Shown: one piece after another, positions 1-64,000 of the stretch
Position numbering within the stretch: the stretch's first letter is position 1
How the letters are laid out: each line of letters opens with the position of its first letter
Assembly (NCBI GenBank): GCA_017303355.1
Contig: JAFLCU010000002.1
Location: forward strand, 57,501-121,500
DNA: 64,000 nt
Source: Caulobacterales bacterium
GTDB taxonomy: Bacteria > Pseudomonadota > Alphaproteobacteria > Caulobacterales > Aquidulcibacteraceae
Direction: 5' to 3'
Made by a program: the position numbers and the translations under genes
The notes under the pieces: generated by a model
Database searches by the model: none
What the model saw: only the letters and a program-made list of their open reading frames with translations
Told to the model about the DNA's origin: nothing

Positions 1-216
1 GTCTGGCTCGTACTTTCAGGCGGCGTACTGGCGCTTGGCCGCTTCGATCGCCACGCCCTCGTCACCGCCATCGGCGTGCTGAGTTTGATCTGCGCCATCT
101 TCGGTTTGCTGGCCGACCTCAGTCTTGATCTGCTCGCCTCCGCTGGCGTGTTCATGCTGTGCGCGTTCATCGCCGCCATCGCCGGTCTTGCGCTGCGCCG
201 GAGCAAAACCTCATGA
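1..216 (+). CDS. C-terminal part of an integral membrane protein (partial)
   Basis: Frame 1 is open from the window edge to a TGA at 214-216 and encodes about 71 hydrophobic residues ending in LALRRSKTS. At least two membrane segments are visible, rich in Leu, Ile, Val and Phe, with a short basic tail. The next gene starts inside this stop region (ATG at 213), so the two are translationally coupled. In many proteobacteria the gene directly before a GDYXXLXY protein encodes a DUF2157/DUF4401 membrane protein; that identity is inferred from position only, because the N-terminus is outside the window. Confidence 0.6.
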   Translation, partial: VWLVLSGGVLALGRFDRHALVTAIGVLSLICAIFGLLADLSLDLLASAGVFMLCAFIAAIAGLALRRSKTS

Positions 217-785
217 AGCTCAACGCCGCGCCCCGCATTTTGATCGTCGCTGGCGTCTGCATCGCAGCACTCATCGGCCTTGTCGTAAGCGAAGGCGCCG
301 CGCGCGATAGCGGCCAGGAGGTGCTGCTGCGTATGCAGGCAGTCGATCCGCGCGCGCTACTCAGCGGCCATTATGTCGACATCAACCTTACCGAGCCGCT
401 GAATGAAGAATGCCCGCCCGGCGCCGATCTGCGCTGGATCGCGCTCCGTCCCGATGGCGAGGCGTATGTGCTCGCCGGCGGCGCGGCCTCGCGCGATCAA
501 GCCCAACAGGTCGGCCCATTGCCGGTGCGCGGCTCGTTCACCTGTGCGCCGCCAGCCCTCGTCGACAGCGTCGCACCCATTCCCGGATTCACGCGACTCA
601 ATATTGGCATTAGCCGCTTTCACATTAACCAGGCCGACGCGCTCCGCATCGAAGAGATCCTACGCGCGCAGCGCATCGATGAGAGCACGCGCGCCTACGC
701 CATCGTCTCCGTTGGCCGCGACGGCCGCGCGCGTTTGCGCGGCATCATGGTTGACGGCGAGCGCCTCGAACTCTCCTGGCTCTGA
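213..785 (+). CDS. GDYXXLXY domain protein, membrane-anchored
   Basis: A 190-residue protein with one N-terminal membrane segment (about residues 8-24) and a periplasmic remainder. The segment LLSGHYVDINL near residue 50 resembles the family motif GDYxxLxY, with His in place of Asp. The C-terminal pattern (a Val-rich strand, then GRDGRARLRGIMVDGERLEL) also fits this family. The ATG at 213 overlaps the preceding stop codon, which supports this start and a two-gene operon with the upstream membrane protein. The family has no established biochemical role; members usually sit beside DUF2157/DUF4401 genes. The family call is moderately sure and the function unknown. Confidence 0.65.
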   Translation: MKLNAAPRILIVAGVCIAALIGLVVSEGAARDSGQEVLLRMQAVDPRALLSGHYVDINLTEPLNEECPPGADLRWIALRPDGEAYVLAGGAASRDQAQQVGPLPVRGSFTCAPPALVDSVAPIPGFTRLNIGISRFHINQADALRIEEILRAQRIDESTRAYAIVSVGRDGRARLRGIMVDGERLELSWL

Positions 786-919
786 CGCGGCGCCACAATG
801 GGGCGAATACTTCGCGCCCGTTGCTCTTTACTGACGCACAACACGCGAAATTCCACGCCTGACGCGTGGCACGCGCATTGCTTTCTCGCTCCGCAGAAGA
901 ATTTCTCCGGAGCGCGAGC

Positions 920-1288
920 GTGCGGGCGTTTATCTTAACAAGTGCGGCGATGTTGGCGTACGCCAGCGCGGCCTCGGCTGATCCCATTCCCGGCGGCGCC
1001 GGCGATTTCTCGCGCGGCTTCGGCATGGGCTGGGAAAGCTACGATTCCCCGATCAATCCCTCGACGCGCGACGACGACGGCAATCGCGTCATCGTCAACG
1101 GCCGCATGCAGATCGAAGGCGCTCTCTATGGCGGCCTGCAAGACGATTTCGCCACCGGCATCGGCTCGACCCAAGCCATCGGCAACCAACTGAACGTGAT
1201 CACCCAAGGCAATTACAACACGGTGATCGTCGACTCCACCCAGATCAACACTGGCGACATCAGCGCCGACATCGACGGAGACCAATAA
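920..1288 (+). CDS. hfaA: Holdfast anchor protein HfaA
   Basis: HfaA is a surface protein that, with HfaB and HfaD, anchors the adhesive holdfast to the cell pole in Caulobacterales. The GTG at 920 is preceded by CGGAG at 908-912 and gives a 122-residue protein with a clean Sec signal (MRAFILTSAAMLAYASASA-like, cleavage near ASA/D). A longer version from a GTG at 866 is possible but lacks a good ribosome site. The mature part is curlin-like: it ends with Asn/Gln/Ile repeats such as IGNQLNVITQGNYNTVIVD, typical of amyloid-forming CsgA/CsgB-type proteins. It lies two bases before hfaB in the order hfaA-hfaB-hfaD known from Caulobacter. Identification rests on context plus the curlin-like C-terminus. 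Confidence 0.85.
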   Translation: MRAFILTSAAMLAYASAASADPIPGGAGDFSRGFGMGWESYDSPINPSTRDDDGNRVIVNGRMQIEGALYGGLQDDFATGIGSTQAIGNQLNVITQGNYNTVIVDSTQINTGDISADIDGDQ

Positions 1289-1290
1289 AT

Positions 1291-2280
1291 ATGTTCGCGC
1301 TGAAAAAACTCGCCATCGTGCTGGCGGCGACGACCTCGCTCACCGCCTGCGTCACGCCGCAATCCGGCAATGACGGCATGTATGCGTTGCCGATCGGCGA
1401 CGCGCCCGTCACCGCCAACCCCACCGCCTACACACCCGCGCTCGATTGTCTGGCCGCGCACGCGCGCACCCAGTCGATCGCCGCGCCGCGCATCGCCGTC
1501 GGTCGCATCCTCGATTACACGGGCTCGGTCAGCGAAGAAGGCGGCCGCCGCATCACGCAAGGCGCCTCGCTGATGGCGATGTCGGCCTTCAACAAGGCCG
1601 GCGCGCGTCTCGTCGAACGCTTCGACACCTCAGTCACCGAACTCGAACTGCGTTACGCCAACAATCGCCTGATCGGCCAAGAAGGCGGCGACGAAAACGT
1701 GCGCCGCATCTATGCCGGCCAAATGCCCGGCTCCGATTATTATTTCGTCGGCGGCATCACCGAGCTCAACTACAACATCCGCTCGACCGGCATTGACGTC
1801 CAAGGCGGCCACACCGATGCGCGCGACGGCGTCGGCCATCTGGGCGGGCGCCTTTATGTGATGAACATCGCGCTCGACTTCCGCTTGATCGATACGCGCA
1901 CGCTCGAAGTCGTCGACGTTATCTCCTATCAAAAGCAGATCATCGGCCGCGAGGTCCGCGCCGGCGTGTTCTCCTTCTTCGACGACACCCTGCTCGATAT
2001 CGCCGCCGGCGAACGCGCGCTGGAGCCGGTGCAACTCGCCGTCCGCGCCGGCGTCGAACGCGCCGTCGTTCAAGTGATGAGCCGCTTCTACGGCGCGCAG
2101 GATAGCTCGGTGTGCGCCGCCGCCATCGCCGCCGAAGGCGATCCGATGGGCCCGGGCCAAACGCAAACCGCCACCGGCGCGGTCATCCCGCAAAGCCCGG
2201 CCGGCGCGGCCATCGACACCAATGCCTGGCACGCGCGCCGCGACGACAATCTCTATCCCGGCCTGCGCGGCCGCAGCTAA
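1291..2280 (+). CDS. hfaB: Holdfast anchoring lipoprotein HfaB (CsgG family)
   Basis: A 329-residue outer-membrane lipoprotein related to the curli secretion channel CsgG. In Caulobacter, HfaB is needed for secretion and stability of HfaA and HfaD. The N-terminus MFALKKLAIVLAATTSLTAC carries a lipobox LTAC with the acylated cysteine at residue 20. The CsgG core follows: IAVGRILDYTG near residue 68, a conserved segment RRITQGASLMAMSAFNKAG and a C-terminal YYFVGGITELNYNIR strand region. The ATG lies two bases after the hfaA stop and hfaD starts 14 bases downstream, so the three genes form one operon. The last 60 residues are low-complexity and rich in Gly, Ala and Gln. Confidence 0.9.
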   Translation: MFALKKLAIVLAATTSLTACVTPQSGNDGMYALPIGDAPVTANPTAYTPALDCLAAHARTQSIAAPRIAVGRILDYTGSVSEEGGRRITQGASLMAMSAFNKAGARLVERFDTSVTELELRYANNRLIGQEGGDENVRRIYAGQMPGSDYYFVGGITELNYNIRSTGIDVQGGHTDARDGVGHLGGRLYVMNIALDFRLIDTRTLEVVDVISYQKQIIGREVRAGVFSFFDDTLLDIAAGERALEPVQLAVRAGVERAVVQVMSRFYGAQDSSVCAAAIAAEGDPMGPGQTQTATGAVIPQSPAGAAIDTNAWHARRDDNLYPGLRGRS

Positions 2281-2294
2281 TTTTCGGAGCCGCC

Positions 2295-3491
2295 ATGCGC
2301 GCGTTTCTTCTCGCTTCCGTCGCCCTCGTGCTCGCACCGTGCGCTTACGCGCAAACGGTCGTGAATGAGCAAACCCAAACCGGCGACGCAACTGCGCAAA
2401 CCGACATCGAGGTCGGTGCGGCCTATGACGCCGCCGCCACCGCGATCGCCGGCGGCAACATCGTCACCGCTACCGGCGTCGAGAGCGACATCGATCTCCG
2501 CAACGCGCAAGACATGGATGGCGACGCAAGCGCCACAACGAACGCCACCGTCTGGCATGCCGACGGCGTGGTCGCCATCGCCTCCGCCAGCGTCGCCAAT
2601 GGCGCGACCGCGAGCAGCGAAAACGGCGCTATTTCCGCCTATTCCGAGCAATACGCGCACGGCGACACGCATGCAGAAACTCGCTTCACCGGCGGCGACG
2701 CCACGCACGCCAGCACCTCGGCCTCGGCCAGCGGCAACGTGCTCGCCCTCTCTGCCGAGATCGGCGACATCGGCCTGCGCGGCTATCAGGAAAACACCGG
2801 CGCCGTCAGCGCCAATGTCGAAGCCGATCATTGCTGCGTCGCCGGCCAAGCCGCGTCGTCGGCGATCTCCAGCGCCAACAACATGACGATCGGCGGCTAT
2901 ACCAGCACCGTACAAACCGAAACGCTGCAGCGCGCCAGTGGCGCCAGCAACGCGCGCGCCGATCTCTACGCCGGCTACGCCACCGACGCCTCGGCCAACG
3001 CCACCGCGAACGCCAACGCCATCACCATTGAAAACCAATGGGGCTACGTAAACGCCGATATCGACCAAGTGTCGATCGCAAGCGTGAACGCCCAATCCTA
3101 CGTCACCCTCGGCGGCGATTTCCTGGGCTATGGCTCAGCCGGCGCCTACGGCGTCGGCAACCAGGCCATCGTCGGCAATGTCGGCTCCGACACCGTGCTC
3201 GACATTTCGCAAATCAATCGTGGCGATGTCTCAGCCGACGCCGCACTCGTCGGCGAAGGCGGCGAGGCGGCCCTCGCCTCGGCCGCAGCTTACGGCAACA
3301 ACACCACCGGCTATGTCTGCGGCTACTGCGAGACGAACGCGCCCACGCTCACCGCCGCGAACGATCAGCTCAACACCGGCAATGTGAGCGCAAGCGCCAG
3401 CGTCGAGAGCCCGTACGCGCGCACGGTTGCGGCCACCGCGACAGCCATCGGCAACGCGGCCACGTTCCAGGTGCGCGGTCCAGGCGGCTAA
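2295..3491 (+). CDS. hfaD: Holdfast anchor protein HfaD
   Basis: A 398-residue secreted surface protein, third gene of the holdfast-anchor operon. The ATG at 2295 has a good ribosome site (CGGAG at 2285-2289) and gives a signal peptide MRAFLLASVALVLAPCAYA cleaved before QTVV. The mature protein is almost free of Lys, rich in Ala, Asn, Thr, Ser and Gly, and built of recurring short strands (GNIVTATG, GNVLALSAEIGD, GNQAIVGNVGSD), as expected for a beta-solenoid or amyloid-like adhesin. Four cysteines occur in two CC-like pairs (ADHCCVAG; VCGYCET). In Caulobacter HfaD and HfaA form the complex that ties the holdfast to the outer membrane through HfaB. The assignment rests on context plus composition. 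Confidence 0.85.
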   Translation: MRAFLLASVALVLAPCAYAQTVVNEQTQTGDATAQTDIEVGAAYDAAATAIAGGNIVTATGVESDIDLRNAQDMDGDASATTNATVWHADGVVAIASASVANGATASSENGAISAYSEQYAHGDTHAETRFTGGDATHASTSASASGNVLALSAEIGDIGLRGYQENTGAVSANVEADHCCVAGQAASSAISSANNMTIGGYTSTVQTETLQRASGASNARADLYAGYATDASANATANANAITIENQWGYVNADIDQVSIASVNAQSYVTLGGDFLGYGSAGAYGVGNQAIVGNVGSDTVLDISQINRGDVSADAALVGEGGEAALASAAAYGNNTTGYVCGYCETNAPTLTAANDQLNTGNVSASASVESPYARTVAATATAIGNAATFQVRGPGG

Positions 3492-3505
3492 GCGCGCCGC
3501 CTAGC

Positions 3506-4324
3506 CTAGTCCGCCGAAATATTCTGATCCATCGTTTCAGCGGGTTTCGTGCCTTCGCAACATGGCCCGCCCACCGGCTTGGCCGGCACGCCCGCCACCG
3601 TGCAGCGCGCCGCGACATCGCTCAGCACCACCGAGCCCGCCGCGATCCGCGCATCCTCGCCAACCACAATGTTGCCCAGCACCTTGGCGCCCGCGCCAAT
3701 CATCACGCCGCGCTTGATCTTGGGGTGACGATCGCCGCCCACCTTGCCGGTGCCGCCCAAAGTCACCGAATGCAGCATCGATACGTCGTCATCCACGACA
3801 GCGGTCTCGCCAATGACGATGCCGTGCGCGTGATCGATGAACACGCCCGCGCCAATCTTCGCGTTCGGATGAATATCGACCGCGAACAGCTCAGAGATGC
3901 GGCTCTGCAGATGATAGGCGAGGATGTGACGCTCTTCGGTCCAGAGCCAGTGCGCGATGCGATAGGCCTGCAGCCCGCCATAGCCTTTGAAAAACAGGAA
4001 CGGCTGCAGATACGTGCGGCACGCCGGATCGCGCTCGCGCACCACGCGCATGTCGCGCGTCGCGGCCGTCACCAGCGCCGGATCGGCCGCATAGGCTTCG
4101 CGGATCACCTCGCGCAATTGCAGCGCCGGCAGATCGCCATGCCCAAGCTTCTGCGCCAGATGATAGGAGAGCGCGTCCTCGATCTTGTCGTGGTGCAGAA
4201 TCGATGCGTGCAGATACGACGCCAGCAACGGCTCCTCGGCCGCCGCCTGCATCGCCTCCACGCGCAATTGCGCCCACACGCCGCCGGACGCCTCGAACAC
4301 GCGGGGCTGAGCTTCGGCCATCAA
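3506..4324 (-). CDS. cysE: Serine O-acetyltransferase CysE
   Basis: Transfers acetyl from acetyl-CoA to L-serine, giving O-acetylserine, the sulfide acceptor in cysteine synthesis. The 272-residue protein has the helical N-terminal domain (about 1-150) followed by the left-handed beta-helix of hexapeptide repeats. The characteristic segments IHPNAKIGAGVFIDHAHGIV, MLHSVTLGGTGKVGGDRHPK and IGAGAKVLGNIVVG are all present, including the Asp-His pairs needed for serine binding. A second in-frame ATG directly after the first makes the start 4324 or 4321. The gene overlaps the NUDIX gene upstream by four bases (ATGA), so they are one transcription unit. Its stop faces hfaD 14 bases away. Confidence 0.95.
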   Translation of the reverse strand: MMAEAQPRVFEASGGVWAQLRVEAMQAAAEEPLLASYLHASILHHDKIEDALSYHLAQKLGHGDLPALQLREVIREAYAADPALVTAATRDMRVVRERDPACRTYLQPFLFFKGYGGLQAYRIAHWLWTEERHILAYHLQSRISELFAVDIHPNAKIGAGVFIDHAHGIVIGETAVVDDDVSMLHSVTLGGTGKVGGDRHPKIKRGVMIGAGAKVLGNIVVGEDARIAAGSVVLSDVAARCTVAGVPAKPVGGPCCEGTKPAETMDQNISAD

Positions 4325-4944
4325 ATTCCTCCCTGCCCATGGCCGAGCATGGCGCTGGCCAGGGGTGCTGGTAACAGCCCTGTCACCGCCATGTGGTGGG
4401 CGCGCAGGATAGCCGCAACCGTCATACTATCGCGAATATAGCCGGCGGCGACCTTCTCCACTACGTCCGCGAACGGAACACGGTTGCGCTTCAGCACCTC
4501 CGTGGGTTCCGGCTTCGCCTCGCCCAGCGTCAGATCGAGCGCCAGATAGATCGTGGCCGTCTCGTCGCTCAGCGAATTGGAAAGATCCATCTCAAGCATC
4601 GGCAGATAAGTCCCGGCCTTCAGCCCCGTCTCTTCCTCAAGCTCGCGCCGCGCGCACGCGAGCGGCGGTTCGCCCGGGTCGGCGCCGCCCTCCGGCATCT
4701 CCCAGGAATAGCGCCCCAGCGGAAAGCGCCATTGGCCGACCAAATGCACATAGCCCTCGGCGTCGATCGGCAGCACGCCCACCGCATGCCGGCGCGGACG
4801 GATAACGCTGTAATCCCCCTCCGCGCCGTGGGGATGCAGCACAGCGTGCGTATCGACGACGAACCAAGCGTTCTCGAATGTGCGCGTCACGCTCTTGACG
4901 ATCCACGGATCGGAGTCTTCTTCCCAGGGTTCGCTCATAGCCAT
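4321..4944 (-). CDS. NUDIX hydrolase (ADP-ribose pyrophosphatase-like)
   Basis: A 207-residue hydrolase of nucleoside diphosphates linked to another group. The complete Nudix box Gx5Ex7REUxEExGU is visible (GADPGE, then ARRELEEETGL) around residues 86-108. The size, the N-terminal WWVV/VDTHAVLHPHG-like strands and the acidic box resemble ADP-ribose or GDP-mannose/ADP-sugar pyrophosphatases (NudF/NudK group), but the substrate cannot be read from the sequence. It is the first gene of a two-gene unit with cysE. The divergent nitroreductase starts 39 bases away, so a short shared promoter region lies at 4945-4983, which includes an AT-rich patch TTATTTAAA. Confidence 0.85.
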   Translation of the reverse strand: MAMSEPWEEDSDPWIVKSVTRTFENAWFVVDTHAVLHPHGAEGDYSVIRPRRHAVGVLPIDAEGYVHLVGQWRFPLGRYSWEMPEGGADPGEPPLACARRELEEETGLKAGTYLPMLEMDLSNSLSDETATIYLALDLTLGEAKPEPTEVLKRNRVPFADVVEKVAAGYIRDSMTVAAILRAHHMAVTGLLPAPLASAMLGHGQGGI

Positions 4945-4983
4945 TATTTAAACGCCGCGGCCGAACGGCGCCATGGAGACCAC

Positions 4984-5598
4984 ATGACCATTCCCGCTTC
5001 GGCCATCCCCGCCGCCCCGCAAGACAACGACGTGCTCGCCGCTACGCACCCCAGCGCCGAGACCTTGGCTTTCCTGGCGCTGCGCCGCTCCACCAAAGTC
5101 ATCCATCTCACGGCGCCCGCCCCGAGCGGCGATCAGCTCGACGCGCTTCTGCGCATCGCCTCGCGCGTGCCTGATCACGGCAAGCTCGGCCCATGGCGTT
5201 TCGTCATCATCGAAGGCGAAGCCCGCGCCCGCGCCGGCGAAGCGCTCGCAGGCGTGGCGCCCGACGCGCCAAGCGCCGAGGCCGCGCGCAACACCTTCAC
5301 GCGCGCGCCGCTCTGCGTGATGGTGGTTTCGACCGCCGCGCCTCACGCCAAAATTCCGGAATGGGAGCAACAGCTCGCCACAGGCGCCGCATGCTTTGCG
5401 TTGCTGCTCGGCGCCGACGCAATGGGCTATGGCGGCTGCTGGCTCACCGGCTGGCCCTGCTACGACGCGCGCGCCCGCGCGAGCCTGGGCCTTGCCGAAC
5501 AAGAACGCATCGCCGGCTTCATCCACCTCGGCACGCCCACGGAAGCGCCCACGGAACGCGTCCGCGCGAACTGGGCGGAGCGGGTGAGTAGGTTTTAA
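4984..5598 (+). CDS. Nitroreductase family protein
   Basis: An FMN-dependent oxidoreductase of 204 residues. The start of the FMN fold is seen as LRRSTK (about residue 34), followed by RVPDHGKLGPWRFVII, in which the Arg/His/Gly/Pro segment lines the flavin phosphate. The C-terminal half has GAACFALLLGADAMGYGGCWLT, a typical nitroreductase dimer helix, and ends with GFIHLGTPTEAP, matching the family's xGxP motif. The pattern is closest to the YdjA-type putative NAD(P)H nitroreductases. The ATG at 4984 is supported by GGAG at 4975-4978. It is a single gene, divergent from the NUDIX gene. Natural substrate unknown. Confidence 0.85.
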   Translation: MTIPASAIPAAPQDNDVLAATHPSAETLAFLALRRSTKVIHLTAPAPSGDQLDALLRIASRVPDHGKLGPWRFVIIEGEARARAGEALAGVAPDAPSAEAARNTFTRAPLCVMVVSTAAPHAKIPEWEQQLATGAACFALLLGADAMGYGGCWLTGWPCYDARARASLGLAEQERIAGFIHLGTPTEAPTERVRANWAERVSRF

Positions 5599-5653
5599 TC
5601 GGTGCACTCCCAAAAGTCGCGCGCGCTCCGCTCGCGCGCTATAACACGCAGCG

Positions 5654-5722
5654 CTGTTTGCAGGTTGGAGCGCGCCGCTCCCGCGGCGCATGCGGCGCGA
5701 AGCGCCGCGCTCCTGCTTTTTT
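5654..5722 (+). terminator. GC-rich hairpin with T-run; also a repeat copy
   Basis: After the nitroreductase stop, GGAGCGCG (5667-5674) pairs with CGCGCTCC (5706-5713). Inside it, GCGGCGC-GAA-GCGCCGC forms a second hairpin, and six T follow at 5717-5722. This could be an intrinsic terminator. The first 22 bases (5654-5675) recur exactly at 6636-6657, on the other side of the next gene, so the element is also a dispersed repeat. Confidence 0.5.
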
Positions 5723-5878
5723 GACATAAGCGCCAGAGCCGCCGAGGGACCGTGTATCCAGGGATAGAGCGCGCGCTCGCGCGTAAGATTCCCAAGCGCA
5801 TCAACGCAAATCGCGCCGCGTCCGCATGGATAGAACCAATCTTATCCGCCCCCGCCAAAACGCGCGTACAATGCGCGC

Positions 5879-6571
5879 ATGATTTTCACCCCCGCCGCCT
5901 GTACCGACCCCACCGCCGAACTCTGGCGCGCCGCGCGCGCCATGTTCGTGCGCATGTGCTTCGTCATGGGCACCGCCGCCGACATCGCCGCGCTCGGCTT
6001 GTGCAAGAGCCAGATTCCGCGTCTGCAACATTGGATCGCAGCCCTCGAAAGCTTCGTGCGCAAAGTGCTGGTGATGGAGGTCGATCGCCTGACCTTGATG
6101 CAGCCGAAGAAGCGCGATCCGTTCGCGAAGAAGAAAGAGCCGCCAGCGCCAGCCGAGCCCAGAGAGCGCAAACGCACCTATCCGTTCAAGCTCTGGCCGA
6201 AGCCCAAGCAACATCCAGCGCGCATCACTTTACTCGGCGCGCCCACCAGCGTCGCTGAAATCCGCCGCGCACACTATCGCTCGTCGCTGATCGCGCGCTT
6301 GAAAAGCCGGCGCGAACCGACGCCGCCGCACAAACGCTATGCGCGCAGAATCCTGGCGCTGCAGCACCTGTTGAAACAGCCGCGCCGCGCCATCCTGCGC
6401 CTGGCGCGCAAACTCAAGCGCTTTCCGCGCCTCGCCGTGAAACTGGCGCTCGGCCGCCCGTGGGATTCGCCGCACGTGCCGCCCGAGCTCTGCGCCAAAG
6501 CCGCGCACGGCTCCTACAACGCCGCGCGCAATCTCTTGCATCCCGTGGCGACTCTGCCGGACACGAGTTGA
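5879..6571 (+). CDS. Hypothetical basic protein
   Basis: A 230-residue protein I do not recognise. The first 75 residues look globular and helical (MFVRMCFVMGTAADIAALGL, LQHWIAALESFVRKVLVMEV). Residues 77-110 are Lys/Pro/Glu-rich, with KKRDPFAKKKEPPAPAEPRE. The rest is strongly basic (many RR, KR and LARKLKRFPRLAVKLALGRP) and helical. There is no signal peptide or clear membrane span. The composition suggests nucleic-acid or membrane-surface contact, but this is a guess. It is monocistronic, with 280 bases before and 256 bases after, both holding dispersed palindromic repeats. A protein of this kind appears restricted to this lineage as far as I can tell. Confidence 0.65.
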   Translation: MIFTPAACTDPTAELWRAARAMFVRMCFVMGTAADIAALGLCKSQIPRLQHWIAALESFVRKVLVMEVDRLTLMQPKKRDPFAKKKEPPAPAEPRERKRTYPFKLWPKPKQHPARITLLGAPTSVAEIRRAHYRSSLIARLKSRREPTPPHKRYARRILALQHLLKQPRRAILRLARKLKRFPRLAVKLALGRPWDSPHVPPELCAKAAHGSYNAARNLLHPVATLPDTS

Positions 6572-6635
6572 ACCCAACACAGCGCCGAACGTTTCAACCG
6601 CTCTTGCAGCCGCAAGCAGCGGCCAAACGTGCTGC

Positions 6636-6672
6636 CTGTTTGCAGGTTGGAGCGCGCGGCTCCGCCGCGCCC
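6636..6672. repeat. Second copy of the 5654-type repeat
   Basis: The 22 bases at 6636-6657 are identical to 5654-5675 and are again followed by a GC-rich palindrome (GGAGCGCGCGGCTCC...). Here the second half of the hairpin is shorter and no T-run follows. The two copies bracket the hypothetical gene at 5879-6571. Confidence 0.6.
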
Positions 6673-6710
6673 CCAAGATCAACGGCCAAGCGCCTCGGGC
6701 GCAATCCTTC

Positions 6711-6782
6711 TTGGACCGCCGGCGTCCCCGCCGACGGCGCCAGTTGAAACACCGAACCGCCGGCGCGGCGCCGGCGGTCCAA
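6711..6782. repeat. REP-like palindrome, GGACCGCCGGCG family, copy 1
   Basis: TTGGACCGCCGGCG (6711-6724) is inverted at 6769-6782 (CGCCGGCGGTCCAA), with a GC-rich middle containing a second short palindrome. The same outer arms, with ATAT instead of TT, recur at 62595-62661 and 63106-63202. The copy lies between a + strand gene end and a - strand gene end. Confidence 0.75.
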
Positions 6783-6827
6783 GAGCGCCTCTCCGCAAGG
6801 GAGAGGGGGAGCGCGCCAAGCCCGCTG

Positions 6828-7889
6828 CTACGCTTTCAGCGCCAAATCCCGCAGCGTCTTTACATCCTGCGCGCGATCTTTGGGCACGATGATCACTGCT
6901 TCGGGCGTCGCCACGACGATCAGATCGCTCACGCCCGCGACGCAGACTTTCACGCCGTCGCCGCGCAACAGATTGTTCGCCGCGTCCAGCGCCACCACCG
7001 CGCCGTGCGTGGCGTTGCCGGCTTCGTCCTTGGGCGCAAGGCGCCAGATTTCATCCCACGCGCCCACATCGGCCCAGCCGATTTCGCACGGCGCCACCGC
7101 GGCGTGCTTGGTTTTTTCCATCACCGCGATGTCGAGCGGCTCGCTGCGCACCTTCTTGAACAAATCAGCGTCGAGATGGATGTTCACGCCCGCGCGCCGC
7201 GCCGCCTTCAGCGACGCGAGCGCGGCGTCGCGAATATCGGCGCTCGCTTCGAATTCACGCAGCATGAGCGCGGGGTCGAACAGGAACATGCCGCTGTTCC
7301 AAGAATATTCGCCCGTCGCCAGATAGGCGCGCGCGGTGTCGGAATTGGGCTTCTCGCGGAAGCTGTCGAGCGCGAACACGCCCTCGGCAAGCTCCGCGCC
7401 GCGTTTGATGTAGCCGTAGCCGGTGGCGGGGCGATCTGGATCGATGCCGAAGGTGACGATGCGCTCGCGGGCGAACGGCGCCGCGCGCGCGATGGCGGCA
7501 TGAAATGCGTCAACATCCGTGATGATGTGATCGGCCGGCAAAAGCAGCACGAGCGCGCCGGGCTCGATCTCGGCGCTGACGGCCGCGGCGATGGCGCCGA
7601 CAGCGGCGGTGTTGCGCGGCGCCGGTTCGAACACGATCGCGGCCGGGTTGCTCACATTCGCCCGCACCAGTTCGGCGTGGCTTTCATTGCAGAGCACAAT
7701 CGGGGCGGCGAAGGAAAGCACGCCGATCTCGCCGCTCACGCGCGCGGCCGTCTCGGCGATCATGGTCCGCGCGCCGCCGAGGGCGTGAAATTGTTTTGGT
7801 CGCGCCTCGGTCGAGGCCGGCCACAGGCGCGAGCCCGCGCCGCCGGACATAATGGCGGGAATGATCCGGTGTTTCATCGCAGCGTTCAT
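6828..7889 (-). CDS. Mannose-1-phosphate guanylyltransferase
   Basis: Makes GDP-mannose from GTP and mannose-1-phosphate, the donor for mannosyl and fucosyl-type residues. The nucleotidyltransferase signature SGGAGSRLWPASTEARPKQF lies just after the start and is the exact ManC/CpsB form. FEPAPRNTAAVGAIAA, LLLPADHIITD and GYGYIKRG follow in the usual order, then SWNSGMFLF and AVMEKTKHAAVAPCEIGWADVGAWD. The protein (353 residues from the ATG at 7889; an ATG at 7877 is also possible) has only the transferase part and lacks the fused phosphomannose isomerase domain of many ManC proteins. The neighbouring divergent AGE-family gene may supply isomerase activity. Confidence 0.92.
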   Translation of the reverse strand: MNAAMKHRIIPAIMSGGAGSRLWPASTEARPKQFHALGGARTMIAETAARVSGEIGVLSFAAPIVLCNESHAELVRANVSNPAAIVFEPAPRNTAAVGAIAAAVSAEIEPGALVLLLPADHIITDVDAFHAAIARAAPFARERIVTFGIDPDRPATGYGYIKRGAELAEGVFALDSFREKPNSDTARAYLATGEYSWNSGMFLFDPALMLREFEASADIRDAALASLKAARRAGVNIHLDADLFKKVRSEPLDIAVMEKTKHAAVAPCEIGWADVGAWDEIWRLAPKDEAGNATHGAVVALDAANNLLRGDGVKVCVAGVSDLIVVATPEAVIIVPKDRAQDVKTLRDLALKA

Positions 7890-7984
7890 GCGCCCGTTCT
7901 TGCTAGGCTTGGGCGCTATCTGCAAGAAACGCGCGCGGACCCCGTGCGCGTGCGCGCCTGGGTTTCAGATTGAAACGTCTCGTT

Positions 7985-9133
7985 ATGAGCCAGATCCCGT
8001 TCCACGCCGTCCGCGCCTGGCTGTTCGAGGCCGCGCTGCCCTTTTGGGCCGCGCACGGCGTCGACCGCGCTCATGGCGGCTTCCTGGAGGAATTAACGCC
8101 GGACGGCGCGCCGACGGCGTGCGGTTTCAAGCGCGTCCGGGTGATCTGCCGCCAGACCTACGCCTTCGCCCACGCCGCCGAACTTGGCTGGAACGAGGGC
8201 GATGCATTGTCGCGCATGGGCGTCGACTATCTCGTCAAGCACGCGCGCACGGGCGACGGCGGCTGGGCCAAGACGCTGACGCGCAAGGGCGCGGTGCGTG
8301 ACGCCACCGCCGATCTCTACGACATCGCCTTCGTGCTGTTCGCGCTCGCCCGTCGCTATCGCGTTTCGCGCGACGCCGACGTATTGGCGCTGATGCATGA
8401 AACGCTGGGCTTCGTGCAAACCCGGATGCGCGGGCCCGTCGCCGGCTTCTGGCATCGCTTGCCGCCCAGCGAACCGCGCCTGCAGAACCCGCACATGCAC
8501 CTCACCGAAGCGTGCCTGGCCGCGTTCGAGGCGACGCAAGACCAGCGCTATCTCGATCAAGCCCGCGAACTCGTCGCGCTGTTTTGCGCACACCTGTTCG
8601 ACGGCGCCACGCTCGGCGAACGCTTCAACGATGATTGGACGCGCATTGGCGGCCAAGAGGGGCGCGCGGTGGAGCCGGGCCACCATTTCGAATGGGCGTG
8701 GATCCTGGCGCAATATCAGCGTCTCAGCGGTGAGAACGTGACGTCCCAAGCCGAGGCGCTCGCGCGCTTCGGCGAAACCCACGGCGTCGATGCAAAGTCC
8801 GCCGCCGTGTTCGATCTCATTGCCGATGACGGCGCGCCCTTGCGCACCAGTTCGCGCACCTGGACCAACACCGAGCGGATCAAGGCCTGGCTCGCGATCT
8901 ATGAACTCACCGGGCGCGATCCCACGCCGGAGGTCAGTGCATCACTCAGGCTGATCTTCGACCGCTATTTCGCCAGCGCCCGCCCTGGCGCGTGGGTCGA
9001 TCAGTTTGACGCCGACGGCAAGCCGATGGTCGAGGCCGTGCCGGCGTCGATCGTCTATCATCTCTTTCTGGCCTTCGCCGAGGTGCTGCGGCTCGAACCG
9101 CGCCTGAAGGCCAGCGCGGCTCAGACGCCGTAA
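7985..9133 (+). CDS. AGE-family epimerase/isomerase (N-acylglucosamine 2-epimerase fold)
   Basis: A 382-residue (alpha/alpha)6-barrel enzyme. Family hallmarks are seen: [10 protein letters not shown] (Arg and Gln near residue 52), the catalytic-histidine segments NPHMHLTEA (about 167) and PGHHFEWAW (about 232), and [14 protein letters not shown] (about 288). AGE-family members epimerise N-acetylglucosamine or isomerise mannose/fructose or mannose-6-phosphate. Divergence from mannose-1-phosphate guanylyltransferase suggests a role as a mannose-6-phosphate isomerase, as for alphaproteobacterial PMI-like AGE proteins; this is inferred. The start is the ATG at 7985 (MSQIPFH). Its end overlaps the convergent epimerase gene by 13 bases. 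Confidence 0.85.
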
Positions 9134-10131
9134 TAGCCGCGATACCATTTCACGAAATTGGCGATGCCGGTTTCGATCGGCGTGCGCGGCGCGAAGTCGA
9201 CATCGTGCGCAAGGTCCTGCACATCGGCGAAGGTCGCCGGCACGTCGCCGGGCTGCATCGGCAGCATGCGCTTGATCGCTTTCTTGCCGATAGCGTCTTC
9301 CAGCACCTCGATCAGCCGCATCAACCTCACCGGCGTGTTGTTGCCGATATTGTAGAGCCGATAGGGTGCGTTCGATGAGGCGGGATCGGGCGCCTGGCCG
9401 CTCCAGGCTTCATTCGGCGTAGCCGGCCGATCGCCCACGCGCACCAGCGCCTCCACCACATCGTCGATGTAAGTGAAATCGCGCTGCATCTCGCCATTGT
9501 TGAAAACGTCGATCGGCTCGCCGGCGAGGATCGCCTTCGTGAACAGATAGACGGCCATGTCGGGCCGGCCCCAGGGGCCATAGACGGTGAAGAAGCGCAG
9601 ACCCGTGCTCGGCACGCGGAAGAGGTGGCTGTAGGAATGCGCCAGCAGTTCGTTCGACTTTTTCGTCGCCGCATAGAGGCTCAAGGGATGATCGACGTTC
9701 TGGTGTACCGAGAACGGCATCTTCGTCACCGCGCCATAGACGGAACTCGAAGAGGCGAAGACCAGATGTTCGATCACGTGATGGCGGCAGCATTCCAAAA
9801 GGTTCACGAAGCCGTCGAGGTTTGAGCGCACATAGGCTTGCGGATTGCTGAGCGAGTAACGCACGCCCGCTTGGGCCGCGAGGTTGAACACGAGCTTGAA
9901 CTTGTGTTGGGCGAACAGCGCCTTCAGCGCCGCGTCGTCGGCCAGATCGATTTCGGCGAAGCTGAAGTTCGAATGCGCCGCCAGGACCCTGAGCCGCGCG
10001 CGCTTCAGCCCCACATCATAATAATCGCTGAGATTGTCGAGGCCGACCACTTGACGCCCAGCGGCGAGCAGGCGCTCCGCCAGATGGAAGCCGATGAAGC
10101 CGGCGGCGCCTGTCACGAGCACGGGAATCAT
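9121..10131 (-). CDS. NAD-dependent epimerase, UDP-glucuronate 4-epimerase-like
   Basis: Extended short-chain dehydrogenase of 336 residues. The NAD-binding motif [16 protein letters not shown] starts at residue 7. The catalytic Ser and Tyr-Lys are in FASSSSVYG and YAATKKSNE. The segment [16 protein letters not shown] and the later [16 protein letters not shown] are characteristic of UDP-glucuronate 4-epimerases (LpsL, CapI and GAE type), which interconvert UDP-GlcA and UDP-GalA. A UDP-glucose dehydrogenase that could make its substrate lies at 55930-57234. The start is placed at 10131 (MIPVLVTG) because the eight upstream codons are not family-like. The gene lies downstream of the ligase-like gene on the same strand. 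Confidence 0.88.
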
Positions 10132-10204
10132 TTGCGGCGCGGGCCTTCGGTTCAAACTGGCGCTTCGATAGGCGCCGGGCCGGGCGAAATCAACTGAACG
10201 CGCC

Positions 10205-11371
10205 TTATGCCGGTAAGCGGCGCGTTGCGGCCACGAGGGCCGCGGCGATGAAGAGCGTCGCGACCCACCATTCGGCCCAGATGCCGAAGCTCAGATTGGC
10301 GACGAGCCCCAAGGCCGCGATCGTGCCTGCCGTCGCGGCCGCCGCCGGGCGATCATGCTGAAGCGCGCGCGCCAAGGCGAAGCCGCCCACGAGCAAGCTC
10401 GCCGCCGCCAGCAAAGCGCCGACGGCCCCGGTCTCGAACCAGATTTGAAGGCTGGCGCTGTGGGGGTGGACCGGCACGCCGCGCATGTCGAGTTCGCGCA
10501 CGCTGATGCGGTCGCTCACGGCGCGCGAGGCTTCCAGCCCGTGGCCGATGGTCGGCTGCTCCAGGATGCGCGTGCACACATAGTCCCAGATGCCCGCCCG
10601 CGCCGCCCAGCTGAGCGGCAGCTTGTCGATCAAACCCTGATTGGCGATCACCAGCGGCGTCACGAAGGGTGCGGCCAGCATCCAGGCCGAAAGGCCGCCG
10701 CTGACGCCCAGGATGGCCAGACGCGGCGCCATGAAGGCGAGCGCGAACGCCGCGAAGCCAAGCGCGAAGCCCAGGGCCGCCGCCGCCTGTTCGAATGGGA
10801 CCATCAGCGCCGCACCCGTCAGGATGACGAGAAAGGCGACAATGCCGCGCCAGCCGGCCCCCTCTTGCAGTTGGCTCGCCGCCACCGCCCAGACCATGGC
10901 CAGCAGCACGACCGAGCCGCGCATCAGATTGCGGCCAAGGTCGCCCAGTTCCGCGTCCGGGCGGGCCGCCCGATTGATCGGCATGTGCCAGACCGCCTCG
11001 ATCGTGAGCAGGGCGGCCAGCACCAAGAAGGCGGCGAGCCCCGCCGCTCGGGTGAGGCGTTGGTTTGGCGCGTTTCCAGCCGAGGCGGCGAACATGAGGC
11101 CAAGCGGAACGAGCGCCAGTATCTTAAAAGCTTGGTCGTGCTTGGGCCAAGGCGACCATAGAGTTGAGAGCGCCGCCCAGGCCGTGAACGCGAGCAAGAG
11201 CATTAGTGCGAGCGGTCTGGTTTCAAGCGCTTGTCTGAACAGGTCAGGGCGAAACGACGCCACACCGGCCAGGCAAAGCGTAAGCGGCAGCGCCAGCGCG
11301 CCGCCGGCGGCCGCGGCGGGCAACAGGCAGAACAATGCCGCACATGCGAACGCCGCAGGTCCGAAACGCAT
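10205..11371 (-). CDS. O-antigen ligase family (Wzy_C) membrane protein
   Basis: A 388-residue polytopic membrane protein with roughly ten to twelve hydrophobic segments. The large periplasmic loop carries the motif [20 protein letters not shown] (about residues 300-320), in which the His and the Glu-x-Gly match the Wzy_C/WaaL signature. Such proteins either ligate lipid-linked polysaccharide to a core acceptor or polymerise O-units. As the window has an ABC exporter (Wzm/Wzt) rather than Wzx/Wzy, a ligase role is more likely, but this is inference. The start at 11371 has GGGAG six bases upstream. It probably shares a transcript with the downstream 4-epimerase, 73 bases away. Confidence 0.8.
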
Positions 11372-11579
11372 CGCCGGCTCCCTTTCGCCCCGACGAACGC
11401 ATGTCACGGCCAGGGCGCCGGCCGCAATGGCTGACCATTCCGTAGCCAATCTTTCAGCATGTTCACTGCTTCCGCTGCCTTAGCGCTTGGCGCCGAGCGT
11501 TATTTAAGCTTTGTTACCCCTAAGGCGCGTATTGAGGGCAATCCCTGAGGGATCGCGCGCCTATGCGTGGGAGCTCACA

Positions 11580-12164
11580 ATGGCAGAACGCTCACAACCG
11601 ACCTATGCGAGCGAGGTTCGGGACACCATTGTGAAGTATGGCCTGACCGGTATGGCGGCCACCGCCCTTGCGGTAACGATTTTCTCACCCGCTGGTTTCG
11701 GCGGCATGATTGGCGCCAGCTTTGCCTCAAGCTTCGGCAGCGATAGCGCCTCGTCCGCGACGGAAGATGCATATTCGCGGCTGCCGGCCTACCCGTCGCC
11801 GCTGTCGTCGGAAGAGATCAACACAATCGAGACGCAGCTGGCCCAGACCGCCGTTTCGCTCGAAATCACGCGTGCCGCGACCGATGACAATATCGAGCAG
11901 CTGCGCTCGCTTTCGGTGTCCGGTGAATTGGTGACGTTCGCTCAAGCGCCTGCGCGCGCCGCCGTCCAAGCGCGCGCTGTCCGCGCCAACGAGGATCTCC
12001 GTCTCACGCTGAGCGAGCCGGTGTCCGCGCCGGCCCCGACGCCAGCGCCGGTGCAAGCGCAGCCGATCTCATATTCGGGATCGTCGAGCTTCGATCACAG
12101 CGTGCCCTATCGCGATCCGCACCTTGAATTGGCGGATTTGCTGCTCGCGCACGAAGAATTCTGA
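11580..12164 (+). CDS. Hypothetical protein with one membrane segment
   Basis: A 194-residue protein that I do not recognise. After a polar N-terminus (MAERSQPTYASEVRDTIVKY) there is one hydrophobic stretch (about residues 23-48, Ala/Thr/Val/Phe/Gly). A long Ser/Ala/Glu-rich part with a probable helix (EEINTIETQLAQTAVSLEIT) and a Pro/Ala-rich linker (APAPTPAPVQAQP) follow, then a C-terminal tail ending HEEF. GGGAG at 11569-11573 supports the ATG at 11580. It is divergent from the ligase-like gene, with about 210 bases between holding an AT-rich patch near 11500-11520. It shares general architecture (membrane span, Ala-rich tail) with the protein at 20574. Confidence 0.7.
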   Translation: MAERSQPTYASEVRDTIVKYGLTGMAATALAVTIFSPAGFGGMIGASFASSFGSDSASSATEDAYSRLPAYPSPLSSEEINTIETQLAQTAVSLEITRAATDDNIEQLRSLSVSGELVTFAQAPARAAVQARAVRANEDLRLTLSEPVSAPAPTPAPVQAQPISYSGSSSFDHSVPYRDPHLELADLLLAHEEF

Positions 12165-12171
12165 GGTCCGC

Positions 12172-12429
12172 TTAGGCCGCTGCTTCGGCGGCCATCGGCT
12201 CCAACCAACCACTGTACGTCAATTGATCGATCTGCGCGGCCGAGAGCGTCGCCAGGTCGGCATAATGGTAGTGTGTCCAGCCGCGATTTTGGCTCTGGAC
12301 CCGCACCTGCACCATCACCACGCTGCGCTGCGACGGCTCGATACGGAGCGTCCAAGCGAAATGCTGCTTTTCCGGAATACGCAGCCAGCCGACAAAGGCG
12401 TTTGCGGTATGGGCAGGGATTTTGAGCAT
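12172..12429 (-). CDS. Small hypothetical protein
   Basis: An 85-residue reading frame with normal protein-like composition: several Trp, Tyr and His, and segments FVGWLRIPEKQHFAWTLRIE and VVMVQVRVQSQNRGWTHYHY. It lacks the Arg/Ala skew of shadow frames. It looks like a small beta-rich soluble domain. No family is recognised. The ATG at 12429 lacks a clear ribosome site; a GTG 27 bases upstream is an alternative start. It ends seven bases after the convergent neighbour. The space is too small for any other gene here, which slightly favours it being real. Confidence 0.5.
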   Translation of the reverse strand: MLKIPAHTANAFVGWLRIPEKQHFAWTLRIEPSQRSVVMVQVRVQSQNRGWTHYHYADLATLSAAQIDQLTYSGWLEPMAAEAAA

Positions 12430-12570
12430 CAGAAAGCCATCAAATTGGAACACTGCCCCAATGGGCGAAGCTGGCGATGCAAGGCGTGAACCATGTGAGC
12501 CGCCGCCGTGACTTGGAGGGTGGACATGGCTAATTTCACGCCAGGGGATGATCCGGAGAAACAGACGACG

Positions 12571-13329
12571 ATGCGCTTCCTCGCTGCGTTCCTTTTTGCT
12601 GTCTGCATGCTGGCCGCGCCCGCGCGCGCCGAGACCTACCGGCTCAATTACGAGGCGCAGGTGCTGGGCGTGGTGGTGCTCGGCACGGCGCGTTACGAGA
12701 TCGCCGCCAGCCCGACCCGCTATGGCGTCCGCGCCAATCTGCGGACCTCCGGCCTCGCGCGTCTGTTCGACCAGACCGAGATCACCGCGGCCTCCGCCGG
12801 CACGATCGCCAGCGGCGGCGTCAATTGGACGCGCTACGACATTTCCCATGCCTACGGCTCGAAGTTTCGCCGCATCCAGATCAACCGCGGCGCCGAGGGT
12901 GTAAGCGCGCAGATCAACCCGCGCTACGGCAACATGGGCGCGCCGCCGGCCAGCGCGCAGCAGCAGCGTGGCTCATACGATCCGCTCACCGGCGTGTTCG
13001 CGCTGGGGCGTCAGATCGGCGTCGCCCGCGCCTGTCGTGGTTCGGTCCTGGTGTTCGATGGCCGTCAGCACTACCGGCTCGCCGTGTCCGCGCGCGGACA
13101 GACCACATTCAACAGCGGCGGCTATAACGGCCCGGCCTTGCACTGCAATTTCCGCTATGAGCCGATCTCCGGCTTCAGCGACAATTTCAACCGTTCAAGC
13201 GTGCCGGCGGCGCAAGCTTGGTTCGCCTTGCCCGCGCAAGCGGGTTTCGCCGCGCCGTTGCGGATCGAGGTGCCGACGCCGCTCGGCACGGCGCAGCTCA
13301 ACATTCGCGGCTACGAACGCGTGGCCTAA
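12571..13329 (+). CDS. DUF3108 domain protein, periplasmic
   Basis: A 252-residue exported protein. The signal peptide MRFLAAFLFAVCMLAAPARA is cleaved before ETYRLNYEAQVLGVVVLGTA, which begins the DUF3108 domain. The beta-strand pattern continues to VLVFDGRQHYRLAVSARGQ and RYEPISGFSDN, matching the usual family core. An upstream ATG at 12526 has a better ribosome site (GGAGGG at 12515-12520) and would add 15 polar residues before the signal; I prefer 12571 for the signal peptide but cannot decide. Members of this family are found in cell-envelope contexts and have no proven function. The next gene, a glycosyltransferase, starts 45 bases downstream, so they may be cotranscribed. Confidence 0.8.
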   Translation: MRFLAAFLFAVCMLAAPARAETYRLNYEAQVLGVVVLGTARYEIAASPTRYGVRANLRTSGLARLFDQTEITAASAGTIASGGVNWTRYDISHAYGSKFRRIQINRGAEGVSAQINPRYGNMGAPPASAQQQRGSYDPLTGVFALGRQIGVARACRGSVLVFDGRQHYRLAVSARGQTTFNSGGYNGPALHCNFRYEPISGFSDNFNRSSVPAAQAWFALPAQAGFAAPLRIEVPTPLGTAQLNIRGYERVA

Positions 13330-13374
13330 GCCGTCGCCGCCTGCTACGCGGACGCGGACAGTGGAGCGGCCGGC

Positions 13375-14208
13375 TTGAGCGTGTGCGTGATCGTGGTGAG
13401 CTATCGCACCGGGCCCGCGCTCGGGCGCTGCCTCGCCGCGCTCGCGGCCTTGCGCGGTGTTGATGAGATCATCTTGGTCGACAACGGCAACGAGGCCGCC
13501 GAGGCGGCCGCGCTTTCCGCCTTCGTCACCGACGATCCACGCGCGCGACTCGTGCGCGGGCAGGGCAATGTCGGCTTCGCGGCTGGCTGCAATCTCGCCG
13601 CGCGGGCGGCGCAAGCGGAGGCGCTGCTCTTCCTCAATCCCGACGCCGTGCTTGAGGCCGGCGCCATTGAGAATCTTTCCCGCGCGCTCGCCGCCGCCCC
13701 GCCGCCTGCGATTGTCGGCGGCGATTTGCGCGATGCGGACGGGCGTTCGGAGCGCGGTTCGCGCCGCGATCGGGTGACGCTCTGGCGTGCGTTTGTCGCG
13801 TTCAGCGGGCTTTCTCGCTTGGAACATTTCTCGCCCGCGTTTCGCGACTTCAATCGCCACGCCGATCCTGTGCCCAGTGCGCCGGTCGCGGTGCAAGCCG
13901 TCAGCGGCGCGTTGCTGATGCTTCGGCGCGCCGATTTCGAAGTGCTCGGCGGCTTTGACGAAGGCTATTTCGTCCACGTCGAGGATCTCGACCTTTGCCG
14001 TCGCGCCGAGCAACGCGGCTGGCCAGTGATTTTCGCGCCCGGCCCGCACGGCCAGCACGAGCGTTCCACCAGCGCGGTCGAGAGCCGCTTCATCGCCAAG
14101 CACAAAGCGCGTGGCATGGCGCGCTACCTGTCGAAATTTGCAAACGGACCGTTCGAACGCGCCGCGGCTTGGCTCGCGGGCGGATTTATCATGCTGGTGT
14201 CGCGATGA
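13375..14208 (+). CDS. Glycosyltransferase family 2
   Basis: A 277-residue GT-A enzyme. VIVVSYRTGPALGRCLAAL opens the fold. LLFLNPDAVL (about residue 85) holds the Asp-x-Asp-equivalent NPD motif typical of rhamnosyltransferase-like GT2 proteins. AVSGALLMLRRADFEVLGGF and FFVHVEDLDLCRRA-like sequence (ED at about 205) provide the catalytic base region. The start is the TTG at 13375, eight bases after GGAG at 13363-13366. Its stop overlaps the following SDR gene (ATGA), so the two are cotranslated. The rhamnose pathway genes lie 2-6 kb downstream, so dTDP-rhamnose is a plausible donor, by inference. Confidence 0.88.
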   Translation: MSVCVIVVSYRTGPALGRCLAALAALRGVDEIILVDNGNEAAEAAALSAFVTDDPRARLVRGQGNVGFAAGCNLAARAAQAEALLFLNPDAVLEAGAIENLSRALAAAPPPAIVGGDLRDADGRSERGSRRDRVTLWRAFVAFSGLSRLEHFSPAFRDFNRHADPVPSAPVAVQAVSGALLMLRRADFEVLGGFDEGYFVHVEDLDLCRRAEQRGWPVIFAPGPHGQHERSTSAVESRFIAKHKARGMARYLSKFANGPFERAAAWLAGGFIMLVSR

Positions 14209-15071
14209 GCCGAAGCGCGCTTGTCGTCGGCGCCGGCGGCGCACTGGGCGAGGCGGTCGCGCGCGAACTGGCGCGCAATGGTTGGCGGGTCACCGCGTCG
14301 ATGCGCCAGGCTTATGCCGGGCCGAGCGCACGCTTGGCGGCGTTGGGCGTCGAGCTGGCGCGGTGTGATGTATGTGTTGATCCGCATTGGCTCACCTTGG
14401 CGGCCGGGCGGGACGCCATCATCTTCACATCGCGTATCGAGATCAGTTTGGCTGCGCTCGAACGGCTGGCGCAAGCGCCGTCGCGCGTCGTGGTGTTCTC
14501 CAGCAACAATGTCGCGATCGATCAACGCGCGGCGACCTATCGCGCGATCGAGTCGGCGGAGGTCGCCGTACAGGCGCGCGCCGCAAGCCACGCCATCCTT
14601 CGCCCAACACTCATCTATGGCGACCCGCGCCTCGTCACGGTTGCGCGCCTGATGCGTTGGGCGCGTGGCGTGTGCATGCCTTTGCCCGGGCATGGGCGCG
14701 CGCGAATGCAGCCTGTATTTTACGAGGACTTGGCGCGTGTCGCGGTGGGCCTCGCCGAAGCCAGCACGCCAAACGGTGTATTCGCGGCGGGCGGTCCGGA
14801 GGTGCTTTCCATGCGCGCGCTTTATGAAGCGGTGCGCGGCGCGGCGAACGGCGCCGCTCCGATCGTGGCGATACCCGCCGTGGCCTTGAAGATATTCGCG
14901 CCGTTGAGTGGCGGCTTGTTTTCCCCCGAGCAGGCGGCGCGCGCGGACCAGGATCGTGTCGCTATCGCGCAGGATGCTTTGCCGATCGCACTTGCGCCGC
15001 GCACCTCGCTCGCCGAAGGCCTTGCGCACTTGCGCCGCCTCATGGACGCCGAAGCACAATCCGGCGGCTGA
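14205..15071 (+). CDS. NAD(P)-dependent epimerase/dehydratase-like SDR protein
   Basis: A 288-residue Rossmann protein beginning with LVVGAGGALGEAVARELARNG, a glycine-rich dinucleotide-binding motif. FSSNNVAIDQRAATYRAIESAEV follows where classic extended SDRs have SSxxVYG and YxxxK; here the Tyr is followed by RAIES and no Lys is in place, so the catalytic motif is altered. ILRPTLIYGDPR and QPVFYEDLARVAVGL match the substrate-side motifs. It may bind a nucleotide cofactor without classical epimerase chemistry. It is overlapped by the upstream glycosyltransferase gene (4 bases) and converges with the next GT2 gene, overlapping by 32 bases. Confidence 0.75.
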   Translation: MSRSALVVGAGGALGEAVARELARNGWRVTASMRQAYAGPSARLAALGVELARCDVCVDPHWLTLAAGRDAIIFTSRIEISLAALERLAQAPSRVVVFSSNNVAIDQRAATYRAIESAEVAVQARAASHAILRPTLIYGDPRLVTVARLMRWARGVCMPLPGHGRARMQPVFYEDLARVAVGLAEASTPNGVFAAGGPEVLSMRALYEAVRGAANGAAPIVAIPAVALKIFAPLSGGLFSPEQAARADQDRVAIAQDALPIALAPRTSLAEGLAHLRRLMDAEAQSGG

Positions 15072-16029
15072 TCAGAACATCCGGCGACCACGCCAGCGCC
15101 CGTGCAATATCGCGCGTACTTGCTGAGCGCGCGCGTTGAATGTCACGCCGGCCGCGCCAAAACGGCGTGACGCCGCTCATGCCGGCGGCGACGCCGCGCC
15201 ACGCCGCGAAATGGCCGCTGCGAAGCCCCGAGATCGTCGCGGCCGTCGCGCTGAGTAGGAGATGCAGCGGCAACATTGGCCAAAACAGCGCCGCAGGCAT
15301 GCATTTCACAAACGTCCACAGCCGATTGCGCGCGCCATGGAATTCCGCGAACGCGGAGCGCGCGTTCGTCGTGCCGCCGCCCACATGCGTGACCACGGCG
15401 TCCGGCGCCTGCAGAATGCGCCATCCCCCCAGGCGCAAGCGAAAGCAGAGATCTATGTCCTCGAAGAAGCAGAAATATCGGGGATCAAAACCGCCGACCG
15501 TTTCGAACGCGTCGCGGCGCACGAGCATCGCCGCCGCGCACGCGGAGAAGGGTTCGGCGAGCGTTTGCGTCGCGGAGCCGCGCCCGTGGCCGTAGCCGCC
15601 ACGATAGCCCATGCCTGAAACATGCAGCACGTCGCCGGCGCCATCGAGCACGTCCGGCGCGCCCGCTTTCAGCTGCAGCGAACCGATCGCGCCGGCGCTG
15701 GGGTTCGCCTCGGCGGCGGCGATGAGTTTTTCAAGCCAATCGGGTTCGGGAAACGCGTCCGGATTCAGAAATACGAGATACGGCGTGTCCGCGTCGCGCG
15801 CGGCGGCGTTGTTGCCTTCCGCGAAACCCAGATTGACGGCGGATTGTACGATCGTTGAGTCGCTGGGGAGATCGCGCAGGTGCGGGCGTTCGTCCTCGCG
15901 CGAGGCATTGTCCAGCACGATAAGTCGCCAGCGCCGCTCGGTCTGTGCGTCCAGCGCGGCGCGCTGGCGCGCCACCCAGCGCGCCGAGTTGAAGCTGATG
16001 ACGATGATGGTGGCGAGGGGCGGGCTCAC
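15040..16029 (-). CDS. Glycosyltransferase family 2 (rhamnosyltransferase-like)
   Basis: A 329-residue inverting glycosyltransferase. The GT-A start IIVISFNSARWVARQRAAL is followed by DNASREDERPHL, YLVFLNPDAFPEPDWL (NPD motif at about 88-90), CAAAMLVRRDAFETVGGFD and CFFEDIDLCFRLRLGGWRI. This is the classic order of dTDP-rhamnosyl or galactofuranosyl GT2 enzymes. The C-terminus (FWPMLPLHLLLSATAA) contains an amphipathic or membrane-associated segment. Start codon is a GTG at 16027-16029. No ribosome site stands out. It converges with the SDR gene and diverges from rfbB, 115 bases away. Confidence 0.88.
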   Translation of the reverse strand: MSPPLATIIVISFNSARWVARQRAALDAQTERRWRLIVLDNASREDERPHLRDLPSDSTIVQSAVNLGFAEGNNAAARDADTPYLVFLNPDAFPEPDWLEKLIAAAEANPSAGAIGSLQLKAGAPDVLDGAGDVLHVSGMGYRGGYGHGRGSATQTLAEPFSACAAAMLVRRDAFETVGGFDPRYFCFFEDIDLCFRLRLGGWRILQAPDAVVTHVGGGTTNARSAFAEFHGARNRLWTFVKCMPAALFWPMLPLHLLLSATAATISGLRSGHFAAWRGVAAGMSGVTPFWRGRRDIQRARSASTRDIARALAWSPDVLISRRIVLRRP

Positions 16030-16143
16030 GCGCGCGATTTGTAATGGCCATCGTCATGGCGGCAAGGGCTTTGTAGAGTGCGCTGAGATTGAGGATGGCG
16101 ATGGCGGCCGGCTTGTGCGACGAGCGGCGCGCGGAGGTGCGGT

Positions 16144-17181
16144 TTGCGGTTTCTGGTGACAGGCGGCGCGGGGTTCATCGGCTCGGCCTTGTGCCGTGCG
16201 CTGGTGCGCGGCGGCGACCACGTGTTGAACCTCGATGCGCTCACCTACGCGGCAAGCCGCGCCGCATTGGCCGAGGTTGAAGCCGCGCCGAACTATCGTT
16301 TCGTGCATGGCGACATTCGCGACCGGGCGCTGCTGGCGGATGTGTTCACCGCTTTCGAGCCGGAAGCGGTGCTGCATCTGGCGGCGGAGAGCCACGTCGA
16401 TCGATCCATCACCGGGCCCGCCGCCTTTGTCCAGACCAACATCGTGGGCGCGCAGATTTTGCTCGACGCCGCGCGCGCGCATTGGGAGGGGTTGCACGGC
16501 GGTGCGCGCGATGCGTTTCGCTTCGTCCACGTCTCCACCGATGAGGTGTTCGGCTCGCTCGGCGAGGAGGGCGCCTTCGTGGAGACGACACGCTACGATC
16601 CGCGTTCGCCTTATTCGGCGAGCAAGGCGGCCTCGGATCATCTGGTCAGCGCGTGGCGCCATACCTATGGTTTGCCGACGCTGATCTCCAATTGCTCCAA
16701 CAATTACGGCCCATTCCAATTCCCCGAGAAATTCATCCCGATGATGATCATCTCGGCGCTGCGCGGTTTGCCGCTGCCGGTTTATGGCGATGGCGGGAAT
16801 GTGCGTGATTGGTTGTTCGTGGACGATCACGTCGCCGCGCTTTCGGCGATCGCGCGTGCGGGACGCGTGGGCGAGACCTATAATGTCGGCGGGCGCAGCG
16901 AACGGCGCAATGTGGATGTCGCACGCGAGATCCTGGCGCATGTGCATGAATTGGCGCCGGGCGGAAGCCAATCCGAGATTCAATTCGTCCAGGATCGCCC
17001 CGGTCATGATCGGCGCTACGCGATCGATTGCACCAAGATCGAGACCGAGCTTGGCTGGCGCGCGGCGGAGACGTTTGAGAGCGGTTTGCGTCGCACCGTC
17101 GAATGGTACGTGGCCCGCCGCGATTGGTGGGCGCCGATATTGAAGGCGCGCTATGGCGGCGAACGTCTGGGGCTCGCGTGA
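16144..17181 (+). CDS. rfbB: dTDP-glucose 4,6-dehydratase
   Basis: Second step of dTDP-L-rhamnose synthesis: NAD-dependent dehydration of dTDP-glucose to the 4-keto-6-deoxy sugar. The 345-residue protein has TGGAGFIGSALCRALV at residue 7, the catalytic STDEVFGSLGE (Thr, Asp, Glu), YSASKAASDHL (Tyr-x3-Lys) and SNCSNNYGPFQFPEKFIPMM, all diagnostic. Start is TTG at 16144, six bases after GGAGG at 16133-16137; no ATG fits as well. Its TGA overlaps the rfbC ATG (TGATG), giving translational coupling. Confidence 0.95.
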   Translation: MRFLVTGGAGFIGSALCRALVRGGDHVLNLDALTYAASRAALAEVEAAPNYRFVHGDIRDRALLADVFTAFEPEAVLHLAAESHVDRSITGPAAFVQTNIVGAQILLDAARAHWEGLHGGARDAFRFVHVSTDEVFGSLGEEGAFVETTRYDPRSPYSASKAASDHLVSAWRHTYGLPTLISNCSNNYGPFQFPEKFIPMMIISALRGLPLPVYGDGGNVRDWLFVDDHVAALSAIARAGRVGETYNVGGRSERRNVDVAREILAHVHELAPGGSQSEIQFVQDRPGHDRRYAIDCTKIETELGWRAAETFESGLRRTVEWYVARRDWWAPILKARYGGERLGLA

Positions 17182-17732
17182 TGCGGATCGACCGCGCCGC
17201 CATCCCAGATGTGCTTATCATCCGCCCAGCCAAGCGCGGCGACGAGCGTGGGTTTTTCTCGGAAACGTTCAAACGCGCGGCGCTGGCCGAGGCCGGCGTC
17301 ACGCACGATTGGGTGCAGGACAATCACGCGTTTTCCGCGCGGCGCGGCGTCGTGCGTGGTCTGCATCTTCAGCGTCCGCCCCATGCCCAGGCGAAATTGC
17401 TGCGTGTGCTGCGCGGCGCCATCTTTGATGTCGCCGTGGATATCAGGCGTGCATCGCTCACCTATGGGCGCCATGTGGCGTTGGAAATGAGCGCCGACGA
17501 TTGGACGCAAATCTATGTGCCGCCGGGCTTCGCGCATGGCTATTGCACGCTCACCGAAGGGGCCGAGGTGCTTTACAAGGTCAGCGCCGATTATGCGCCC
17601 GCCGATGAAGCCGGTTTGGCGTGGAACGATCCCGATCTCGCCATCGATTGGCCGATCCGCGCCGACGAAGCGATCGTGAACGCGCGCGACCTGAACTGGC
17701 CGCGCTTCAGCGCGTTCAATTCACCGTTCTGA
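17181..17732 (+). CDS. rfbC: dTDP-4-dehydrorhamnose 3,5-epimerase
   Basis: Third step of dTDP-L-rhamnose synthesis, double epimerisation of the 4-keto sugar by a cupin-like enzyme. The protein (183 residues) has DERGFFSETFK, DNHAFSARRGVVRGLHLQ (catalytic His at about 62) and KLLRVLRGAIFDVAVDIR. The catalytic Tyr is in FAHGYCTLTEGAEVLYKVSADY (about 130-140). Overlaps rfbB at the start and the convergent rfbD by 12 bases at its end. Confidence 0.95.
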   Translation: MRIDRAAIPDVLIIRPAKRGDERGFFSETFKRAALAEAGVTHDWVQDNHAFSARRGVVRGLHLQRPPHAQAKLLRVLRGAIFDVAVDIRRASLTYGRHVALEMSADDWTQIYVPPGFAHGYCTLTEGAEVLYKVSADYAPADEAGLAWNDPDLAIDWPIRADEAIVNARDLNWPRFSAFNSPF

Positions 17733-18584
17733 AAGCAGGCACTGCGCCAACGCCTCGCGCCACGGCTTTGGCGTAAATCCCATGCCGATGATCTTGTCGC
17801 TGTTCAGCCTTGAATTGAGCGGCCGGCGCGCGGGCGTCGGATAAGCGTGCGTTGCGATGCGGTGCACGCTTACATCGCGTCCGGCTTCGGCGAACACCGC
17901 TTCGGCGAGATCGGCCCAACTCGCATCGTCCGCGCCGGCGAAATGCAGCAGCCCGCGCGTCACGGGATCGCGATCGAGCGCACGCAACGCAAGACCCAGG
18001 CAACATTCCGCCAGATCGCACGCCCAGGTTGGTCGCCCGATCTGATCAGCAACGACGTTTACCTCGCGCCGCGTCTCCGCGAGCCTCAGCATCGTACGCA
18101 CAAAGTTTGCCCCGTGCGCGGCGAAAATCCAGGAGGTGCGAATAATGGCGGCATGCGCATCACTCTCCAAAACGGCGTGCTCGCCCGCCAGCTTTGAAAC
18201 CCCATAGACGTTCAGCGGAGCGGTCGCATCCGCTTCCTCGTAAGCCGCGTTCTTGGCGCCGTCGAAGACATAATCCGTGGATAGATGGATGAGCGGCGCG
18301 CCTAGCCTGGCGCATGCGTTGGCGATCTCGCGCGGCGCATCGCCATTGAGGGCGAAGGCCGCATCAGGCTCGGATTCCGCCGCATCCACGGCGGTGAAGG
18401 CGGCGGCGTTGATCACGACCGAGGGCGCGGATTCGCGTAAAACCAAGCTAATTTGATCGATCTCGCGCAAATCAAGCTGATCGCGCCCGAGCGCCACAAT
18501 CTCAAAGCCGGCCGGCGGCGCGAGGCGTTGCAGCTCTGTCGCGAGCTGTCCGTGGCGGCCAAGGATGAGGATACGGTGGGGCAT
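17721..18584 (-). CDS. rfbD: dTDP-4-dehydrorhamnose reductase
   Basis: Last step of dTDP-L-rhamnose synthesis: NAD(P)H reduction of the 4-keto group. The 287-residue SDR has ILILGRHGQLATELQRLAP (the family's GxxGQLG motif, here GRHGQLATE), VINAAAFTAVDAAESEPDAA, HLSTDYVFDGAK and YGVSKLAGE, which form the Thr-Asp-Tyr and Tyr-x3-Lys active site. It is on the opposite strand to rfbBC, an unusual split. The DUF2793 gene lies divergently upstream, 83 bases away. Confidence 0.95.
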   Translation of the reverse strand: MPHRILILGRHGQLATELQRLAPPAGFEIVALGRDQLDLREIDQISLVLRESAPSVVINAAAFTAVDAAESEPDAAFALNGDAPREIANACARLGAPLIHLSTDYVFDGAKNAAYEEADATAPLNVYGVSKLAGEHAVLESDAHAAIIRTSWIFAAHGANFVRTMLRLAETRREVNVVADQIGRPTWACDLAECCLGLALRALDRDPVTRGLLHFAGADDASWADLAEAVFAEAGRDVSVHRIATHAYPTPARRPLNSRLNSDKIIGMGFTPKPWREALAQCLLSER

Positions 18585-18667
18585 GAGAAGCGCGTTGGCG
18601 TGTGGATAGAGGCGAACAAATCCGACCGAGTGGAAGTCGAGCGATACTGGCGCTCCAAGGAGCGAAC

Positions 18668-19483
18668 ATGAACCAACAAACCACCCGCCTGCAAATGCCC
18701 TTTCTTCAATCCGGCCAAGCGCAGAAGCACATCAGCGTAAATGAGAGCCTGCTACGGCTTGATGCACTCGTCCAGCTCGCGGCGTTGTCGATGACGATGA
18801 CCACGCAGCCAGCGTCGCCCAGCGACGGCGATATCTACATCCTGCCCAGCGGCAAGACCGGCGCCGATTGGGGCGCGATGGCGAACGGTGCGCTGGCCTA
18901 TTACCGCGATGGCGCCTGGGAATCGCTGGCGCCGCGCGAAGGCTATGTCGCCCATGTCGCCGACGCCGATCAGATCGCGATCTATTCGGGCGCCGCATGG
19001 CAGCCCTTGCTTGCCGCGCTCGGCGGCTGGCGTGTGCTGGCGCAATCGTCCGTCGCGGCATCGCTCACGGGATCGACGGCGGAAACCACGTTGGCGACGA
19101 TTTCCGTGCCAGGCGGCGCGATGGGCGCCAACGGGCGCCTGCGCGTGACCGCGCTCTGGTCGGTGACGAACAACGCCAACAACAAGACGCTGCGCGCCCG
19201 CTTGGGCGGGCTCTCGGGCACGGCGTTTCAGTCCGTGGTGCTCACCGCGAGCGCGAGCTTCCGCAGCCAATGCGAGATCGCCAATCGCAACAATCAAGCA
19301 AGCCAAGTCGGCGCCAACGCCTCGCTTGGCGGCGGTGGTTGGTCGGCGACGGGCGCGGCGGTCACTACGGCGACCATCAACACGGCGTCGGCCGCGAACC
19401 TCGTGATCAGCGGCCAACTCGCCAATGCTGGCGACAGCATCGTGCTTGAAGGTTATCTGGTGGAACTGGTCTATGGCGCCTAG
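18668..19483 (+). CDS. DUF2793 protein, phage tail/GTA-like
   Basis: A 271-residue protein. The first half (about residues 8-112) is the DUF2793 domain: TTRLQMPFLQSGQAQKHIS, then SPSDGDIYILPSG and YRDGAWESLAPREGYVAHV. DUF2793 is found in phage tails and in gene transfer agent-like particles of Rhodobacterales. The C-terminal half is Ser/Thr/Ala/Asn-rich and beta-rich (SVAASLTGSTAETTLATISV to LVISGQLANAGDSIVLEGYLVEL), like a jelly-roll receptor-binding or tail-fibre tip. No other phage gene lies near. It sits between rfbD and rfbA, both on the opposite strand, and its end overlaps rfbA by four bases. It may be a captured tail gene (a moron) or a host surface protein built on a tail domain. No signal peptide. 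Confidence 0.8.
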   Translation: MNQQTTRLQMPFLQSGQAQKHISVNESLLRLDALVQLAALSMTMTTQPASPSDGDIYILPSGKTGADWGAMANGALAYYRDGAWESLAPREGYVAHVADADQIAIYSGAAWQPLLAALGGWRVLAQSSVAASLTGSTAETTLATISVPGGAMGANGRLRVTALWSVTNNANNKTLRARLGGLSGTAFQSVVLTASASFRSQCEIANRNNQASQVGANASLGGGGWSATGAAVTTATINTASAANLVISGQLANAGDSIVLEGYLVELVYGA

Positions 19484-20355
19484 GCGCGATGCGATTGGGC
19501 GAGATCGATGAGATAGCGACCGTACTCGCTTGATCCGATCTCGCGGCCGAGTTTTTCCAGTTGCGCGGCGTCGATGAAGCCTTGCGAGAAAGCAACCTCC
19601 TCGGGGCTGGCGATGACGAGGCCTTGGCGATGTTGGATCGCCTTCACGAACGCGGACGCCTCGTGCAGGCTGTCGTGCGTACCCGTGTCGAGCCAGGCGA
19701 AGCCGCGGCCAAGTCGCTCCACATTGGCTTCGCCGCGCTCGAGATAGAGCCGGTTGAGATCGGTGATCTCCAATTCACCGCGCGCGCTGGGCGCCAAGCT
19801 TGCCGCGTATTCGCTGGCCTTGCCGTCGTAGAGATAGAGCCCAGTGACGGCCCAGTCCGACTTTGGCTGCGCCGGCTTTTCCTCGATTCCGATCGCGCGC
19901 TCACGCGCGTCGAATTCGAGCACGCCGTAGCGCTCCGGATCGCTCACGCGGTAGGCAAACAGCGTCGCCCCCGTGAGCGCGGCGCGGGCGTGGCGCAAGC
20001 GCTCGACTAGGCCGTGGCCGAAGAAGAGGTTGTCGCCAAGGATCAGCGCTGAGGGCTCGCCCGCTACGAAATCGCGGCCCACGCGATAAGCGTCGGCCAG
20101 CCCGCGCGGGGCGTCTTGCGTGGCGAAGCCGAGGGAAACGCCCCATTGGCGTCCGTCGCCCAGAACGCGTTGAAACAAGGGCAAATCGTGCGGCGTTGAG
20201 ATGATCAGGATGTCCCGCACGCCCATCATCATAAGCGTGGTCAGCGGATAGTAGATCATCGGCTTGTCGAAAACCGGCAGCAATTGCTTGCTGATCGCGC
20301 GCGTGGCCGGGAAGAGGCGGCTGCCGGTACCGCCCGCGAGCACTATTCCCTTCAT
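19480..20355 (-). CDS. rfbA: Glucose-1-phosphate thymidylyltransferase
   Basis: First step of dTDP-L-rhamnose synthesis: joins dTTP and glucose-1-phosphate. The 291-residue nucleotidyltransferase has LAGGTGSRLFPATRAISKQL at residue 6, the conserved IYYPLTTLMMMGVRDILIIST, GDNLFFGHGL and FEEKPAQPKSDWAVTGLYLYD-like sequence, all in the RmlA order. The start ATG at 20355 is followed upstream by an AT-rich, probably promoter-bearing gap shared with the divergent gene at 20574. Confidence 0.95.
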   Translation of the reverse strand: MKGIVLAGGTGSRLFPATRAISKQLLPVFDKPMIYYPLTTLMMMGVRDILIISTPHDLPLFQRVLGDGRQWGVSLGFATQDAPRGLADAYRVGRDFVAGEPSALILGDNLFFGHGLVERLRHARAALTGATLFAYRVSDPERYGVLEFDARERAIGIEEKPAQPKSDWAVTGLYLYDGKASEYAASLAPSARGELEITDLNRLYLERGEANVERLGRGFAWLDTGTHDSLHEASAFVKAIQHRQGLVIASPEEVAFSQGFIDAAQLEKLGREIGSSEYGRYLIDLAQSHRA

Positions 20356-20384
20356 GCCTCTGCCTCAAATCTTCGCGCGCCGGA

Positions 20385-20490
20385 TCACTTTAACAGCAAG
20401 TAGCAGAAATTTCCGTCGAACCGTAATTCTAAAAGTTTGATTAGATTAGATTTTATCAAAATGTCACGTGCGCAAAGTCTTGATTACATC
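20385..20490. promoter_or_regulatory. AT-rich divergent promoter region
   Basis: A distinctly AT-rich patch in GC-rich surroundings, between rfbA (-) and the gene at 20574 (+). It contains the direct repeat GATTAGATTAGATTTTA and the short palindrome TTGAT...ATCAA around 20435-20460. On both strands several TTGA-like and TAAAAT-like hexamers occur, so I cannot pick one promoter. It probably holds promoters for both genes and a possible regulator site. Confidence 0.45.
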
Positions 20491-20573
20491 GATCGTCTCG
20501 CGTAGTGCTTTTATGCACACTCGCAGGCTAGCTTGTAGAGTGGGGTAAGCTGAGCAGAAGCGGGCGGGCTGCT

Positions 20574-21482
20574 ATGTCGGGTGGGGTTATTCTCGTATTG
20601 CACGGCCATGCGGACGCGGTTTACGCGGCCAATTTGGCGCGCGCGCTGGCGCCGCTGTCCGCCGTCGCGGTGCGCATTGACGATCCTTCGGCTGGCCCAA
20701 TCCACCTTGGCGCCGGCGCCACTTGCATGGTGGTGTGGACGCCGCGTTTCGCTTCGGAATGCGATCTGCCGGCATTGCTCGGCACGCTTCAAGATAGCTT
20801 CTCCATCGTCTGCGCCTATCGCTGCCAAGTGGCGGATGCGCTGCGGTATCGCGTCCGTGACATCGTCGATATTTGCGGCATCCCGGCGACGGACGCACAA
20901 AACTTGCGCGACCTGCTCGGCGCCCAAGCTGAGCGGCCGATGCGGATGCCCGCGCAAATCGCCGCCGCGTCGATCGCCGCCGCGCCCGCGCGCGGTAACG
21001 CGATGCTGGCGCGCAGCGCCCTGAGCCTGACCGCCACCTTGGCGATCGCCGGCGCCGTGTCACCGATCGTCATCGAGCGCGCGGCCGCCACCAGCCGCGT
21101 CGATGCGACGTCATCGTCGCAAGAGCTGCTGACGAATGCGCCAGCGCAAGCGGCTGAAGCTGAAACGGCCGATGTGGCTGTGTTCGACGAAAGCGACGAT
21201 CTGCTCTCAAGTGCGCTCTCGCGCGATTTGCTGGCGCGGTCGCAGGCCACGGCTTTCGCGCCGGCGGACGCGCCTGTGCTGCGGCAGGCGTCGTTTGAGC
21301 GCGCGCCGTTCCGGAATTACGCCGCTGAAGCGATGGCGCTGGTCGAGGCCGAGGCGCCCGGCCAATTGAGCATGCTGCAGCCGCTTGACGCCGTGCGCGC
21401 GGAACTCGGGCCGCGCAAGGAGCGCCAACTGGAGCAGGCTTCGATCTCGCTCAATGCGCGCGACGCCAAAACCGACGTTTGA
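20574..21482 (+). CDS. Hypothetical membrane protein with TIR-like N-terminus
   Basis: A 302-residue protein. Residues 1-110 have the alternating strand/helix pattern of TIR/SEFIR-type domains: VILVLHGHADAVYAANLARAL, then a strand AVAVRIDD and CMVVWTPRFASECDLPALL. A clear catalytic Glu is not obvious and the family call is only a suggestion. A membrane helix follows at about 147-166 (SALSLTATLAIAGAVSPIVI). The C-terminal 130 residues are acidic, Ala-rich and probably periplasmic or unstructured. It precedes the HAD/GT2 module by 176 bases. I do not know its function; a sensor or a chain-length-type envelope protein are possible. Confidence 0.6.
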   Translation: MSGGVILVLHGHADAVYAANLARALAPLSAVAVRIDDPSAGPIHLGAGATCMVVWTPRFASECDLPALLGTLQDSFSIVCAYRCQVADALRYRVRDIVDICGIPATDAQNLRDLLGAQAERPMRMPAQIAAASIAAAPARGNAMLARSALSLTATLAIAGAVSPIVIERAAATSRVDATSSSQELLTNAPAQAAEAETADVAVFDESDDLLSSALSRDLLARSQATAFAPADAPVLRQASFERAPFRNYAAEAMALVEAEAPGQLSMLQPLDAVRAELGPRKERQLEQASISLNARDAKTDV

Positions 21483-21658
21483 ACACGGTTTTTCGGCCCT
21501 TTTCAGAAATTCAGCTGTAGTTCGCGGTCGCTCGCGGAAACCCTGCGCCCTAAAAGCGAGCCGTGTTGACAAGGCCTTGTCGGACGGGGGATCGCTGACC
21601 CAACGCAGGGTGAAATCGGGGGCGGCTCTTGCTGGAAACAACTGCGCAGGGCGCGGCG

Positions 21659-22543
21659 ATGCCTGAGCCCGAAATCTATCGTTTCTCGCCGATTTCCCGC
21701 CTGCTGCGGAGCGCGCCCTCGCGCATCGATCTCGCCCGGAAATCAGTGGAATTGCGCGAGGCGCTGCAGGCCGCGTTCGACGCCTCGGGCGCGGACGTGC
21801 TCTCGCTCGACGTGTTCGACACGCTGCTATTGCGCGACAATCAATCCGAAGCGCGGCGCTTTTGGGAACTCTCCAAGCTGATCCGCAAGGAACTCATCGA
21901 TTCAAAAGCGCACCCGCGCGCCGCCGCTCTGAGCGTGGAGGATTTCCTGCTGGCGCGGGTCGAGGGAATGCGTGTGAGCTATCGCACGCGCAAGCCTGTG
22001 AAGACGTGCTGCGAAGGCGTGCTCGACGATGTGACTAAGATCGCGCGCCGCGCTCTTGGTCTGTCGGCAAGCGTCGACAAGCATTTCATCGCCACCGAGA
22101 TCGTTTACGAAGCCAGCGTTCTCGCCATCAACGACGCCGTGCTGGATTTGGCGCGCGCGGTGAAAGCCAAGGGCGGACGCGTGGTGCTTGTGAGCGACAT
22201 GTATCTGCGCGGCGAACACATTGGCGCGATCCTGGAAAAGGTCGATTCCGGCGCCGCGAAGATCGTCGACCACATCTTTTCCAGCGGCGATCTTGTGGTC
22301 AGCAAGCGCGCCGGCCGCATCTTTCGCGAAATCGAGCGCCGCTTGGAGCTTGGCCCAAGCGCGTTCTTTCATATCGGCGACTCGCTTCTGGGCGACGTCT
22401 CCAGGCCGCGGGAGGCCGGATGGTCGGCGCTGCATTTCCCGGTGTCCGACGCCGAAGCGCAAGCGCGCGAGGCCGATGTCGCGGCGTTTATCGATGAGAT
22501 GCACGCGTTGGGGCTCAACGTTTCCGATTGGGCGAAGGTGTGA
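21659..22543 (+). CDS. HAD-superfamily hydrolase-like protein of a glycan locus
   Basis: A 294-residue protein. The HAD nucleophile motif is LSLDVFDTLLLRD (Asp51), motif II is VVLVSDMYL, the lysine motif is LVVSKRAGRIF and motif III is FFHIGDSLLGDV, so all four catalytic motifs are intact. The long helical insert between motifs I and II (about 60-150) forms the cap. It resembles the N-terminal part of the large COG5610-like HAD proteins of capsule and O-antigen clusters. The ATG at 21659 is chosen; a TTG at 21629 is possible. Its stop overlaps the next start (TGATG), so the next gene, likely carrying the remainder of that architecture, is translationally coupled. Confidence 0.8.
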   Translation: MPEPEIYRFSPISRLLRSAPSRIDLARKSVELREALQAAFDASGADVLSLDVFDTLLLRDNQSEARRFWELSKLIRKELIDSKAHPRAAALSVEDFLLARVEGMRVSYRTRKPVKTCCEGVLDDVTKIARRALGLSASVDKHFIATEIVYEASVLAINDAVLDLARAVKAKGGRVVLVSDMYLRGEHIGAILEKVDSGAAKIVDHIFSSGDLVVSKRAGRIFREIERRLELGPSAFFHIGDSLLGDVSRPREAGWSALHFPVSDAEAQAREADVAAFIDEMHALGLNVSDWAKV

Positions 22544-25116
22544 TGCTGGACAAAACCCAAGCGACGGACGCGCCGTACGAATTCGGCTATCGCAAGCTCG
22601 GCCCTGTCGTCGCCGATTATTGCGCGCGACTGCTGGCGCATGCGCTATCTTTCGAGCGCGAGCAGGACGGCAAGGTGCTGTTCGTCGCTCGCGCCGGCGT
22701 GCGCATTCGCACAGCGCTTGAGGCGTTCGCGGCGACCGCTGAAATCGATTTGCCGACGCGCGCGGATTATCTTTGGGCCTCGCGACTGATGGTGGCGAAG
22801 GGCGTGTGGCGGCGCAGCCGCGCCCGCGCGCTTCAGGTGCTGGGCAAGGAATTCGCCTATGCGCCGCTGAAGGATTTCGTGGCGGCGATGTTTCGGCACG
22901 AAGGTTTGCCGCGCGATCTCGACCTGAACGATCCGGCGCTGGCGCAGCGCGCTTCCAATCTTGAAGCGTTTTTCGCGTCAGGAGGCCCCGCCGCGCGCGC
23001 GGTGGATCAGCATCTCGTCGAGCAATCGGAATTGTTCGACGCTTATATCGCGAAATTGCTCGGCGATCATGAGCTCGCGCTGCTGATCGACACCGGCTGG
23101 CAGGGCACCGCCCAATCCATGCTCGATGAGGCGTTTCCCGACGTGACCTGGTGGGGCGCGTATTTTGGACGTTTCTCGACCGACGCGACGGACAAGCGCG
23201 GCTGGTCGCGCATGATCGGCGTCGTCACCGAGCACGGGCAATTCGATCCCGCGTGGCCGGAAAGCTGTGTCGTATTGCATCGGCACATGATCGAGCACCT
23301 GTTTCAGCCGACTGGCCTCAGCATCGAGCGTCTCGCGCCCGGCGCCGATGGCGTAATCTCCTCGCCCGAGGCGGCGAGTGTGTTGCTGGACAAAGTCGAT
23401 CGCGAAAACTCGCCGATGTTCGCGGGCGTTCTGGACTATCTCGCGAAATTGCCGGATGGCGTGGGGCCAGCGGCGCTGCGGGCGCGGGCGCACACGGAAT
23501 GGCGCAACATCGCCCGCGCTGTCGTGCTGCCCAGCAAGGACGATGTCGAGGTCTTCGCCGACATCACGCGGTCGGCGGATTTCGGGCGTTCAATCGAGGT
23601 GCCGCTTCTGCTGCCCACGCGCAACCGCCATCGCGATGACAGCCCGGAGGCGCGCGTGCGCGACTCGCTCTGGCATGCTGGCCAACTCGCGCTTGAGTAC
23701 CCGCAAGAGATCGCGCAGCCCATGCAGCGCAAGATTGCCGGCATTGGCCGCGGCGATTTGAGCGAGAAGCAAAAGCCGGCGCGCAAGGCGGCGCGGGAAC
23801 AAGCCGGCGCCCGCCCCAAAGTGGCGATCATCACCCGCACCTTGGATCGGCAAATCTTCCTGAAGCGTGCGCTAGCCAGCGTCGCGTCGCAGACCTTCAC
23901 CGATTACGTGCATGTCGTCGTCAACGATGGCGGCGACAATGACGCGGCGCGCGAAACCATCGAGGCGGCTTCCGTCGATCTCGATCGGCTGCTTCTGGTC
24001 GATAACGTCGTCAATCGCGGCATGGAGGCGGCCTCCAATATCGCGATCAGCAGCTGCGATAGCGATTTCATCGTCATCCACGACGACGACGACACCTGGG
24101 AGCCGACGTTCCTTGAAAAGACCGTCTCATTTCTCGAAAGCTCGCGGGGGCGTCATTATGACGGCGTTATCACGCGCTCGACCTATGTATCGGAATCGGT
24201 GACGCCGACAGGCATCGTCACGCACGGCTCTGGCCCATACAATGGCTGGGTCGAAACCGTGCACTTGCACGAAATGGCGGTGCAGAATTTCTTCCCGCCG
24301 ATCGGATTTCTCTTCCGCCGCTCGCGCTATGACGCCATCGGCGGCTTTGACGAACGCTATCCGGTGCTCGGCGATTGGGATTTCAATCTCCGCTTCCTGA
24401 GCGAGTCCAACATCGCCGTCCTGCCGGAATCGCTGGCGAACTATCACCACCGCGACCGTGGCGACACCGCGATCTTCGGTAATTCCGTGATCGCCGACCG
24501 GCACAAACACCTCGAATACTCAGCCGTCGTCCGCAACAATCTCGTGCGCTATCTCTCCGAACGGGGACGCCAGGCTGAAGCCTCCATGATCGGGCTTGGC
24601 ATCTTGCTGGGTGAAGAGCGCGATCTGGGCCGGCGCACCGTGCAGAAGCTCGATGCGCTTGTCGGTGGCGGCGCAATGCCCGCCGCGCAACATGTCGGCG
24701 TCGTCCATCACGGTTCGCACAATGCCGACGCGATGTGGATCGCCACGCAACGTCTTGCGCAAATCATTGCGCGCGGGGATGTCGTGGCGCTGGCTGAAGT
24801 CGGGCTGGCGTCCGATCCGCGCGACATACGCCAGCGTGTGATGCGCATCCTCGCGCGCGTCGTTGGCCTTGCGCGCCCGATATTCGCTGCGACCGATGCC
24901 GATCTTTCGAAGACGCCGCAGGCGATCGCGAAACTCGTGGCGCTGCACCGCGATCCGTACCGTGCGATGCCGCCGCCGGCCGATTTCGATGAAATCCGCT
25001 ACCTGCGCGACAATCCGGACGTCGCCACCGCTATCACGCGCGGCGAGCTGACCTCCGGGTTCGAGCATTATTTCTACAACGGGCGCCAGGAAGGCCGCGC
25101 GCGACCATCGCGCTAG
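22543..25116 (+). CDS. Large fusion: COG5610-like region + GT2 + NPDV-repeat tail
   Basis: An 857-residue protein. Residues 1-415 resemble the C-terminal part of HAD-linked capsule proteins (COG5610-type): SFEREQDGKVLFVARAGVRI and LLIDTGWQGTAQSMLDEAFP, with no motif I. Residues about 421-645 form a GT2 domain: KVAIITRTLDRQIFLKRALA, VVVNDGGDNDAARE, FIVIHDDDDTWEPTF (metal-binding Asp cluster) and GGFDERYPVLGDWDFNLRFL. Residues 809-848 hold the motif DEIRYLRDNPDV...HYFYNGRQEGR, a repeat (YLxxNPDV, HYxxxGxxEGR) seen in alphaproteobacterial glycosyltransferases and secreted surface proteins. The start overlaps the HAD stop. The substrate is unknown. Confidence 0.8.
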   Translation: MLDKTQATDAPYEFGYRKLGPVVADYCARLLAHALSFEREQDGKVLFVARAGVRIRTALEAFAATAEIDLPTRADYLWASRLMVAKGVWRRSRARALQVLGKEFAYAPLKDFVAAMFRHEGLPRDLDLNDPALAQRASNLEAFFASGGPAARAVDQHLVEQSELFDAYIAKLLGDHELALLIDTGWQGTAQSMLDEAFPDVTWWGAYFGRFSTDATDKRGWSRMIGVVTEHGQFDPAWPESCVVLHRHMIEHLFQPTGLSIERLAPGADGVISSPEAASVLLDKVDRENSPMFAGVLDYLAKLPDGVGPAALRARAHTEWRNIARAVVLPSKDDVEVFADITRSADFGRSIEVPLLLPTRNRHRDDSPEARVRDSLWHAGQLALEYPQEIAQPMQRKIAGIGRGDLSEKQKPARKAAREQAGARPKVAIITRTLDRQIFLKRALASVASQTFTDYVHVVVNDGGDNDAARETIEAASVDLDRLLLVDNVVNRGMEAASNIAISSCDSDFIVIHDDDDTWEPTFLEKTVSFLESSRGRHYDGVITRSTYVSESVTPTGIVTHGSGPYNGWVETVHLHEMAVQNFFPPIGFLFRRSRYDAIGGFDERYPVLGDWDFNLRFLSESNIAVLPESLANYHHRDRGDTAIFGNSVIADRHKHLEYSAVVRNNLVRYLSERGRQAEASMIGLGILLGEERDLGRRTVQKLDALVGGGAMPAAQHVGVVHHGSHNADAMWIATQRLAQIIARGDVVALAEVGLASDPRDIRQRVMRILARVVGLARPIFAATDADLSKTPQAIAKLVALHRDPYRAMPPPADFDEIRYLRDNPDVATAITRGELTSGFEHYFYNGRQEGRARPSR

Positions 25117-25155
25117 GTCCTGCAATCGCCATTTAGTCAAACTATATGAGTGGGC

Positions 25156-26109
25156 ATGAAGCTCGACTGGCTCAATCCTCAGCTTACGCCCTCCAGCTTG
25201 AGCGAAGCGGGGCGCGAAGCGTTTGATGTCGGCGCCTTTTTCCCGTTCACGCTCAACGCCTATTCGATGGTGCATTACGCGCCTGTCATTGAGCGTATCC
25301 TCGCCGGCTTGAGCGTCCGGCGCATTGTCGAGGTCGGCGTCTTTCAGGGTGATCTCTCGGTTTACATCCTCGATTTGGCGCGCAAGGCGAACGCCGCTGC
25401 TGATTTCGTCGACATTGCGTTCAAGCCGGAGGTGCGCGCGCGCATCGCCCAGGCGGCGGGCGACACGCCTGTGTGTTTCCATGAATGCGCATCGGTCGAC
25501 GCATTGGGCGCCATCGATCCGATGGATTTCGTCTTCCTGGACGGCGATCACAATTACGAGACTGTCGAACAGGAATTGGCGCTTATCGCGGCGGCGGCGG
25601 GTAAGCGCATAGTCTTGATGCACGATGTCGGCTGGCCTTGGGGCAGGCGGGATGGCGCTTACGCACCGGCGCGTTTGGCGGATCCTGACGCCTACAAGGC
25701 CGGCGAGCTGACGCCCTTCTCGGATCGGATCGTCGAAGAGTTTGGCTTGCCGTTTCAACCGGTAAAGCTCAGGGAAGGCGGCCCCCGCAACGGCGTTCTA
25801 ACGGCCGCCGAGGATTTTCGCGCCGCGCGTGGTGCGCGCTGGCGCTATTGGTCCATCCCCCTGTTTTTCGGTCTCGGCGTGCTTTGGGATGGCGAAGCCG
25901 TCACGGTGGAGGAGGATATGCACCTCCTGGAGATCGGGCGTGCGATGCAAGCGGCGGCGCCGCTTATGGCCAGCGCCGAACTCAATCGCCTGATGATGCT
26001 GATCAAGCTGCAGAGTGCAGGCGTCATCTGGAAACGCCAGCGCGAACGCATTATCGAACTGGAATCGAGATTGGCCGCGAGCCAAGCGAAGGTGAACAAT
26101 GTCGTTTGA
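25156..26109 (+). CDS. Class I SAM methyltransferase (Methyltransf_24 type)
   Basis: A 317-residue protein. The SAM-binding motif IVEVGVFQGDLSVYILDLA (about residue 55) and VFLDGDHNYETVEQELALIA (about 125) are the two signatures of the Methyltransf_24 family, common in polysaccharide and cephalosporin-hydroxylase-like enzymes. LMHDVGWPWGRRDGAYAPAR supplies the catalytic His-Asp region. The C-terminus (about 250-317) is helical and coiled-coil-like, ending ERIIELESRLAASQAKVNNVV, as for proteins that dimerise or bind a partner. The next gene starts within its last 11 bases, so both are cotranslated. It probably methylates a sugar or glycan end; the acceptor is unknown. Confidence 0.82.
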   Translation: MKLDWLNPQLTPSSLSEAGREAFDVGAFFPFTLNAYSMVHYAPVIERILAGLSVRRIVEVGVFQGDLSVYILDLARKANAAADFVDIAFKPEVRARIAQAAGDTPVCFHECASVDALGAIDPMDFVFLDGDHNYETVEQELALIAAAAGKRIVLMHDVGWPWGRRDGAYAPARLADPDAYKAGELTPFSDRIVEEFGLPFQPVKLREGGPRNGVLTAAEDFRAARGARWRYWSIPLFFGLGVLWDGEAVTVEEDMHLLEIGRAMQAAAPLMASAELNRLMMLIKLQSAGVIWKRQRERIIELESRLAASQAKVNNVV

Positions 26110-26944
26110 GAAAAGCGCATACATTCTCGACCAAGAGAAGCGCGCCGCCGAGCACAATGCCTCGATGGCGAAGATGGAGGCGGCTGTACGCGCCACGCAG
26201 GCGCTGACGCCAGCTGAGCTTCCGCCCGAATGGATGATGAACACGATCGGCAGCCACGCCGCCGCGCATTTCAAGAACACCGCATGCTGGACGTTCACGG
26301 AGCTCGTACGCCGGGGCCGCCTCAGTAGCGCATCGCGCGTTGTCGATATCGGCAGCGGCTGCGGGCGCATGGCCTTGCCATTCTCGTATCTGATCGAGGA
26401 TGGCGAATATTACGGCACGGACGTTTTCCGCGAAGGCGTCGATTGGTGCACGCAGAACATTTCGCCCCGCAACCCGGCGTTCAAGTTCTGCTTCCAGGAC
26501 GTGGCGAAGAATTATTATTTCAAGGACGCAGCCGGCGAAGGCAACAAGATGGGTTTGCCGTTCGTCAAAGATAGTTCGATCGATTTTGTGTTCGCCATCT
26601 CGGTCTTTACGCACCTGATCGAGTACGACGCCGTGCAATATCTGCGCGAGATCGCCCGCGTGCTCGATAAGGACGGAATCGCCTATCTCACGACCTTCAA
26701 CATCGACCGCTTCTTCTTCGAGTACGTACGCAATACGGGCAAGCACGTTGCGGTGCGTGAGGTTTCGCCCGGCCATTATCAGGCGTATGCTGGTCAGGAT
26801 TTTTTTGGCGGCTACACGCCGGAGCGATGGCGTAAGCTCGTTGAAGATGCGGGCATGGAGATCATCGGCTATGATCCTGGCGCCTGGGCGAACAAGCCCG
26901 GGTCGTTGCATTTTCAGGACGTATCCCTGATCGCCAAGAAATAG
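26099..26944 (+). CDS. Class I SAM-dependent methyltransferase
   Basis: A 281-residue methyltransferase. VVDIGSGCGRMALPFSYLIE (about residue 81) is motif I. YYGTDVFREGVDWC supplies the acidic ribose-binding loop and SSIDFVFAISVFTHLIEYDA with LREIARVLDKDGIAYLTTFN gives motifs post-I to III of the Methyltransf_11/25 group. The N-terminus is helical (EKSAYILDQEKRAAEHNASM). The ATG overlaps the preceding gene by 11 bases. It looks like one of a pair of modifying enzymes for a surface glycan; O- or N-methylation cannot be told apart. Confidence 0.85.
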   Translation: MSFEKSAYILDQEKRAAEHNASMAKMEAAVRATQALTPAELPPEWMMNTIGSHAAAHFKNTACWTFTELVRRGRLSSASRVVDIGSGCGRMALPFSYLIEDGEYYGTDVFREGVDWCTQNISPRNPAFKFCFQDVAKNYYFKDAAGEGNKMGLPFVKDSSIDFVFAISVFTHLIEYDAVQYLREIARVLDKDGIAYLTTFNIDRFFFEYVRNTGKHVAVREVSPGHYQAYAGQDFFGGYTPERWRKLVEDAGMEIIGYDPGAWANKPGSLHFQDVSLIAKK

Positions 26945-26958
26945 GAAGTGACGGATCA

Positions 26959-27702
26959 TTGACGGAAGCCGCGTGGCAAACGCTGGCGGAATTGTTCGAA
27001 TTTCCGCCCGACCAGGCAGAGTATCTCATCAATTACTCGCCAAGATTCTCGTACGTCTTCGTCGAGAATCCCAAGGCCGGCTGCTCTACGATCAAGCGCA
27101 CGCTCCAATCCATGGAAGCCGAAGGTCGCGGCGTTCAATTGCCGGAGAACGTACACGACAAAGCCAATTCGCCGCTGCAATCGCCTGGGGAGGCCGAGCT
27201 TAGCGCCCGCGAGCTGTTGCGCGCGGCCGATCTGTTTCGCTTCTGTTATGTGCGCAACCCGTTTACGCGGGTGCTCTCGGCCTATCTCGACAAGATCGTC
27301 GAGAATGAATGGGAGCGTGATCGCCTGGCGCCGACGCTGGGTCTATCGCCGGAGCACATTTGCAGCCTCAAAGTGTTCTTGGAGGCTGTCGCGGAGCAGT
27401 CGAACTGGATGCGCGACATCCATTGGCGAACGCAGACAAGTCTGCTCCGGCCGGATGAAATCCCTTACGATTTTGTAGGACGCTTCGAATCGATCGGCGC
27501 AAGCCTGCGGCGCGTGGTGACGCGCGTCTCACCCACCGCATTTGGCGGCGAGAGCGAGCGCGTGGCGTTTCACGCCACAAACGCCGCCCGCAAAGTCGCG
27601 CACTTTATCGGCGCGGAGGAGGCTGCACTCGTTCGCGAGATTTTCGCCGATGACTTCCAGAATTTCGGATACTCGCACGACCCGCACTTCGCGACTGTTT
27701 AA
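26959..27702 (+). CDS. Sulfotransferase family 2 (PAPS-dependent), likely glycan sulfotransferase
   Basis: A 247-residue protein. YVFVENPKAGCSTIKRTLQ (about residue 31) is the 5'-phosphosulfate loop of Sulfotransfer_2 proteins and FRFCYVRNPFTRVLSAYLD (about 93) is the 3'-phosphate-binding motif with the conserved RNPFxRxLSAY. Both are strongly matched. Start is TTG at 26959, about ten bases after AGGAAG. The family transfers sulfate from PAPS to carbohydrate hydroxyls, so the local glycan is probably sulfated. It is 14 bases after the methyltransferase and converges with the large fusion gene, overlapping by four bases. Confidence 0.85.
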   Translation: MTEAAWQTLAELFEFPPDQAEYLINYSPRFSYVFVENPKAGCSTIKRTLQSMEAEGRGVQLPENVHDKANSPLQSPGEAELSARELLRAADLFRFCYVRNPFTRVLSAYLDKIVENEWERDRLAPTLGLSPEHICSLKVFLEAVAEQSNWMRDIHWRTQTSLLRPDEIPYDFVGRFESIGASLRRVVTRVSPTAFGGESERVAFHATNAARKVAHFIGAEEAALVREIFADDFQNFGYSHDPHFATV

Positions 27703-30700
27703 GCCCGTCCATCCATGGCGGCGGAGATTTCCCCGGTGCTGAAGCGCGCGCGCAAGCCGAACTGCTCAATCAATGTCTCAAGATAGGCGCACGCGCGCGG
27801 TGCGATATCGTCCGATGGCGCAAACTCGCGTGCGACATAAGCCTGCATGCGCGCAATCTCCGCCAATTCGGCGAGCCCGAAGCGGGATATGGTGACGCTC
27901 GCGTCGTGGCGGCGGTGATTGTTCAACGCGGTCGGCGTGAAGGCGAGGGCGCCGTGCCGCAGTGCGTTGACGTAAACGCACCAATCGCCAGCGACACGGT
28001 AGCCGCTAATCTCGGTCTCGTGAGAGCGTAGCGCGTTCAGCAAGGCCGCGCGGCGAAACACGACGGCGCTGGCGTTGGGAATTGTGTTCTTGATCGATAA
28101 GCCGTCGCGGACCTCCGTAGGCCCGTCACCGACAAACGCGCGTTTCCATTTGTGCGCGGCGACGTCATGCACATAGTCGAGATAGTCCGGCGCAAGGAGG
28201 TGCCCGTCGCTGCTCACCTGCCGCGATTGCGTCATTGAGAGAACGACGTCACGCCGCTGAAAAGCGGTGGTTGTTGCTTCAAGGAAGTGCGGATCGGCCC
28301 AATCGTCGGCCTCCGCGATCCAGATGACATCGCCTTGCGCCATCTCCGCGCCTCTGCGCCACTGGGCGAAGACGCTGCCGGAATTTTTGGCATTGCGGAC
28401 GATCCGCCAATTGATCGGCGCGCGCGCAAGCACGCGCTCGGCCACGGCGACGCTGTCATCCGTGGAGGCGTCGTCGAGAAATATGATCTCGCGCGGCGCC
28501 AGCGTTTGCGCGAGGATGCTCTCCAGGCGCTGTTCGAGATGATGCGCGTAATTGTAATTTGGCACGACGACGGAAACGCGCGGCGTCTGGACGTTCAGCA
28601 GATCAAGCAAGCCGCCAGCGTAAGTGGAGAAGCCGAACCGCTCGTGCATCAGCGCGCTGCCGGCGGCGCCGGCGGCGGCGATCTGTGTGGCGTCATCCAG
28701 CCACGCCTCGGCCGCCGTCATGAACGTCGCCGCCTCGGCGTCCGCGATCGCCTGGACACAGCCGTGCTCGGAGAGAGACTCGATGCCGCCCGTGCCGCGC
28801 ACCATGATCACCGGCGTGCGCGCCGCGAGCGCTTCGAGTGCGGTCGAAGGAAACGGGTCCTCGCGGGAGGTGAGGGCGTAAATATCCGCGGCCGCGAAAT
28901 AGTCCGATGTGTCTTCCGCAAAGCCGGGAAAATGCAAATTCTCGCCGCGCTGATGCTCGAGATCGGGTGACCGTTTGCCGACCCATACAAAGTGCAAATC
29001 CGGCCATTGTCGGGCGGCCGCCTTCGCCCACGCCGCGAAAATATCGACGCCCTTGCGGGCATCGCCATAGCCAACGCCCAGCGCAATGCGTGCATCCGCG
29101 GGCAAGCGCAACCGTTTTACAAGGCGCGTGCGCGCCTCTCTCTTGGCGTCGTCGTCGCGCAGAACGCCTGCTTTGTATAATCCCTGCGGCAGTACATGCG
29201 CATTGCGCCAAGCCGCGATTTGCAGCGCCTCGCGCACGCGATCGCGCACCGCATCGGCGGGAAATACCAATGTTTCGCATAGCTGATCCATCGCGCGCAG
29301 GTCGTCGTGCAAATGCATATCGGCCAGAATCTGCGGCATCTCGTGCACGAGACCGATCATGCGCACGTTGAGTTGTGCGAGTACTGGCGCGAGCCAGCCG
29401 GACGCCGCGCTGTTGACGATCGCATGGCGAAAGCCGCGTTCTGTCAGCGCGCCAAGCGCTGTCTCCACGCTGGCATCCGAAGCCTCGCGGTCCAAAATGG
29501 TAAGCGGGCCCTCGCGTTCAAAATCGGCCGCCAATGCGCCAGGGCCGCCGCCGCTCACACACGCCACTTCAAAGCCAAATTGCCGTTTCAGCGTACGCGC
29601 CAGATTGAGCGCGATGTATTGCGCGCCGTGCTTATGCAGATCATGCGTGACGATGATGATCTTGCGTTGCGCATCGGCGTCGAGCGCCTGGCGTGTTGCT
29701 TCGAGCCACGCATAGCCATGACGTGCATCAGGCTCGAGATAGGCGCCCTCGGCCCATTCGTTCCAGGCGTTGATAAAAACGAGCCGTTCATCCGGTGTCG
29801 TCGCTTGCTGCGCCGTCGCTTGCACGGCCTCCGATAGCCATGCCTTGTACGCCGAAGGCGCTGTGTTCACGAAAACGGCGCCGACATTTGGCCGGCGCGG
29901 GGTGTTATCCCATTGCGGCGTCACGCCGCGAAACAATCGGTATTTCGGCGTCGCGCGCTTGCGCGTGCGCGAGGGTAGGCGCCGCCAATCATAGATCATC
30001 AGATCCGCGCCATCGGCCATGTCAGCGACGAGCTTTGGCTCGGGGCGTAGGCCGAGATTGTTCGGTGGAAATTCCACTGCGGCGTCGAAGCCGTAATGCT
30101 TGGGATCGTCTTTTTCGAACGATTGCGTGTACGCGAGATAGATTTCGCCAATACCGTTCGTGCGCAGCCAGGTGCGCCAGCGGTCCGCCGTTTCGCGCGC
30201 GTTGGGCAGCAGCGCGGGGCGATACACTAGCAAGAGCGGCCGCCCGTCGATGCGGATATAGTTCGGGTTTGCGAAATATTGGCTCACATGGGCGATGAAC
30301 GCGACGTCGTCTTCGGCTGAGTGCGCCTGCGCGATCAGAATTTCACGATCCTTGCCGTCCCAGCGACGCGTCCAGTTCTCGTTGGCCCAGCACAGGCAGA
30401 ACGGAAAACCGATGCTGCTGTTCTGGTGGAAATTCTGGATCGGCGTCTCAAGCAGGCGTTTGCCGGCGAACCAGTAGAAGTAAAAACAGAAGCCGCTGAC
30501 GCCATGCAGCTTCGCCAGCTCCGCTTGGCGGTGCATCACATCGGGATCAGCGGCCAGATCGTAATACCCCAGTTCGCCCGGCATGCGCGGCTGATCGTGG
30601 CTGGCGAAGCGCGGTTGCGCCGCGCGCACTTTTGTCCATTCGGTGAAGCCTTCGCCCCACCACGCGTCATTCTCCGGGATCGGGTGAAACTGCGGCAGAT

Positions 30701-30992
30701 AAAAAGCGATGGCGCGCGCGATCGTCTCGCGCGGCGGCGCGGTGGCGACCAGCGGCACGTACCCATCGAGGCTCGCGTCGATCGCGGGCGCGGCCAGGTC
30801 ATCGACGATGTCGTGCTCGGCTTGCCAGCGTTTGAACACATCGCTCCAGCCGAACAATTTCGGCGCCGTGGCGAACAATCGCGCCGCCAGCCGCCCGCGC
30901 TGCTGCGGACTGAGCGGCAGAGCCCGCCAAGCCGCGCGCGCGAGGCCTGTGAAGGCGCGTTTGGCGCTCTCCTGAAAGGTCACTCGTTGCAT
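27699..30992 (-). CDS. Giant glycan enzyme: GH99-like (WbsX) + GT4 + GT2 fusion
   Basis: A 1097-residue, three-domain protein. About 95-435 is a GH99-like (WbsX) domain: AIAFYLPQFHPIPENDAWWG, EGFTEWTKVRAAQPRF, GFCFYFYWFAGKRLLE and FINAWNEWAEGAYLEPD. About 445-795 is a GT4-like domain with IIIVTHDLHKHGAQYIALNL, ALGVGYGDARKGVDIFAAWA and the E-x7-E region REDPFPSTALEALAA. About 804-1000 is GT2: VSVVVPNYNYAHHLEQRLES, FLDDASTDDS, IWIAEADDWADPHF (DxD). The ATG at 30992 is used; TTG at 30998 is possible. It is a likely multi-step polysaccharide synthase or remodelling protein. The next gene on the right is the ABC exporter on the other strand. Confidence 0.85.
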   Translation of the reverse strand: MQRVTFQESAKRAFTGLARAAWRALPLSPQQRGRLAARLFATAPKLFGWSDVFKRWQAEHDIVDDLAAPAIDASLDGYVPLVATAPPRETIARAIAFYLPQFHPIPENDAWWGEGFTEWTKVRAAQPRFASHDQPRMPGELGYYDLAADPDVMHRQAELAKLHGVSGFCFYFYWFAGKRLLETPIQNFHQNSSIGFPFCLCWANENWTRRWDGKDREILIAQAHSAEDDVAFIAHVSQYFANPNYIRIDGRPLLLVYRPALLPNARETADRWRTWLRTNGIGEIYLAYTQSFEKDDPKHYGFDAAVEFPPNNLGLRPEPKLVADMADGADLMIYDWRRLPSRTRKRATPKYRLFRGVTPQWDNTPRRPNVGAVFVNTAPSAYKAWLSEAVQATAQQATTPDERLVFINAWNEWAEGAYLEPDARHGYAWLEATRQALDADAQRKIIIVTHDLHKHGAQYIALNLARTLKRQFGFEVACVSGGGPGALAADFEREGPLTILDREASDASVETALGALTERGFRHAIVNSAASGWLAPVLAQLNVRMIGLVHEMPQILADMHLHDDLRAMDQLCETLVFPADAVRDRVREALQIAAWRNAHVLPQGLYKAGVLRDDDAKREARTRLVKRLRLPADARIALGVGYGDARKGVDIFAAWAKAAARQWPDLHFVWVGKRSPDLEHQRGENLHFPGFAEDTSDYFAAADIYALTSREDPFPSTALEALAARTPVIMVRGTGGIESLSEHGCVQAIADAEAATFMTAAEAWLDDATQIAAAGAAGSALMHERFGFSTYAGGLLDLLNVQTPRVSVVVPNYNYAHHLEQRLESILAQTLAPREIIFLDDASTDDSVAVAERVLARAPINWRIVRNAKNSGSVFAQWRRGAEMAQGDVIWIAEADDWADPHFLEATTTAFQRRDVVLSMTQSRQVSSDGHLLAPDYLDYVHDVAAHKWKRAFVGDGPTEVRDGLSIKNTIPNASAVVFRRAALLNALRSHETEISGYRVAGDWCVYVNALRHGALAFTPTALNNHRRHDASVTISRFGLAELAEIARMQAYVAREFAPSDDIAPRACAYLETLIEQFGLRARFSTGEISAAMDGRA

Positions 30993-31175
30993 CGGCAAAC
31001 TGGGTGGCTGCTCCGGGCGGTTCGAGACAGGGCATAGCCTGACCGGCGTTTTCTATTCAACGCGCGGCGCTGAAAATGCCGGTCGCGCCCGGTGTGAGCG
31101 CGGCGCTCGACCAAGGCGGGCAAAAGAGACTATTTAGAGCCGCACGCGCCGCGCGCGGGCGCTTGGGGGCTTTGC

Positions 31176-31955
31176 ATGCTGTCCGCCATCGGAGATCTGG
31201 GCAATGGCGTGCTCCAGTGGCGCACCAGCTACAAGCTGGGCGTCCAGGACATCGACCTGCGCTATCGCCGCTCGGTTTTGGGGCCGTTTTGGATCAGCGC
31301 GTCGCTGGTGGCGACCGTGCTGGCGCTGGCGTTCGTGTTTGGCGAGGTGTTCCGTCAGGACTTTGTCGATTACGTCATCTTCCTGGGCGCGGGCCTCTTG
31401 GCGTGGCAACTCATCCTGGCGCTGGTCAATGAGGGCTGCGGCTCTATCGCCGAGCATTCCGCCTTCCTGCAAAATTTGCGCATGCCGCTCAGTGTGATCG
31501 CGGGGCGGATCGTGTTTCGCAACGCCATCGTGTTTGTGCACAATCTGATCGCCATCGTCGGCGTGTTCTTTCTGTTCGGCGCGCACCTGACCTGGACGGC
31601 ACTCTGGGTGTTTCCGGCGGCGCTGATGATCTTGGCGATCGGCTATTTCCTGATCCTAGTGCTCGGGCCGATCTGCGCGCGGTTTCGCGACATCCCGCTC
31701 GTCGTGCAAAGCGCCATGCAAGTGATCTTCTTCATGACGCCGATCTTCTGGCAGCCGAGCGCGATGGCGCACCGCCCGATGCTGACGCTGGCGAACCCCA
31801 TCTATCATTGGATCGAGCTGGTGCGCGCGCCGTTGCTCGGCCACGAAGCGACATGGCTGAACTGGCAGGTCGCGTTCTGGTCCTGCGGCGTGGCGTGCCT
31901 GTTGGCGATCATCACGCTGAGCGTGACGCGCAAGCGTCTCAGCCTGTGGCTTTGA
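31176..31955 (+). CDS. ABC-2 polysaccharide exporter permease (Wzm type)
   Basis: A 259-residue membrane protein with six predicted spans. The N-terminal cytoplasmic segment YKLGVQDIDLRYRRSVLGPF is the conserved pre-membrane motif of RfbA/KpsM/Wzm permeases, and IFFMTPIFWQPSAM near residue 190 is the equally conserved re-entrant region. It pairs with the ATP-binding protein starting 10 bases downstream to move lipid-linked polysaccharide across the inner membrane. Like O-antigen Wzm it has no extra domains. It begins in a gap of about 180 bases from the start of the GH99-like fusion. Confidence 0.92.
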   Translation: MLSAIGDLGNGVLQWRTSYKLGVQDIDLRYRRSVLGPFWISASLVATVLALAFVFGEVFRQDFVDYVIFLGAGLLAWQLILALVNEGCGSIAEHSAFLQNLRMPLSVIAGRIVFRNAIVFVHNLIAIVGVFFLFGAHLTWTALWVFPAALMILAIGYFLILVLGPICARFRDIPLVVQSAMQVIFFMTPIFWQPSAMAHRPMLTLANPIYHWIELVRAPLLGHEATWLNWQVAFWSCGVACLLAIITLSVTRKRLSLWL

Positions 31956-31965
31956 GGGGCGAGCG

Positions 31966-32748
31966 ATGGCGTCTGTTCGTCTCAAGGATGTGAGCTTCTG
32001 GTATCCGGTGTACGATGTCACCGGTCGCTCACTAAAGATTTCTCTGATGCGCCAGTTCGGGCGCAATGCCGAGAAGCAATCAGGCTTCGTCGAGGTTCAG
32101 GCGCTCTCCGGCGTGTCGCTTGAATTGAAGGAGGGCGATCGCATCGGCCTGATCGGGCGCAATGGCGCGGGCAAATCCACGCTGCTGAAGATGTTGGCCG
32201 GCCTCATCCACGCACAGCAGGGCGAGGTGAAAATCCAGGGCCGCGTCGTGCCTTTGATTTCACGTGGCCTCGGCATCCATCCCGAACTCAGTGGTTTCCA
32301 GAACATCGATGTGCCGATGCGCCTGCTTGGCGCCACGGAGGCCGAGATCCGCCGCGCCAAGCAAGACGTGCCGGAATGGTCCGGGCTCGGCGATTTCATC
32401 CATCTGCCGGTGCGTACCTATTCGGACGGCATGCGCGCGCGCCTGCTGTTCGCGATCTGCACGGCGGTGCGCGGCGATATTCTCGTGATGGATGAGTGGC
32501 TGAGCGCGGGCGACGCCGAGTTCGTCAACAAGGCGCAGGCGCGCCTCAATGAGGTGCTGAACGAAGCCCGCATCGTCGTGCTCGCCAGCCACTCGATCGA
32601 GATCATCCGCAAGATGTGCAATCTCGTCTGCTGGATCGAGCGCGGGCAGGTGGTGATGGTCGGCGCGCCGGATATCGTTCTGCCGGCCTACCTCAAGGGC
32701 GCTGAGCAGCCCCTTGAGGTCGCCGACACACGTGTGGTTTCGACCTGA
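31966..32748 (+). CDS. ABC polysaccharide exporter ATPase (Wzt type)
   Basis: A 260-residue ATPase. Walker A GRNGAGKST (about residue 62), the unusual signature TYSDGMRARL in place of LSGGQ as in KpsT/Wzt/TagH proteins, Walker B ILVMDEWLSAGD and the switch LASHSIEIIRKM are all present. The N-terminal WYPVYDVTGRSLKISLMRQF is also typical. It lacks the C-terminal carbohydrate-binding domain that long Wzt proteins use to recognise a terminal modification, so chain-length control may differ. It is coupled to the permease and converges with the RTX protease gene. Confidence 0.92.
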   Translation: MASVRLKDVSFWYPVYDVTGRSLKISLMRQFGRNAEKQSGFVEVQALSGVSLELKEGDRIGLIGRNGAGKSTLLKMLAGLIHAQQGEVKIQGRVVPLISRGLGIHPELSGFQNIDVPMRLLGATEAEIRRAKQDVPEWSGLGDFIHLPVRTYSDGMRARLLFAICTAVRGDILVMDEWLSAGDAEFVNKAQARLNEVLNEARIVVLASHSIEIIRKMCNLVCWIERGQVVMVGAPDIVLPAYLKGAEQPLEVADTRVVST

Positions 32749-32759
32749 ACGACGCCAGC

Positions 32760-35700
32760 TTACGAGCCCGGGATAATGAAATCCGAGTTCGCCAGCGAAA
32801 GGCCGGTCAAGAGCTGCGCGAACTGCACGGCAGCGCCCGCGCCGTCGCCGTCCGCATCGAAGAACAACGCGCCCGTCGTGCTGTTGTAGATGATGCGATG
32901 CGCGGCGTCCGAAGCCGCCGTGCCGACCACGAACGCCGCCGCCGAGAGTGTGCCCGCAGCCAAGCCGAACGCGGCGCTATCGAGCCAGATGCTGTCATCG
33001 ACGACCGAGAAATCGCTGATCGTGTCGATGTCTGCGCCTGGGGTGGAGACGAAGATGAACGCATCGACGCCCGCGCCGCCGTTCAGCGTGTCGGCGCCGT
33101 CGCCGCCGGTCAGCTGGTCGTCGCCATTGCCGCCATTCAGGATGTCGGCGCCGCCGCGGCCAAACAATTGATCCGCGCCGCCTTGGCCGTGCAGCGTGTT
33201 GGCCGAGGCATTGCCATAGAGGAAATCGGCGTGGCCCGAGCCCGACAGGTTCTCGATGCTGATGAGCGTGTCGCCCGCCGCATCGCCGCCGGAATAGACG
33301 CCGCTTTGCAGATCGACGCTGACCGCCGCGACGGAAGCGCCATAGGCCGCCGTATCGCTGCCATCGCCGCCATCGATCACGTCGCCGCCCGCGCCACCAT
33401 CGAGCCAATCGTTTTGATTGCCGCCGTAAATGGTGTCGGCGCCTTCGCGGCCCTGGATAAAGTCCGCGCCGTTTTGGCCAAACAAAGTGTTGGCGTTAGC
33501 GTTACCGAACAATTGGTCCGCGTGGCCCGAGCCCGAAAGATTCTCGATGCTGATCAGCGTATCGCCAGTCGCGTCGCCGCCGGAGAAGGCGCCACTCTGC
33601 AGATCGACGCTGACCGCGGCGAGCGATGCGCCGAACGCGGCTGTATCCACGCCGTCGCCGCCATCGATGACGTCAGCGCCCGTGCCGCCATCGAGCCAAT
33701 CGTTCTGATTGCCGCCATAGATGGTGTCAGCGCCGTCGCGGCCCTGAATGAAGTCCGCGCCGGCTTGGCCCCATAGCGTGTTCGCCGCGCTATTGCCGAA
33801 CAATTGATCGGCATGGCCCGAGCCGGAAAGGTTCTCGATGCTGACGAACGTGTCGCCGGCGGCGTCGCCGCCCGACGCCGCGCCGCTTTGCAGATCGACG
33901 TTCACTGCGGCGATCGACGCGCCGAACGCGGCTGTATCGGTGCCCGCGCCGCCATCGATGAGGTCGCCGCCGGCGCCGCCGTCGAGCCAGTCATTCTGGT
34001 TGCCGCCATAGACGCTGTCCGCGCCGCCGCGGCCTTGGATGAAGTCCGCGCCGTTTTGGCCGAACAAGGCGTTCGCGTTGCCGTCGCCGAAAATGTTGTC
34101 GGCATGGGCGGAACCTGAAACGCCTTCGATGTTTGTCAGCGTGTCGCCCGCGGCGTCGCCGCCAGAGAAGGTTCCGGCCTGCAGATCGAGAATGACCGCG
34201 CTCGTCGATGCGCCGAAAGCGGCGACGTCCACGCCGTTGCCGCCGTCGATCGTGTCACCACCGGCGCCGCCGTCGAGCCAATCATTGTCATCGCCGCCAT
34301 TGATCGTGTCGGCGCCTGCATTGCCCTGAATGAAATCAGCCCCGGCGAGGCCCGAAAGCGTGTTGTTGCCGGAATTGCCGATCAGCGTGTTGGCTGACGC
34401 GTTGCCGGTCCCGTCATTGTTGCCGGAACCGATGAGCGTCAGGTTTTCTACGTTCGCCCCGAGCGTAAACGTCACGCTCGATTGGACGATGTCGACGCCC
34501 TCGTTGCTAAGTTCGATGGCGGAATCGCTTACATTATCGACGATATAAGTATCATCGCCCGCGCCGCCGCGCATGGTGTCATTGGCCGCGCCGCCGTCGA
34601 GACGGTTGGCGGCGCCATTCCCGTAAATTGTGTCCGAACCAGTGCCGCCGATCGCGTTCTCGATCGTCACGCCGCGCGCGATTGAAATATTGAAAGTCGC
34701 GGGGAACGCGATGTTGCCGCCCGGCCCTGCTGTACTGAAGGATTCCTCACGCAGGTCGATCGTGCTGTTGGTGGAATAGCCCGACAGATCGAGTGTGTCG
34801 TTGCCGCCGCCGTCCCACACGGCAAACAGCGCGCCCTGAGTAGCAAGCGTAAGTGAGTATTGTGGCACGCCAGTGTTGGAGTTGAATCCATAAATGGTGT
34901 CGTCAGTGCGTGTCGCGAGGTTGGCGCCATACAAGCGCTGAATGGCGGCGATATCGTACATTTGAGCCAACGAAGCATAGCCCGGAACATTGCCGCCGGT
35001 GTTCGTGCTGCCGAAATAGCTCATGACCGTGAACATGCGCGTGTCGCCATAATAGTCGACACTGTCTGGATAGGTCGGATCGCCGTCTCCAGCGTTGTAG
35101 TCGCCGGGGTGGCTCAAGCCGAGGGCGTGGCCAATCTCGTGCAGCAAGACTTGCTGACCATATTCGCCGATCACTGGGTTGGCGTTGTAGCTCAGGGAAT
35201 TGTTTACCCAAACATCGCCTTGAACGCTGTTGCTTGCCGTGTTTCCGGTCGTTGGCAGATAGGCGAATGCCGCCGCCGCATCTTCACCCGTGCTGTAATT
35301 GCCAAAAAGGACCGAGGCGTTGTCCGAATAGCCTGTGCCGCCAACCCGGACGAAAGTGATGTTCGCCACCGCAGCCCATGCCGCGAGCGCGGCTTCGGTC
35401 GCCGCGATTTGCGCGGCGCTGAACGTGGAGAACCCACTTACGTCGCCCGGCATGCCCGCCGATGTCGCGCGAAAGGCGTAGGTGACTACCGTTGAAACGC
35501 CGAAGGACGAAGCCCAGCTCGCGCCCGAGCGCGTAATCTGGATGGCGGTCTCCTCCCATGAGTAATAGGGCAGGCCATTGTCGGTGAAGGTGGTCGGAGA
35601 GGTGCTGCCGGTATCGATCGCATCCGTCGCGAGCGTGTAGCCGCCGGTGGAGCCGATATCATAGCCGCGCGCGACGACGTAATAATCGCCGGTCGTTGTC

Positions 35701-36203
35701 GCTGTGAACATCAAGAACGAATTGTAGGTGATGCCGCCGTCATCATCCTCGGCGATCAACGTACCTGCGGAATTGCGTAGCTCGACATAAGCGTCGGCAA
35801 GCCCGCCGGCCGTCGCCGCCACTGAGAACGTGTAGGTCTGGCCGGCCACCAGCGAGACGCGCACATAGTCCAGGTCGCCGCCATGATTGATCGAGGTGGT
35901 GATGGATTGGCCGATCGTCAGTGACGTCGTAGTGCTGGTGTTGTCGCCAATGTCGTCGCCCAGGAATTGCGGGCCGCCAGTATCGCCATCGAGCAGCGGC
36001 GACACCTGCGCCTCGCCCCAAAGCGGCTTCTTCGCGTCCGTCAGCGCGCAGGCGAGGCAGCCGCAAGCGCTGGCGGCGCCTTCCTCGATTGTATAGGCGG
36101 CCGTCGCCGCAAATGTGCGGGTGAAGGAGATCGCATCGAGCGGCTCGCCGCCGCCGGAGGACCAAAGCTCGCCGCCCCACTGACGCGCCAAAACAGTCCG
36201 CAT
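32760..36203 (-). CDS. Serralysin-like M10 metalloprotease with RTX repeats
   Basis: A 1147-residue secreted zinc protease. Residues 80-195 look like a PPC (pre-peptidase C-terminal) domain. The catalytic zinc motif QVLLHEIGHALGLSHP has His355, Glu356, His359 and His365; the Met-turn Met is at 394 (FTVMSYF). A peptidase M10 C-terminal part and about 500 residues of Ca-binding nonapeptides (GGxGxDxUx: GGAGDDTYIVDN, GNGDDQLTGGDGADTL) follow. About four near-identical 97-residue units (291 bp) lie within them. There is no Sec signal. The ATG at 36203 is preceded by GGAG, seven bases upstream. The neighbouring type I system at 38244-42580 probably exports it. Confidence 0.93.
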   Translation of the reverse strand: MRTVLARQWGGELWSSGGGEPLDAISFTRTFAATAAYTIEEGAASACGCLACALTDAKKPLWGEAQVSPLLDGDTGGPQFLGDDIGDNTSTTTSLTIGQSITTSINHGGDLDYVRVSLVAGQTYTFSVAATAGGLADAYVELRNSAGTLIAEDDDGGITYNSFLMFTATTTGDYYVVARGYDIGSTGGYTLATDAIDTGSTSPTTFTDNGLPYYSWEETAIQITRSGASWASSFGVSTVVTYAFRATSAGMPGDVSGFSTFSAAQIAATEAALAAWAAVANITFVRVGGTGYSDNASVLFGNYSTGEDAAAAFAYLPTTGNTASNSVQGDVWVNNSLSYNANPVIGEYGQQVLLHEIGHALGLSHPGDYNAGDGDPTYPDSVDYYGDTRMFTVMSYFGSTNTGGNVPGYASLAQMYDIAAIQRLYGANLATRTDDTIYGFNSNTGVPQYSLTLATQGALFAVWDGGGNDTLDLSGYSTNSTIDLREESFSTAGPGGNIAFPATFNISIARGVTIENAIGGTGSDTIYGNGAANRLDGGAANDTMRGGAGDDTYIVDNVSDSAIELSNEGVDIVQSSVTFTLGANVENLTLIGSGNNDGTGNASANTLIGNSGNNTLSGLAGADFIQGNAGADTINGGDDNDWLDGGAGGDTIDGGNGVDVAAFGASTSAVILDLQAGTFSGGDAAGDTLTNIEGVSGSAHADNIFGDGNANALFGQNGADFIQGRGGADSVYGGNQNDWLDGGAGGDLIDGGAGTDTAAFGASIAAVNVDLQSGAASGGDAAGDTFVSIENLSGSGHADQLFGNSAANTLWGQAGADFIQGRDGADTIYGGNQNDWLDGGTGADVIDGGDGVDTAAFGASLAAVSVDLQSGAFSGGDATGDTLISIENLSGSGHADQLFGNANANTLFGQNGADFIQGREGADTIYGGNQNDWLDGGAGGDVIDGGDGSDTAAYGASVAAVSVDLQSGVYSGGDAAGDTLISIENLSGSGHADFLYGNASANTLHGQGGADQLFGRGGADILNGGNGDDQLTGGDGADTLNGGAGVDAFIFVSTPGADIDTISDFSVVDDSIWLDSAAFGLAAGTLSAAAFVVGTAASDAAHRIIYNSTTGALFFDADGDGAGAAVQFAQLLTGLSLANSDFIIPGS
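33160..34330. repeat. Tandem 291-bp units inside the RTX gene
   Basis: The minus-strand coding sequence repeats in units of about 291 bp (97 residues), four copies with the leftmost degenerate. The segment coding ADFIQGRxGADTIYGGNQND recurs near 33400-33460, 33690-33750, 33980-34040 and 34270-34330. Adjacent units differ by a few substitutions, mainly at synonymous and Ala/Gly/Ser positions, so the block can contract or expand by recombination. Confidence 0.75.
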
Positions 36204-36620
36204 GCGATTTCTCCGCTACCCAGAATTCCGAATGTATCCCGCCCTTTGGTAGCAAGGGGGCCGCTCTTGGCAAGGCCCGCGATTGAAGGCGCGAAAAGGC
36301 GAGCGAGCCGGACCTGGGATTGGGCAAGCTCTTGCGCGACACCCGCCCAGCTTGGTGCGTTCGACCTCGAAGGAGGGGCTTTGGCGGCGCCGGGCGCGGA
36401 TGTCGCCTCCACTCAAGTAGGCGCCGTCCATGCGCGCTTAAACGCGCCGCCATCGGGAACCCGGTGTCACCAATCTGTGACGTTTTTGTAAGTGTGGCCA
36501 AGGGGTTACGCGCTGCCCTCATATCGAGCAATGCGCCTCATGAAGCGGTGCGCGCGGTTGTCAGAACCGCCCCGGCTTGTTAACCCGACCTTAGAGGCAA
36601 GCAGGGGGAATGTGCGGGTG
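36204..36620. other. 417-base divergent gap, regulatory
   Basis: Separates the RTX protease and CapD-like genes, which read away from each other. No convincing gene is present. Near the right end is a CtrA-like site (36580-36594) and between 36470 and 36510 an AT-richer patch with GACGTTTTTG. An in-frame extension of the right gene to a TTG at 36492 exists but has no family similarity. Confidence 0.5.
36580..36594 (+). promoter_or_regulatory. Candidate CtrA-type box TTAA-N7-TTAG
   Basis: TTAACCCGACCTTAG matches the CtrA consensus TTAA-N7-TTAA in seven of eight fixed bases, 27 bases before the ATG of the CapD-like gene. CtrA controls polar development genes in Caulobacterales. A random match cannot be excluded. 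Confidence 0.35.
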
Positions 36621-37700
36621 ATGAGATCGTTCCCGCTTTCGCGTAAAGAGGTCGAGTTTGACCTCGCCACCTTGCGCGCCTTCTATGCCGGCAAGCGTGT
36701 CCTGATCACCGGCGCGGCGGGGAGCGTGGGCTCCGCATTGGCGCACCGTTTGGCCGAGCTGGGCTGCGCCCATATCGCCATGCTCGATCAGTTCGATCAC
36801 GGTTTGATTGAGGTGGTGGAAGGCGTTCGCCGCCTCGCGCCGTCCGCGCAAGTAACTGAAGCGCTGTGCGATATTCGCGATCAAGCGCGCCTGGGCGTTT
36901 GGATGCGCCGCGTGGCGCCTGACGTCGTGATCCATTCGGCGGCGCTGAAGCACGTGCATCTGGGTGAGCGCCACCCTATCGAATGCGTGATCACCAATCT
37001 CATCGGCGTGCGCAATGTCGTGGAGGCCGCGGCCGCCGCCGGCGCGTCGCATTTCATGCTGGTGTCGACCGACAAGGCCGCCGCGCCCGTCTGCGTGATG
37101 GGCGCGACCAAGCGCTTGGCCGAACTCTACCTGATGGGGTTCGCACAAGAGAACGATACGCCGATGCAGCTGAAATCGGTGCGCTTCGGCAATGTGTGGG
37201 GCAGCCAGGGCTCTGTCCTGCCGCGCTTCGCCGCGCAGATCGAAGCGGGCGGCCCAGTCGAGATCACACACACCGATATGAAGCGCTTCTTCATGACCGA
37301 CCGGGAGGCCGTGGGCTTGATCCTGAGCGTCGCCGCGCTTGATCAGCCGGACGCCGAAGGCGCCTTTTTCATGGAAATGGGCGATCAGAAATCCATCGTC
37401 GACATCGCCAAGGATATGATCGCGCGCTCTGGCCACAAGGACATCGAAATCAAGATCACGGGCTTGCGTCCCGGCGAAAAGCTCGGCGAGCAATTGTTCG
37501 ACGACAACGAGGTCGTGAGTTCAAGCGCGCTTCCGGGCATTTTTCGCGTCGCGCCGCACTCGGTGGATGCGTATCTCAATTCAGCCGATGTCGCGCACAT
37601 CGAAACCATGGCGCGCACGCTGGACGACGCCGTCGTACGCCAGCGCATTTTCGCGCAGCTCGATGAGCGTCTGCACCGCGAAGATTTGGCTGCCAGCTGA
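36621..37700 (+). CDS. Polysaccharide biosynthesis dehydratase/epimerase (CapD/FlaA1-like)
   Basis: A 359-residue SDR protein of the Polysacc_synt_2 family. VLITGAAGSVGSALAHRLAE (about residue 26) binds NAD. STDKAAAPVCVMGATKRLAE (about 155) is the family's active-site block, with Asp-Lys and the MGATKR lysine. SVRFGNVWGSQGSVLPRF follows. It matches short UDP-GlcNAc 4,6-dehydratase or 5-inverting forms (FlaA1, WbpM C-terminal half, CapD) and lacks the N-terminal membrane helices of WbpM. The product would be a UDP-4-keto-6-deoxy hexosamine. Start chosen at the ATG after AGGGGG; GTG at 36618 is possible. It is divergent from the protease gene. Confidence 0.85.
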   Translation: MRSFPLSRKEVEFDLATLRAFYAGKRVLITGAAGSVGSALAHRLAELGCAHIAMLDQFDHGLIEVVEGVRRLAPSAQVTEALCDIRDQARLGVWMRRVAPDVVIHSAALKHVHLGERHPIECVITNLIGVRNVVEAAAAAGASHFMLVSTDKAAAPVCVMGATKRLAELYLMGFAQENDTPMQLKSVRFGNVWGSQGSVLPRFAAQIEAGGPVEITHTDMKRFFMTDREAVGLILSVAALDQPDAEGAFFMEMGDQKSIVDIAKDMIARSGHKDIEIKITGLRPGEKLGEQLFDDNEVVSSSALPGIFRVAPHSVDAYLNSADVAHIETMARTLDDAVVRQRIFAQLDERLHREDLAAS

Positions 37701-37704
37701 CGCC

Positions 37705-38232
37705 TTAGTGTCCCTCGAAGGCGCAGAGAGCTTCAACATTCAGTCCCATTGCGCGCAAGTGATCCGCGCCGCCCAGCTCAGGCAGATCGATCACGAAACT
37801 CGCACCGACGGCGCGTGCCCCAAGCTTGCCGATCAGCTGAAGTGCGGCGACCGCCGTGCCGCCCGTGGCGATCAGATCATCGACCAGCAGCACGTTTTCG
37901 CCCGTAGCCATCGCGTCTTCATGAACCTCCATCGTGTCGGTCCCGTACTCGAGCGCGTAATCCTGCGCCATCGTACGCCACGGCAATTTGCCCTTCTTGC
38001 GCACCGGCACGAAGCCAACGCTCAATTGGTGCGCGACAGCGCCACCTAGGATGAAGCCGCGCGCCTCGATGCCGGCCACCTTGTCGATGCGCACGCCCGC
38101 ATAGGGCTGCACCAGTCGGTCCACCACGGTGCGGAACGCGCGCGCATTGCCCAGCAATGTGGTGATGTCGCGAAACATGATGCCGGGCTTGGGATAGTCC
38201 GGGATGGTGCGGATGGCGGCTTTGATATCCAT
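37705..38232 (-). CDS. apt: Adenine phosphoribosyltransferase
   Basis: Salvages adenine to AMP using PRPP. The 175-residue protein begins [20 protein letters not shown] and has [20 protein letters not shown] (about 53) and the PRPP loop [14 protein letters not shown] (about 113), both exact family forms. It is 11 bases downstream of tolC on the same strand, so it may be read from the secretion-system transcript, an unexplained pairing. It converges with the CapD-like gene, four bases apart. Confidence 0.95.
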
Positions 38233-38243
38233 GCCGCCCGATT

Positions 38244-39536
38244 CTATTGAGCTTCGCGTGTCGCGGGAAGGGTGAGTTGGCCAGTCGAGGCCAGCAGCGC
38301 GTACGATGCGAACGTCGCTTCGGCCTCGGCGCGCGCGCGCCCGATCAGCGTCTCGCGCGCCTCTTCTTGCGCGTTCAGCACATCAAGCGTTGAGCGCAGG
38401 CCCAGGCCGCGTTCGCGCTCGGCGCCGCGCACGGCCATGTCGCTTGCGTCCACTTGCTGTTGCGCGGCCGCCAGCACATCGCGCCCCGCCACCAGCCCGT
38501 TCCAGCTGCGCGTGACTTCGGCGATAATTTCGCGGCGCTGCGCTTCGGTGCGCGCCTCCGCACGATCGACATTGATCCGGCTTTGGCGCGTGCGCGACCA
38601 GGCCAGGCCGCCTTCAAACAACGGCACCGAAACCGTGGCGACCGCGCTTGAGCTTTCGCGATAATCGTTCTCGGCGTTGCTGTCTTCCGCGGTTTCGAAC
38701 CGGCCGGTCACCGAAAGCTGTGGCAGCAGCGCCGCGCGCTCGATGGTCACGCGGGCGCGCGCCGCGCGTTCGCTTGAGCGCGCCGCCAGAATTTGCGGAT
38801 GCGTGGTTTCGGCGATGCGCAGCGCGTCTTCCAGCGACGTCGGCGTCTCCGGCGGCGTCGAGATTGGCTCCAAAGCTTCCGGCGGCTGGCCTACGATTTC
38901 CTCATATCTTGCCCGCGAGCGTTCAAGCTCGGCGCGCGCCCGCGAAAGTGCCGCACGCGCGCCCGCCAGCCGCGTTTCGGCCTGCGCCACGTCGGTGCGG
39001 CTCACTTCGCCAACCTGCAGCCGGCGTTGCGTGCCGCTGAGCTGGCTTTCGAGGCCGACCACATGATCCTCGCGCAGGCGCAAAATCTCACTGTCGCGCC
39101 GCACGCTCAGATACGCTTCCACCGCGAACAACAGAATATCCTGCTCGGTGGCGCGATATTGGTGGCGCGCGGTTTCGTGCTCCGCGCGCGCAAGCCGCGA
39201 TTGGCCGCCGCGCCGCCCGCCCGTGTAAAGGCGCTGTGTGAGATCGACATTCGTGGTCGCGGGATTGAGTTCTGCTTCGCGCGTCGAGGGGCCGAAAATC
39301 GACTCCGTCTCCGTCATCAATTCTTGCGCGCCATAGGTGCCGGTGACGCCCAGCGTCGGCAGATAATTCGCCGCCGCTTGCACACGGCCCTCGCGCGCCG
39401 CGCGAACGGCCAAGCGCGCATCCTCGAGATTGGGATTGTTGCGATGCGCGGCCGCCATCGCGTCTTCCACCGTGTCGGCGAGGGCGGCGCCCGGGGTCAG
39501 TAGGCCAAGCGCCAGGAGGGGGAGCAAGCGGCGCAT
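38244..39536 (-). CDS. TolC-family outer-membrane protein of a type I system
   Basis: A 430-residue outer-membrane tunnel protein. [20 protein letters not shown] is a Sec signal cleaved before [20 protein letters not shown], and repeated OEP signatures are visible: [20 protein letters not shown] (about 95) and [20 protein letters not shown] (about 300). The long helical repeats [20 protein letters not shown] and [20 protein letters not shown] build the barrel-tunnel. It is third of the T1SS operon, three bases after the HlyD gene. In Caulobacter the equivalent (RsaF) exports the S-layer protein. Confidence 0.9.
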
Positions 39537-39539
39537 GTT

Positions 39540-40790
39540 TCATTCCTCGCGCAGCGAACGCCAAAGCGACTGGTTCAGCGGTTCAAGCAAGTATTGCAGC
39601 GCGGTGCGTTTGCGCGTGGGCACGATCACTTGCGCCGGCAGGCCGGCGCGCAGGCTGCGCGTGGTTTCGCCTTGCTCGGTGATGAGTGCGAGCTCCTCGG
39701 CCGGCACGGCGACCTGCATAAGAAAATAACCTTGCCCGTCGCGCTCATCGGTGAAGCGGTCGGCCGAAACGGTACGCACTTCGCCATGCACGATCGGCAT
39801 GTCGCGTCCGCTAAACGCGGTGATGCGCACTTCCGTTTCTTGGCCGGCGGCAAGGTTATCGGCATCCTCGGGTCGCACGCGCGCTTCGATGATCAATTCC
39901 TGATCCTGCGGCACCACGTCGAGCACGCGTTCGCCCGCGCGGATCACGCCGCCCACCGTATGCACCGTAAGCCCCACGATCGTGCCGTCCGCCGGCGCGC
40001 GCAGCCGCGTCAGCTCCAGCCGTTCGCGCGCGCCGGCCAGTTGCGGCGAGAGTTCCGCCAAGCGCGCATCGACCTCGCGCAGATCCTCGTAGCGCTCCTG
40101 CTGCGTCGAGGCGATCAGCGACGTAAGTTCCGAACGCCGGCCTTGCATCTCCGCCAAATTGCGCTCCAGCGCGCGCACGCGCGTCATCGGCACCAATTGT
40201 TCGGCGGCGAGTTCACGCATGCCGGCGAGTTCTTCCTGCAGCAAAGCTTCCTGGCGCCCGAGTGCGGCGACCTCGCCGCGATAGCCGGCGATACGCGCAT
40301 CGAACGGGCTCCACGCGCCGCTGCGCGCTTCTTGGCGATGGCGCTCGAAGGCGGCGTCCGCGACGGCGCGGTCATCGGGCGTGAGCGCCGCCCATTCCGC
40401 TGGCGGCCGCAAATCGCGCGCGCCGGTTTGCTCGGCCGTGAGACGCGCCCGTTGCATCTGCAGATCGAACACTTGGCTCAGCAACGCTTGCTCCTGCGCC
40501 ACCAATTCCGGCGAGCCGAGTTCGATCAAGATCTGCCCGCGTCGCACCTCATCGCCTTCAGCGACATTCAAGCGCGAAACCACCCCGCCATCGCGATGCT
40601 GCACCGTCTGGCGATTGCCCGACACCACGACCACGCCCGGCGCCACCACCGCCGCGTCCAACGGCGCGAGTGCCGCCCAGCCGCCAAAGCCGACGAAAAA
40701 CACAGCCAGTGCGATCAAGCCGGCGCGGATTTCGCCCCTGCCGGAATCCGCGTCCGCGGCCGTTTGCGTTTGCAGCGCATCGATGCTCAT
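39540..40790 (-). CDS. HlyD-family type I secretion adaptor
   Basis: A 416-residue membrane fusion protein. One membrane helix (about 23-45, GLIALAVFFVGFGGWAALAP) is followed by the lipoyl-like hairpin VVVVSGNRQTVQHRDGGVVS, a helical hairpin of about 200 residues (EQALLSQVFDLQMQRARLTA to LRAPADGTIVGLTVHTVGGV) and a C-terminal beta-barrel with YFLMQVAVPAEELAL. This is the PrtE/LapC-like form. It overlaps the ATPase gene by four bases (ATGA) and is followed by the tolC-like gene after three bases. Confidence 0.92.
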   Translation of the reverse strand: MSIDALQTQTAADADSGRGEIRAGLIALAVFFVGFGGWAALAPLDAAVVAPGVVVVSGNRQTVQHRDGGVVSRLNVAEGDEVRRGQILIELGSPELVAQEQALLSQVFDLQMQRARLTAEQTGARDLRPPAEWAALTPDDRAVADAAFERHRQEARSGAWSPFDARIAGYRGEVAALGRQEALLQEELAGMRELAAEQLVPMTRVRALERNLAEMQGRRSELTSLIASTQQERYEDLREVDARLAELSPQLAGARERLELTRLRAPADGTIVGLTVHTVGGVIRAGERVLDVVPQDQELIIEARVRPEDADNLAAGQETEVRITAFSGRDMPIVHGEVRTVSADRFTDERDGQGYFLMQVAVPAEELALITEQGETTRSLRAGLPAQVIVPTRKRTALQYLLEPLNQSLWRSLREE

Positions 40791-42580
40791 GAGCGCGCCT
40801 CGCTGGCTTCACCGGACGCGGCGACGGGGCGGGGGCCCGGGTTCATCTTCGCCACCACCTGATCGCGCGGGCCATACATTTCGATACGGCCGTCGCGCAT
40901 GAAGAGCAGCTTGTTGGCGATGCTCATGAAGCCGGCGCGATGCGCGACTACGAATGTGCATGCGCCACGCGCGCTCGCCGCGCGCAGCGCGTTGACCAGC
41001 GCTTGCTCGCCATCCGAATCCAAATGCGCGTTTGGCTCATCCAGCGCCAGCAGCACCGGATCGCCGTAAAGCGCGCGCGCCAAGCCAATGCGTTGCGCCT
41101 GGCCCGCCGAAAGCCCGCGACCGTTGCGGCCGATCTCGGTGTCGTAGCCTTGCGGAAGCGTGAGGATCAGTTCGTGTACGCCCGCCGCGCGCGCCGCCGC
41201 CACGATCTTTGCGTGCGCGTGATCGCGATCGGCTTTGTCGAAGCGTGAGATGTTCTCGCCGATCGTGCCGGCGAACAGCGCCACGTCCTGCGGCAGGTAG
41301 CCGATATAAGGCCCAAGCCGATCCGGCTGCCAATCCGTGAGCTTGGCGCCATCGATGCGTACGGCGCCAACATCGGGCGCGGCGGCGCCCGCAATCATGC
41401 GCACGAGCGTCGTCTTGCCCGCGCCGCTGGGGCCGACGATGCCGATAATGTCGCCAGGCTCTGCGCGGAGGCTTGCGCCCATCAGAAGGAACCGATCGCT
41501 GCCGGGCGCCTTCACGCACACGTTCTCCAGCGCCACGACGCCGCGCGGCGGCGGCAGCGCCGTAAACTCACGTTCGATCTCTTGGGTTTTCAGTACGCGG
41601 TTCAGCACGCCATAGGCCTGAAAGCCTTGTTCGATCTGACGCCAGGCGCCGACGATCAGTTCCAGCGGCGCGAATGCGCGCGCGGCCAGGATCGAAGCGG
41701 CGATAATGCCGCCGGCGGAGATTTCCTGTTGCAGCGCCAGGAATGCGCCCAAGCCCAGCGCCGCCGATTGCAGAATGAGGCGCACGAATTTCGTGGACGC
41801 AGTGTAGGTCGCGCCCATCCGGCCGGCGTCATTCACGCCTTCCAGCATCGCCGCGCGCGCCGCCAATTGGCGCTCCACCAGCACGCCCTGCATGCCCAGC
41901 GCGCGCGCCGTTTCGCCTTGAGCGGCGTCGCTTTGCTGCAGCTGATACATGGCGCCGGCGCTTTGTTCGCTGGCGCGCATCGCCTTGTGCGTCATGCGCT
42001 GATTGAGGAAGGCAAGGCCCACCAGCGTTGCGCCGCCCAACAACGTGAGCATGCCGAGCCACGGATGGATCAGAAAGCAGACGCCGATATAAACCGGCGC
42101 CCAAGGCGCATCGATCGCGGCGAGCGCCGGCTGGCCTGACATGGCGCCGCGCAACGTATCGAACTCGCGCACGATCTGCGCTTGGCCGGCGGCCTGGCGG
42201 CCTTCGCGTTGCAGCGCCGCCATCAGCACGTGCGGCGCGGCGATCCGATCAAAGCGCTTCGACATCGCCAGCAACAAGCGCACGCGCACGGTGTCGAGGA
42301 AGGCGAGCACGCCCAGCGCCGCCAGCAGCACCACCGAAATATAGACCAGCGTCAGCAGCCCGCCCGACACGAGCACGCGGTCATAGACCTGCAGCATGTA
42401 GATGGACGGCGCGAGATAGAGCAGGTTGAGCGCGGCGCTGAACAGCGCCACGTAGCCGATGTGGCGCCGGCAGGCGCGCAACGCGTCGCGCAGCACGGTC
42501 GCGCTCGCTTCTCCGCCGTTCCGATCGGTCACCCGCGTCCCCAAGCTTTTGGCCGTTTGGCCCGGGTTTTTATAAAGCAT
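40787..42580 (-). CDS. Type I secretion ABC permease/ATPase (PrtD type)
   Basis: A 597-residue exporter with five or six membrane spans (about 40-300) and a C-terminal ATPase (about 345-585). Walker A is GPSGAGKTT (about 383), the signature LSAGQAQRIGLARALYG and Walker B LLALDEPNAHLD are in place, and VAHRAGFMSIANKLLFM holds the switch His. It lacks the C39 peptidase domain of bacteriocin exporters, as in PrtD/RsaD-type systems for RTX proteins. First gene of the T1SS operon. The likely substrate is the RTX protease at 32760-36203. Confidence 0.93.
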   Translation of the reverse strand: MLYKNPGQTAKSLGTRVTDRNGGEASATVLRDALRACRRHIGYVALFSAALNLLYLAPSIYMLQVYDRVLVSGGLLTLVYISVVLLAALGVLAFLDTVRVRLLLAMSKRFDRIAAPHVLMAALQREGRQAAGQAQIVREFDTLRGAMSGQPALAAIDAPWAPVYIGVCFLIHPWLGMLTLLGGATLVGLAFLNQRMTHKAMRASEQSAGAMYQLQQSDAAQGETARALGMQGVLVERQLAARAAMLEGVNDAGRMGATYTASTKFVRLILQSAALGLGAFLALQQEISAGGIIAASILAARAFAPLELIVGAWRQIEQGFQAYGVLNRVLKTQEIEREFTALPPPRGVVALENVCVKAPGSDRFLLMGASLRAEPGDIIGIVGPSGAGKTTLVRMIAGAAAPDVGAVRIDGAKLTDWQPDRLGPYIGYLPQDVALFAGTIGENISRFDKADRDHAHAKIVAAARAAGVHELILTLPQGYDTEIGRNGRGLSAGQAQRIGLARALYGDPVLLALDEPNAHLDSDGEQALVNALRAASARGACTFVVAHRAGFMSIANKLLFMRDGRIEMYGPRDQVVAKMNPGPRPVAASGEASEARS

Positions 42581-42631
42581 CGAAACGACTTAGCCAGGAG
42601 CCCCGACAGCCGCCGGGCGAGCAAAATCGCC

Positions 42632-42655
42632 TCCGCCGCCCTCAAAGGCGGCGGA
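42632..42655 (-). terminator. Perfect 9-bp hairpin between operons
   Basis: TCCGCCGCC and GGCGGCGGA are separated by six bases. It lies between the aminotransferase stop (42682) and the T1SS start (42580), on the same strand. No T-run follows, so it could be a weak terminator or an mRNA-stabilising stem. Confidence 0.4.
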
Positions 42656-42681
42656 TTAAGGCTTCGTCATTGCCATGGTTA

Positions 42682-43812
42682 TCAGCCCCCGGCGCGCGCG
42701 AAGTCGCGGATGGCGTTGGCGATTTTGGTTTGCGTCTGGCCGTCGAGATAGGGGTGCATGGGCAGCGCCAGCACGCGATGAGCGATGTCTTCGCTCACCT
42801 TCAGGCCGCCCGCGCCAACGGGGAAGCTCTCGTACGCTGTCTGCTTATGCAGCGGCTTGGGGTAATATTGCGCCGTCGGCACGCCGGCTTCACGCAGATG
42901 CGCGGCCAGCGCATCGCGCGCCTCGTGCTCGACCACGTACTGCGCCCAGGTCGAAACGCCGCCTTCGATCACTTTCGGTGTCTTCACCAGGCCTTCGAGC
43001 ATCTGCGCGTAGCGGCTGGCGACCTCGTTCCGTGCGCGGATTTCGTCGGCGAAGATCGCGAGCTTTTCGATCAGGATCGCCGCTTGGATCGTGTCCAGAC
43101 GCGAATTCATGCCGATGCGCGCACAATTGTATTTGTCGTCGCCGCTGGCGCCGTGGAAGGCGATCGAGCGCATCAGCACGGTTTCCGCGTCATCATTTGA
43201 GAGCGTCGCGCCGCCGTCGCCGTAGCAGCCCAGCGGCTTGGCCGGGAAGAACGATGTGGTCGCTGCGTCCGCCCAATGCATCGGGTGCAAGCCGGCGAGC
43301 GTGCAGCCATAGCCTTGCGCGCTATCGGCGATCAGCCTCAGCCCCTCACGCTTACAGATCGCGCTGATCGCCGCATAATCCGCCGGTTGGCCGAACAGAT
43401 CGACGGCGATCACGACCTTCGGATTGAGTTTGCCGGCCTTCTTCACGCCCGCGATCGCGGCTTCGAGCGAAGCTGGGTCCATGTTGTAGGTGTCGGGCAG
43501 CACATCGACGAACACGGGCGTCGCTTGCACCCACGGCACGATCTCCGCCGTCGCCGCGAAGGTGAAGGACGGGCAGAACACCGCGTCGCCCTCGCCGACA
43601 CCCCACGCCCAGAGCGGCAGCACGAGCGCGTCGGTGCCGTTGGCGTTGGCGACGCAATGCTTGGCGCCGCCAAACGCGGCGAGCTGACCCTCAAGCGTTT
43701 TTACTTCCGGGCCAAAGATGAATTGGCCATGCGCCAGCACGCGCGCGACCGCTGCGTCGATCTTGTCGGCAATGCGCGCGCGTTGCGCTTGCAGGTCGAT
43801 GAAGGGGATCAT
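42682..43812 (-). CDS. DegT/DnrJ/EryC1/StrS aminotransferase (WbpE-like)
   Basis: A 376-residue PLP-dependent sugar aminotransferase. IPFIDLQAQRARIADKIDAA opens it as in WbpE/WlbC-type enzymes. GTDALVLPLWAWGVGEGDAV and DSAQGYGCT (PLP-contacting Asp) are followed by the PLP lysine in TTSFFPAKPLGCYGDGGA (about residue 187). It transfers amino groups from glutamate to keto-sugar nucleotides, giving amino sugars such as 3-amino-GlcNAcA. With the Gfo/Idh gene upstream it could form a C-3 oxidise-then-aminate pair, as WbpB and WbpE do. 154 bases containing a repeat separate it from that gene. Confidence 0.88.
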   Translation of the reverse strand: MIPFIDLQAQRARIADKIDAAVARVLAHGQFIFGPEVKTLEGQLAAFGGAKHCVANANGTDALVLPLWAWGVGEGDAVFCPSFTFAATAEIVPWVQATPVFVDVLPDTYNMDPASLEAAIAGVKKAGKLNPKVVIAVDLFGQPADYAAISAICKREGLRLIADSAQGYGCTLAGLHPMHWADAATTSFFPAKPLGCYGDGGATLSNDDAETVLMRSIAFHGASGDDKYNCARIGMNSRLDTIQAAILIEKLAIFADEIRARNEVASRYAQMLEGLVKTPKVIEGGVSTWAQYVVEHEARDALAAHLREAGVPTAQYYPKPLHKQTAYESFPVGAGGLKVSEDIAHRVLALPMHPYLDGQTQTKIANAIRDFARAGG

Positions 43813-43845
43813 GGTCTTATTCCGTACTTTGGCAGTGAACTATTT

Positions 43846-43948
43846 CGTCATTCCGGACGCGCGAAGCGCGATCCGGAACCCAGGGGCCAACGCAGCGTCG
43901 CTTGCCCTGGGTTCCGGGTTCTCCGCTACGCGGAGCCCCGGAATGACG
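43846..43948. repeat. 103-bp palindromic repeat, CGTCATTCCGG family, copy 1
   Basis: CGTCATTCCGG at the left is inverted as CCGGAATGACG at the right. Inside are the nested palindromes GCGCGAAGCGC and CCCAGG...CCTGGG. A closely related unit at 46735-46838 shares the layout. Such elements are abundant in alphaproteobacterial genomes and usually lie between genes. Confidence 0.8.
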
Positions 43949-43966
43949 AGGGTGAGTGCGTTTGAG

Positions 43967-44890
43967 TCATGAATGCGATGAAAAACCAGAGGCCTTGTCC
44001 ACCTCAAGCGCCAATTTCAAAACCGCGAGCGCTTCTTCGCCATTGACGACCGGACGGGGCGCCACGCCCAGTACGGAATCGATGAAGATGGAGACATTGG
44101 CGCCCAAAGGATCAGCGCCTATGCGCGTCTCCGCGAACGCGGCGTTGAGCGGGAAGCTGGTCGTGTTCTCGAACGTGCGCGCCAGAAAATCGATGCGGAT
44201 TTCGCCCGAAGGATAAACCGCGCGCATGGTGCGCTTGCGATCCGCCGCGATGCGGCTCGATGTGAACACGGCTTCCGCATCGCCAAAGCCAAGCGTCGCT
44301 TCGATCTGATCTGCCGCCTTGCCGTGTTCGGCGCGCGCATTGGCGTTCACGCGATCGGCGCCACGGCCCATCAGCTTCAGCGCCAGATCGAGATCATGCA
44401 CCATGAGGTCGAGCGTAACGGAAACATCCGCGCTGCGGCCCGTCCAAGGCCCTTCACGCACGCTCTCGATCCGCGTCGGCCGTTCCGGCGCGCTGAAAAG
44501 CCCCATCGCGTCGAACACTAAGCGCTCCTGGTGGCCGCAGGCGAGCACGCATTTGTTGGTGGCGGCGATAGCGACAAGCTCGGCGCCCAGCGTGGAATCG
44601 GTCGCCAAAGGCTTTTCCACCAGCACATGCTTGCCGGCGAGCAGCGCCGCGCGCGCATTGGCGGCGTGGAACGAGGGCGGCGAGGCGATGGTGAGAACAT
44701 CGATCTCGGCCAGCAGCGCATCGAGCGAAGCAAACGATTCCGCGCCGTGCGTATCTGCTAATTGGCCCGCGCGTTCGTCGTCAGGATCATACACGCCGAC
44801 GAAATGCACGCGTGCATCTTCGGCATATTTGCGCGCGTGGATGCGCCCAAAGGCGCCTGCGCCCAAAACGCCTGCGCGGAGCTTGCTCAT
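43967..44890 (-). CDS. Gfo/Idh/MocA oxidoreductase (WbpB-like)
   Basis: A 307-residue NAD(P)-binding oxidoreductase. RAGVLGAGAFGRIHARKYAE is the Rossmann motif and KHVLVEKPLATDSTLGAELV carries the family's catalytic Lys motif EKP (about 96). SVTLDLMVHDLDLALKLMGR has the His-Asp active site. Such proteins oxidise C-3 of UDP-GlcNAcA or similar nucleotide sugars (WbpB, WlbA). It overlaps glmS by four bases (ATGA) and probably acts on a product of hexosamine metabolism. The exact substrate is inferred only. Confidence 0.85.
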   Translation of the reverse strand: MSKLRAGVLGAGAFGRIHARKYAEDARVHFVGVYDPDDERAGQLADTHGAESFASLDALLAEIDVLTIASPPSFHAANARAALLAGKHVLVEKPLATDSTLGAELVAIAATNKCVLACGHQERLVFDAMGLFSAPERPTRIESVREGPWTGRSADVSVTLDLMVHDLDLALKLMGRGADRVNANARAEHGKAADQIEATLGFGDAEAVFTSSRIAADRKRTMRAVYPSGEIRIDFLARTFENTTSFPLNAAFAETRIGADPLGANVSIFIDSVLGVAPRPVVNGEEALAVLKLALEVDKASGFSSHS

Positions 44891-46710
44891 TCCACCGTCA
44901 CCGATTTCGCGAGGTTGCGCGGCTGATCAACGTCCGTGCCTTTGTGTACGGCCGTGAAATACGCCAGCAATTGGATCGGCGCGGAATATACAAGCGGCGC
45001 AACGAAGCTGTCGCAGGCCGGCGCGAGGATCACGTGCTTGGCGATGCCGCCAGAGGCCGCGGCGCCCGCTTCGTCCGTGATCAACACGATCTTGCCGCCG
45101 CGCGCGGCGACTTCCTGCATGTTCGATAGCGTCTTCTCGAACAGCGCGTCGTGCGGCGCCACGACAACGACCGGCGTCTCTTCGTCGATCAGCGCGATCG
45201 GCCCGTGCTTCAGTTCGCCTGCGGCGTAGCCTTCGGCGTGGATGTAGGAGATTTCCTTGAGCTTCAGCGCGCCTTCGAGTGCGACCGGATAGTGCACGCC
45301 GCGGCCGAGATAGAGCACGTCGCGCGCATGGCTGAGCTCCAGCGCGATCTTTTCGATCTGCGGCTCGGCGGCGAGCGCATCCGCGATCAAGCGCGGCGTT
45401 TCCATCAAGGCGCGGACGAGCTGGCTCTCTTCCTGGCTCGACAAATTGCCCTTGGCGCGGCCGACCGCGATCGTCAGCGCCGCCAGCGCCGAAAGCTGCG
45501 CCGTGAACGCCTTCGTCGAAGCCACGCCGATTTCCGGCCCCGCCAGCGTAGGCAAACGCGCATCGGATTCACGCCAGATCGTCGATTCTGGCACGTTGAC
45601 GACGGCGAGCGTCTTCAAGCCTTGTTCTTTGCAATAACGCAGCGCGGCCAGCGTGTCGGCGGTTTCTCCCGATTGCGACACGAACACCGAGAACGCTTTT
45701 TTGCCAAAGGCCGGTTTGCGATAGCGGAATTCCGAAGCAATGTCGGTCTCGACCGAAAGCCCCGCGATCTGCTCCAGCCAATATTCAGCAACGCGGCCGG
45801 CATAATGCGCGGTGCCGCAGCCGATGACGATGGCGCTATCGGCGGCGAGATCGACGCCGTCAAGATCGGGCATTTCCACTTTCTCATCGAACGCGTTCAC
45901 ATAGCGCGCGATGGTGCGGCCGGTGGTTTCCGGCTGCTCGTAGATTTCCTTCTGCATGAAATGGCGGTGATTGCCTTTTTCCACCGCCGCCACGCCGCCC
46001 GAGAACACCGTCACCGGGCGCTCCACGACATGATCCTTCGCATCGATGATCTTGGTCTTGGCGCGCGAGAGAATGGCGATGTCGCCTTCGTCCAGATAGA
46101 TCACGCGCGTCGTGAAGGGCGAGACCGCGATCGCGTCCGAGCCCAGGAAGGTTTCGCCGTCGCCCAGGCCAACCACCAGCGGGCTGCCCTTGCGCGCGCC
46201 GATCAGCGTGTCGTCGTGGCCGGCGAACAAGCAGGCGATCGCGAACGCGCCTTCAAGCCGGCGCACGGCCGTGATCGTCGCTTGCTCGGGCGACAGCCCC
46301 GCATCAAGCCCGGCGCTGATCAGGTGGGCAATGACTTCGGAATCCGTTTCGGAGTCGAATTTGCGGCCGGCCTTCGTCAGCTCCTCGCGCAGCGCGCGGA
46401 AGTTTTCGATGATGCCGTTGTGGACGATCGCGACCTTATCGGTCGCGTGCGGGTGCGCGTTGCTTTCGGTCGGCGCGCCGTGCGTGGCCCAGCGCGTGTG
46501 GCCGATGCCGGAAACGCCAGTCAGCGGCGATCCGTTCAGTTCGGCTTCGAGGTTACGAATCTTGCCCGCCGCGCGCCGGCGCGCCATGCCGCCGGCCTCC
46601 AGCGTCGCGACGCCCGCGGAATCATAGCCCCGGTATTCCAGCCGCTTCAGCGCATCCACCAGACGGGGCGCCGCGGGCTCTTGCCCAAGAATGCCGATAA
46701 TGCCGCACAT
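44887..46710 (-). CDS. glmS: Glutamine-fructose-6-phosphate aminotransferase
   Basis: First committed step of UDP-GlcNAc synthesis. The 607-residue protein starts MCGIIGILGQ with the catalytic Cys2 (after Met removal). LEYRGYDSAGVA, GHTRWATHGAPTESNAHPH and HNGIIENFRALREEL form the glutaminase domain. Two SIS domains follow: CGTAHYAG, SQSGETADTLAALRYCKEQG and LKLKEISYIHAEGYAAGELK, ending PRNLAKSVTVE as usual. It is upstream of the Gfo/Idh gene in the same operon. The ATG at 46708-46710 is clear. glmM lies divergently 243 bases away. No obvious glmS ribozyme, as expected outside Gram-positives. Confidence 0.97.
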   Translation of the reverse strand: MCGIIGILGQEPAAPRLVDALKRLEYRGYDSAGVATLEAGGMARRRAAGKIRNLEAELNGSPLTGVSGIGHTRWATHGAPTESNAHPHATDKVAIVHNGIIENFRALREELTKAGRKFDSETDSEVIAHLISAGLDAGLSPEQATITAVRRLEGAFAIACLFAGHDDTLIGARKGSPLVVGLGDGETFLGSDAIAVSPFTTRVIYLDEGDIAILSRAKTKIIDAKDHVVERPVTVFSGGVAAVEKGNHRHFMQKEIYEQPETTGRTIARYVNAFDEKVEMPDLDGVDLAADSAIVIGCGTAHYAGRVAEYWLEQIAGLSVETDIASEFRYRKPAFGKKAFSVFVSQSGETADTLAALRYCKEQGLKTLAVVNVPESTIWRESDARLPTLAGPEIGVASTKAFTAQLSALAALTIAVGRAKGNLSSQEESQLVRALMETPRLIADALAAEPQIEKIALELSHARDVLYLGRGVHYPVALEGALKLKEISYIHAEGYAAGELKHGPIALIDEETPVVVVAPHDALFEKTLSNMQEVAARGGKIVLITDEAGAAASGGIAKHVILAPACDSFVAPLVYSAPIQLLAYFTAVHKGTDVDQPRNLAKSVTVE

Positions 46711-46734
46711 ACGAGGTTAACCTCTGCAATCTTC

Positions 46735-46838
46735 CGTCATCCCGGACGCGCGGAGCGCGATCCGGGACCCAGTGCAAACGCAATGCACGTAGTGAGCCGC
46801 CTGGGTCCCGGCTCTCCCTTCGATCGGCCGGGATGACG
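46735..46838. repeat. 104-bp palindromic repeat, CGTCATCCCGG family, copy 2
   Basis: CGTCATCCCGG at the left is inverted as CCGGGATGACG at the right, with inner GCGCGGAGCGC and CCCAG...CTGGG arms. It sits between divergent glmS and glmM, so it may affect both 5' regions. Confidence 0.8.
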
Positions 46839-46953
46839 ACTTATGCTTTACGCCGCTTCAGGATTTGTCCCAGCGCCCTCATGCACTGGCGGCCATTGAT
46901 TTGCATCTCAATTAGTCTTTCAACATGCGACGAACTTCAGGAGCTTCCAGAGC

Positions 46954-48315
46954 ATGACCAGGGCTTATTTCGGGACAGACGGCATCCGCGGCACCGCGAA
47001 CCGTTATCCTATGACGCCCGAAGTGGCCATGCGGGTGGGCCTCGCCGCCGGCAAGCGCTTCCGTTCGGCCGACGACCGCCGCCACCTCGTCGTGATTGGT
47101 AAAGATACGCGCCTCTCCGGCTACATGCTGGAGCCGGCGCTGACGGCGGGCTTTACGGCGGCCGGCATGGACGTTGTGCTGTTTGGGCCGCTGCCGACGC
47201 CGGCCGTGGCCATGCTCACGCGCTCGCTGCGCGCTGATCTCGGCGTCATGCTTTCGGCCAGCCACAACAAGTTCGCCGACAATGGGATCAAATTGTTCGG
47301 GCCGGACGGCTACAAGCTCTCCGACGACGCCGAAATCGAAATCGAGAAGCTGATGGATTCGCGGCTCGACGAGCACTTGGCCGATCCCGCCAAGCTCGGC
47401 CGCGCCAAGCGCATCGACGACGCCCAAGCGCGCTATGTCGAGATCGTCAAGGCCACGTTCCCGAAGGGCTTGTCGCTGAAAGGCTTGCGCATCGTCATCG
47501 ATGCCGCCAATGGCGCCGCCTACAAGGTGGCGCCCGTTGCGCTCTACGAATTGGGCGCCGAGATCATCAAGCTCGGCGTCGATCCCGATGGCTTCAACAT
47601 CAATGAAGAGGTCGGCTCCACCGATACGCGCGCGCTGAAGAACGCCGTGCTGCAATATCGCGCCGATATCGGCATCGCACTCGACGGCGACGCCGATCGT
47701 GTCGCCATCGTCGACGAGAAGGGCAATCTGATCGACGGCGATCAGCTGATGGCGCTGATCGCTAAAAGCTGGAAAACCGCCGGCACGCTCACAAAGCCCG
47801 GCATCGTCGCCACGGTGATGAGCAATCTGGGGCTGGAGCGCTTCCTGGACGGCATGAAGCTCAAGTTGGAGCGCACCAAGGTGGGCGACCGCTATGTCGT
47901 CGAAGCCATGCGCGCCAAGGGCTACAATGTCGGCGGCGAACAATCGGGCCACATCGTGCTATCCGATTTCTCCACCACCGGCGACGGTCTGCTCGCGGCG
48001 CTGCAAGTGCTCGCGGTGATCGTGCAAAGCGGCAAACCCGCCAGCGAGGTCTGCAAGCAATTCGCGCCGGTGCCGCAAGTGCTGGAAAACGTGCGCTACG
48101 AAAAAGGCGCCAATGATCCGATGGAAGCGGCCAGCGTGAAGGAAGCGATCAAGTCCGCCGAAGCGCGGCTCAGCGGTAAAGGCCGCTTGCTCGTGCGCAA
48201 GAGCGGCACCGAACCCCTGGTGCGCATCATGGCCGAATGCGACGACGAAGCGCTCGTCCGCGCCGCCGTGGCCGAGGTGAAAAGCGCCGTGGTCGCCGCC
48301 GCGCAGACGGCTTAG
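46954..48315 (+). CDS. glmM: Phosphoglucosamine mutase
   Basis: Converts glucosamine-6-phosphate to glucosamine-1-phosphate for UDP-GlcNAc. The 453-residue protein has [17 protein letters not shown] at the start, [20 protein letters not shown] (phosphoserine at about 103), [20 protein letters not shown] (metal loop) and [20 protein letters not shown], all typical. [13 protein letters not shown] closes it. It is the partner of glmS, divergent from it, and overlaps the convergent L,D-transpeptidase gene by four bases. Confidence 0.97.
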
Positions 48316-49679
48316 CGCACCGGCGCCGCGCACTCCGTTTCCGCACCGGTCAGCGCCGCGACTTGGTCTCCAGCGCCATCGAGCGCGCGCAATAGCGGCG
48401 CGTCGCGGCGATAGATGTCGTCGGCATAGGTGATCGCGCCGGACGCGTCGGGCGTGGCGGTGAGATAAAGGATGTAGATCGGCAGCGGCGTCGGCGTTTG
48501 GATCGTTCGCGTCTCGCCGACATCGATCGCGGCCCGCAACGCCTCCAAACTCCAGGACGGATCGGCCAGCACGGCTGCGGCCAGCGCGTCCGGTTCGGAC
48601 ACACGGATGCAGCCATGGCTCAAGGCGCGCTCGGCGCGCGCGAACAAGCCCCGGCTCGGCGTGTCGTGCAAGTAAACAGCGTAGGGGTTTGGCAAATCGA
48701 AGCGCAGCCGGCCGAGTGCGTTGCCGGCGCCGGCGCGCTGGCGCAGCGTGTAGGGAAACGGCCGCGCGCGCCAATCCACCAAGGCGGGGTCGACGATCTG
48801 GCCAGCCCTGTCGAGTACGTCAAAGCCTTCGGCGGCGGCCGCGCTCGGATCGCGACGGAAGCGCGGCAGCAATTCATTGGTGACGATGCTGGAGGGCGGC
48901 GTCCATGTCGGGTTGAGCGTGATGCTGCTGATCGCCGCGCCGAAGCTGGGCGAGGGCGTGCGGCGCGCGCCGACGATAACGGCATGCGAAATTTCGGGTG
49001 TCGCGCCATCGCGTAGCCGAAGCTCGAAGAATGGTACGAGCACGTCGATGCGCCGCGCCGGCCTGTCGCGCGGCAACCAGCGCCAGCGTTCCAGATTGGC
49101 GCGGATCGCGGCGATGCGGTCATCGCGCGCGCGGCCGTTTTCATCGGCCGCGTTGTCGGCCAGCGATCGCAGCCGCGCCAATTCGGCGACAAGCGCATTG
49201 TATTCCGGTGCGCTTGGAAGAAGCGCCTGAAGTGCGCGGCTGGGGCTTTCGCCCGTGGCCAATGATGCGTGCAACGCGGCGATATCCGGCGCCGCTGGGC
49301 GGAGAAAGCGCCATTCCGGATCGACGCGCGCCGGATCGACCGCGCCCGTGGCGAAATGCGTCGCCAGTCTGGCGAAGATCTCGTCGGCCAATGCATCGAG
49401 CGTCACAGCCGCTTCGGCGCTGCGCGCGGACGCGCGATCCAACCGATCCAATTCGGCGAGTGTTCGTGCATCCGGCGCGAACCCCTGCGCCGGCGCCGAG
49501 TCCAGCGCCGCGCGCAGATCCGACAAGGCGGCGGCGCTCCAGGCGCGCGCCGGACGCTCAATGGTAGAAGAGGGCGCGGGCGCGCTCTCGCCGCCCGGCC
49601 CCGCGCAAGCGCCAAGCATCGCGCACACCAGCGCCAGCATCATGCCGCGCGCTAGGCCAAGCGGTCTAAGGCGATCCAC
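48312..49679 (-). CDS. L,D-transpeptidase, YcbB (LdtD)-like lipoprotein
   Basis: A 455-residue peptidoglycan L,D-transpeptidase. From GTG 49679 the N-terminus [20 protein letters not shown] is a lipoprotein signal ending LGAC (start at ATG 49643 is the alternative). The catalytic block [25 protein letters not shown] has His and the SHGCIR cysteine (about 375). [10 protein letters not shown] and [19 protein letters not shown] are strongly YcbB-like. It cross-links meso-DAP residues and makes peptidoglycan resistant to beta-lactams of the penicillin type. A divergent YcbK-like gene starts 51 bases away, reproducing the enterobacterial ycbB-ycbK arrangement. Confidence 0.88.
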
Positions 49680-49730
49680 TTTAGCAGCGCGCTGGTTGGC
49701 GGCGACGCTTTGGCGTCTTAGGTTCTGTGT

Positions 49731-50255
49731 ATGCTGACACGCCGATCGGCTCTCCTGGGTTTTGGCGCCGCCTTGGCGGCCTCGCCAAGTATAGCTTTTG
49801 CCTCGGCATTGGAGCCTCGTGCATTGCGTTTCCGCAATCTCCATACGGGCGAAACCTTGGACGCTGAATATTGGCGGAATGGCGGCTATGCGCCCGACGC
49901 GCTCGACGCGATCAATCATGTCCTGCGCGATCATCGCACCGATGAGGCGCACACGATGGATGTGGGTTTGCTCGATCTCCTGCACGATCTGTCGCGGCGG
50001 CTGGAGACGCGCGAGCCGTTCCAGGTCATTTCCGGCTATCGCTCACCCCAATCCAACGCCGCCTTGGCGGACGCCAGCAGCGGCGTCGCGCGCCGCAGTC
50101 TGCACATGGAAGGCATGGCGATCGACATTGCGCTCGATAGCGCATCGACGGAGGTGGTCCGCGACGCGGCGCTGGCGCTTGGGCGCGGCGGCGTCGGCTA
50201 TTACCCCAACCCCGGCTTCGTCCACGTCGATGTAGGCCGCGTGCGGCGCTGGTGA
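49731..50255 (+). CDS. DUF882/YcbK-like (M15C) peptidoglycan protein
   Basis: A 174-residue exported protein. MLTRRSALLGFGAALAASPS carries a twin-arginine signal (TRRSALLGF). DUF882 follows: RFRNLHTGETLDAEYWRNGG and HTMDVGLLDLLHDLSRRLET. FQVISGYRSPQSNAAL, SLHMEGMAIDIAL and GFVHVDVG hold the M15-type zinc ligands (His, Asp, His). The protein fits the YcbK group, murein-associated D,D-carboxypeptidase-like enzymes. Divergent from the L,D-transpeptidase, 51 bases apart, which supports a shared role in cell-wall remodelling. Converges with pgi. Confidence 0.9.
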   Translation: MLTRRSALLGFGAALAASPSIAFASALEPRALRFRNLHTGETLDAEYWRNGGYAPDALDAINHVLRDHRTDEAHTMDVGLLDLLHDLSRRLETREPFQVISGYRSPQSNAALADASSGVARRSLHMEGMAIDIALDSASTEVVRDAALALGRGGVGYYPNPGFVHVDVGRVRRW

Positions 50256-50256
50256 T

Positions 50257-51789
50257 TTAGCGCAGCCGCTCCACCCAAGCCGCCGTGCTTGCATCCAGAT
50301 CAGGGCTCGCCGCGCCGCCTTCGAGCGCGGGCAGCAGTGCGTTGGCCATTTCCTTGCCGAGTTCGACGCCCCATTGATCGAACGGATTGATGCCAGCCAG
50401 CACGGCCTGCGCGAAGGTGCGATGTTCGTAGAAGGCGAGCAGCGCGCCCAACGCCTCCGGCGTCAGCGCATCGATCGCCATCAAGGTTGAAGCGCGATTG
50501 CCTGGAAAGGCGCGGTGCGGCGCGAGGCGGTTCGCTTCCGCTTCGCTCATGCCTTTCGCGACCATCTCGGCGCGCGCTTGAGCGGCGCTCTTGCCGACCA
50601 TCAGCGCGCGCGTTTGCGCCAGCGCGTTGGCGAACACCTTGGCGCGGTGCGAAGCGGGACCCTCGTGGGCGCCGGCATTGACGATGAATTCCACCGGAAT
50701 TTCGCCAACGCCTTGGTGCAGCAATTGAAAGAACGAGTGCTGCGCATTGGTGCCGGCTGCGCCCCAGGTAACGCCGCACGCGCTGCGCTCAAGCGCTTCG
50801 CCATCACGCGACACGCGCTTGCCGTTCGATTCCATCTCCAGCTGCTGCATGTATGCCGGCATCAGCCGCAACCGCTCCGCATAAGGGATCAGCGCATAGG
50901 AGCCGTGGCCCAAAGCTTCGCGGTTCCACATCTGCACAGCCGCCGAAACCGCCGGCAGATTGCGCGTGAACGGCGTGTCGCGGAAATGCGCGTCCATCTC
51001 GGCCGCGCCCGCCAGCAGGCCTTCGAACGCGCCGTCTTGCAACGCGACGGCGCAAGCTAAGCCCACGCTCGACCACAACGAATAGCGCCCGCCAACCCAA
51101 TCCCAGAACGCGAACACGTTCTCCGCCGGCACGCCCCAGGCCACGGCCTTATCGGGCGCGGCCGTCGCCGCCGCCAAATGCGCCGGCCCCCACGCGCGCA
51201 CGACGTCGGCGTTCGCCAGCGTTTCCTGCGTGGTGAATGTCTTCGAGACGACGATCAGCAGCGTCCGCTTCGGATCGAGCCCATCGATCGCGTCAGCCAC
51301 ATCGGCGCCATCGACGTTCGCGGCGAAGCGCACATCGATGCCGGCGACGCGCAAAGGCTTCAACGCATCGAGCACGAGGCGCGGGCCAAGGTCAGAACCG
51401 CCAATACCCAAATGCACGATCGCATTGATCTCAGGGCGGATACGTTTGGCGAACGCCGCCATGCGCGCGCGCACTTCGTGCACTTCCGCCGGCGCATCGC
51501 CCGCGCGCAGCAGCCAATGCTTGGCCGCGCGGCCTTCGGTGTTGTTCACCGCTTCGCCGGCAAACAATCTGCCGCGCCAACCATCGAAATCCGCGCGCTC
51601 GGCCAATTGCGCCAACAGGTCCAACGCCTTGGCGTCGATCCGCTGCTTGGAAAAGTCGGCGATCAGATGCGGCGCGTTAATGGTTAGGCGCTCGACGCGC
51701 TTGGGATCGGCGGCAAACAGATCGAGCAACGTGGATTTCGCCAGCTGCGCGGCGTGGGTCTCGATGGCGGCGAAATCTGTGGCGTTCAT
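50257..51789 (-). CDS. pgi: Glucose-6-phosphate isomerase
   Basis: Interconverts glucose-6-phosphate and fructose-6-phosphate, linking glycolysis with sugar-nucleotide synthesis. The 510-residue protein shows HLGIGGSDLGPRLVLDAL (about 145), VSKTFTTQETLANA, WDWVGGRYSLWSSVGLA (signature 2) and GTNAQHSFFQLLHQG, all PGI signatures. N-terminal regions are shorter than the E. coli enzyme. It shares the strand with no nearby partner. galE reads divergently, 28 bases away. Confidence 0.97.
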   Translation of the reverse strand: MNATDFAAIETHAAQLAKSTLLDLFAADPKRVERLTINAPHLIADFSKQRIDAKALDLLAQLAERADFDGWRGRLFAGEAVNNTEGRAAKHWLLRAGDAPAEVHEVRARMAAFAKRIRPEINAIVHLGIGGSDLGPRLVLDALKPLRVAGIDVRFAANVDGADVADAIDGLDPKRTLLIVVSKTFTTQETLANADVVRAWGPAHLAAATAAPDKAVAWGVPAENVFAFWDWVGGRYSLWSSVGLACAVALQDGAFEGLLAGAAEMDAHFRDTPFTRNLPAVSAAVQMWNREALGHGSYALIPYAERLRLMPAYMQQLEMESNGKRVSRDGEALERSACGVTWGAAGTNAQHSFFQLLHQGVGEIPVEFIVNAGAHEGPASHRAKVFANALAQTRALMVGKSAAQARAEMVAKGMSEAEANRLAPHRAFPGNRASTLMAIDALTPEALGALLAFYEHRTFAQAVLAGINPFDQWGVELGKEMANALLPALEGGAASPDLDASTAAWVERLR

Positions 51790-51817
51790 AGGGGCAAGGC
51801 TCTAACAGGGTCGCGCA

Positions 51818-52804
51818 ATGGCTACAATTCTGGTTACGGGCGGGGCGGGCTATGTCGGTTCGCATTGTTGCCTGGCGCTGAAGCGCGCCGGGCACGACGT
51901 CGTCGTGTTCGATAATCTCTACAACGGCCACGAGCGCTTCGTGAAATGGGGCCCGTTCGAACGCGGCGATATTCGCGATAAGGGTCGTCTCGCCGAGGTG
52001 TTCGCCAAGCACAAGCCGCAAGCCGTGATCCATTGCGCCGCGCTGATCGAAGTCGGCGAGTCCGTGAAACGGCCGGACGCGTTTTACGACAACAACGTCA
52101 CCGGCGCGCTGGTGCTCTTGGAGGTGATGCGCGAAGCGGGCGTTGGTGCGTTTGTCTTTTCATCGACCTGCGCCACCTACGGCGAACCGCAGCGCCTGCC
52201 GATGGATGAAACCCATCCGCAAAATCCCGTCAGCCCCTATGGGTGGACGAAATTGATGACCGAGCGCGCCAGCCGCGACATCGCCGCAGCCTACGGCATG
52301 AAGTTCGCGCACTTGCGTTATTTCAACGCCGCCGGCGCCTGCCCGGACGAGGGCATTGGCGAACGCCATGAGCCGGAATCGCACGCCATTCCGCTGGCGC
52401 TTTTCACGCTGCTCGGGCGCCGCGAGGGCTTCAAGATTTTTGGCACGGATTGGGATACGCGCGATGGCTCGTGCCTGCGCGATTACGTGCACACGCTCGA
52501 TCTAGCCGACGCGCATGTCCGTGCGGTGGAGCGCTTGCTCGGCGGTGGCTCGAGCCTCGCCGCCAATCTCGGCACCGGCGACGGTGTCACTGTGCTTGAG
52601 CTGCTGGCGTCTATCGAGCGCGTCACTGGCCGCAAAGTGCCGGCCGCACCTGCGCCGCGCCGCGACGGCGACGCGCCAGCTCTCGTCGCGGATACCACGC
52701 TCGTAAAGCGCGAACTCGGCTGGACGCCGCAACGCGGAGTCGACGCGATTATCGCCGATGCTTGGAAATGGCACGCCGAGATCGAACCCAAGGTGTTTGG
52801 CTAG
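51818..52804 (+). CDS. galE: UDP-glucose 4-epimerase
   Basis: Interconverts UDP-glucose and UDP-galactose. The 328-residue SDR has LVTGGAGYVGSHCCLALKRA, DNLYNGHERFVKWG, FSSTCATYGEPQRLPMDE (Ser-Thr active site) and YGWTKLMTERASRD (Tyr-x3-Lys). HLRYFNAAGACPDEGIGERH and LRDYVHTLDLADAHVRAV are GalE-specific. The stop lies four bases before the next ATG, so the small membrane protein downstream is likely cotranscribed. Confidence 0.95.
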   Translation: MATILVTGGAGYVGSHCCLALKRAGHDVVVFDNLYNGHERFVKWGPFERGDIRDKGRLAEVFAKHKPQAVIHCAALIEVGESVKRPDAFYDNNVTGALVLLEVMREAGVGAFVFSSTCATYGEPQRLPMDETHPQNPVSPYGWTKLMTERASRDIAAAYGMKFAHLRYFNAAGACPDEGIGERHEPESHAIPLALFTLLGRREGFKIFGTDWDTRDGSCLRDYVHTLDLADAHVRAVERLLGGGSSLAANLGTGDGVTVLELLASIERVTGRKVPAAPAPRRDGDAPALVADTTLVKRELGWTPQRGVDAIIADAWKWHAEIEPKVFG

Positions 52805-52808
52805 CACC

Positions 52809-53423
52809 ATGCGCGTGGGCCAGTTCATCAAGCGCTTGCGCCCATTCTCGCTCGCGGTGGCGACGTTCGCGATCGTTCAACCTTGGACGTTTCGTCTGCG
52901 CATCGCCTACGAGATGTCGCCCGCGTTGTGGCTGCTCTATGCCGGCACCGTCATTCTGATCGTCGGCTGGCTCACCGCGACTTACGTGCACGATGCGCGC
53001 CGCGCTCGCGATCCGTATGATGTGGACGTCGGCTATCTCGTCACCTGCGGGATCGTGTTCGCGATCGGTGGTTTGCTGATGGCGTTTTATGATCCGATCT
53101 ACATGCATGCGCGCTTGGCGCTGCAGCGCCCCGCCATGGAGCGTTTTGTCGTCGGCGGTGATGTCTGCCCGGCCGCGACCGCGTGTCTGCGCGACGAGGG
53201 CAACACGGTGTTCTTCGTTTGGGGCAGCCACGACACCGCACGGACCGGTCTATGCCACGACCCAGCGGGCACGTTGGCAGAGCTGCGCCGCGCCCGCGAA
53301 GCCGTGCTCGAGCAAAACCCAAACGGCCCCGCACAGATTTTCGGCGGCCACGTCACAGTCGCTGAGCCGGTCAGCGGCGATTGGATCGATTGCTCGATCT
53401 CAACGCGTTTCGTTACAAGTTAG
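52809..53423 (+). CDS. Small membrane protein, unknown
   Basis: A 204-residue protein. Two membrane helices are visible: about 36-58 (SPALWLLYAGTVILIVGWLT) and about 78-98 (YLVTCGIVFAIGGLLMAFYD). A probable amphipathic start (VGQFIKRLRPFSLAVATFAI) precedes them. The C-terminal half (about 105-204) is soluble, with three Cys (GGDVCPAATACLRD; TGLCHD) that may form disulfides in the periplasm. No family recognised. It directly follows galE and converges with the TIR-SEL1 gene, overlapping by four bases. Confidence 0.7.
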   Translation: MRVGQFIKRLRPFSLAVATFAIVQPWTFRLRIAYEMSPALWLLYAGTVILIVGWLTATYVHDARRARDPYDVDVGYLVTCGIVFAIGGLLMAFYDPIYMHARLALQRPAMERFVVGGDVCPAATACLRDEGNTVFFVWGSHDTARTGLCHDPAGTLAELRRAREAVLEQNPNGPAQIFGGHVTVAEPVSGDWIDCSISTRFVTS

Positions 53424-54865
53424 CGCTTGCCTTTCGTGCGCTTGTAGCCGGCCTCCGCCGCGCGCTTGATCGCGTCGTTGTTGCCCTTCTTGGCGTTCTG
53501 CGCCTGCAAATAGGCCTCCGCCGCGTCGTTGAAATCCGTCGGTCCGTATTCGCCGCGCTCGAACATCTCGCCTAAGGCCAGAAGCGCTGGCGCGAAACCG
53601 CCGTCGGCCGCCAGCGCCATCGCGTAGCGCACATCGCCCAGCGCGTCCAAAGCGCCGCCAGCTTCGCGGATGGTCTGCGCGTGCCAATAATACGCGTCAG
53701 TTTTGCCTGCATCGCCCGCGCGCTTGAACCAAGCGATGGCCAAGCGCTGATCGTAAATCGGGCGGTGCTTCTCCAGATAAAAATGCCCCAAATGTTCGGC
53801 CGCGTAGACTTCGCCCGCATAATAGGCGGCTTCGAATTGCTCGATCACGTACGCATCGCCGCGCCCGCGCATTTCGCCGTCGGCGGCGATCGCGGCCAGC
53901 ATCGCCAGCGCACCGCCATGGCCGGCGGCGGCCGAACGTTCCAGCCAATAGATCGCTTCACCGATATTTTTCTGCGTGCCGCGCCCTTGGCGAAAGCATT
54001 CCGCCAGCGCGTCTTGCGCATCCGCTGATCCAGCCATCGAAGCACGATGCAGCCATTGAAACGCCGCCGCTTCATCCTTCGGCAAACCGTTCTCGCCCTT
54101 CTGCAGCCAGCGCCCCAGCGTGGTTTGCGACATCGCCATGCCGGACTCCGCCGCTTGCCGCAACAGCGCCAAGCCCCGCGCCGGATCCTTCGCCACGCCC
54201 CAGCCTTCGGCATAAAGCACCGAGAGCGAGTTCAGCGCGCGCGGAAAGTTCGCCGCCGCCGCACGCTGGATCAGCGCGGCCGCGCCCGCATGATCTTTCG
54301 GCGTGCCAACACCTTCAAGCAGCGCCGTGCCGTGCAGCCAGAGCGAAAGCACATCGCCACGCTCGCCGTCCGCCGCGATCTCATCTAGCGTCCGCGTGCG
54401 CAGGGCGCGCGTGATCAGCACAACGCCGCGCGCCGAGGAAATCTCGACGTCGGAAAACTCACGCGCGCCAGGGGCGGGGGTATTGGTGCGCAGCGCGTCC
54501 ACCAAGGTGTCGAGCCGCTCGAATTGCCCGGCCTTGGTGTTCCAAAACACATTGAGCGTATGCAGCGCGTTGAAGGGCAGTTTCGCGTCGCACGCCTCGA
54601 TCTTGATCGGAATCAGGCGCTTCAGCCGATGCGCGAGCGTCGCTTCGGCCGTCACCCAATCGCTGTTAACGGAGGCGCTCGACCAGAGCACGATCACGTG
54701 CGTCGCCTCGTTGATCTTGGCGGTGATCTCTTGACTGTAGGAATGCCCGGGCGTGAGGCTCGCGTCCCACCATACTTCGTAGCCGAAGGCGCCCAGCGAC
54801 GCCGCCAGCGCGTTAGCCTGCGTATGATTTTCGCGCGCGTATGAAATGGCGATCTTCGCCGACAC
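53420..54865 (-). CDS. TIR-domain protein with SEL1 repeats
   Basis: A 481-residue protein. Residues 4-125 form a TIR domain: IAISYARENHTQANALAASL, YEVWWDASLTPGHSYSQEI (box 2 region) and THVIVLWSSASVNSDWVTAE, where Glu74 is at the position of the NADase glutamate. From about 175 to 470 there are about eight SEL1/TPR-like repeats (AAFQWLHRASMAGSADAQDA, EAIYWLERSAAAGHGGALAM, LAIAWFKRAGDAGKTDAYYW). There is no signal or membrane segment, so it is cytoplasmic. TIR proteins in bacteria degrade NAD in anti-phage defence, or act as signalling scaffolds; the SEL1 part binds partner proteins. Here no defence partner gene is adjacent. Confidence 0.85.
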   Translation of the reverse strand: MSAKIAISYARENHTQANALAASLGAFGYEVWWDASLTPGHSYSQEITAKINEATHVIVLWSSASVNSDWVTAEATLAHRLKRLIPIKIEACDAKLPFNALHTLNVFWNTKAGQFERLDTLVDALRTNTPAPGAREFSDVEISSARGVVLITRALRTRTLDEIAADGERGDVLSLWLHGTALLEGVGTPKDHAGAAALIQRAAAANFPRALNSLSVLYAEGWGVAKDPARGLALLRQAAESGMAMSQTTLGRWLQKGENGLPKDEAAAFQWLHRASMAGSADAQDALAECFRQGRGTQKNIGEAIYWLERSAAAGHGGALAMLAAIAADGEMRGRGDAYVIEQFEAAYYAGEVYAAEHLGHFYLEKHRPIYDQRLAIAWFKRAGDAGKTDAYYWHAQTIREAGGALDALGDVRYAMALAADGGFAPALLALGEMFERGEYGPTDFNDAAEAYLQAQNAKKGNNDAIKRAAEAGYKRTKGKR

Positions 54866-54935
54866 GCATCCACCTCCGCCGCAACTGCATGCCCAACGGA
54901 GCAGACAAATCCGCGCGATGCAACGTCTGAGAGAG

Positions 54936-55286
54936 TTAGTCAGCGAGTCCGATCAGAATGGCGCCGCCGATTCCTGGGCTCGCGCCCTCAGCCGCATAGA
55001 AGCCGCAGCCGCCGCGATACCCATGCACGCCGCGCACGGGAGCAAGAGCGCTGTTGCGCACTTGGCCCTCCGCTGTCACGAAATCGACGCGCACGAAGCG
55101 GGGCTGCGCCGCGGCGAACGCACGCCGGCACACGGCGCCCCGAACTGAAACAGTTTCCCCCGCGCGCGCGATCTCCGGCGTGCGAATGGTAAAGCCCGGC
55201 CCCTGCACGCGCTCCACCCGCAGCGCATCATGTGCGAACGCCGGCGCGGCGGTCGCGATCATGAAAACGAGGCAAAGGCGCTTCAT
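54936..55286 (-). CDS. Small secreted hypothetical protein
   Basis: A 116-residue protein with a clear signal peptide MKRLCLVFMIATAAPAFA before HDALRVERVQGPGFTIRTPE. The mature domain is beta-rich with Gly and two Cys (AVCRRAF; GGCGFYA) that could pair. ETVSVRGAVCRRAFAAAQPR and RFVRVDFVTAEGQVRNSALA suggest an Ig-like fold. No family recognised. It is 70 bases upstream of the TIR-SEL1 start on the same strand, so cotranscription is possible. Confidence 0.6.
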   Translation of the reverse strand: MKRLCLVFMIATAAPAFAHDALRVERVQGPGFTIRTPEIARAGETVSVRGAVCRRAFAAAQPRFVRVDFVTAEGQVRNSALAPVRGVHGYRGGCGFYAAEGASPGIGGAILIGLAD

Positions 55287-55328
55287 GCTCCTAGTGGTGC
55301 AAGCGATGCGCCAGGATCGGAGGGGCGA

Positions 55329-55357
55329 TTGACCCGCATGACGTTATGCGTTATGTT
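55329..55357 (+). promoter_or_regulatory. Probable sigma70 promoter for higBA
   Basis: TTGACC (55329-55334), exactly 17 bases, then TATGTT (55352-55357), only six bases before the higB ATG at 55363. The spacer and -10 contain a threefold repeat of GTTATG, GTTATG, GTTGTG, a possible HigA operator. The transcript start would lie at or next to the ATG, implying a leaderless mRNA. Confidence 0.6.
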
Positions 55358-55362
55358 GTGCC

Positions 55363-55644
55363 ATGATCCAGAGTTTCGCGGACGCCGAGACCGAGAAAAT
55401 CTGGTCCGGCGTGCGTAGTCGTCGTTTGCCGCCTGACATACAGGCCACTGCGTTGCGCAAGCTGCGCATGCGCAATCAAGCGCGTGTACTGCAAGATCTG
55501 CGTGCGCCGCCGGCAAATCGCCTTGAAGCGCTGGCTGGCAATCGCAAAGGCCAGCACTCGATCCGAATCAACGATCAGTGGCGCATATGTTTCGTGTGGC
55601 GTGATGGAGGGCCGACAGATGTCGAAATCGTCGACTATCACTAA
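55363..55644 (+). CDS. higB: HigB-type toxin (RelE/ParE superfamily)
   Basis: A 93-residue mRNA interferase-like toxin of a type II toxin-antitoxin pair. Family features are RSRRLPPDIQATALRKLRML-like helix pairs, LEALAGNRKGQHSIRINDQW and RICFVWRDGGPTDVEIVDYH, the exact HigB/PF05015 C-terminal signature with catalytic-region Arg and His. No ribosome-binding sequence precedes the ATG; a strong promoter lies right upstream. The antitoxin gene overlaps by 26 bases. Confidence 0.92.
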   Translation: MIQSFADAETEKIWSGVRSRRLPPDIQATALRKLRMRNQARVLQDLRAPPANRLEALAGNRKGQHSIRINDQWRICFVWRDGGPTDVEIVDYH

Positions 55645-55933
55645 GGGCGCGCTTCTACCAAACCCGACGCCCGGTGAAATTTTGCTTGAGGAATTCCTCA
55701 ATCCGATGGGCTTGAGTCAAAGCGAGCTTGCCCGTGCGGTGCATGTGCCGCCGCGTCGGATCAATGAGATCGTGCTCGGAAAGCGCGCGGTGACGGCGGA
55801 CACCGATCTGCGGCTTGCCCGCTATTTCGGCGTATCCGAAGGATTCTTCCTTGGTCTTCAGACCGATTACGATCTCATGCAGCGCCGCCGTGAAATCGCA
55901 GCCGATCTGAAGGCTATTGCACCGCGCTCTTAA
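55619..55933 (+). CDS. higA: HigA-type antitoxin (XRE helix-turn-helix)
   Basis: A 104-residue antitoxin and autoregulator. GEILLEEFLNPMGLSQSELA to ARAVHVPPRRINEIVLGKRA to VTADTDLRLARYFGVSEGFF is the complete HigA-type HTH (about 20-75), and FLGLQTDYDLMQRRREIAAD the usual dimer tail. The ATG at 55619 follows GGAGG at 55605-55609 and lies inside the end of higB, so translation is coupled to toxin translation. Its end overlaps the convergent ugd gene by four bases. Confidence 0.92.
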   Translation: MSKSSTITKGALLPNPTPGEILLEEFLNPMGLSQSELARAVHVPPRRINEIVLGKRAVTADTDLRLARYFGVSEGFFLGLQTDYDLMQRRREIAADLKAIAPRS

Positions 55934-57234
55934 GGCCGCCCCACGCTCACATAGGTGAAGCCCTTCGCGCGCATCTCGTCCGGGCGATAGATGTTGCGCA
56001 GATCGACGAGTACCGGCGTCTTCAGCGTGTCCTTGATGCGATCGAGGTCGAGCGCGCGGAATTGATCCCACTCGGTGATGATCACCACGGCGTCCGCGTT
56101 CTGCACGCAATCATACGGCCCGGTGGCGAATTGCACGTCCTTCAGCATGTGCTTGGCTTCGTTCATGCCTTCGGGATCGAACGCGCGCACCTTGGCGCCT
56201 TCGGCTTGCAACGTCGGCACGATGTCGAGTGCGGGCGCGTCGCGCATGTCGTCCGTGTTCGGCTTGAAGGTGAGGCCCAGCACCGCGACCGTCTTGCCGG
56301 CGACGCTGCCGCCCAGCGCCTCGATGATCTTCTGCGCCATCTTTTGCTTGCGCGCTGAGTTCACGCGCACCGTGGCTTCAATCAGCTCGATCGGTGCGTT
56401 GGCGTCACGCGCCGTCTTCATAAGCGCCAGCGTGTCCTTCGGGAAGCACGAGCCGCCATAGCCGGGGCCGGCGTTCAGGAATTTGCGGCCGATGCGATTG
56501 TCGAGGCCGATGCCCTTGGCCACTTCCTGCACGTTGGCGCCGACGGCTTCGCACAGATCGGCGATCTCGTTGATGAAGGTGATCTTCATCGCCAGGAAGC
56601 CGTTGCCCGCGTACTTGATGAGCTCGGACGTGCGGCGCTCGGTGAACACCATCGGCGTCTCGTTGAGCGAGAGCGGGCGATAGAGCTGGCGCATCACTTC
56701 GCGCGCGCGCTCGTCATTGGTGCCGACGACGACGCGGTCCGGGCGCTTGAAATCGCCGATGGCGGCGCCCTCGCGCAGGAATTCCGGATTTGAGACCACG
56801 GCGAAATCGGCGTCCGGGCGCACCTTCTTGATGATCGCTTCCACTTCATCGCCGGTGCCGACAGGCACCGTCGATTTGGTGACGACCACGGTGTAGCCGT
56901 TCATCAGCCCGGCGATCTCTTCAGCGGCCGCATAGACGTAGGAAAGATCGGCGTGGCCGTCGCCGCGGCGCGAGGGCGTGCCCACGGCGATGAACACAGC
57001 GTCCGCATCGCGGATCGCGGCTGTCGGATCGGTCGTGAAGAAGAGCCGGCCTTGCTCGACGTTGTCCTTCACCAATTCATCGAGGCCTGGTTCGAAGATC
57101 GGAATCTCGCCCTTCAACAAGCGCGCGATCTTGCCTTCGTCTTTATCGACGCAAGTCACGGTGTGGCCGAAATCGGCGAAGCACGCGCCGGACACAAGGC
57201 CCACATAGCCTGTCCCGATCATCGTCACGCGCAT
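55930..57234 (-). CDS. ugd: UDP-glucose 6-dehydrogenase
   Basis: Oxidises UDP-glucose to UDP-glucuronate in two NAD-dependent steps. The 434-residue enzyme starts VTMIGTGYVGLVSGACFADF (Rossmann), and has AVFIAVGTPSR, VVVTKSTVPVGTGDEVE and the catalytic Cys in GPGYGGSCFPKDTLALMKTA (about residue 260). VLGLTFKPNTDDMRDAPALD closes the C-terminal domain. It feeds the 4-epimerase at 9121-10131 and any uronate glycan. It follows the phosphomannomutase gene by three bases and is cotranscribed. Confidence 0.95.
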   Translation of the reverse strand: MRVTMIGTGYVGLVSGACFADFGHTVTCVDKDEGKIARLLKGEIPIFEPGLDELVKDNVEQGRLFFTTDPTAAIRDADAVFIAVGTPSRRGDGHADLSYVYAAAEEIAGLMNGYTVVVTKSTVPVGTGDEVEAIIKKVRPDADFAVVSNPEFLREGAAIGDFKRPDRVVVGTNDERAREVMRQLYRPLSLNETPMVFTERRTSELIKYAGNGFLAMKITFINEIADLCEAVGANVQEVAKGIGLDNRIGRKFLNAGPGYGGSCFPKDTLALMKTARDANAPIELIEATVRVNSARKQKMAQKIIEALGGSVAGKTVAVLGLTFKPNTDDMRDAPALDIVPTLQAEGAKVRAFDPEGMNEAKHMLKDVQFATGPYDCVQNADAVVIITEWDQFRALDLDRIKDTLKTPVLVDLRNIYRPDEMRAKGFTYVSVGRP

Positions 57235-57237
57235 GGA

Positions 57238-58770
57238 TCAAATCTCCTGATTATAGGCGCCCACTTCGGAGAAGCGGGCGAGGCGCGGTTTCACTTCGTC
57301 GCGAAACAAGGCGCGCATATCGTCGTCGCTGGTCATGCTTTCAACCACGACGACCAATTCTGGTTTGTTGGAAGAGGCGCGCACCAGCACCCAGGCGCCG
57401 TCTTCCAGCGTGACGCGCGCGCCGTTGACAATGTTCACGTCCCGGATAGCGCGACCCAAGATTTTGCCGCCGCTGGCGGCGAGTTGCTGATAATCGGCCA
57501 CGACGCGTTCAACGATGCCGTACTTGGTCTCGTCGTCGCAATGCGGGCTCATCGTCAGCGACGTGTAGCTCTTCGGCAGCGCCTTGCGCAGGTCCGAGAG
57601 TTTCTTGCCCGGATTGCGATCGAGCATCGAGAGCACGGCGGCGGCCGCGACGATGCCGTCGTCATAGCCATGGCCGTAAGGCGGACGGAAGAAGAAGTGG
57701 CCGCTTTTTTCGAAGCCCGCCAGCGCGCCCAACTCGGTGGTGCGGCGCTTGATGTAGGAATGGCCGGTCTTCCAATAATCGACCGTGACGCCATTGGCCG
57801 CGAGCACCGGATCGATCGCGTAAAGGCCGGTGGATTTCACATCGACCACGAAGGTCGCGTTCTTGTGCTGGGCGGAAAGATCGCGCGCCAGCATGAGCCC
57901 GATCTTGTCGGCGAAGATTTCCTCGCCCTCATCATCGACAACGCCGCAGCGATCGCCGTCGCCGTCGAAGCCCAAAGCCAATTCGGCGCCGTGCTGCTTC
58001 ACCGCATGCGCCATGTCATGCAGCATTTCGGCGTCTTCGGGATTGGCGTTGTAGTTCGGGAAGGTCCAATCGAGCGTGGTGTGGAGGTCGACCACCTCCG
58101 CGCCCATGCGGCGCAGCGCCTCCGGCGCGAACGCGCCCGCCGTGCCGTTGCCGCAGGCCGCGATCACTTTGATTGGACGCGAAAGCTTCACGCGCGAAGC
58201 GACGTCGGCGATGTAACGCTCGCGCATGTCTTCGACGCGCTTGTAGGCGCCGCCGCTACGTTCCTTGAATTTGCCGCCCAGCACGATGTCGCGCAGGCGG
58301 CCCATTTCTTCCGGCCCAAACGTGAGCGGCTTGTTCGCGCCCATCTTCACGCCGGTCCAACCGTTTTCGTTGTGGCTCGCCGTCACCATCGCCACGCACG
58401 GAATATCGAGCGCGAATTGCGCGAAGTACGCGGTCGGCGAAAGCGCCAAGCCAATGTCGTTCACTTCGAGCCCGGCCTGCATCAGGCCGATCGTCAGCGC
58501 TTGCTTGATCGATTGCGAGTAGAAGCGGAAATCGTGGCCGACGACGATACGCGGCGCCACGCCCATCTCGTGGATCAGCGTGCCCAGCCCCAGTCCCAGC
58601 GCATGCACGCCGAGCGCGTTCAGCTCCGGCGGCTTCGGATTGCCCGGAATGCCAAACCACCAACGCGCATCGTATTCGCGAAAGCCCGTCGGCTTCACCA
58701 GAGGGAAGCTTTCGAACTCAGCGGAATTGGAGCTGAGGCTTGCGCGGGGCGCAGGCAGCATAGGTTTCAT
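57238..58770 (-). CDS. Phosphomannomutase/phosphoglucomutase (AlgC type)
   Basis: Interconverts the 6- and 1-phosphates of mannose or glucose, supplying the guanylyl-, thymidylyl- and uridylyl-transferases. The 510-residue protein has PTGFREYDARWWFG, the phosphoserine loop MVTASHNENGWTGVKMGANK (about 130), the Mg loop ALGFDGDGDRCGVVDDEGEE (about 265) and the sugar-binding GFEKSGHFFF. YGYDDGIVAAAAVLSMLDRN-like sequence and RASSNKPELVVVVES (phosphate-binding) complete the four domains. It is upstream of ugd in the same unit. Whether it is primarily PMM or PGM cannot be read from the sequence; dual activity is common. Confidence 0.93.
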   Translation of the reverse strand: MKPMLPAPRASLSSNSAEFESFPLVKPTGFREYDARWWFGIPGNPKPPELNALGVHALGLGLGTLIHEMGVAPRIVVGHDFRFYSQSIKQALTIGLMQAGLEVNDIGLALSPTAYFAQFALDIPCVAMVTASHNENGWTGVKMGANKPLTFGPEEMGRLRDIVLGGKFKERSGGAYKRVEDMRERYIADVASRVKLSRPIKVIAACGNGTAGAFAPEALRRMGAEVVDLHTTLDWTFPNYNANPEDAEMLHDMAHAVKQHGAELALGFDGDGDRCGVVDDEGEEIFADKIGLMLARDLSAQHKNATFVVDVKSTGLYAIDPVLAANGVTVDYWKTGHSYIKRRTTELGALAGFEKSGHFFFRPPYGHGYDDGIVAAAAVLSMLDRNPGKKLSDLRKALPKSYTSLTMSPHCDDETKYGIVERVVADYQQLAASGGKILGRAIRDVNIVNGARVTLEDGAWVLVRASSNKPELVVVVESMTSDDDMRALFRDEVKPRLARFSEVGAYNQEI

Positions 58771-58838
58771 CCGTCAAAGACCCGGGGGAGCGGGCGGTTT
58801 GGGCCAAGCGCGCCAAAAGTTCAATTGGCCGCTCTGCC

Positions 58839-59423
58839 TCAGGCGCCTGGAATGACGCGAACCCGAGTGATTTCCAGGCCATACGCCTGGTCGGCGTTGC
58901 CGCTCAGCGCCCGCAGGCCAATGGCGTTGACCGCGAATTGCGGCGGCAGCTGGAAGGTCAGGGTTCCGGTTTGCGGCGGGGAGGGCTGGCTCACCCAATC
59001 CGCCGGGCCGATGCCCTGCAGGCTCACCGCCAATTCCGACGCCGCGTTGATCGGGATCGGATTGTACGTCACCTCGATCGTCACCGGCCGGTCGTCGATC
59101 AGCGCGGCTTGCTCGGTCGTCAGCAACAGGCGCGCGCCTTGTTCGGCTGGCGTCGGCGGTGGTTGGCCGGGCTTTTGCGCGATGCGCAGCGCCTGGGCGG
59201 CGCCCCAGAAATCGCGCACCACGCTCATGTTCTGCTCCGCGCCCACGGCCGGCGAATTGAACGCCTGGCCCTCGAACACGAGCGCGCCGTCGATCACCTG
59301 CGCCGCCACCGGCGCGGGCTCGCGCGGCCAAGCCTGGGGCTTGAGGCTCACCGCGATCACCAAGGCCGCGAGCACGAGGATCAGCGGGTAAAATACCAGC
59401 GGGTGGAAAAGCCAGGAGCGCAT
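58839..59423 (-). CDS. Hypothetical inner-membrane protein
   Basis: A 194-residue protein with one N-terminal membrane anchor (about residues 8-27, VFYPLILVLAALVIAVSLKP). The rest, presumably periplasmic, is Pro- and Ala-rich with beta-strand patterns: DGALVFEGQAFNSPAVGAEQ, VTIEVTYNPIPINAASELAV and GTLTFQLPPQFAVNAIGLRA. No family recognised. It lies 68 bases before the phosphomannomutase gene on the same strand and is divergent from the TonB receptor. Confidence 0.75.
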   Translation of the reverse strand: MRSWLFHPLVFYPLILVLAALVIAVSLKPQAWPREPAPVAAQVIDGALVFEGQAFNSPAVGAEQNMSVVRDFWGAAQALRIAQKPGQPPPTPAEQGARLLLTTEQAALIDDRPVTIEVTYNPIPINAASELAVSLQGIGPADWVSQPSPPQTGTLTFQLPPQFAVNAIGLRALSGNADQAYGLEITRVRVIPGA

Positions 59424-59492
59424 GCGTCGGTGTAGCCGGCTCGCGCGGCGCGTCCAAGGCGCCCAGGCCGCTCAGATGCGACAATAGTGCAA

Positions 59493-59509
59493 TTGCGAAT
59501 AATTAGCAA
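59493..59509. promoter_or_regulatory. Palindrome TTGCGAA-TAA-TTAGCAA, Fur/Mur-like operator candidate
   Basis: TTGCGAATAATTAGCAA is an interrupted inverted repeat with six of seven matching positions, in an AT-rich patch about 80 bases before the TonB-dependent receptor. Metal regulators (Fur, Mur) bind such AT-rich palindromes near receptor genes in proteobacteria; the specific regulator is my inference. Confidence 0.35.
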
Positions 59510-59589
59510 AACGAATAAGGCCTCGCTGGGGCGGGAATGTGGCCGTCTCCAGTGGCGATTGAGAAATGCGGCGGGGACGCGAAACTAAA

Positions 59590-61764
59590 ATGCAGGGATC
59601 AGGCAAAAGCGCGAGCCGGAGCGGCTTTCGGTTGAATTTGGCCGCCTCGGCGGCCGTTTGGGCGCTGGCCGGCGGGCTGGGCTCGGCCGCGGCGCAGCAG
59701 CAAGTCGGCGAGACGGTGGAAGGCGACGACATCGTCGTGACCGCCGCCGGTTACGAGCAACTCGTGACCCAGGCGCCCGCCAGCATCAGCGTTTTGCCGC
59801 GTGAGCAGATCGAGGAGAACCGCGCGGTCAGTCTGGCCGAGGTTCTGACGCAGGTCGAAGGCGTCGATGTCGGCGGCGAGGTCGATAAGAGCGGCGGCCT
59901 GAGCATAAATATTCGCGGGATGGGCAGCGATTATACTTTGGTGCTGATCGACGGGCGCCGTCAGAACTCACCCGGCGACATCACGCAAAACAATTTCGGC
60001 GCGACGGCGACGAGCTTTTTGCCGCCAGTGTCCGCGATCGAGCGCATCGAGGTTGTGCGTGGCCCTGTGTCGACGCTGTATGGCTCGGACGCGATGGGCG
60101 GCGTCGTGAACATCATCACACGCGCGGTCGGCGATCATTGGGGCGGCGCCGTTTCCACCAACGCCACGCTGCAAGGCGACAATGATTTCGGCAATCTCTA
60201 TGGCGGCAATTTCTATCTCAACGGCCCTGTCGTCTCCGATCTGATCGGCGTGGCGCTGCGCGGCTCGTATTCCGAGCGGGAAGAGAGCACGCTGCGCTAC
60301 ACGCGCGTGGACGGTTCGGAAGCGCCGATCACCGGCTTCAACGGCCGCACGCCAACCGCCAACGAGATCTGGTCGTTCGGCGCACGCGTCAATTTCACGC
60401 TGCACCCCGATCATGACCTCTGGTTCGACTACGACACCGCCAACCAATGGTACGACAACAGCCGCTCGCAAATGGGCACGGCGACGGCGACGGGCGGTTA
60501 CGGGCGGTCGATGGAGTTCAACCGCGAACAATTCGTGCTGGCGCACAATTGGCGGCTCGGCTTCGGCGAATTGCAGACGACGCTGTCACAAGGAAATACC
60601 GAGACTTTGGGCCGTATCGTGCCGGTCGGTCCGCCCAATGCGGGCCAGCCGCGTACGATGGAAAGCACCAATTCGGTTTTCGACACGAAGCTGTTCTCTT
60701 CTATCGCCAATCACACGTTTACATTGGGCGGCCAATATTGGGACGCCGAGATGATCGACGGCGTGGCGGCGGCGCCGTTCGAGCACCAGCAATGGGCGGT
60801 GTTCCTCGAAGACGAATGGCGTTTCACCGATTGGCTCGCGCTCACTGTCGGCGCGCGCTACGATAACCATAGCACGTTTGGCGATCATCTGAGCCCGCGC
60901 GCCTATCTGGTATGGAACGTCAACGATCAATTCACGCTCAAGGGCGGCGTGAGTCAGGGCTTCAAGACGCCGCGCCTGGAGCAATTGACGGACGGCATTT
61001 ATGGCTTCGGCGGCCAAGGCACGATCCCGCTCATCGGCACGCCGACGCTGCAGCCGGAAACCTCGACCTCCGCTGAGATCGCGCTACTTTACGACAACGG
61101 CGCCAATGTGCGCGCCGCGCTGACGCTGTTCACCAACCAGTTTGAGGACAAGATTTCCGCGGGCGATCCTGTCGCCAATTGCACCTATGGCGTTTCGGAA
61201 GCCGATTATCTGGCGGGCAATTATTCAACGGCCGGGTGCGTTGATGTGGGCTATTGGCCGCTTCGCGTTACCTTCGGCCAGAGCGTGAATATCGACGAGG
61301 CCGAAACCCACGGCGCGGAATTTTCGCTGAGCTATGATTTCCTGGAGGATTGGCAAATCTCCTCCACCTATACCTACACCAGCAGCGAACAGAAGAGCGG
61401 CGCCAATGCCGGCGCGCCGCTGACGAACACGCCCGAGCATGCGCTCAACGTCAATCTGCGCTGGAACGTGACGGACGATGTGAACCTGTGGCTGCGCGGG
61501 CAATACCAAAGCGAGCGCTATCGCAGCACCGCCGCTGAACGCAACGCCGTGGGCAATTACGCCGAGTACACGGTGTTTCACCTCGGCGGCTCTTACGACA
61601 TCGCCGAAAATGTCCGGATCGGCGCCACGATCTACAATCTGCTCGATGAGGATTTCGTGAGCTATCTTCCTTACGGTAATCCAGCCAACCCGAGCTACGC
61701 GGCCGAATACGCCATCAATCAGGAGCCTCGCCGGCTCTGGATTTCGCTGGGCGTCGAATTCTAG
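59590..61764 (+). CDS. TonB-dependent outer-membrane receptor
   Basis: A 724-residue receptor. After a signal-like N-terminus (about 1-40, ending AAAQQQ) comes the TonB box region DDIVVTAAGYEQL. The plug follows: ASISVLPREQIEENRAVSLA, VLIDGRRQNSPGD, IERIEVVRGPVSTLYGSDAM and GGVVNIITR. The barrel occupies about 190-724 and ends in the outer-membrane signature aromatic ...RRLWISLGVEF. The plug most resembles FepA/CirA/catecholate-type receptors, so ferric siderophore uptake is possible, but cobalamin or others cannot be excluded. Start chosen at 59590; an ATG at 59566 is also possible. A strong terminator follows at 61791. Confidence 0.92.
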   Translation: MQGSGKSASRSGFRLNLAASAAVWALAGGLGSAAAQQQVGETVEGDDIVVTAAGYEQLVTQAPASISVLPREQIEENRAVSLAEVLTQVEGVDVGGEVDKSGGLSINIRGMGSDYTLVLIDGRRQNSPGDITQNNFGATATSFLPPVSAIERIEVVRGPVSTLYGSDAMGGVVNIITRAVGDHWGGAVSTNATLQGDNDFGNLYGGNFYLNGPVVSDLIGVALRGSYSEREESTLRYTRVDGSEAPITGFNGRTPTANEIWSFGARVNFTLHPDHDLWFDYDTANQWYDNSRSQMGTATATGGYGRSMEFNREQFVLAHNWRLGFGELQTTLSQGNTETLGRIVPVGPPNAGQPRTMESTNSVFDTKLFSSIANHTFTLGGQYWDAEMIDGVAAAPFEHQQWAVFLEDEWRFTDWLALTVGARYDNHSTFGDHLSPRAYLVWNVNDQFTLKGGVSQGFKTPRLEQLTDGIYGFGGQGTIPLIGTPTLQPETSTSAEIALLYDNGANVRAALTLFTNQFEDKISAGDPVANCTYGVSEADYLAGNYSTAGCVDVGYWPLRVTFGQSVNIDEAETHGAEFSLSYDFLEDWQISSTYTYTSSEQKSGANAGAPLTNTPEHALNVNLRWNVTDDVNLWLRGQYQSERYRSTAAERNAVGNYAEYTVFHLGGSYDIAENVRIGATIYNLLDEDFVSYLPYGNPANPSYAAEYAINQEPRRLWISLGVEF

Positions 61765-61790
61765 GCCCAGAATTTTCATCCCTCAAAACC

Positions 61791-61820
61791 AAGCGCGCTC
61801 TGATCGGAGCGCGCTTTTTT
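61791..61820 (+). terminator. Rho-independent terminator
   Basis: AAGCGCGCTC and GAGCGCGCTT form a perfect 10-bp stem with a six-base loop, followed by a run of T to 61820. It ends the TonB receptor transcript, before gpmA. Confidence 0.9.
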
Positions 61821-61866
61821 GTTTTCCACGCTTGACGGCGCGGCGCGCGCGCAAGAACAAGCGGCC

Positions 61867-62586
61867 ATGACCTATCTCGCGCTGCTCCGTCACGGCCAAA
61901 GCCAGTGGAATCTCGAAAATCGCTTCACCGGCTGGGTGGATGTGAACCTCACCGCCGAGGGCGAGGCGCAGGCCCGCCGCGCCGGCGCGCTGCTGAAGGC
62001 GAGCGGCGCCCCGTTCGACAAGCTGTTCACGTCGGTGCAGACGCGCGCCATCCGCACCGGCAATCTGGCCTCGGAAGAGGCGGGCCTCGCGTGGCTTCCG
62101 GTGGAGCGCAATTGGCGGCTCAACGAGCGTCATTACGGTGCGCTCACCGGTCTCGATAAGGCCGAGACCGCCGCCAAGCACGGCGAAGCGCAAGTGAAAG
62201 TCTGGCGCCGTTCCTACGATACGCCGCCGCCGCCACTGGCGCCCGGCGGCGAATATGATTTCACCAAGGACCGCCGCTATGCCGGCGTGAAGGATTTGCC
62301 GGCCACGGAATCGCTGAAGACCACGCTCGATCGCGTGCTGCCCTATTGGAACGAGGCCATCGCGCCTGATCTCAAGAGCGGCAAGAACCTGATCATCGCC
62401 GCCCACGGCAATTCGCTGCGCGCGATCGTGAAACATCTGTTCGGCGTGCCCGACGATCAGATCGTCGGCGTGGAAATTCCGACGGGCAATCCGCTGCTGA
62501 TCGAACTCGATGCGAATTTGAAGCCGATCGCGGCGCGCTATCTCGATGAGACGCGGGCCGAAAAGCTGCCGCCGTTTCCGGGATGA
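61867..62586 (+). CDS. gpmA: 2,3-bisphosphoglycerate-dependent phosphoglycerate mutase
   Basis: Glycolytic interconversion of 3- and 2-phosphoglycerate. The 239-residue protein has [20 protein letters not shown] with the catalytic His (about residue 9), [20 protein letters not shown] and [20 protein letters not shown] (second catalytic His), all GpmA signatures. The ATG at 61867 is used. It is preceded by a terminator and has no obvious operon partner; a REP-like palindrome follows it. Confidence 0.96.
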
Positions 62587-62594
62587 AAGCGGCA

Positions 62595-62661
62595 ATATGG
62601 ACCGCCGGCGCCTCGCCGGCATGCTCCGGCGCCGGCCGGCGAGGGCGCCGGCGGTCCATAT
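62595..62661. repeat. REP-like palindrome, ATATGGACCGCC family, copy 2
   Basis: ATATGGACCGCC and GGCGGTCCATAT are 12-bp inverted arms around a GC-rich core containing GCCGGCGCCGG-type palindromes. The right arm ends in the ATG of the next gene (62660). Same outer arms as 6711-6782 and 63106-63202. Confidence 0.8.
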
Positions 62662-63103
62662 GAGCGACACTTTTCATATGCAACGCGCGCTCGCGATCGC
62701 GGCGACCGGCCTCGGCCGCACCGGCGAAAATCCATGTGTCGGCTGCACCATCGTGCGTGACGGCGTGATCGTCGGCGAAGCCCGCACCGCCGACACCGGC
62801 CGCCCGCACGCCGAGGAGCAAGCGCTGGCCCAAGCCGGCGACGCGCGCGGCGCCACCGCCTACGTCACGCTCGAACCCTGCGCCAAGCGCACCAGCGGCG
62901 GCGCCTCATGCAGCGATCTCCTGATCGCCGCCGGCATCGCGCGCGTCGTCATCGCCATACGCGATCCGCACCCATTCGCCGCCGGAATCGGCATCGAACG
63001 CCTACGCGCCGCCGGCGTGCAGGTTGATGTCGGCCTGCTCGAAGAAGAAGCCCGCGCGCAAAACGCCGATTTTTTCGCGAAATACGAAGCGAAGGATCGC
63101 TAA
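62660..63103 (+). CDS. RibD-like stand-alone deaminase
   Basis: A 147-residue zinc-dependent deaminase. TGENPCVGCTIVRDGVIVGE is followed by the zinc/proton-shuttle motif GRPHAEEQAL (HAE) and VTLEPCAKRTSGGASCSDLL (PC-x8-C), the exact order of the RibD N-terminal deaminase domain. The C-terminal reductase domain is absent, so alone it cannot complete the two riboflavin steps; a separate reductase would be needed, or the substrate differs. The only in-frame ATG lies at the end of a REP-like palindrome and no ribosome site precedes it. Possibly translated with help of gpmA read-through. Confidence 0.85.
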   Translation: MSDTFHMQRALAIAATGLGRTGENPCVGCTIVRDGVIVGEARTADTGRPHAEEQALAQAGDARGATAYVTLEPCAKRTSGGASCSDLLIAAGIARVVIAIRDPHPFAAGIGIERLRAAGVQVDVGLLEEEARAQNADFFAKYEAKDR

Positions 63104-63105
63104 AA

Positions 63106-63202
63106 TATGAACCGCCGGCGCCCGCCGGCGCTTTGGTTCCCTCAAGCGCTGCAATCGCCGTGCTTGAAGCAAACATGCCGGCGGGGCGCCGGCGGTCCAT
63201 AT
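63106..63202. repeat. REP-like palindrome, ATATGAACCGCC family, copy 3
   Basis: ATATGAACCGCCGGCG at the left and CGCCGGCGGTCCATAT at the right are inverted arms (one mismatch) around an unrelated core of about 65 bases. It follows the deaminase stop by three bases and lies before the convergent thermonuclease gene. Confidence 0.8.
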
Positions 63203-63256
63203 TTAGCCTCGCCCCACGGATCATAGCGCGGACTTTCGCGAAGTGGATTGCGCGTG

Positions 63257-63916
63257 CTAAGGCGCCGGTGGCCGCCAAACCTCTTTCCTCCACTGCCATG
63301 GCGGCATGGGGTTCGGGTTCGCCCACAGGCCCACTGCCCGTGACTGCGCCCAGCCTTCGAGTTTGTTTAGCTGCTCTTGCCGGTCCGCCGGCAGGTGGTC
63401 GTAGTAGGCGCGCATCACCCACGCATGGCCAAGCGCAACCATGCGCTCGTTCACATTAAGCCAGTCCCGCCCGTTCGCGTGCCGAACGTAAAGCGTGGCG
63501 AGCGTGCGTCCGAAATCGTCGATGCCGTGCTCTTCAAGATGCACTGTACGCTTGCCGCCAACGAGCTTGATGAGGCCGAATGTGGCGATGTCGCCCCATT
63601 GCTGCCCGTCCTCGGGACAATCTATGGAATCAAGTCGAACCTTTAGCTTCGACCCGCCCTTGGCGACGTACAAAGTATCGCCGTCGCAAATGTCGAGCAC
63701 CCGGACCGCTGGCAGTGTCTCGATCAGACTTTTCATCTCGGCGCTGCTGCGCGCCTTGATTTTGTAGGGCGCGACGTAGGGTGCGGCCGGGACGGTGGAG
63801 TGCTTGGCTGGAGTCGCGGGACGCGGGCGCCGCGCGGGACGACGATCCACGAAGACGAGCGCGACGATCAGCAGGACGACTAACACGCTAAAAATAAGGC
63901 TGACGGCGAAATCCAT
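63257..63916 (-). CDS. Membrane-anchored thermonuclease (SNase) domain protein
   Basis: A 219-residue protein. An N-terminal membrane helix (about 4-24, AVSLIFSVLVVLLIVALVFV) and a Pro/Ala linker precede a staphylococcal-nuclease-like OB-fold: VLDICDGDTLYVAKGGSKLK (Asp of the metal site), VRLDSIDCPED (the catalytic Arg/Asp region), FGRTLATLYVRHANGRDWLN (Arg of the catalytic pair) and ERMVALGHAWVM. The protein probably cuts nucleic acid or binds it in the periplasm. The downstream end lies near the third REP-like repeat. Confidence 0.85.
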   Translation of the reverse strand: MDFAVSLIFSVLVVLLIVALVFVDRRPARRPRPATPAKHSTVPAAPYVAPYKIKARSSAEMKSLIETLPAVRVLDICDGDTLYVAKGGSKLKVRLDSIDCPEDGQQWGDIATFGLIKLVGGKRTVHLEEHGIDDFGRTLATLYVRHANGRDWLNVNERMVALGHAWVMRAYYDHLPADRQEQLNKLEGWAQSRAVGLWANPNPMPPWQWRKEVWRPPAP

Positions 63917-63948
63917 GCGACCCGACCTCGTTGGCCTAGCGCGGCGCC

Positions 63949-63999
63949 CTAGCGTCCCACGATCAGTGGGTCGCCTTCCTTCAGCAGGCCGTCGAAATA
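63949..63999 (-). CDS. Last codons of a gene running off the window (partial)
   Basis: The minus strand is open from the window edge to a TAG at 63949-63951, reading YFDGLLKEGDPLIVGR. It has normal coding character but is too short to identify. It is upstream of the thermonuclease gene on the same strand. Confidence 0.4.
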   Translation of the reverse strand, partial: YFDGLLKEGDPLIVGR

Positions 64000-64000
64000 C

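Follow-up and report, generated by a model that had tools for sequence, protein, structure and literature searches.

We think it probable, from sequence comparisons and a structure model, that five adjoining genes at positions 21659-27702 of the window (the whole 64,000-nucleotide stretch of DNA that was analysed) make up a module that assembles and tailors a ribofuranosylated, O-methylated and sulfated surface polysaccharide. In the proposed scheme the gPRT domain of gene 2 would use PRPP to add ribofuranose-5-phosphate to the growing chain, the HAD phosphatase of gene 1 would take off the 5-phosphate and so leave the chain extendable, and the GT2 domain of gene 2 would add the next nucleotide-activated sugar, perhaps L-rhamnose because an rmlBCDA set lies nearby (dTDP-rhamnose being a guess from the neighbours). 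Genes 3 and 4 would O-methylate the glycan, gene 5 would sulfate it, and a Wzm/Wzt pair would export the finished polysaccharide; in this scheme we infer the PRPP donor, the identities of the sugars, the order of the steps, the sites of methylation and sulfation, and export by this particular Wzm/Wzt. All five open reading frames lie on the plus strand, and they and the domains of gene 2 are as follows.

21659..22543, plus strand: gene 1, HAD phosphatase, 294 residues, predicted phosphoribose phosphatase of PRP/CrpP type (PF00702, profile against the PDB, motifs)
22543..25116, plus strand: gene 2, gPRT-GT2-NPDV fusion, 857 residues (Pfam, tail alignment, AlphaFold model)
22543..23742, plus strand: gene 2 residues 1-400, predicted gPRT/CriT-type domain (profile and Foldseek against 7SHG/Bcs3)
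23815..24642, plus strand: gene 2 residues 425-700, GT-A (GT2) domain with HDDDD motif (PF00535 at 4.4e-17, Foldseek)
24985..25113, plus strand: gene 2 residues 815-857, small helical C-terminal tail with NPDV and HYxxxGxxEGR (conservation, model helices)
25156..26109 (a GTG start at 25150 is possible), plus strand: gene 3, SAM methyltransferase MT24 with a short helical C-terminus (PF13578)
26099..26944, plus strand: gene 4, SAM methyltransferase MT11 with a DIGSGCGR motif (PF08241)
26959..27702, plus strand: gene 5, PAPS sulfotransferase with a TTG start (PF03567 at 4.5e-20, intact motifs)

The preliminary description had placed these five genes in a row with joints that overlap or nearly do, and the coordinates bear this out: the four joints comprise two overlaps and two short gaps, namely -1 bp between genes 1 and 2 (a TGATG overlap), +33 bp between genes 2 and 3 (+39 bp from the in-frame ATG at 25156), an 11 bp overlap between genes 3 and 4 (-11 bp), and +14 bp between genes 4 and 5. 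Its list of contents stands as regards every Pfam family (PF00702, PF00535, PF13578 (Methyltransf_24), PF08241 (Methyltransf_11) and PF03567 (Sulfotransfer_2), each above cut-off, for genes 1 to 5 respectively) and the NPDV/HYxxxGxxEGR tail, but the HAD and the COG5610-like N-terminus of gene 2 had gone unrecognised as a PRP and gPRT pair. The closest PDB relatives of the gene 1 HAD were 7SHG ('Ribofuranosyl transferase') and Bcs3; a profile of nine sequences matched 7SHG at 1.2e-25, over its residues 29-253, and Bcs3 at 1.7e-21, with the next HAD at 7e-9. Motif I of this HAD, DVFDT, aligns to FDIFDT of Bcs3, and of the HAD DxD only the first Asp is retained, as has been reported for CrpP (PMC10299916); the invariant residues are D51, F53, D54, T55, S179-D180, K216 and G240-D241. 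From these comparisons we predict that gene 1 encodes the PRP half of a PRPP-dependent ribofuranosyltransferase.

No Pfam or NCBIfam model matched the first 400 residues of gene 2 (domain X), and a single-sequence phmmer search of gene 2 against the PDB found the GT-A domain alone and missed the gPRT half, so a profile was needed; the domain X profile matched the gPRT half of 7SHG (residues 303-550) at 5.6e-8 with 8 sequences and at 1.5e-8 with 22. An AlphaFold model of domain X (pLDDT 78.8, pTM 0.80), when searched against the whole PDB with Foldseek, matched chains of Bcs3 and 7SHG only (E 4e-7 to 4.1e-6, probability 1.00), the next PDB match falling at a probability of 0.21. In other bacteria HAD and domain X occur as fused proteins of 644-688 residues (L022, L055, L057, L071, L102 and L103), and elsewhere as neighbouring genes; the COG5610-like N-terminus is thus the predicted partner domain of the HAD, while COG5610 as a keyword yielded no literature. 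Sequence and structure model agree in predicting that the gene 2 N-terminus is the gPRT half, of gPRT/CriT type, of a PRPP-dependent ribofuranosyltransferase. In characterised enzymes the gPRT moves Ribf-5-P from PRPP and the PRP strips the phosphate to leave a beta-ribofuranose (PMC11127046, PMC11231755, PMC10299916, PMC12096443), and since the gene 1 HAD and the gene 2 N-terminus correspond to these two halves, we predict that ribofuranose is part of the glycan.

The reading that competes best with this is that the gPRT has diverged to use another donor or is a non-catalytic scaffold, with the HAD acting on some other phosphate ester and the glycan methylated and sulfated yet free of ribofuranose, and we consider it unlikely. 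In its favour are the low identity to characterised gPRTs (~15% in structural alignment) and the loss of an acid; it also counts against our main reading that two structures account for all of the domain's matches. CriT has two acids around the PRPP ribose, D680 and E818, reported as conserved in all homologs of the CriT study (PMC10299916); the counterpart of D680 is Ala51 in 12/12 gPRT-GT2 proteins and Gly in 10 distinct others (the locus L074 duplicates L056 and was counted once), an assignment made by alignment rather than superposition. The same position is Glu in 7SHG, which reads SREG where our protein and its aligned relatives read RAG or RGG. As the D680-equivalent acid is replaced by Ala or Gly in all the aligned sequences, binding of PRPP by gene 2 may differ from that by CriT. 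Against the rival, the counterpart of E818, D183 (an equivalence drawn from the 7SHG alignment and the motif, not from superposition), is invariant across all aligned gPRT sequences, as are R50 and S80-R81 of the Arg/Ser PRPP-pocket motifs and E251, and the HAD both retains its CrpP-specific motif and is adjacent in every locus, which would be hard to explain if the gPRT were dead. The separate genes and the missing acid lead us to class the HAD and gPRT pair as a variant rather than a prototypical member, one that most likely works in the same way as the known ribofuranosyltransferases.

An AlphaFold model of the whole gene 2 protein (pLDDT 79) has distinct gPRT, GT-A and tail regions, the tail being formed of helices. 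Foldseek matches of the GT-A domain were generic and included RmlT and SpsA among other GT-A proteins. The NPDV/HYFYNGRQEGR tail is kept in complete gPRT-GT2 proteins (in L008 the contig end cuts the protein off before the tail), and a search for a second copy in the genome found none. At L007 the gPRT-GT2-NPDV protein (7875-12184, plus strand) carries an additional C-terminal extension of 174 residues and is followed by a polysaccharide pyruvyltransferase, and on a Chelatococcus plasmid (L023) a DUF2793 protein (12619-13170, minus strand) lies near a GT2-NPDV gene.

The gene 5 sulfotransferase has intact motifs (ENPKAGCSTIK and RNPFTRVLSAYLDK), and both the PKAGCSTIK 5'-phosphosulfate loop and the 3'-phosphate-binding RNPFTRVLSAYLDK are conserved in six sulfotransferase homologs. 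PF03567 occurs a single time in the whole genome, inside the five-gene run, and the genome encodes an APS kinase (PF01583, 3.2e-68), that is, a predicted supply of PAPS. PDB sequence searches with the gene 5 sulfotransferase and with MT24 found no relatives, and that with MT11 gave weak generic matches alone, one of them to a sugar O-methyltransferase. L006 and a Nitrospirales MAG (L009) both have MT24 homologs; gene 3 ends in ~20 coiled-coil-like residues, a stretch that is longer in L009.

The earlier suggestion of a coupled gene set that makes a methylated and sulfated glycan gains support from a second species of the genus (L006, genome G045): the five genes all recur there, in unchanged order, with amino-acid identities of 67, 73, 69, 72 and 65%. 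The association of the five genes is more than chance; their order is kept in L006 while wzm/wzt have switched to the other side of the block. Full-length gene 2 was found in just 2 of 60 genomes of the family (the source genome and L006), making the unit patchy.

Searches of other alphaproteobacterial genomes and of genome contigs brought the gPRT-GT2 fusion loci to 12, all alphaproteobacterial (L008 and L098 being short), and a separate HAD gene lies directly upstream in 12/12. A sulfotransferase of one of two Pfam families is near the core in eight of these, six with PF03567 (the window, L006, L069, L072, L099 and L101) and L097 and L100 with the other family (PF13469/PF00685). MT11 is near the core in five (the window, L006, L097, L100 and L101), and FkbM-type methyltransferases are found by the core in L069 and L100. 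The PF03567 type was present at 6/12 gPRT-GT2 loci vs 0/11 loci of other gPRT architectures (p=0.014), these loci being related by descent and in some cases incomplete; for any sulfotransferase the counts were 8/12 vs 3/11 (p=0.10, not significant) and for MT11 5/12 vs 1/11 (p=0.15), again among loci that are not independent.

The arrangement of the partners varies: L069 has the order HAD, gPRT-GT2, FkbM, sulfotransferase, one unknown gene and rmlCBDA, L101 has rmlCBDA, HAD, gPRT-GT2, MT11, sulfotransferase and a KpsE/KpsT-type exporter, and in L007 a pyruvyltransferase is present instead. The Nitrospirales MAG L009 holds MT24, MT11, a fusion of a sulfotransferase-motif domain to a GT2, a HAD and a stand-alone domain X together. 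The swapping of different families into the same slot favours function over simple inheritance. The L009 fusion (6445-8490, plus strand) has its PKTGTTSLQ motif domain joined to the GT2, and its N-terminal part is without a Pfam match; the 376-residue protein between the sulfotransferase and rmlC of L069 (4833-5963, minus strand) has no Pfam match, contains DID and may be an unrecognised glycosyltransferase.

The neighbouring genes that bear on sugar supply and export are as follows.

16144-17181, plus strand: rmlB (TIGR01181, above cut-off)
17172-17732, plus strand: rmlC (TIGR01221, above cut-off)
17721-18584, minus strand: rmlD (TIGR01214, above cut-off)
19480-20355, minus strand: rmlA (TIGR01207, above cut-off)
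27699..30998, minus strand (convergent): three-domain WbsX-GT4-GT2 glycosyltransferase, 1099 residues (PF14307, PF13692, PF00535)
31176-31955, plus strand: Wzm, ABC polysaccharide exporter of galactan-export type (NF050109/NF050108 best NCBIfam, below cut-off)
31966-32748, plus strand: Wzt of the same exporter, 260 residues (NF050109/NF050108 best NCBIfam, below cut-off)

The rmlBCDA set is complete within 16144-20355 and all four genes pass NCBIfam equivalog cut-offs. A DUF2793 protein (18602-19483, plus strand) is encoded between rmlD and rmlA, and just upstream of the HAD gene is a 302-residue ORF (20574-21482, plus strand) that has no Pfam match and whose start is TIR-like by eye. The WbsX-GT4-GT2 neighbour is kept in both species (64% identity in L006), and L006 has an additional 559-residue WbsX protein (5265-6944, plus strand) directly upstream of its HAD gene. 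Beyond wzt the window carries, on the minus strand at 32760-36203 and 38244-42580, a serralysin-like RTX metalloprotease and then TolC/HlyD/ABC type I secretion genes.

These RTX and secretion genes downstream, together with the occurrence of RTX proteins by the core in 5/12 loci (the window, L006, L072, L097 and L100), would suit a module that decorates a target other than the Wzm/Wzt polysaccharide, for instance an O-glycan carried by secreted RTX proteins, or an S-layer, which we judge quite improbable: the RTX association is not significant (5/12 vs 1/11 controls), Wzm/Wzt or KpsM/KpsE-type export genes are near the core in several loci, and the gPRT enzymes of the cited papers act on LPS O-antigen or capsule (PMC11127046, PMC11231755, PMC10299916, PMC12096443). 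The weakest alternative, that the run holds an HAD and an ordinary GT2 fusion and that methylation and sulfation cap the end of the chain to control its length, in the manner of WbdD-type methyltransferases, drew on the two methyltransferases adjoining an ABC exporter and on the coiled-coil-like end of gene 3 with its longer L009 counterpart, but is most improbable given that a C-terminal carbohydrate-binding module, the usual companion of chain terminators (PMC11127046), was sought in Wzt and none was found (ABC_tran being its sole domain above cut-off), that no recognition of a chain-end cap is expected of export by such a bare ATPase, that the Pfam matches include no WbdD-type kinase domain and show methyltransferase domains alone with a short C-terminal helix of ~20 residues in place of a long coiled coil, that the HAD/N-terminus pair matches ribofuranosyltransferases, and that methyltransferase types vary in L069, L097 and L100 while the core stays. 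Chain-end capping, which the preliminary description had entertained, was accordingly rejected on the grounds of the Wzt and the missing kinase.

The ribofuranosyl module that we favour assigns a predicted function to a domain that has no Pfam or NCBIfam match and would usually be annotated just as 'HAD-associated' or as the 'N-terminus of a glycosyltransferase', and it predicts ribofuranose in alphaproteobacterial surface glycans where annotation would show just a GT2. It would also bring ribofuranosylation together with sulfation and methylation within a gene set that recurs, a possible route to sulfated furanose polysaccharides, and the invariant loss of the PRPP-contacting acid makes the catalytic need for that residue testable. 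More speculatively, and with little confidence, these proteins might represent an alphaproteobacterial branch that lost the acid (Ala51) and in which a separate HAD and a polymerase-like gPRT-GT2 enzyme serve solely to make sulfated and methylated ribofuranosyl polysaccharides; the sulfate might then sit on the ribose or beside it, and the secreted RTX proteins encoded nearby might attach to the glycan surface in a calcium-dependent way.

The combination had been described as matching no known system, and this needs dividing: the ribose-adding chemistry is already described (PMC10299916, PMC11231755, PMC12096443), while for the split, GT2-fused gPRT with a sulfotransferase and methyltransferases we found no description in a literature search whose scope did not take in the 2022 JBC survey that defined PRP/gPRT. 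Both halves of 7SHG, the Thermobacillus composti polysaccharide ribofuranosyltransferase (PRP-gPRT), match ours in the same order (Foldseek probability 1.00); however, 7SHG is a single polypeptide, whereas in the window PRP and gPRT each have their own gene and the gPRT is joined to a GT2 and the NPDV tail. The separation of PRP and gPRT, seen in 12/12 loci, thus sets these proteins apart from the characterised examples compared, in which they form one polypeptide.

In Bcs3 of Haemophilus influenzae type b (CroT-CrpP-CriT; 8A0C/8A0M) the CrpP part is matched by our HAD, with a shared DxFDT, the CriT part is matched by the gPRT model, and, as proposed here, the protein also holds another transferase that extends the ribose; Bcs3 differs in being one chain with a GT-B CroT at its N-terminus, while here the gPRT is N-terminal to a GT-A, the phosphatase is separate and D680 is replaced by Ala. 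Bcs3 still polymerises when divided into CroT/CrpP and CriT pieces (PMC10299916), so such splitting is biochemically tolerable. Campylobacter jejuni Cj1432 (GT-PRP-gPRT) likewise combines PRPP-dependent ribose-5-P transfer, HAD dephosphorylation and a fused second GT, but is a single protein whose partner GT and order differ from ours (PMC12096443). The capsule cluster of Cobetia marina KMM 1449 resembles the window in having an ABC-exported, dTDP-rhamnose polysaccharide and PAPS sulfotransferase genes, although the published repeat, as far as the portion of the source consulted describes it, is Rha2S-Man with phosphoglycerol and without ribose (PMC11766843). In Klebsiella pneumoniae O4/O7 an ABC-exported glycan receives ribofuranose from a gPRT/PRP enzyme (ORF5-O4, ORF7-O7), and in O7 the ribofuranose is combined with dTDP-rhamnose as proposed here; that ribofuranosyltransferase is one polypeptide apart from the Leloir GTs, and sulfation genes are not mentioned in the part of the source drawn on here (PMC11231755). 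By analogy the O7 system, which has rhamnose, ribofuranose and ABC export, comes closest among described systems to the logic predicted for the window.

Follow-up and report, generated by a model that had tools for sequence, protein, structure and literature searches.

Does a glycosidase-like domain that shares one polypeptide with two glycosyltransferases break glycosidic linkages or make them? The question arises from a gene on the minus strand of the window, by which we mean the whole 64,000-nucleotide stretch of Caulobacterales DNA analysed here. The open frame covers 27699-30998 from a TTG start, and counting from the ATG at 30992 gives 1097 residues, in agreement with the original prediction of a GH99-like/GT4/GT2 fusion of about 1100 residues at 27699-30992. 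All three domains were matched in Pfam, in the order WbsX (PF14307), GT4 and GT2:

27699..30992, minus strand: WbsX-GT4-GT2 protein, 1097 aa from the ATG at 30992, the same frame being open to the TTG at 30998
30795..30992, minus strand: N-terminal helical, linker-like stretch (residues 1-66)
29694..30710, minus strand: WbsX domain, GH99 fold (residues 95-433; PF14307, E 2.3e-131; AF2; VIA)
29748..29759, minus strand: codons of E412-W-A-E415, equivalent of BxGH99 E333/E336 (alignment to 4ad1, 5lyr and 4v28)
28608..29657, minus strand: GT4 (GT-B) module (residues about 446-795; PF00534/PF13692 and Foldseek)
27813..28586, minus strand: GT2 (GT-A) module (residues about 803-1060; PF00535, phmmer and Foldseek)

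Structure prediction, one of the checks suggested earlier, gave an AF2 model of the full-length protein with a mean pLDDT of 89.5, and of 94.7 for the WbsX domain. The protein has no strongly hydrophobic, membrane-span-like segment (maximum 19-residue mean of 1.17). By mean pairwise identity over 51 rows, partly chosen by WbsX patterns, the WbsX domain (52%) ranks above GT2 (43%) and GT4 (36%). A chance ORF was ruled out by profile E-values down to 1e-131, and an assembly artefact by the presence of the same core in many independent genomes. A stretch resembling residues 1-66 also lies upstream of WbsX in relatives.

The WbsX domain matches PF14307 (Glyco_tran_WbsX) over positions 2-350 of 350 with 438.8 bits, against a curated cut-off of 25.1 bits; this is the domain of the proteins named 'Glycosyltransferase WbsX', the window member being additionally fused to GT4 and GT2. 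Its best PDB matches by Foldseek are the GH99 endo-alpha-mannosidases/mannanases MANEA, BtGH99 and BxGH99 (E about 1e-13), and with VIA-align Z values of 22.5-26.2 against GH99 structures both methods assign it a (beta/alpha)8 GH99 fold. At about 14-18% identity, it has the ExxE catalytic pair in common with these enzymes: the family profile pairs NEWAEG of the window protein with NEWHEG of Bacteroides GH99 enzymes, and in the E333Q chain of 4v28 a glutamine stands at the aligned catalytic position. The label 'GH99-like' is correct as to fold and motif, and we keep it in place of GH99 because PF14307 alone was reported, with no match of the domain to Pfam Glyco_hydro_99 (PF16317) up to E 10. 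Across 198 genomes the PF16317 matches were mostly weak, and the searched motif pattern occurred in none of the frames examined.

To examine conservation, 80 loci were fetched by means of six peptide patterns. Three lie within the WbsX domain and one spans NEW, which biases conservation in these loci, and a motif-blind genome survey was run to avoid this selection. The original prediction had taken absence of the catalytic glutamates to mean a binding-only role; E412 and E415 are kept in 94 of 94 aligned WbsX sequences (a count that leaves out locus L057, whose match is short) and in all 32 strong matches of the motif-blind survey, across phyla. A catalytically dead GH99 domain was ruled out on these grounds. 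Among weaker survey matches (<60 bits) the first glutamate varies, being D in an NDF/NDY group and G in locus L137. That WbsX is a non-catalytic scaffold holding the growing glycan for both GT modules has a structural parallel in PDB 5ngw, which is GH99-related and lacks the catalytic pair (aligned stretch NNWNIG), indicating that the fold is able to lose catalysis. We judge such a scaffold very unlikely here, given that both glutamates are invariant in the two samples whereas at E205, in another conserved motif, three of the 32 strong matches have G or H.

The GT4 module gives a group-1 glycosyltransferase match at residues 624-767 (PF00534/PF13692, E 6e-17 to 4e-15, over the cut-off) and Foldseek matches to HepE, PimB' and MshA (E 6e-16 to 5e-14) and to BshA. 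It carries D712-x7-E720, with D712 invariant and E711 and E720 at least 90% conserved in the 51 rows; the usual GT4 motif is EX7E, with a glutamate at the place of D712. In the GT2 module, Glycos_transf_2 (PF00535) covers residues 807-927 (E 2.9e-24, 86.3 bits), phmmer finds 3bcv and chondroitin polymerase (2z86), and Foldseek finds SpsA. D840, D841, E894, D896, D897 and D1003 are invariant in the same rows. Of the 'clear DxD' noted earlier, the invariant acidic motif stands and the literal DxD does not: the motif reads E894-A-D896-D897 (ExDD), a variant that we take to be a DxD-type metal motif, with D1003 presumably a candidate catalytic Asp.

The three-domain chain had been called unusual, a description that we abandon, since of the 93 further WbsX frames that a similarity search brought in, 59 have the WbsX-GT4-GT2 core, as do 5 of the 32 in the motif-blind draw; those five include the window itself and the search centre. 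Among genomes drawn from the window's phylum, 18 of 299 had a WbsX match, and among those from another phylum 21 of 198. New here is that many relatives place a sulfotransferase or a methyltransferase, then a coiled coil, N-terminal to this core. Within the N-terminal extensions of 48 relatives, a sulfotransferase-like domain is fused in 19 and a coiled-coil-like segment is present in 28, the latter according to a home-made heuristic that was positive for 0/48 remainders and 3/48 shuffled sequences. The heuristic detected no such segment in the window protein or in 10 other cluster proteins checked, and Pfam no terminating enzyme on the window chain, the sulfotransferase being a separate gene.

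This arrangement recalls the Klebsiella polymerase-terminator proteins, for which the passages cited from PMC11231755 describe a terminator-ruler-polymerase layout and, in WbdA, a separate GT module per linkage type. K. pneumoniae O7 ORF6 and O12 WbbB resemble the window protein in serving an ABC-exported O-polysaccharide with several catalytic modules per chain, and its relatives in having a terminator first, then a coiled coil, then the polymerase modules. They are described, however, with GT modules only and no GH99-fold module, and their terminators are of other kinds than the sulfotransferase or methyltransferase seen in the relatives, while the window protein differs from them in having neither terminator nor coiled coil. 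Because the relatives' core lies downstream of a terminator-like domain and a coiled coil, the family resembles the part of a polymerase-terminator protein that does the polymerising. At the window itself we find at least two polymerising modules (GT4 and GT2) and an adjacent Wzm/Wzt exporter, within the following neighbourhood:

15040..16029, minus strand: GT2 glycosyltransferase (PF00535)
16144..17181, plus strand: RmlB-like dehydratase (PF16363)
17103..17732, plus strand: RmlC (PF00908)
17721..18584, minus strand: RmlD (PF04321)
19480..20355, minus strand: RmlA-like nucleotidyltransferase (PF00483)
22528..25116, plus strand: GT2-containing protein, 862 aa (PF00535)
25150..26109, plus strand: methyltransferase (Methyltransf_24)
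26099..26944, plus strand: methyltransferase (Methyltransf_11), whose counterpart in locus L003 is also a neighbour (74% identity)
26959..27702, plus strand: sulfotransferase (Sulfotransfer_2; PF03567, E 4.5e-20)
31176..31955, plus strand: Wzm-like polysaccharide ABC permease (PF01061)
31966..32748, plus strand: Wzt-like ATPase, 260 aa (PF00005)

The fusion gene is accordingly surrounded by a Wzm/Wzt exporter, a complete dTDP-rhamnose (rml) set, two methyltransferases and a sulfotransferase. The sulfotransferase gene is convergent with the fusion gene, overlaps its stop by 4 bases and is conserved as a neighbour in the same-genus locus L003 (65% identity). The best NCBIfam models of the exporter are galactan Wzm (194 bits, under the cut-off of 380) and galactan Wzt (221 bits, under the cut-off of 400), and the length of the ATPase leaves no room for a C-terminal glycan-binding domain. 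GDP-mannose and UDP-sugars, proposed earlier as donors, find no specific support, the precursor pathway nearby being that of dTDP-L-rhamnose.

We propose, with a probability of roughly 0.45, that the window protein acts in the cytoplasm as a multi-module enzyme that assembles a surface polysaccharide, and that its WbsX module works in synthesis, by transfer; the protein's cytoplasmic site and its role in export-linked assembly are what we infer from these data. The adjacent Wzm/Wzt transporter would export the product, probably an O-antigen. Nucleotide donors would supply the sugars that GT4 and GT2 add to a lipid-linked chain, and WbsX, as a catalytically competent GH99-fold enzyme, would make and not break one linkage. 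We conjecture that WbsX transfers instead of hydrolysing, that its sugar could be a 1,2-trans one such as alpha-L-rhamnose or an alpha-manno sugar, handled by GH99-type chemistry in which E412 would activate the 2-OH and E415 serve as acid/base, and that the sulfotransferase, fused in relatives and encoded by a separate neighbouring gene in the window, would be terminator-like.

A synthetic role suits WbsX better than cleavage. It is favoured by the lack of an export signal in the sequence and by the biosynthetic/export cluster, both of which set the window domain apart from GH99 enzymes, and by the two and three stand-alone WbsX genes that occur in single capsule/O-antigen loci with 36-74% mutual identity, as expected for synthases that each make a specific linkage. 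The domain of several such stand-alone proteins starts only 4-17 residues in, which leaves no space for a signal peptide. A secreted catabolic hydrolase was ruled out, there being no hydrophobic segment and biosynthetic neighbours.

A GH-fold domain acting inside a synthase has a precedent in cyclic beta-1,2-glucan synthase (Cgs/ChvB), which also joins GT and GH-fold domains and whose GH144-like CY domain is, in the passages cited, needed for function/synthesis (PMC10901819). It differs in its GT84, GH144-like and phosphorylase modules, in being a membrane protein, and in its other folds and product. The same enzyme lends some support to editing hydrolysis, the main rival to transfer, since its phosphorylase domain, which is degradative and shares a polypeptide with a GT, is described as controlling length (PMC10901819). 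Here WbsX would be a true endo-glycosidase placed beside the polymerising modules, where before export it would either cut chains back to a set length or clear away lipid-linked chains that had been misassembled, and the fold and both glutamates of a retaining endo-glycosidase are indeed intact. We consider this rather unlikely, as it explains poorly the several diverged stand-alone WbsX genes per biosynthetic locus, and a protein that cleaved the polymer it was itself building in the cytoplasm would have to be tightly regulated. Retaining GH folds are also capable of transglycosylation, so that WbsX might move an oligosaccharide or repeat block between lipid-linked chains, or close or branch a chain, without a nucleotide sugar. 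The requirement for the CY domain in cyclic glucan synthesis, as described in PMC10901819, fits such an activity; the stand-alone WbsX copies in many locus types argue against it, and it appears quite unlikely.

Some observations weigh against assembly by transfer. The GH99 dyad, being intact, would serve a hydrolase just as well, and to our knowledge the GH99 fold has no precedent as a nucleotide-sugar transferase. The coiled coil and terminator domain found in relatives are missing from the window protein, and its GT4 module has D712 in D712-x7-E720 where an E is usual.

A broader reading, possible but doubtful, gives WbsX domains in general the activity of glycosyltransferases or transglycosylases, built on a glycosidase fold and creating alpha-linkages via a 1,2-anhydro-sugar step in the cell, and treats full-length relatives as one-chain machines: a coiled coil would serve as ruler, at whose far end the sulfotransferase or methyltransferase would cap the glycan, and the GH99-fold module, GT4 and GT2 would polymerise that glycan. 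We know of no earlier case of sulfation as a chain-ending signal. If true, a glycosidase fold would be working as a synthase. The relatives with terminator, coiled coil and WbsX-GT4-GT2 in one chain provide a directly testable format.

WbsX is widespread and called a glycosyltransferase, yet it is glycosidase-like with its catalytic pair intact, and knowing one WbsX activity would fill a recurring gap in the prediction of O-antigen structures from genes. In the literature found, the name rests on prediction; we found there no study in which a WbsX domain had been assayed enzymatically and nothing relevant on GH99-like domains in O-antigen synthesis. With the window queries at 1e-30, Wzt-like genes were detected in 22/80 and Wzm-like genes in 6/80 of the fetched loci. 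One WbsX locus (L172) contains a Wzy_C gene, and for P. shigelloides O37 the published GT list, as cited, gives orf10 as Wzy and also as a GT. Because WbsX is present in these Wzy-type loci, it is not tied to ABC export, an occurrence that also counts against the assembly-by-transfer reading. The sources cited report wbsX-type genes in the O-antigen loci of P. shigelloides O66 and O37 and of Burkholderia gladioli, and, in favour of a role in assembly, in the latter a wbsX nonsense mutant and a wbsX frameshift mutant are described as resistant to an LPS-binding phage, as is a wzt mutant (PMC13391952).

The gene under study encodes a real and intact fusion protein, which is probably functional and in which the following parts were delimited:

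27699-30998, minus strand: open frame of the WbsX-GT4-GT2 protein (1097 residues from the ATG at 30992)
residues 95-433: WbsX (PF14307), from Pfam
residues 624-767: group-1 glycosyltransferase signal, from Pfam
residues 807-927: GT2, from Pfam

The full-length AlphaFold2 model (51 sequences) has a mean pLDDT of 89.5, and Foldseek matched it both to GT-B enzymes, HepE, PimB' and MshA among them, and to GT-A enzymes, for example SpsA. The Pfam domains, the model and these matches therefore indicate that the three modules predicted in one chain are all real. The only NCBIfam matches were to general glycosyltransferase models, far under their cut-offs, with no specific one among them, and a scan of the whole protein revealed no membrane-span-like hydrophobic segment. 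The genome contains a single WbsX domain. Alignment of the protein with 50 fused homologues (51 proteins) showed that R646, K647, D650, S709, R710 and D712 are invariant in the GT4 module, and D840, D841, D845, E894, D896, D897 and D1003 in the GT2 module. The "clear DxD" of the original prediction is indeed an acidic motif in GT2, but its sequence is E-A-D-D and not DxD.

Modelled alone (74 sequences), the WbsX domain gave a pLDDT of 94.7, and its top PDB matches in Foldseek were human MANEA and Bacteroides GH99 enzymes (E about 1e-13). VIA-align Z scores were 22.5-26.2 for the GH99 group, 19-20 for GH71 and at most 14.5 for the other entries listed. The predicted structure has a GH99 fold. 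Because the Pfam GH99 model did not match the domain, we term it GH99-like, and we classify the protein as a WbsX member whose fold is GH99-like. A family-profile search recovered OpGH99A (5ngw, 1.1e-5) and BxGH99 (0.002), and the profile alignment pairs INAWNEWAEGAYLEP of WbsX with ITSFNEWHEGSQIEP of the Bacteroides GH99 enzymes, the glutamine of the E333Q variant 4v28 falling at the first WbsX glutamate. Judged by this alignment and the glutamine position, E412 and E415 are the equivalents of BxGH99 E333 and E336, the catalytic pair of that enzyme. Both are kept in 94/94 aligned sequences, a set partly chosen by a pattern spanning NEW and thus biased for this motif; for this reason, the count was repeated on evenly drawn family-profile matches from two phyla, where both glutamates are kept in all 32 matches above 400 bits (16 per phylum draw, our protein being included in the first 16). 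The conserved acidic residues ascribed to this region are thus present. Among weaker relatives in the two-phylum draw, the first position varies. In distantly related WbsX/GH99-like proteins from the phylum other than the window's (loci L156-L162 and L167-L169), N-D-F/Y-G-E-G replaces N-E-W-x-E-G, with Asp at the first catalytic Glu position.

The original prediction considered the fusion unusual, which its distribution does not support. WbsX-GT4-GT2 occurs in 55 of 93 WbsX frames, and the same core with an extra GT module in 4 more (59/93); these frames come from loci fetched by whole-protein similarity, the window's own two copies being left out. All three modules were found in 5/32 motif-blind frames (including the window's own and that of the search-centre genome), whose loci stop 1.5 kb beyond the match. 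By record title, the members include Proteobacteria, Planctomycetota, Nitrospirota, Firmicutes and an archaeal MAG, among others. In loci L077, L080, L082-L090, L092, L094-L096 and L101, from Xanthomonas, Stenotrophomonas and related genera, WbsX is followed by about 200-250 residues to which neither the GT4 nor the GT2 profile gave a match.

The gene lies among the following neighbours:

31176-32748: Wzm and Wzt, adjoining the gene (best NCBIfam models, a galactan-export pair, both under cut-off)
within 15 kb: RmlB, RmlC, RmlD and RmlA
within 15 kb: two methyltransferases
within 15 kb: an 862-residue GT2 protein and another GT2
within 15 kb: a sulfotransferase, its stop overlapping that of the gene by 4 bases

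The same-genus genome L003 keeps neighbours (methyltransferase 74% and sulfotransferase 65% identical). The place and partners of the protein point to a role in assembly. A UDP-GlcNAc 4,6-dehydratase-like gene (PseB/FnlA; 36492-37700, plus strand) and a PseC-like aminotransferase gene (42682-43812, minus strand), both under model cut-offs, suggest that the region may produce an aminodeoxy sugar as well. An RTX-repeat serralysin-type metalloprotease (32760-36203, minus strand) resembles the SapA model (418 bits versus a cut-off of 1200) and lies near a complete type I secretion system (TolC, HlyD and PrtD-type ABC; 38244-39536, 39540-40790 and 40787-42580, minus strand), an arrangement amid O-antigen genes that presumably recalls the Caulobacter S-layer region. 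A TIR domain followed by Sel1 repeats (53420-54865, minus strand), with weak likeness to a Thoeris model, is possibly a defence or signalling protein.

What an intact glycosidase active site does within a synthase is worth following up, as are the terminator-ruler forms among WbsX relatives; we found no published account of either in our searches of the literature on WbsX, GH99-like domains and O-antigen synthesis. GH99 chemistry goes via the sugar 2-OH and requires the sugar to be 1,2-trans. The window contains every precursor gene for alpha-L-rhamnose, which would be a conjectural fit for WbsX. We lean towards a synthetic role, by transfer, on three facts: multi-copy loci, short N-termini and Burkholderia gladioli mutants. 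Two loci carry stand-alone WbsX genes, 36-74% identical, among capsule/O-antigen genes:

L171: three genes, at 5571-6689, 9252-10358 and 10262-11440
L172: two genes, at 5473-6552 and 8796-9911

L172 also holds Wzy_C, a GHMP kinase and a nucleotidyltransferase, the latter two of which would suit an activated manno-heptose. In certain stand-alone proteins WbsX starts 4-17 residues in, leaving therefore no room for a signal peptide. In B. gladioli, according to the available text of PMC13391952, wbsX mutants resist an LPS-binding phage as a wzt mutant does, with milder membrane defects, and one of the two wbsX mutations falls in a GT domain; this resistance fits transfer and editing alike. The main rival is editing hydrolysis by the WbsX domain. 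Cyclic glucan synthase offers a precedent for each reading: its phosphorylase domain for editing, and its GH144-like domain, which is required for synthesis, for the preferred synthetic role (both from the accessible part of PMC10901819).

At least 300 residues precede WbsX in 48 frames, where Pfam found Sulfotransfer_3 in 12, Sulfotransfer_2 in 2, Methyltransf_11 in 4 and GT2 in 5. A profile grown from two of these extensions detected a sulfotransferase-like domain in 19/48, followed in 14 of the 19 by a coiled-coil-like stretch ahead of WbsX. Such stretches occur in 28/48 extensions, 0/48 remainders and 3/48 shuffled extensions, and a short SWRxTxP motif in 17/48 extensions and no remainder. 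In K. pneumoniae O7 and O12, as far as the available text of PMC11231755 describes them, a coiled-coil ruler carries the terminating enzyme at its distal end, with the polymerising GT modules C-terminal, and the relatives share this layout of terminator, coiled coil and polymerising modules. The window protein, in contrast, has neither terminator nor coiled coil, and no coiled coil was found in the ten other cluster proteins tested. In four loci from the window's order or genus (L004-L007), the WbsX-GT4-GT2 frames reach about 1550-1610 residues; the same profile detected the sulfotransferase-like domain in L004, L006 and L007 and not in L005, and all four carry a coiled coil and the SWRxTxP motif ahead of WbsX.
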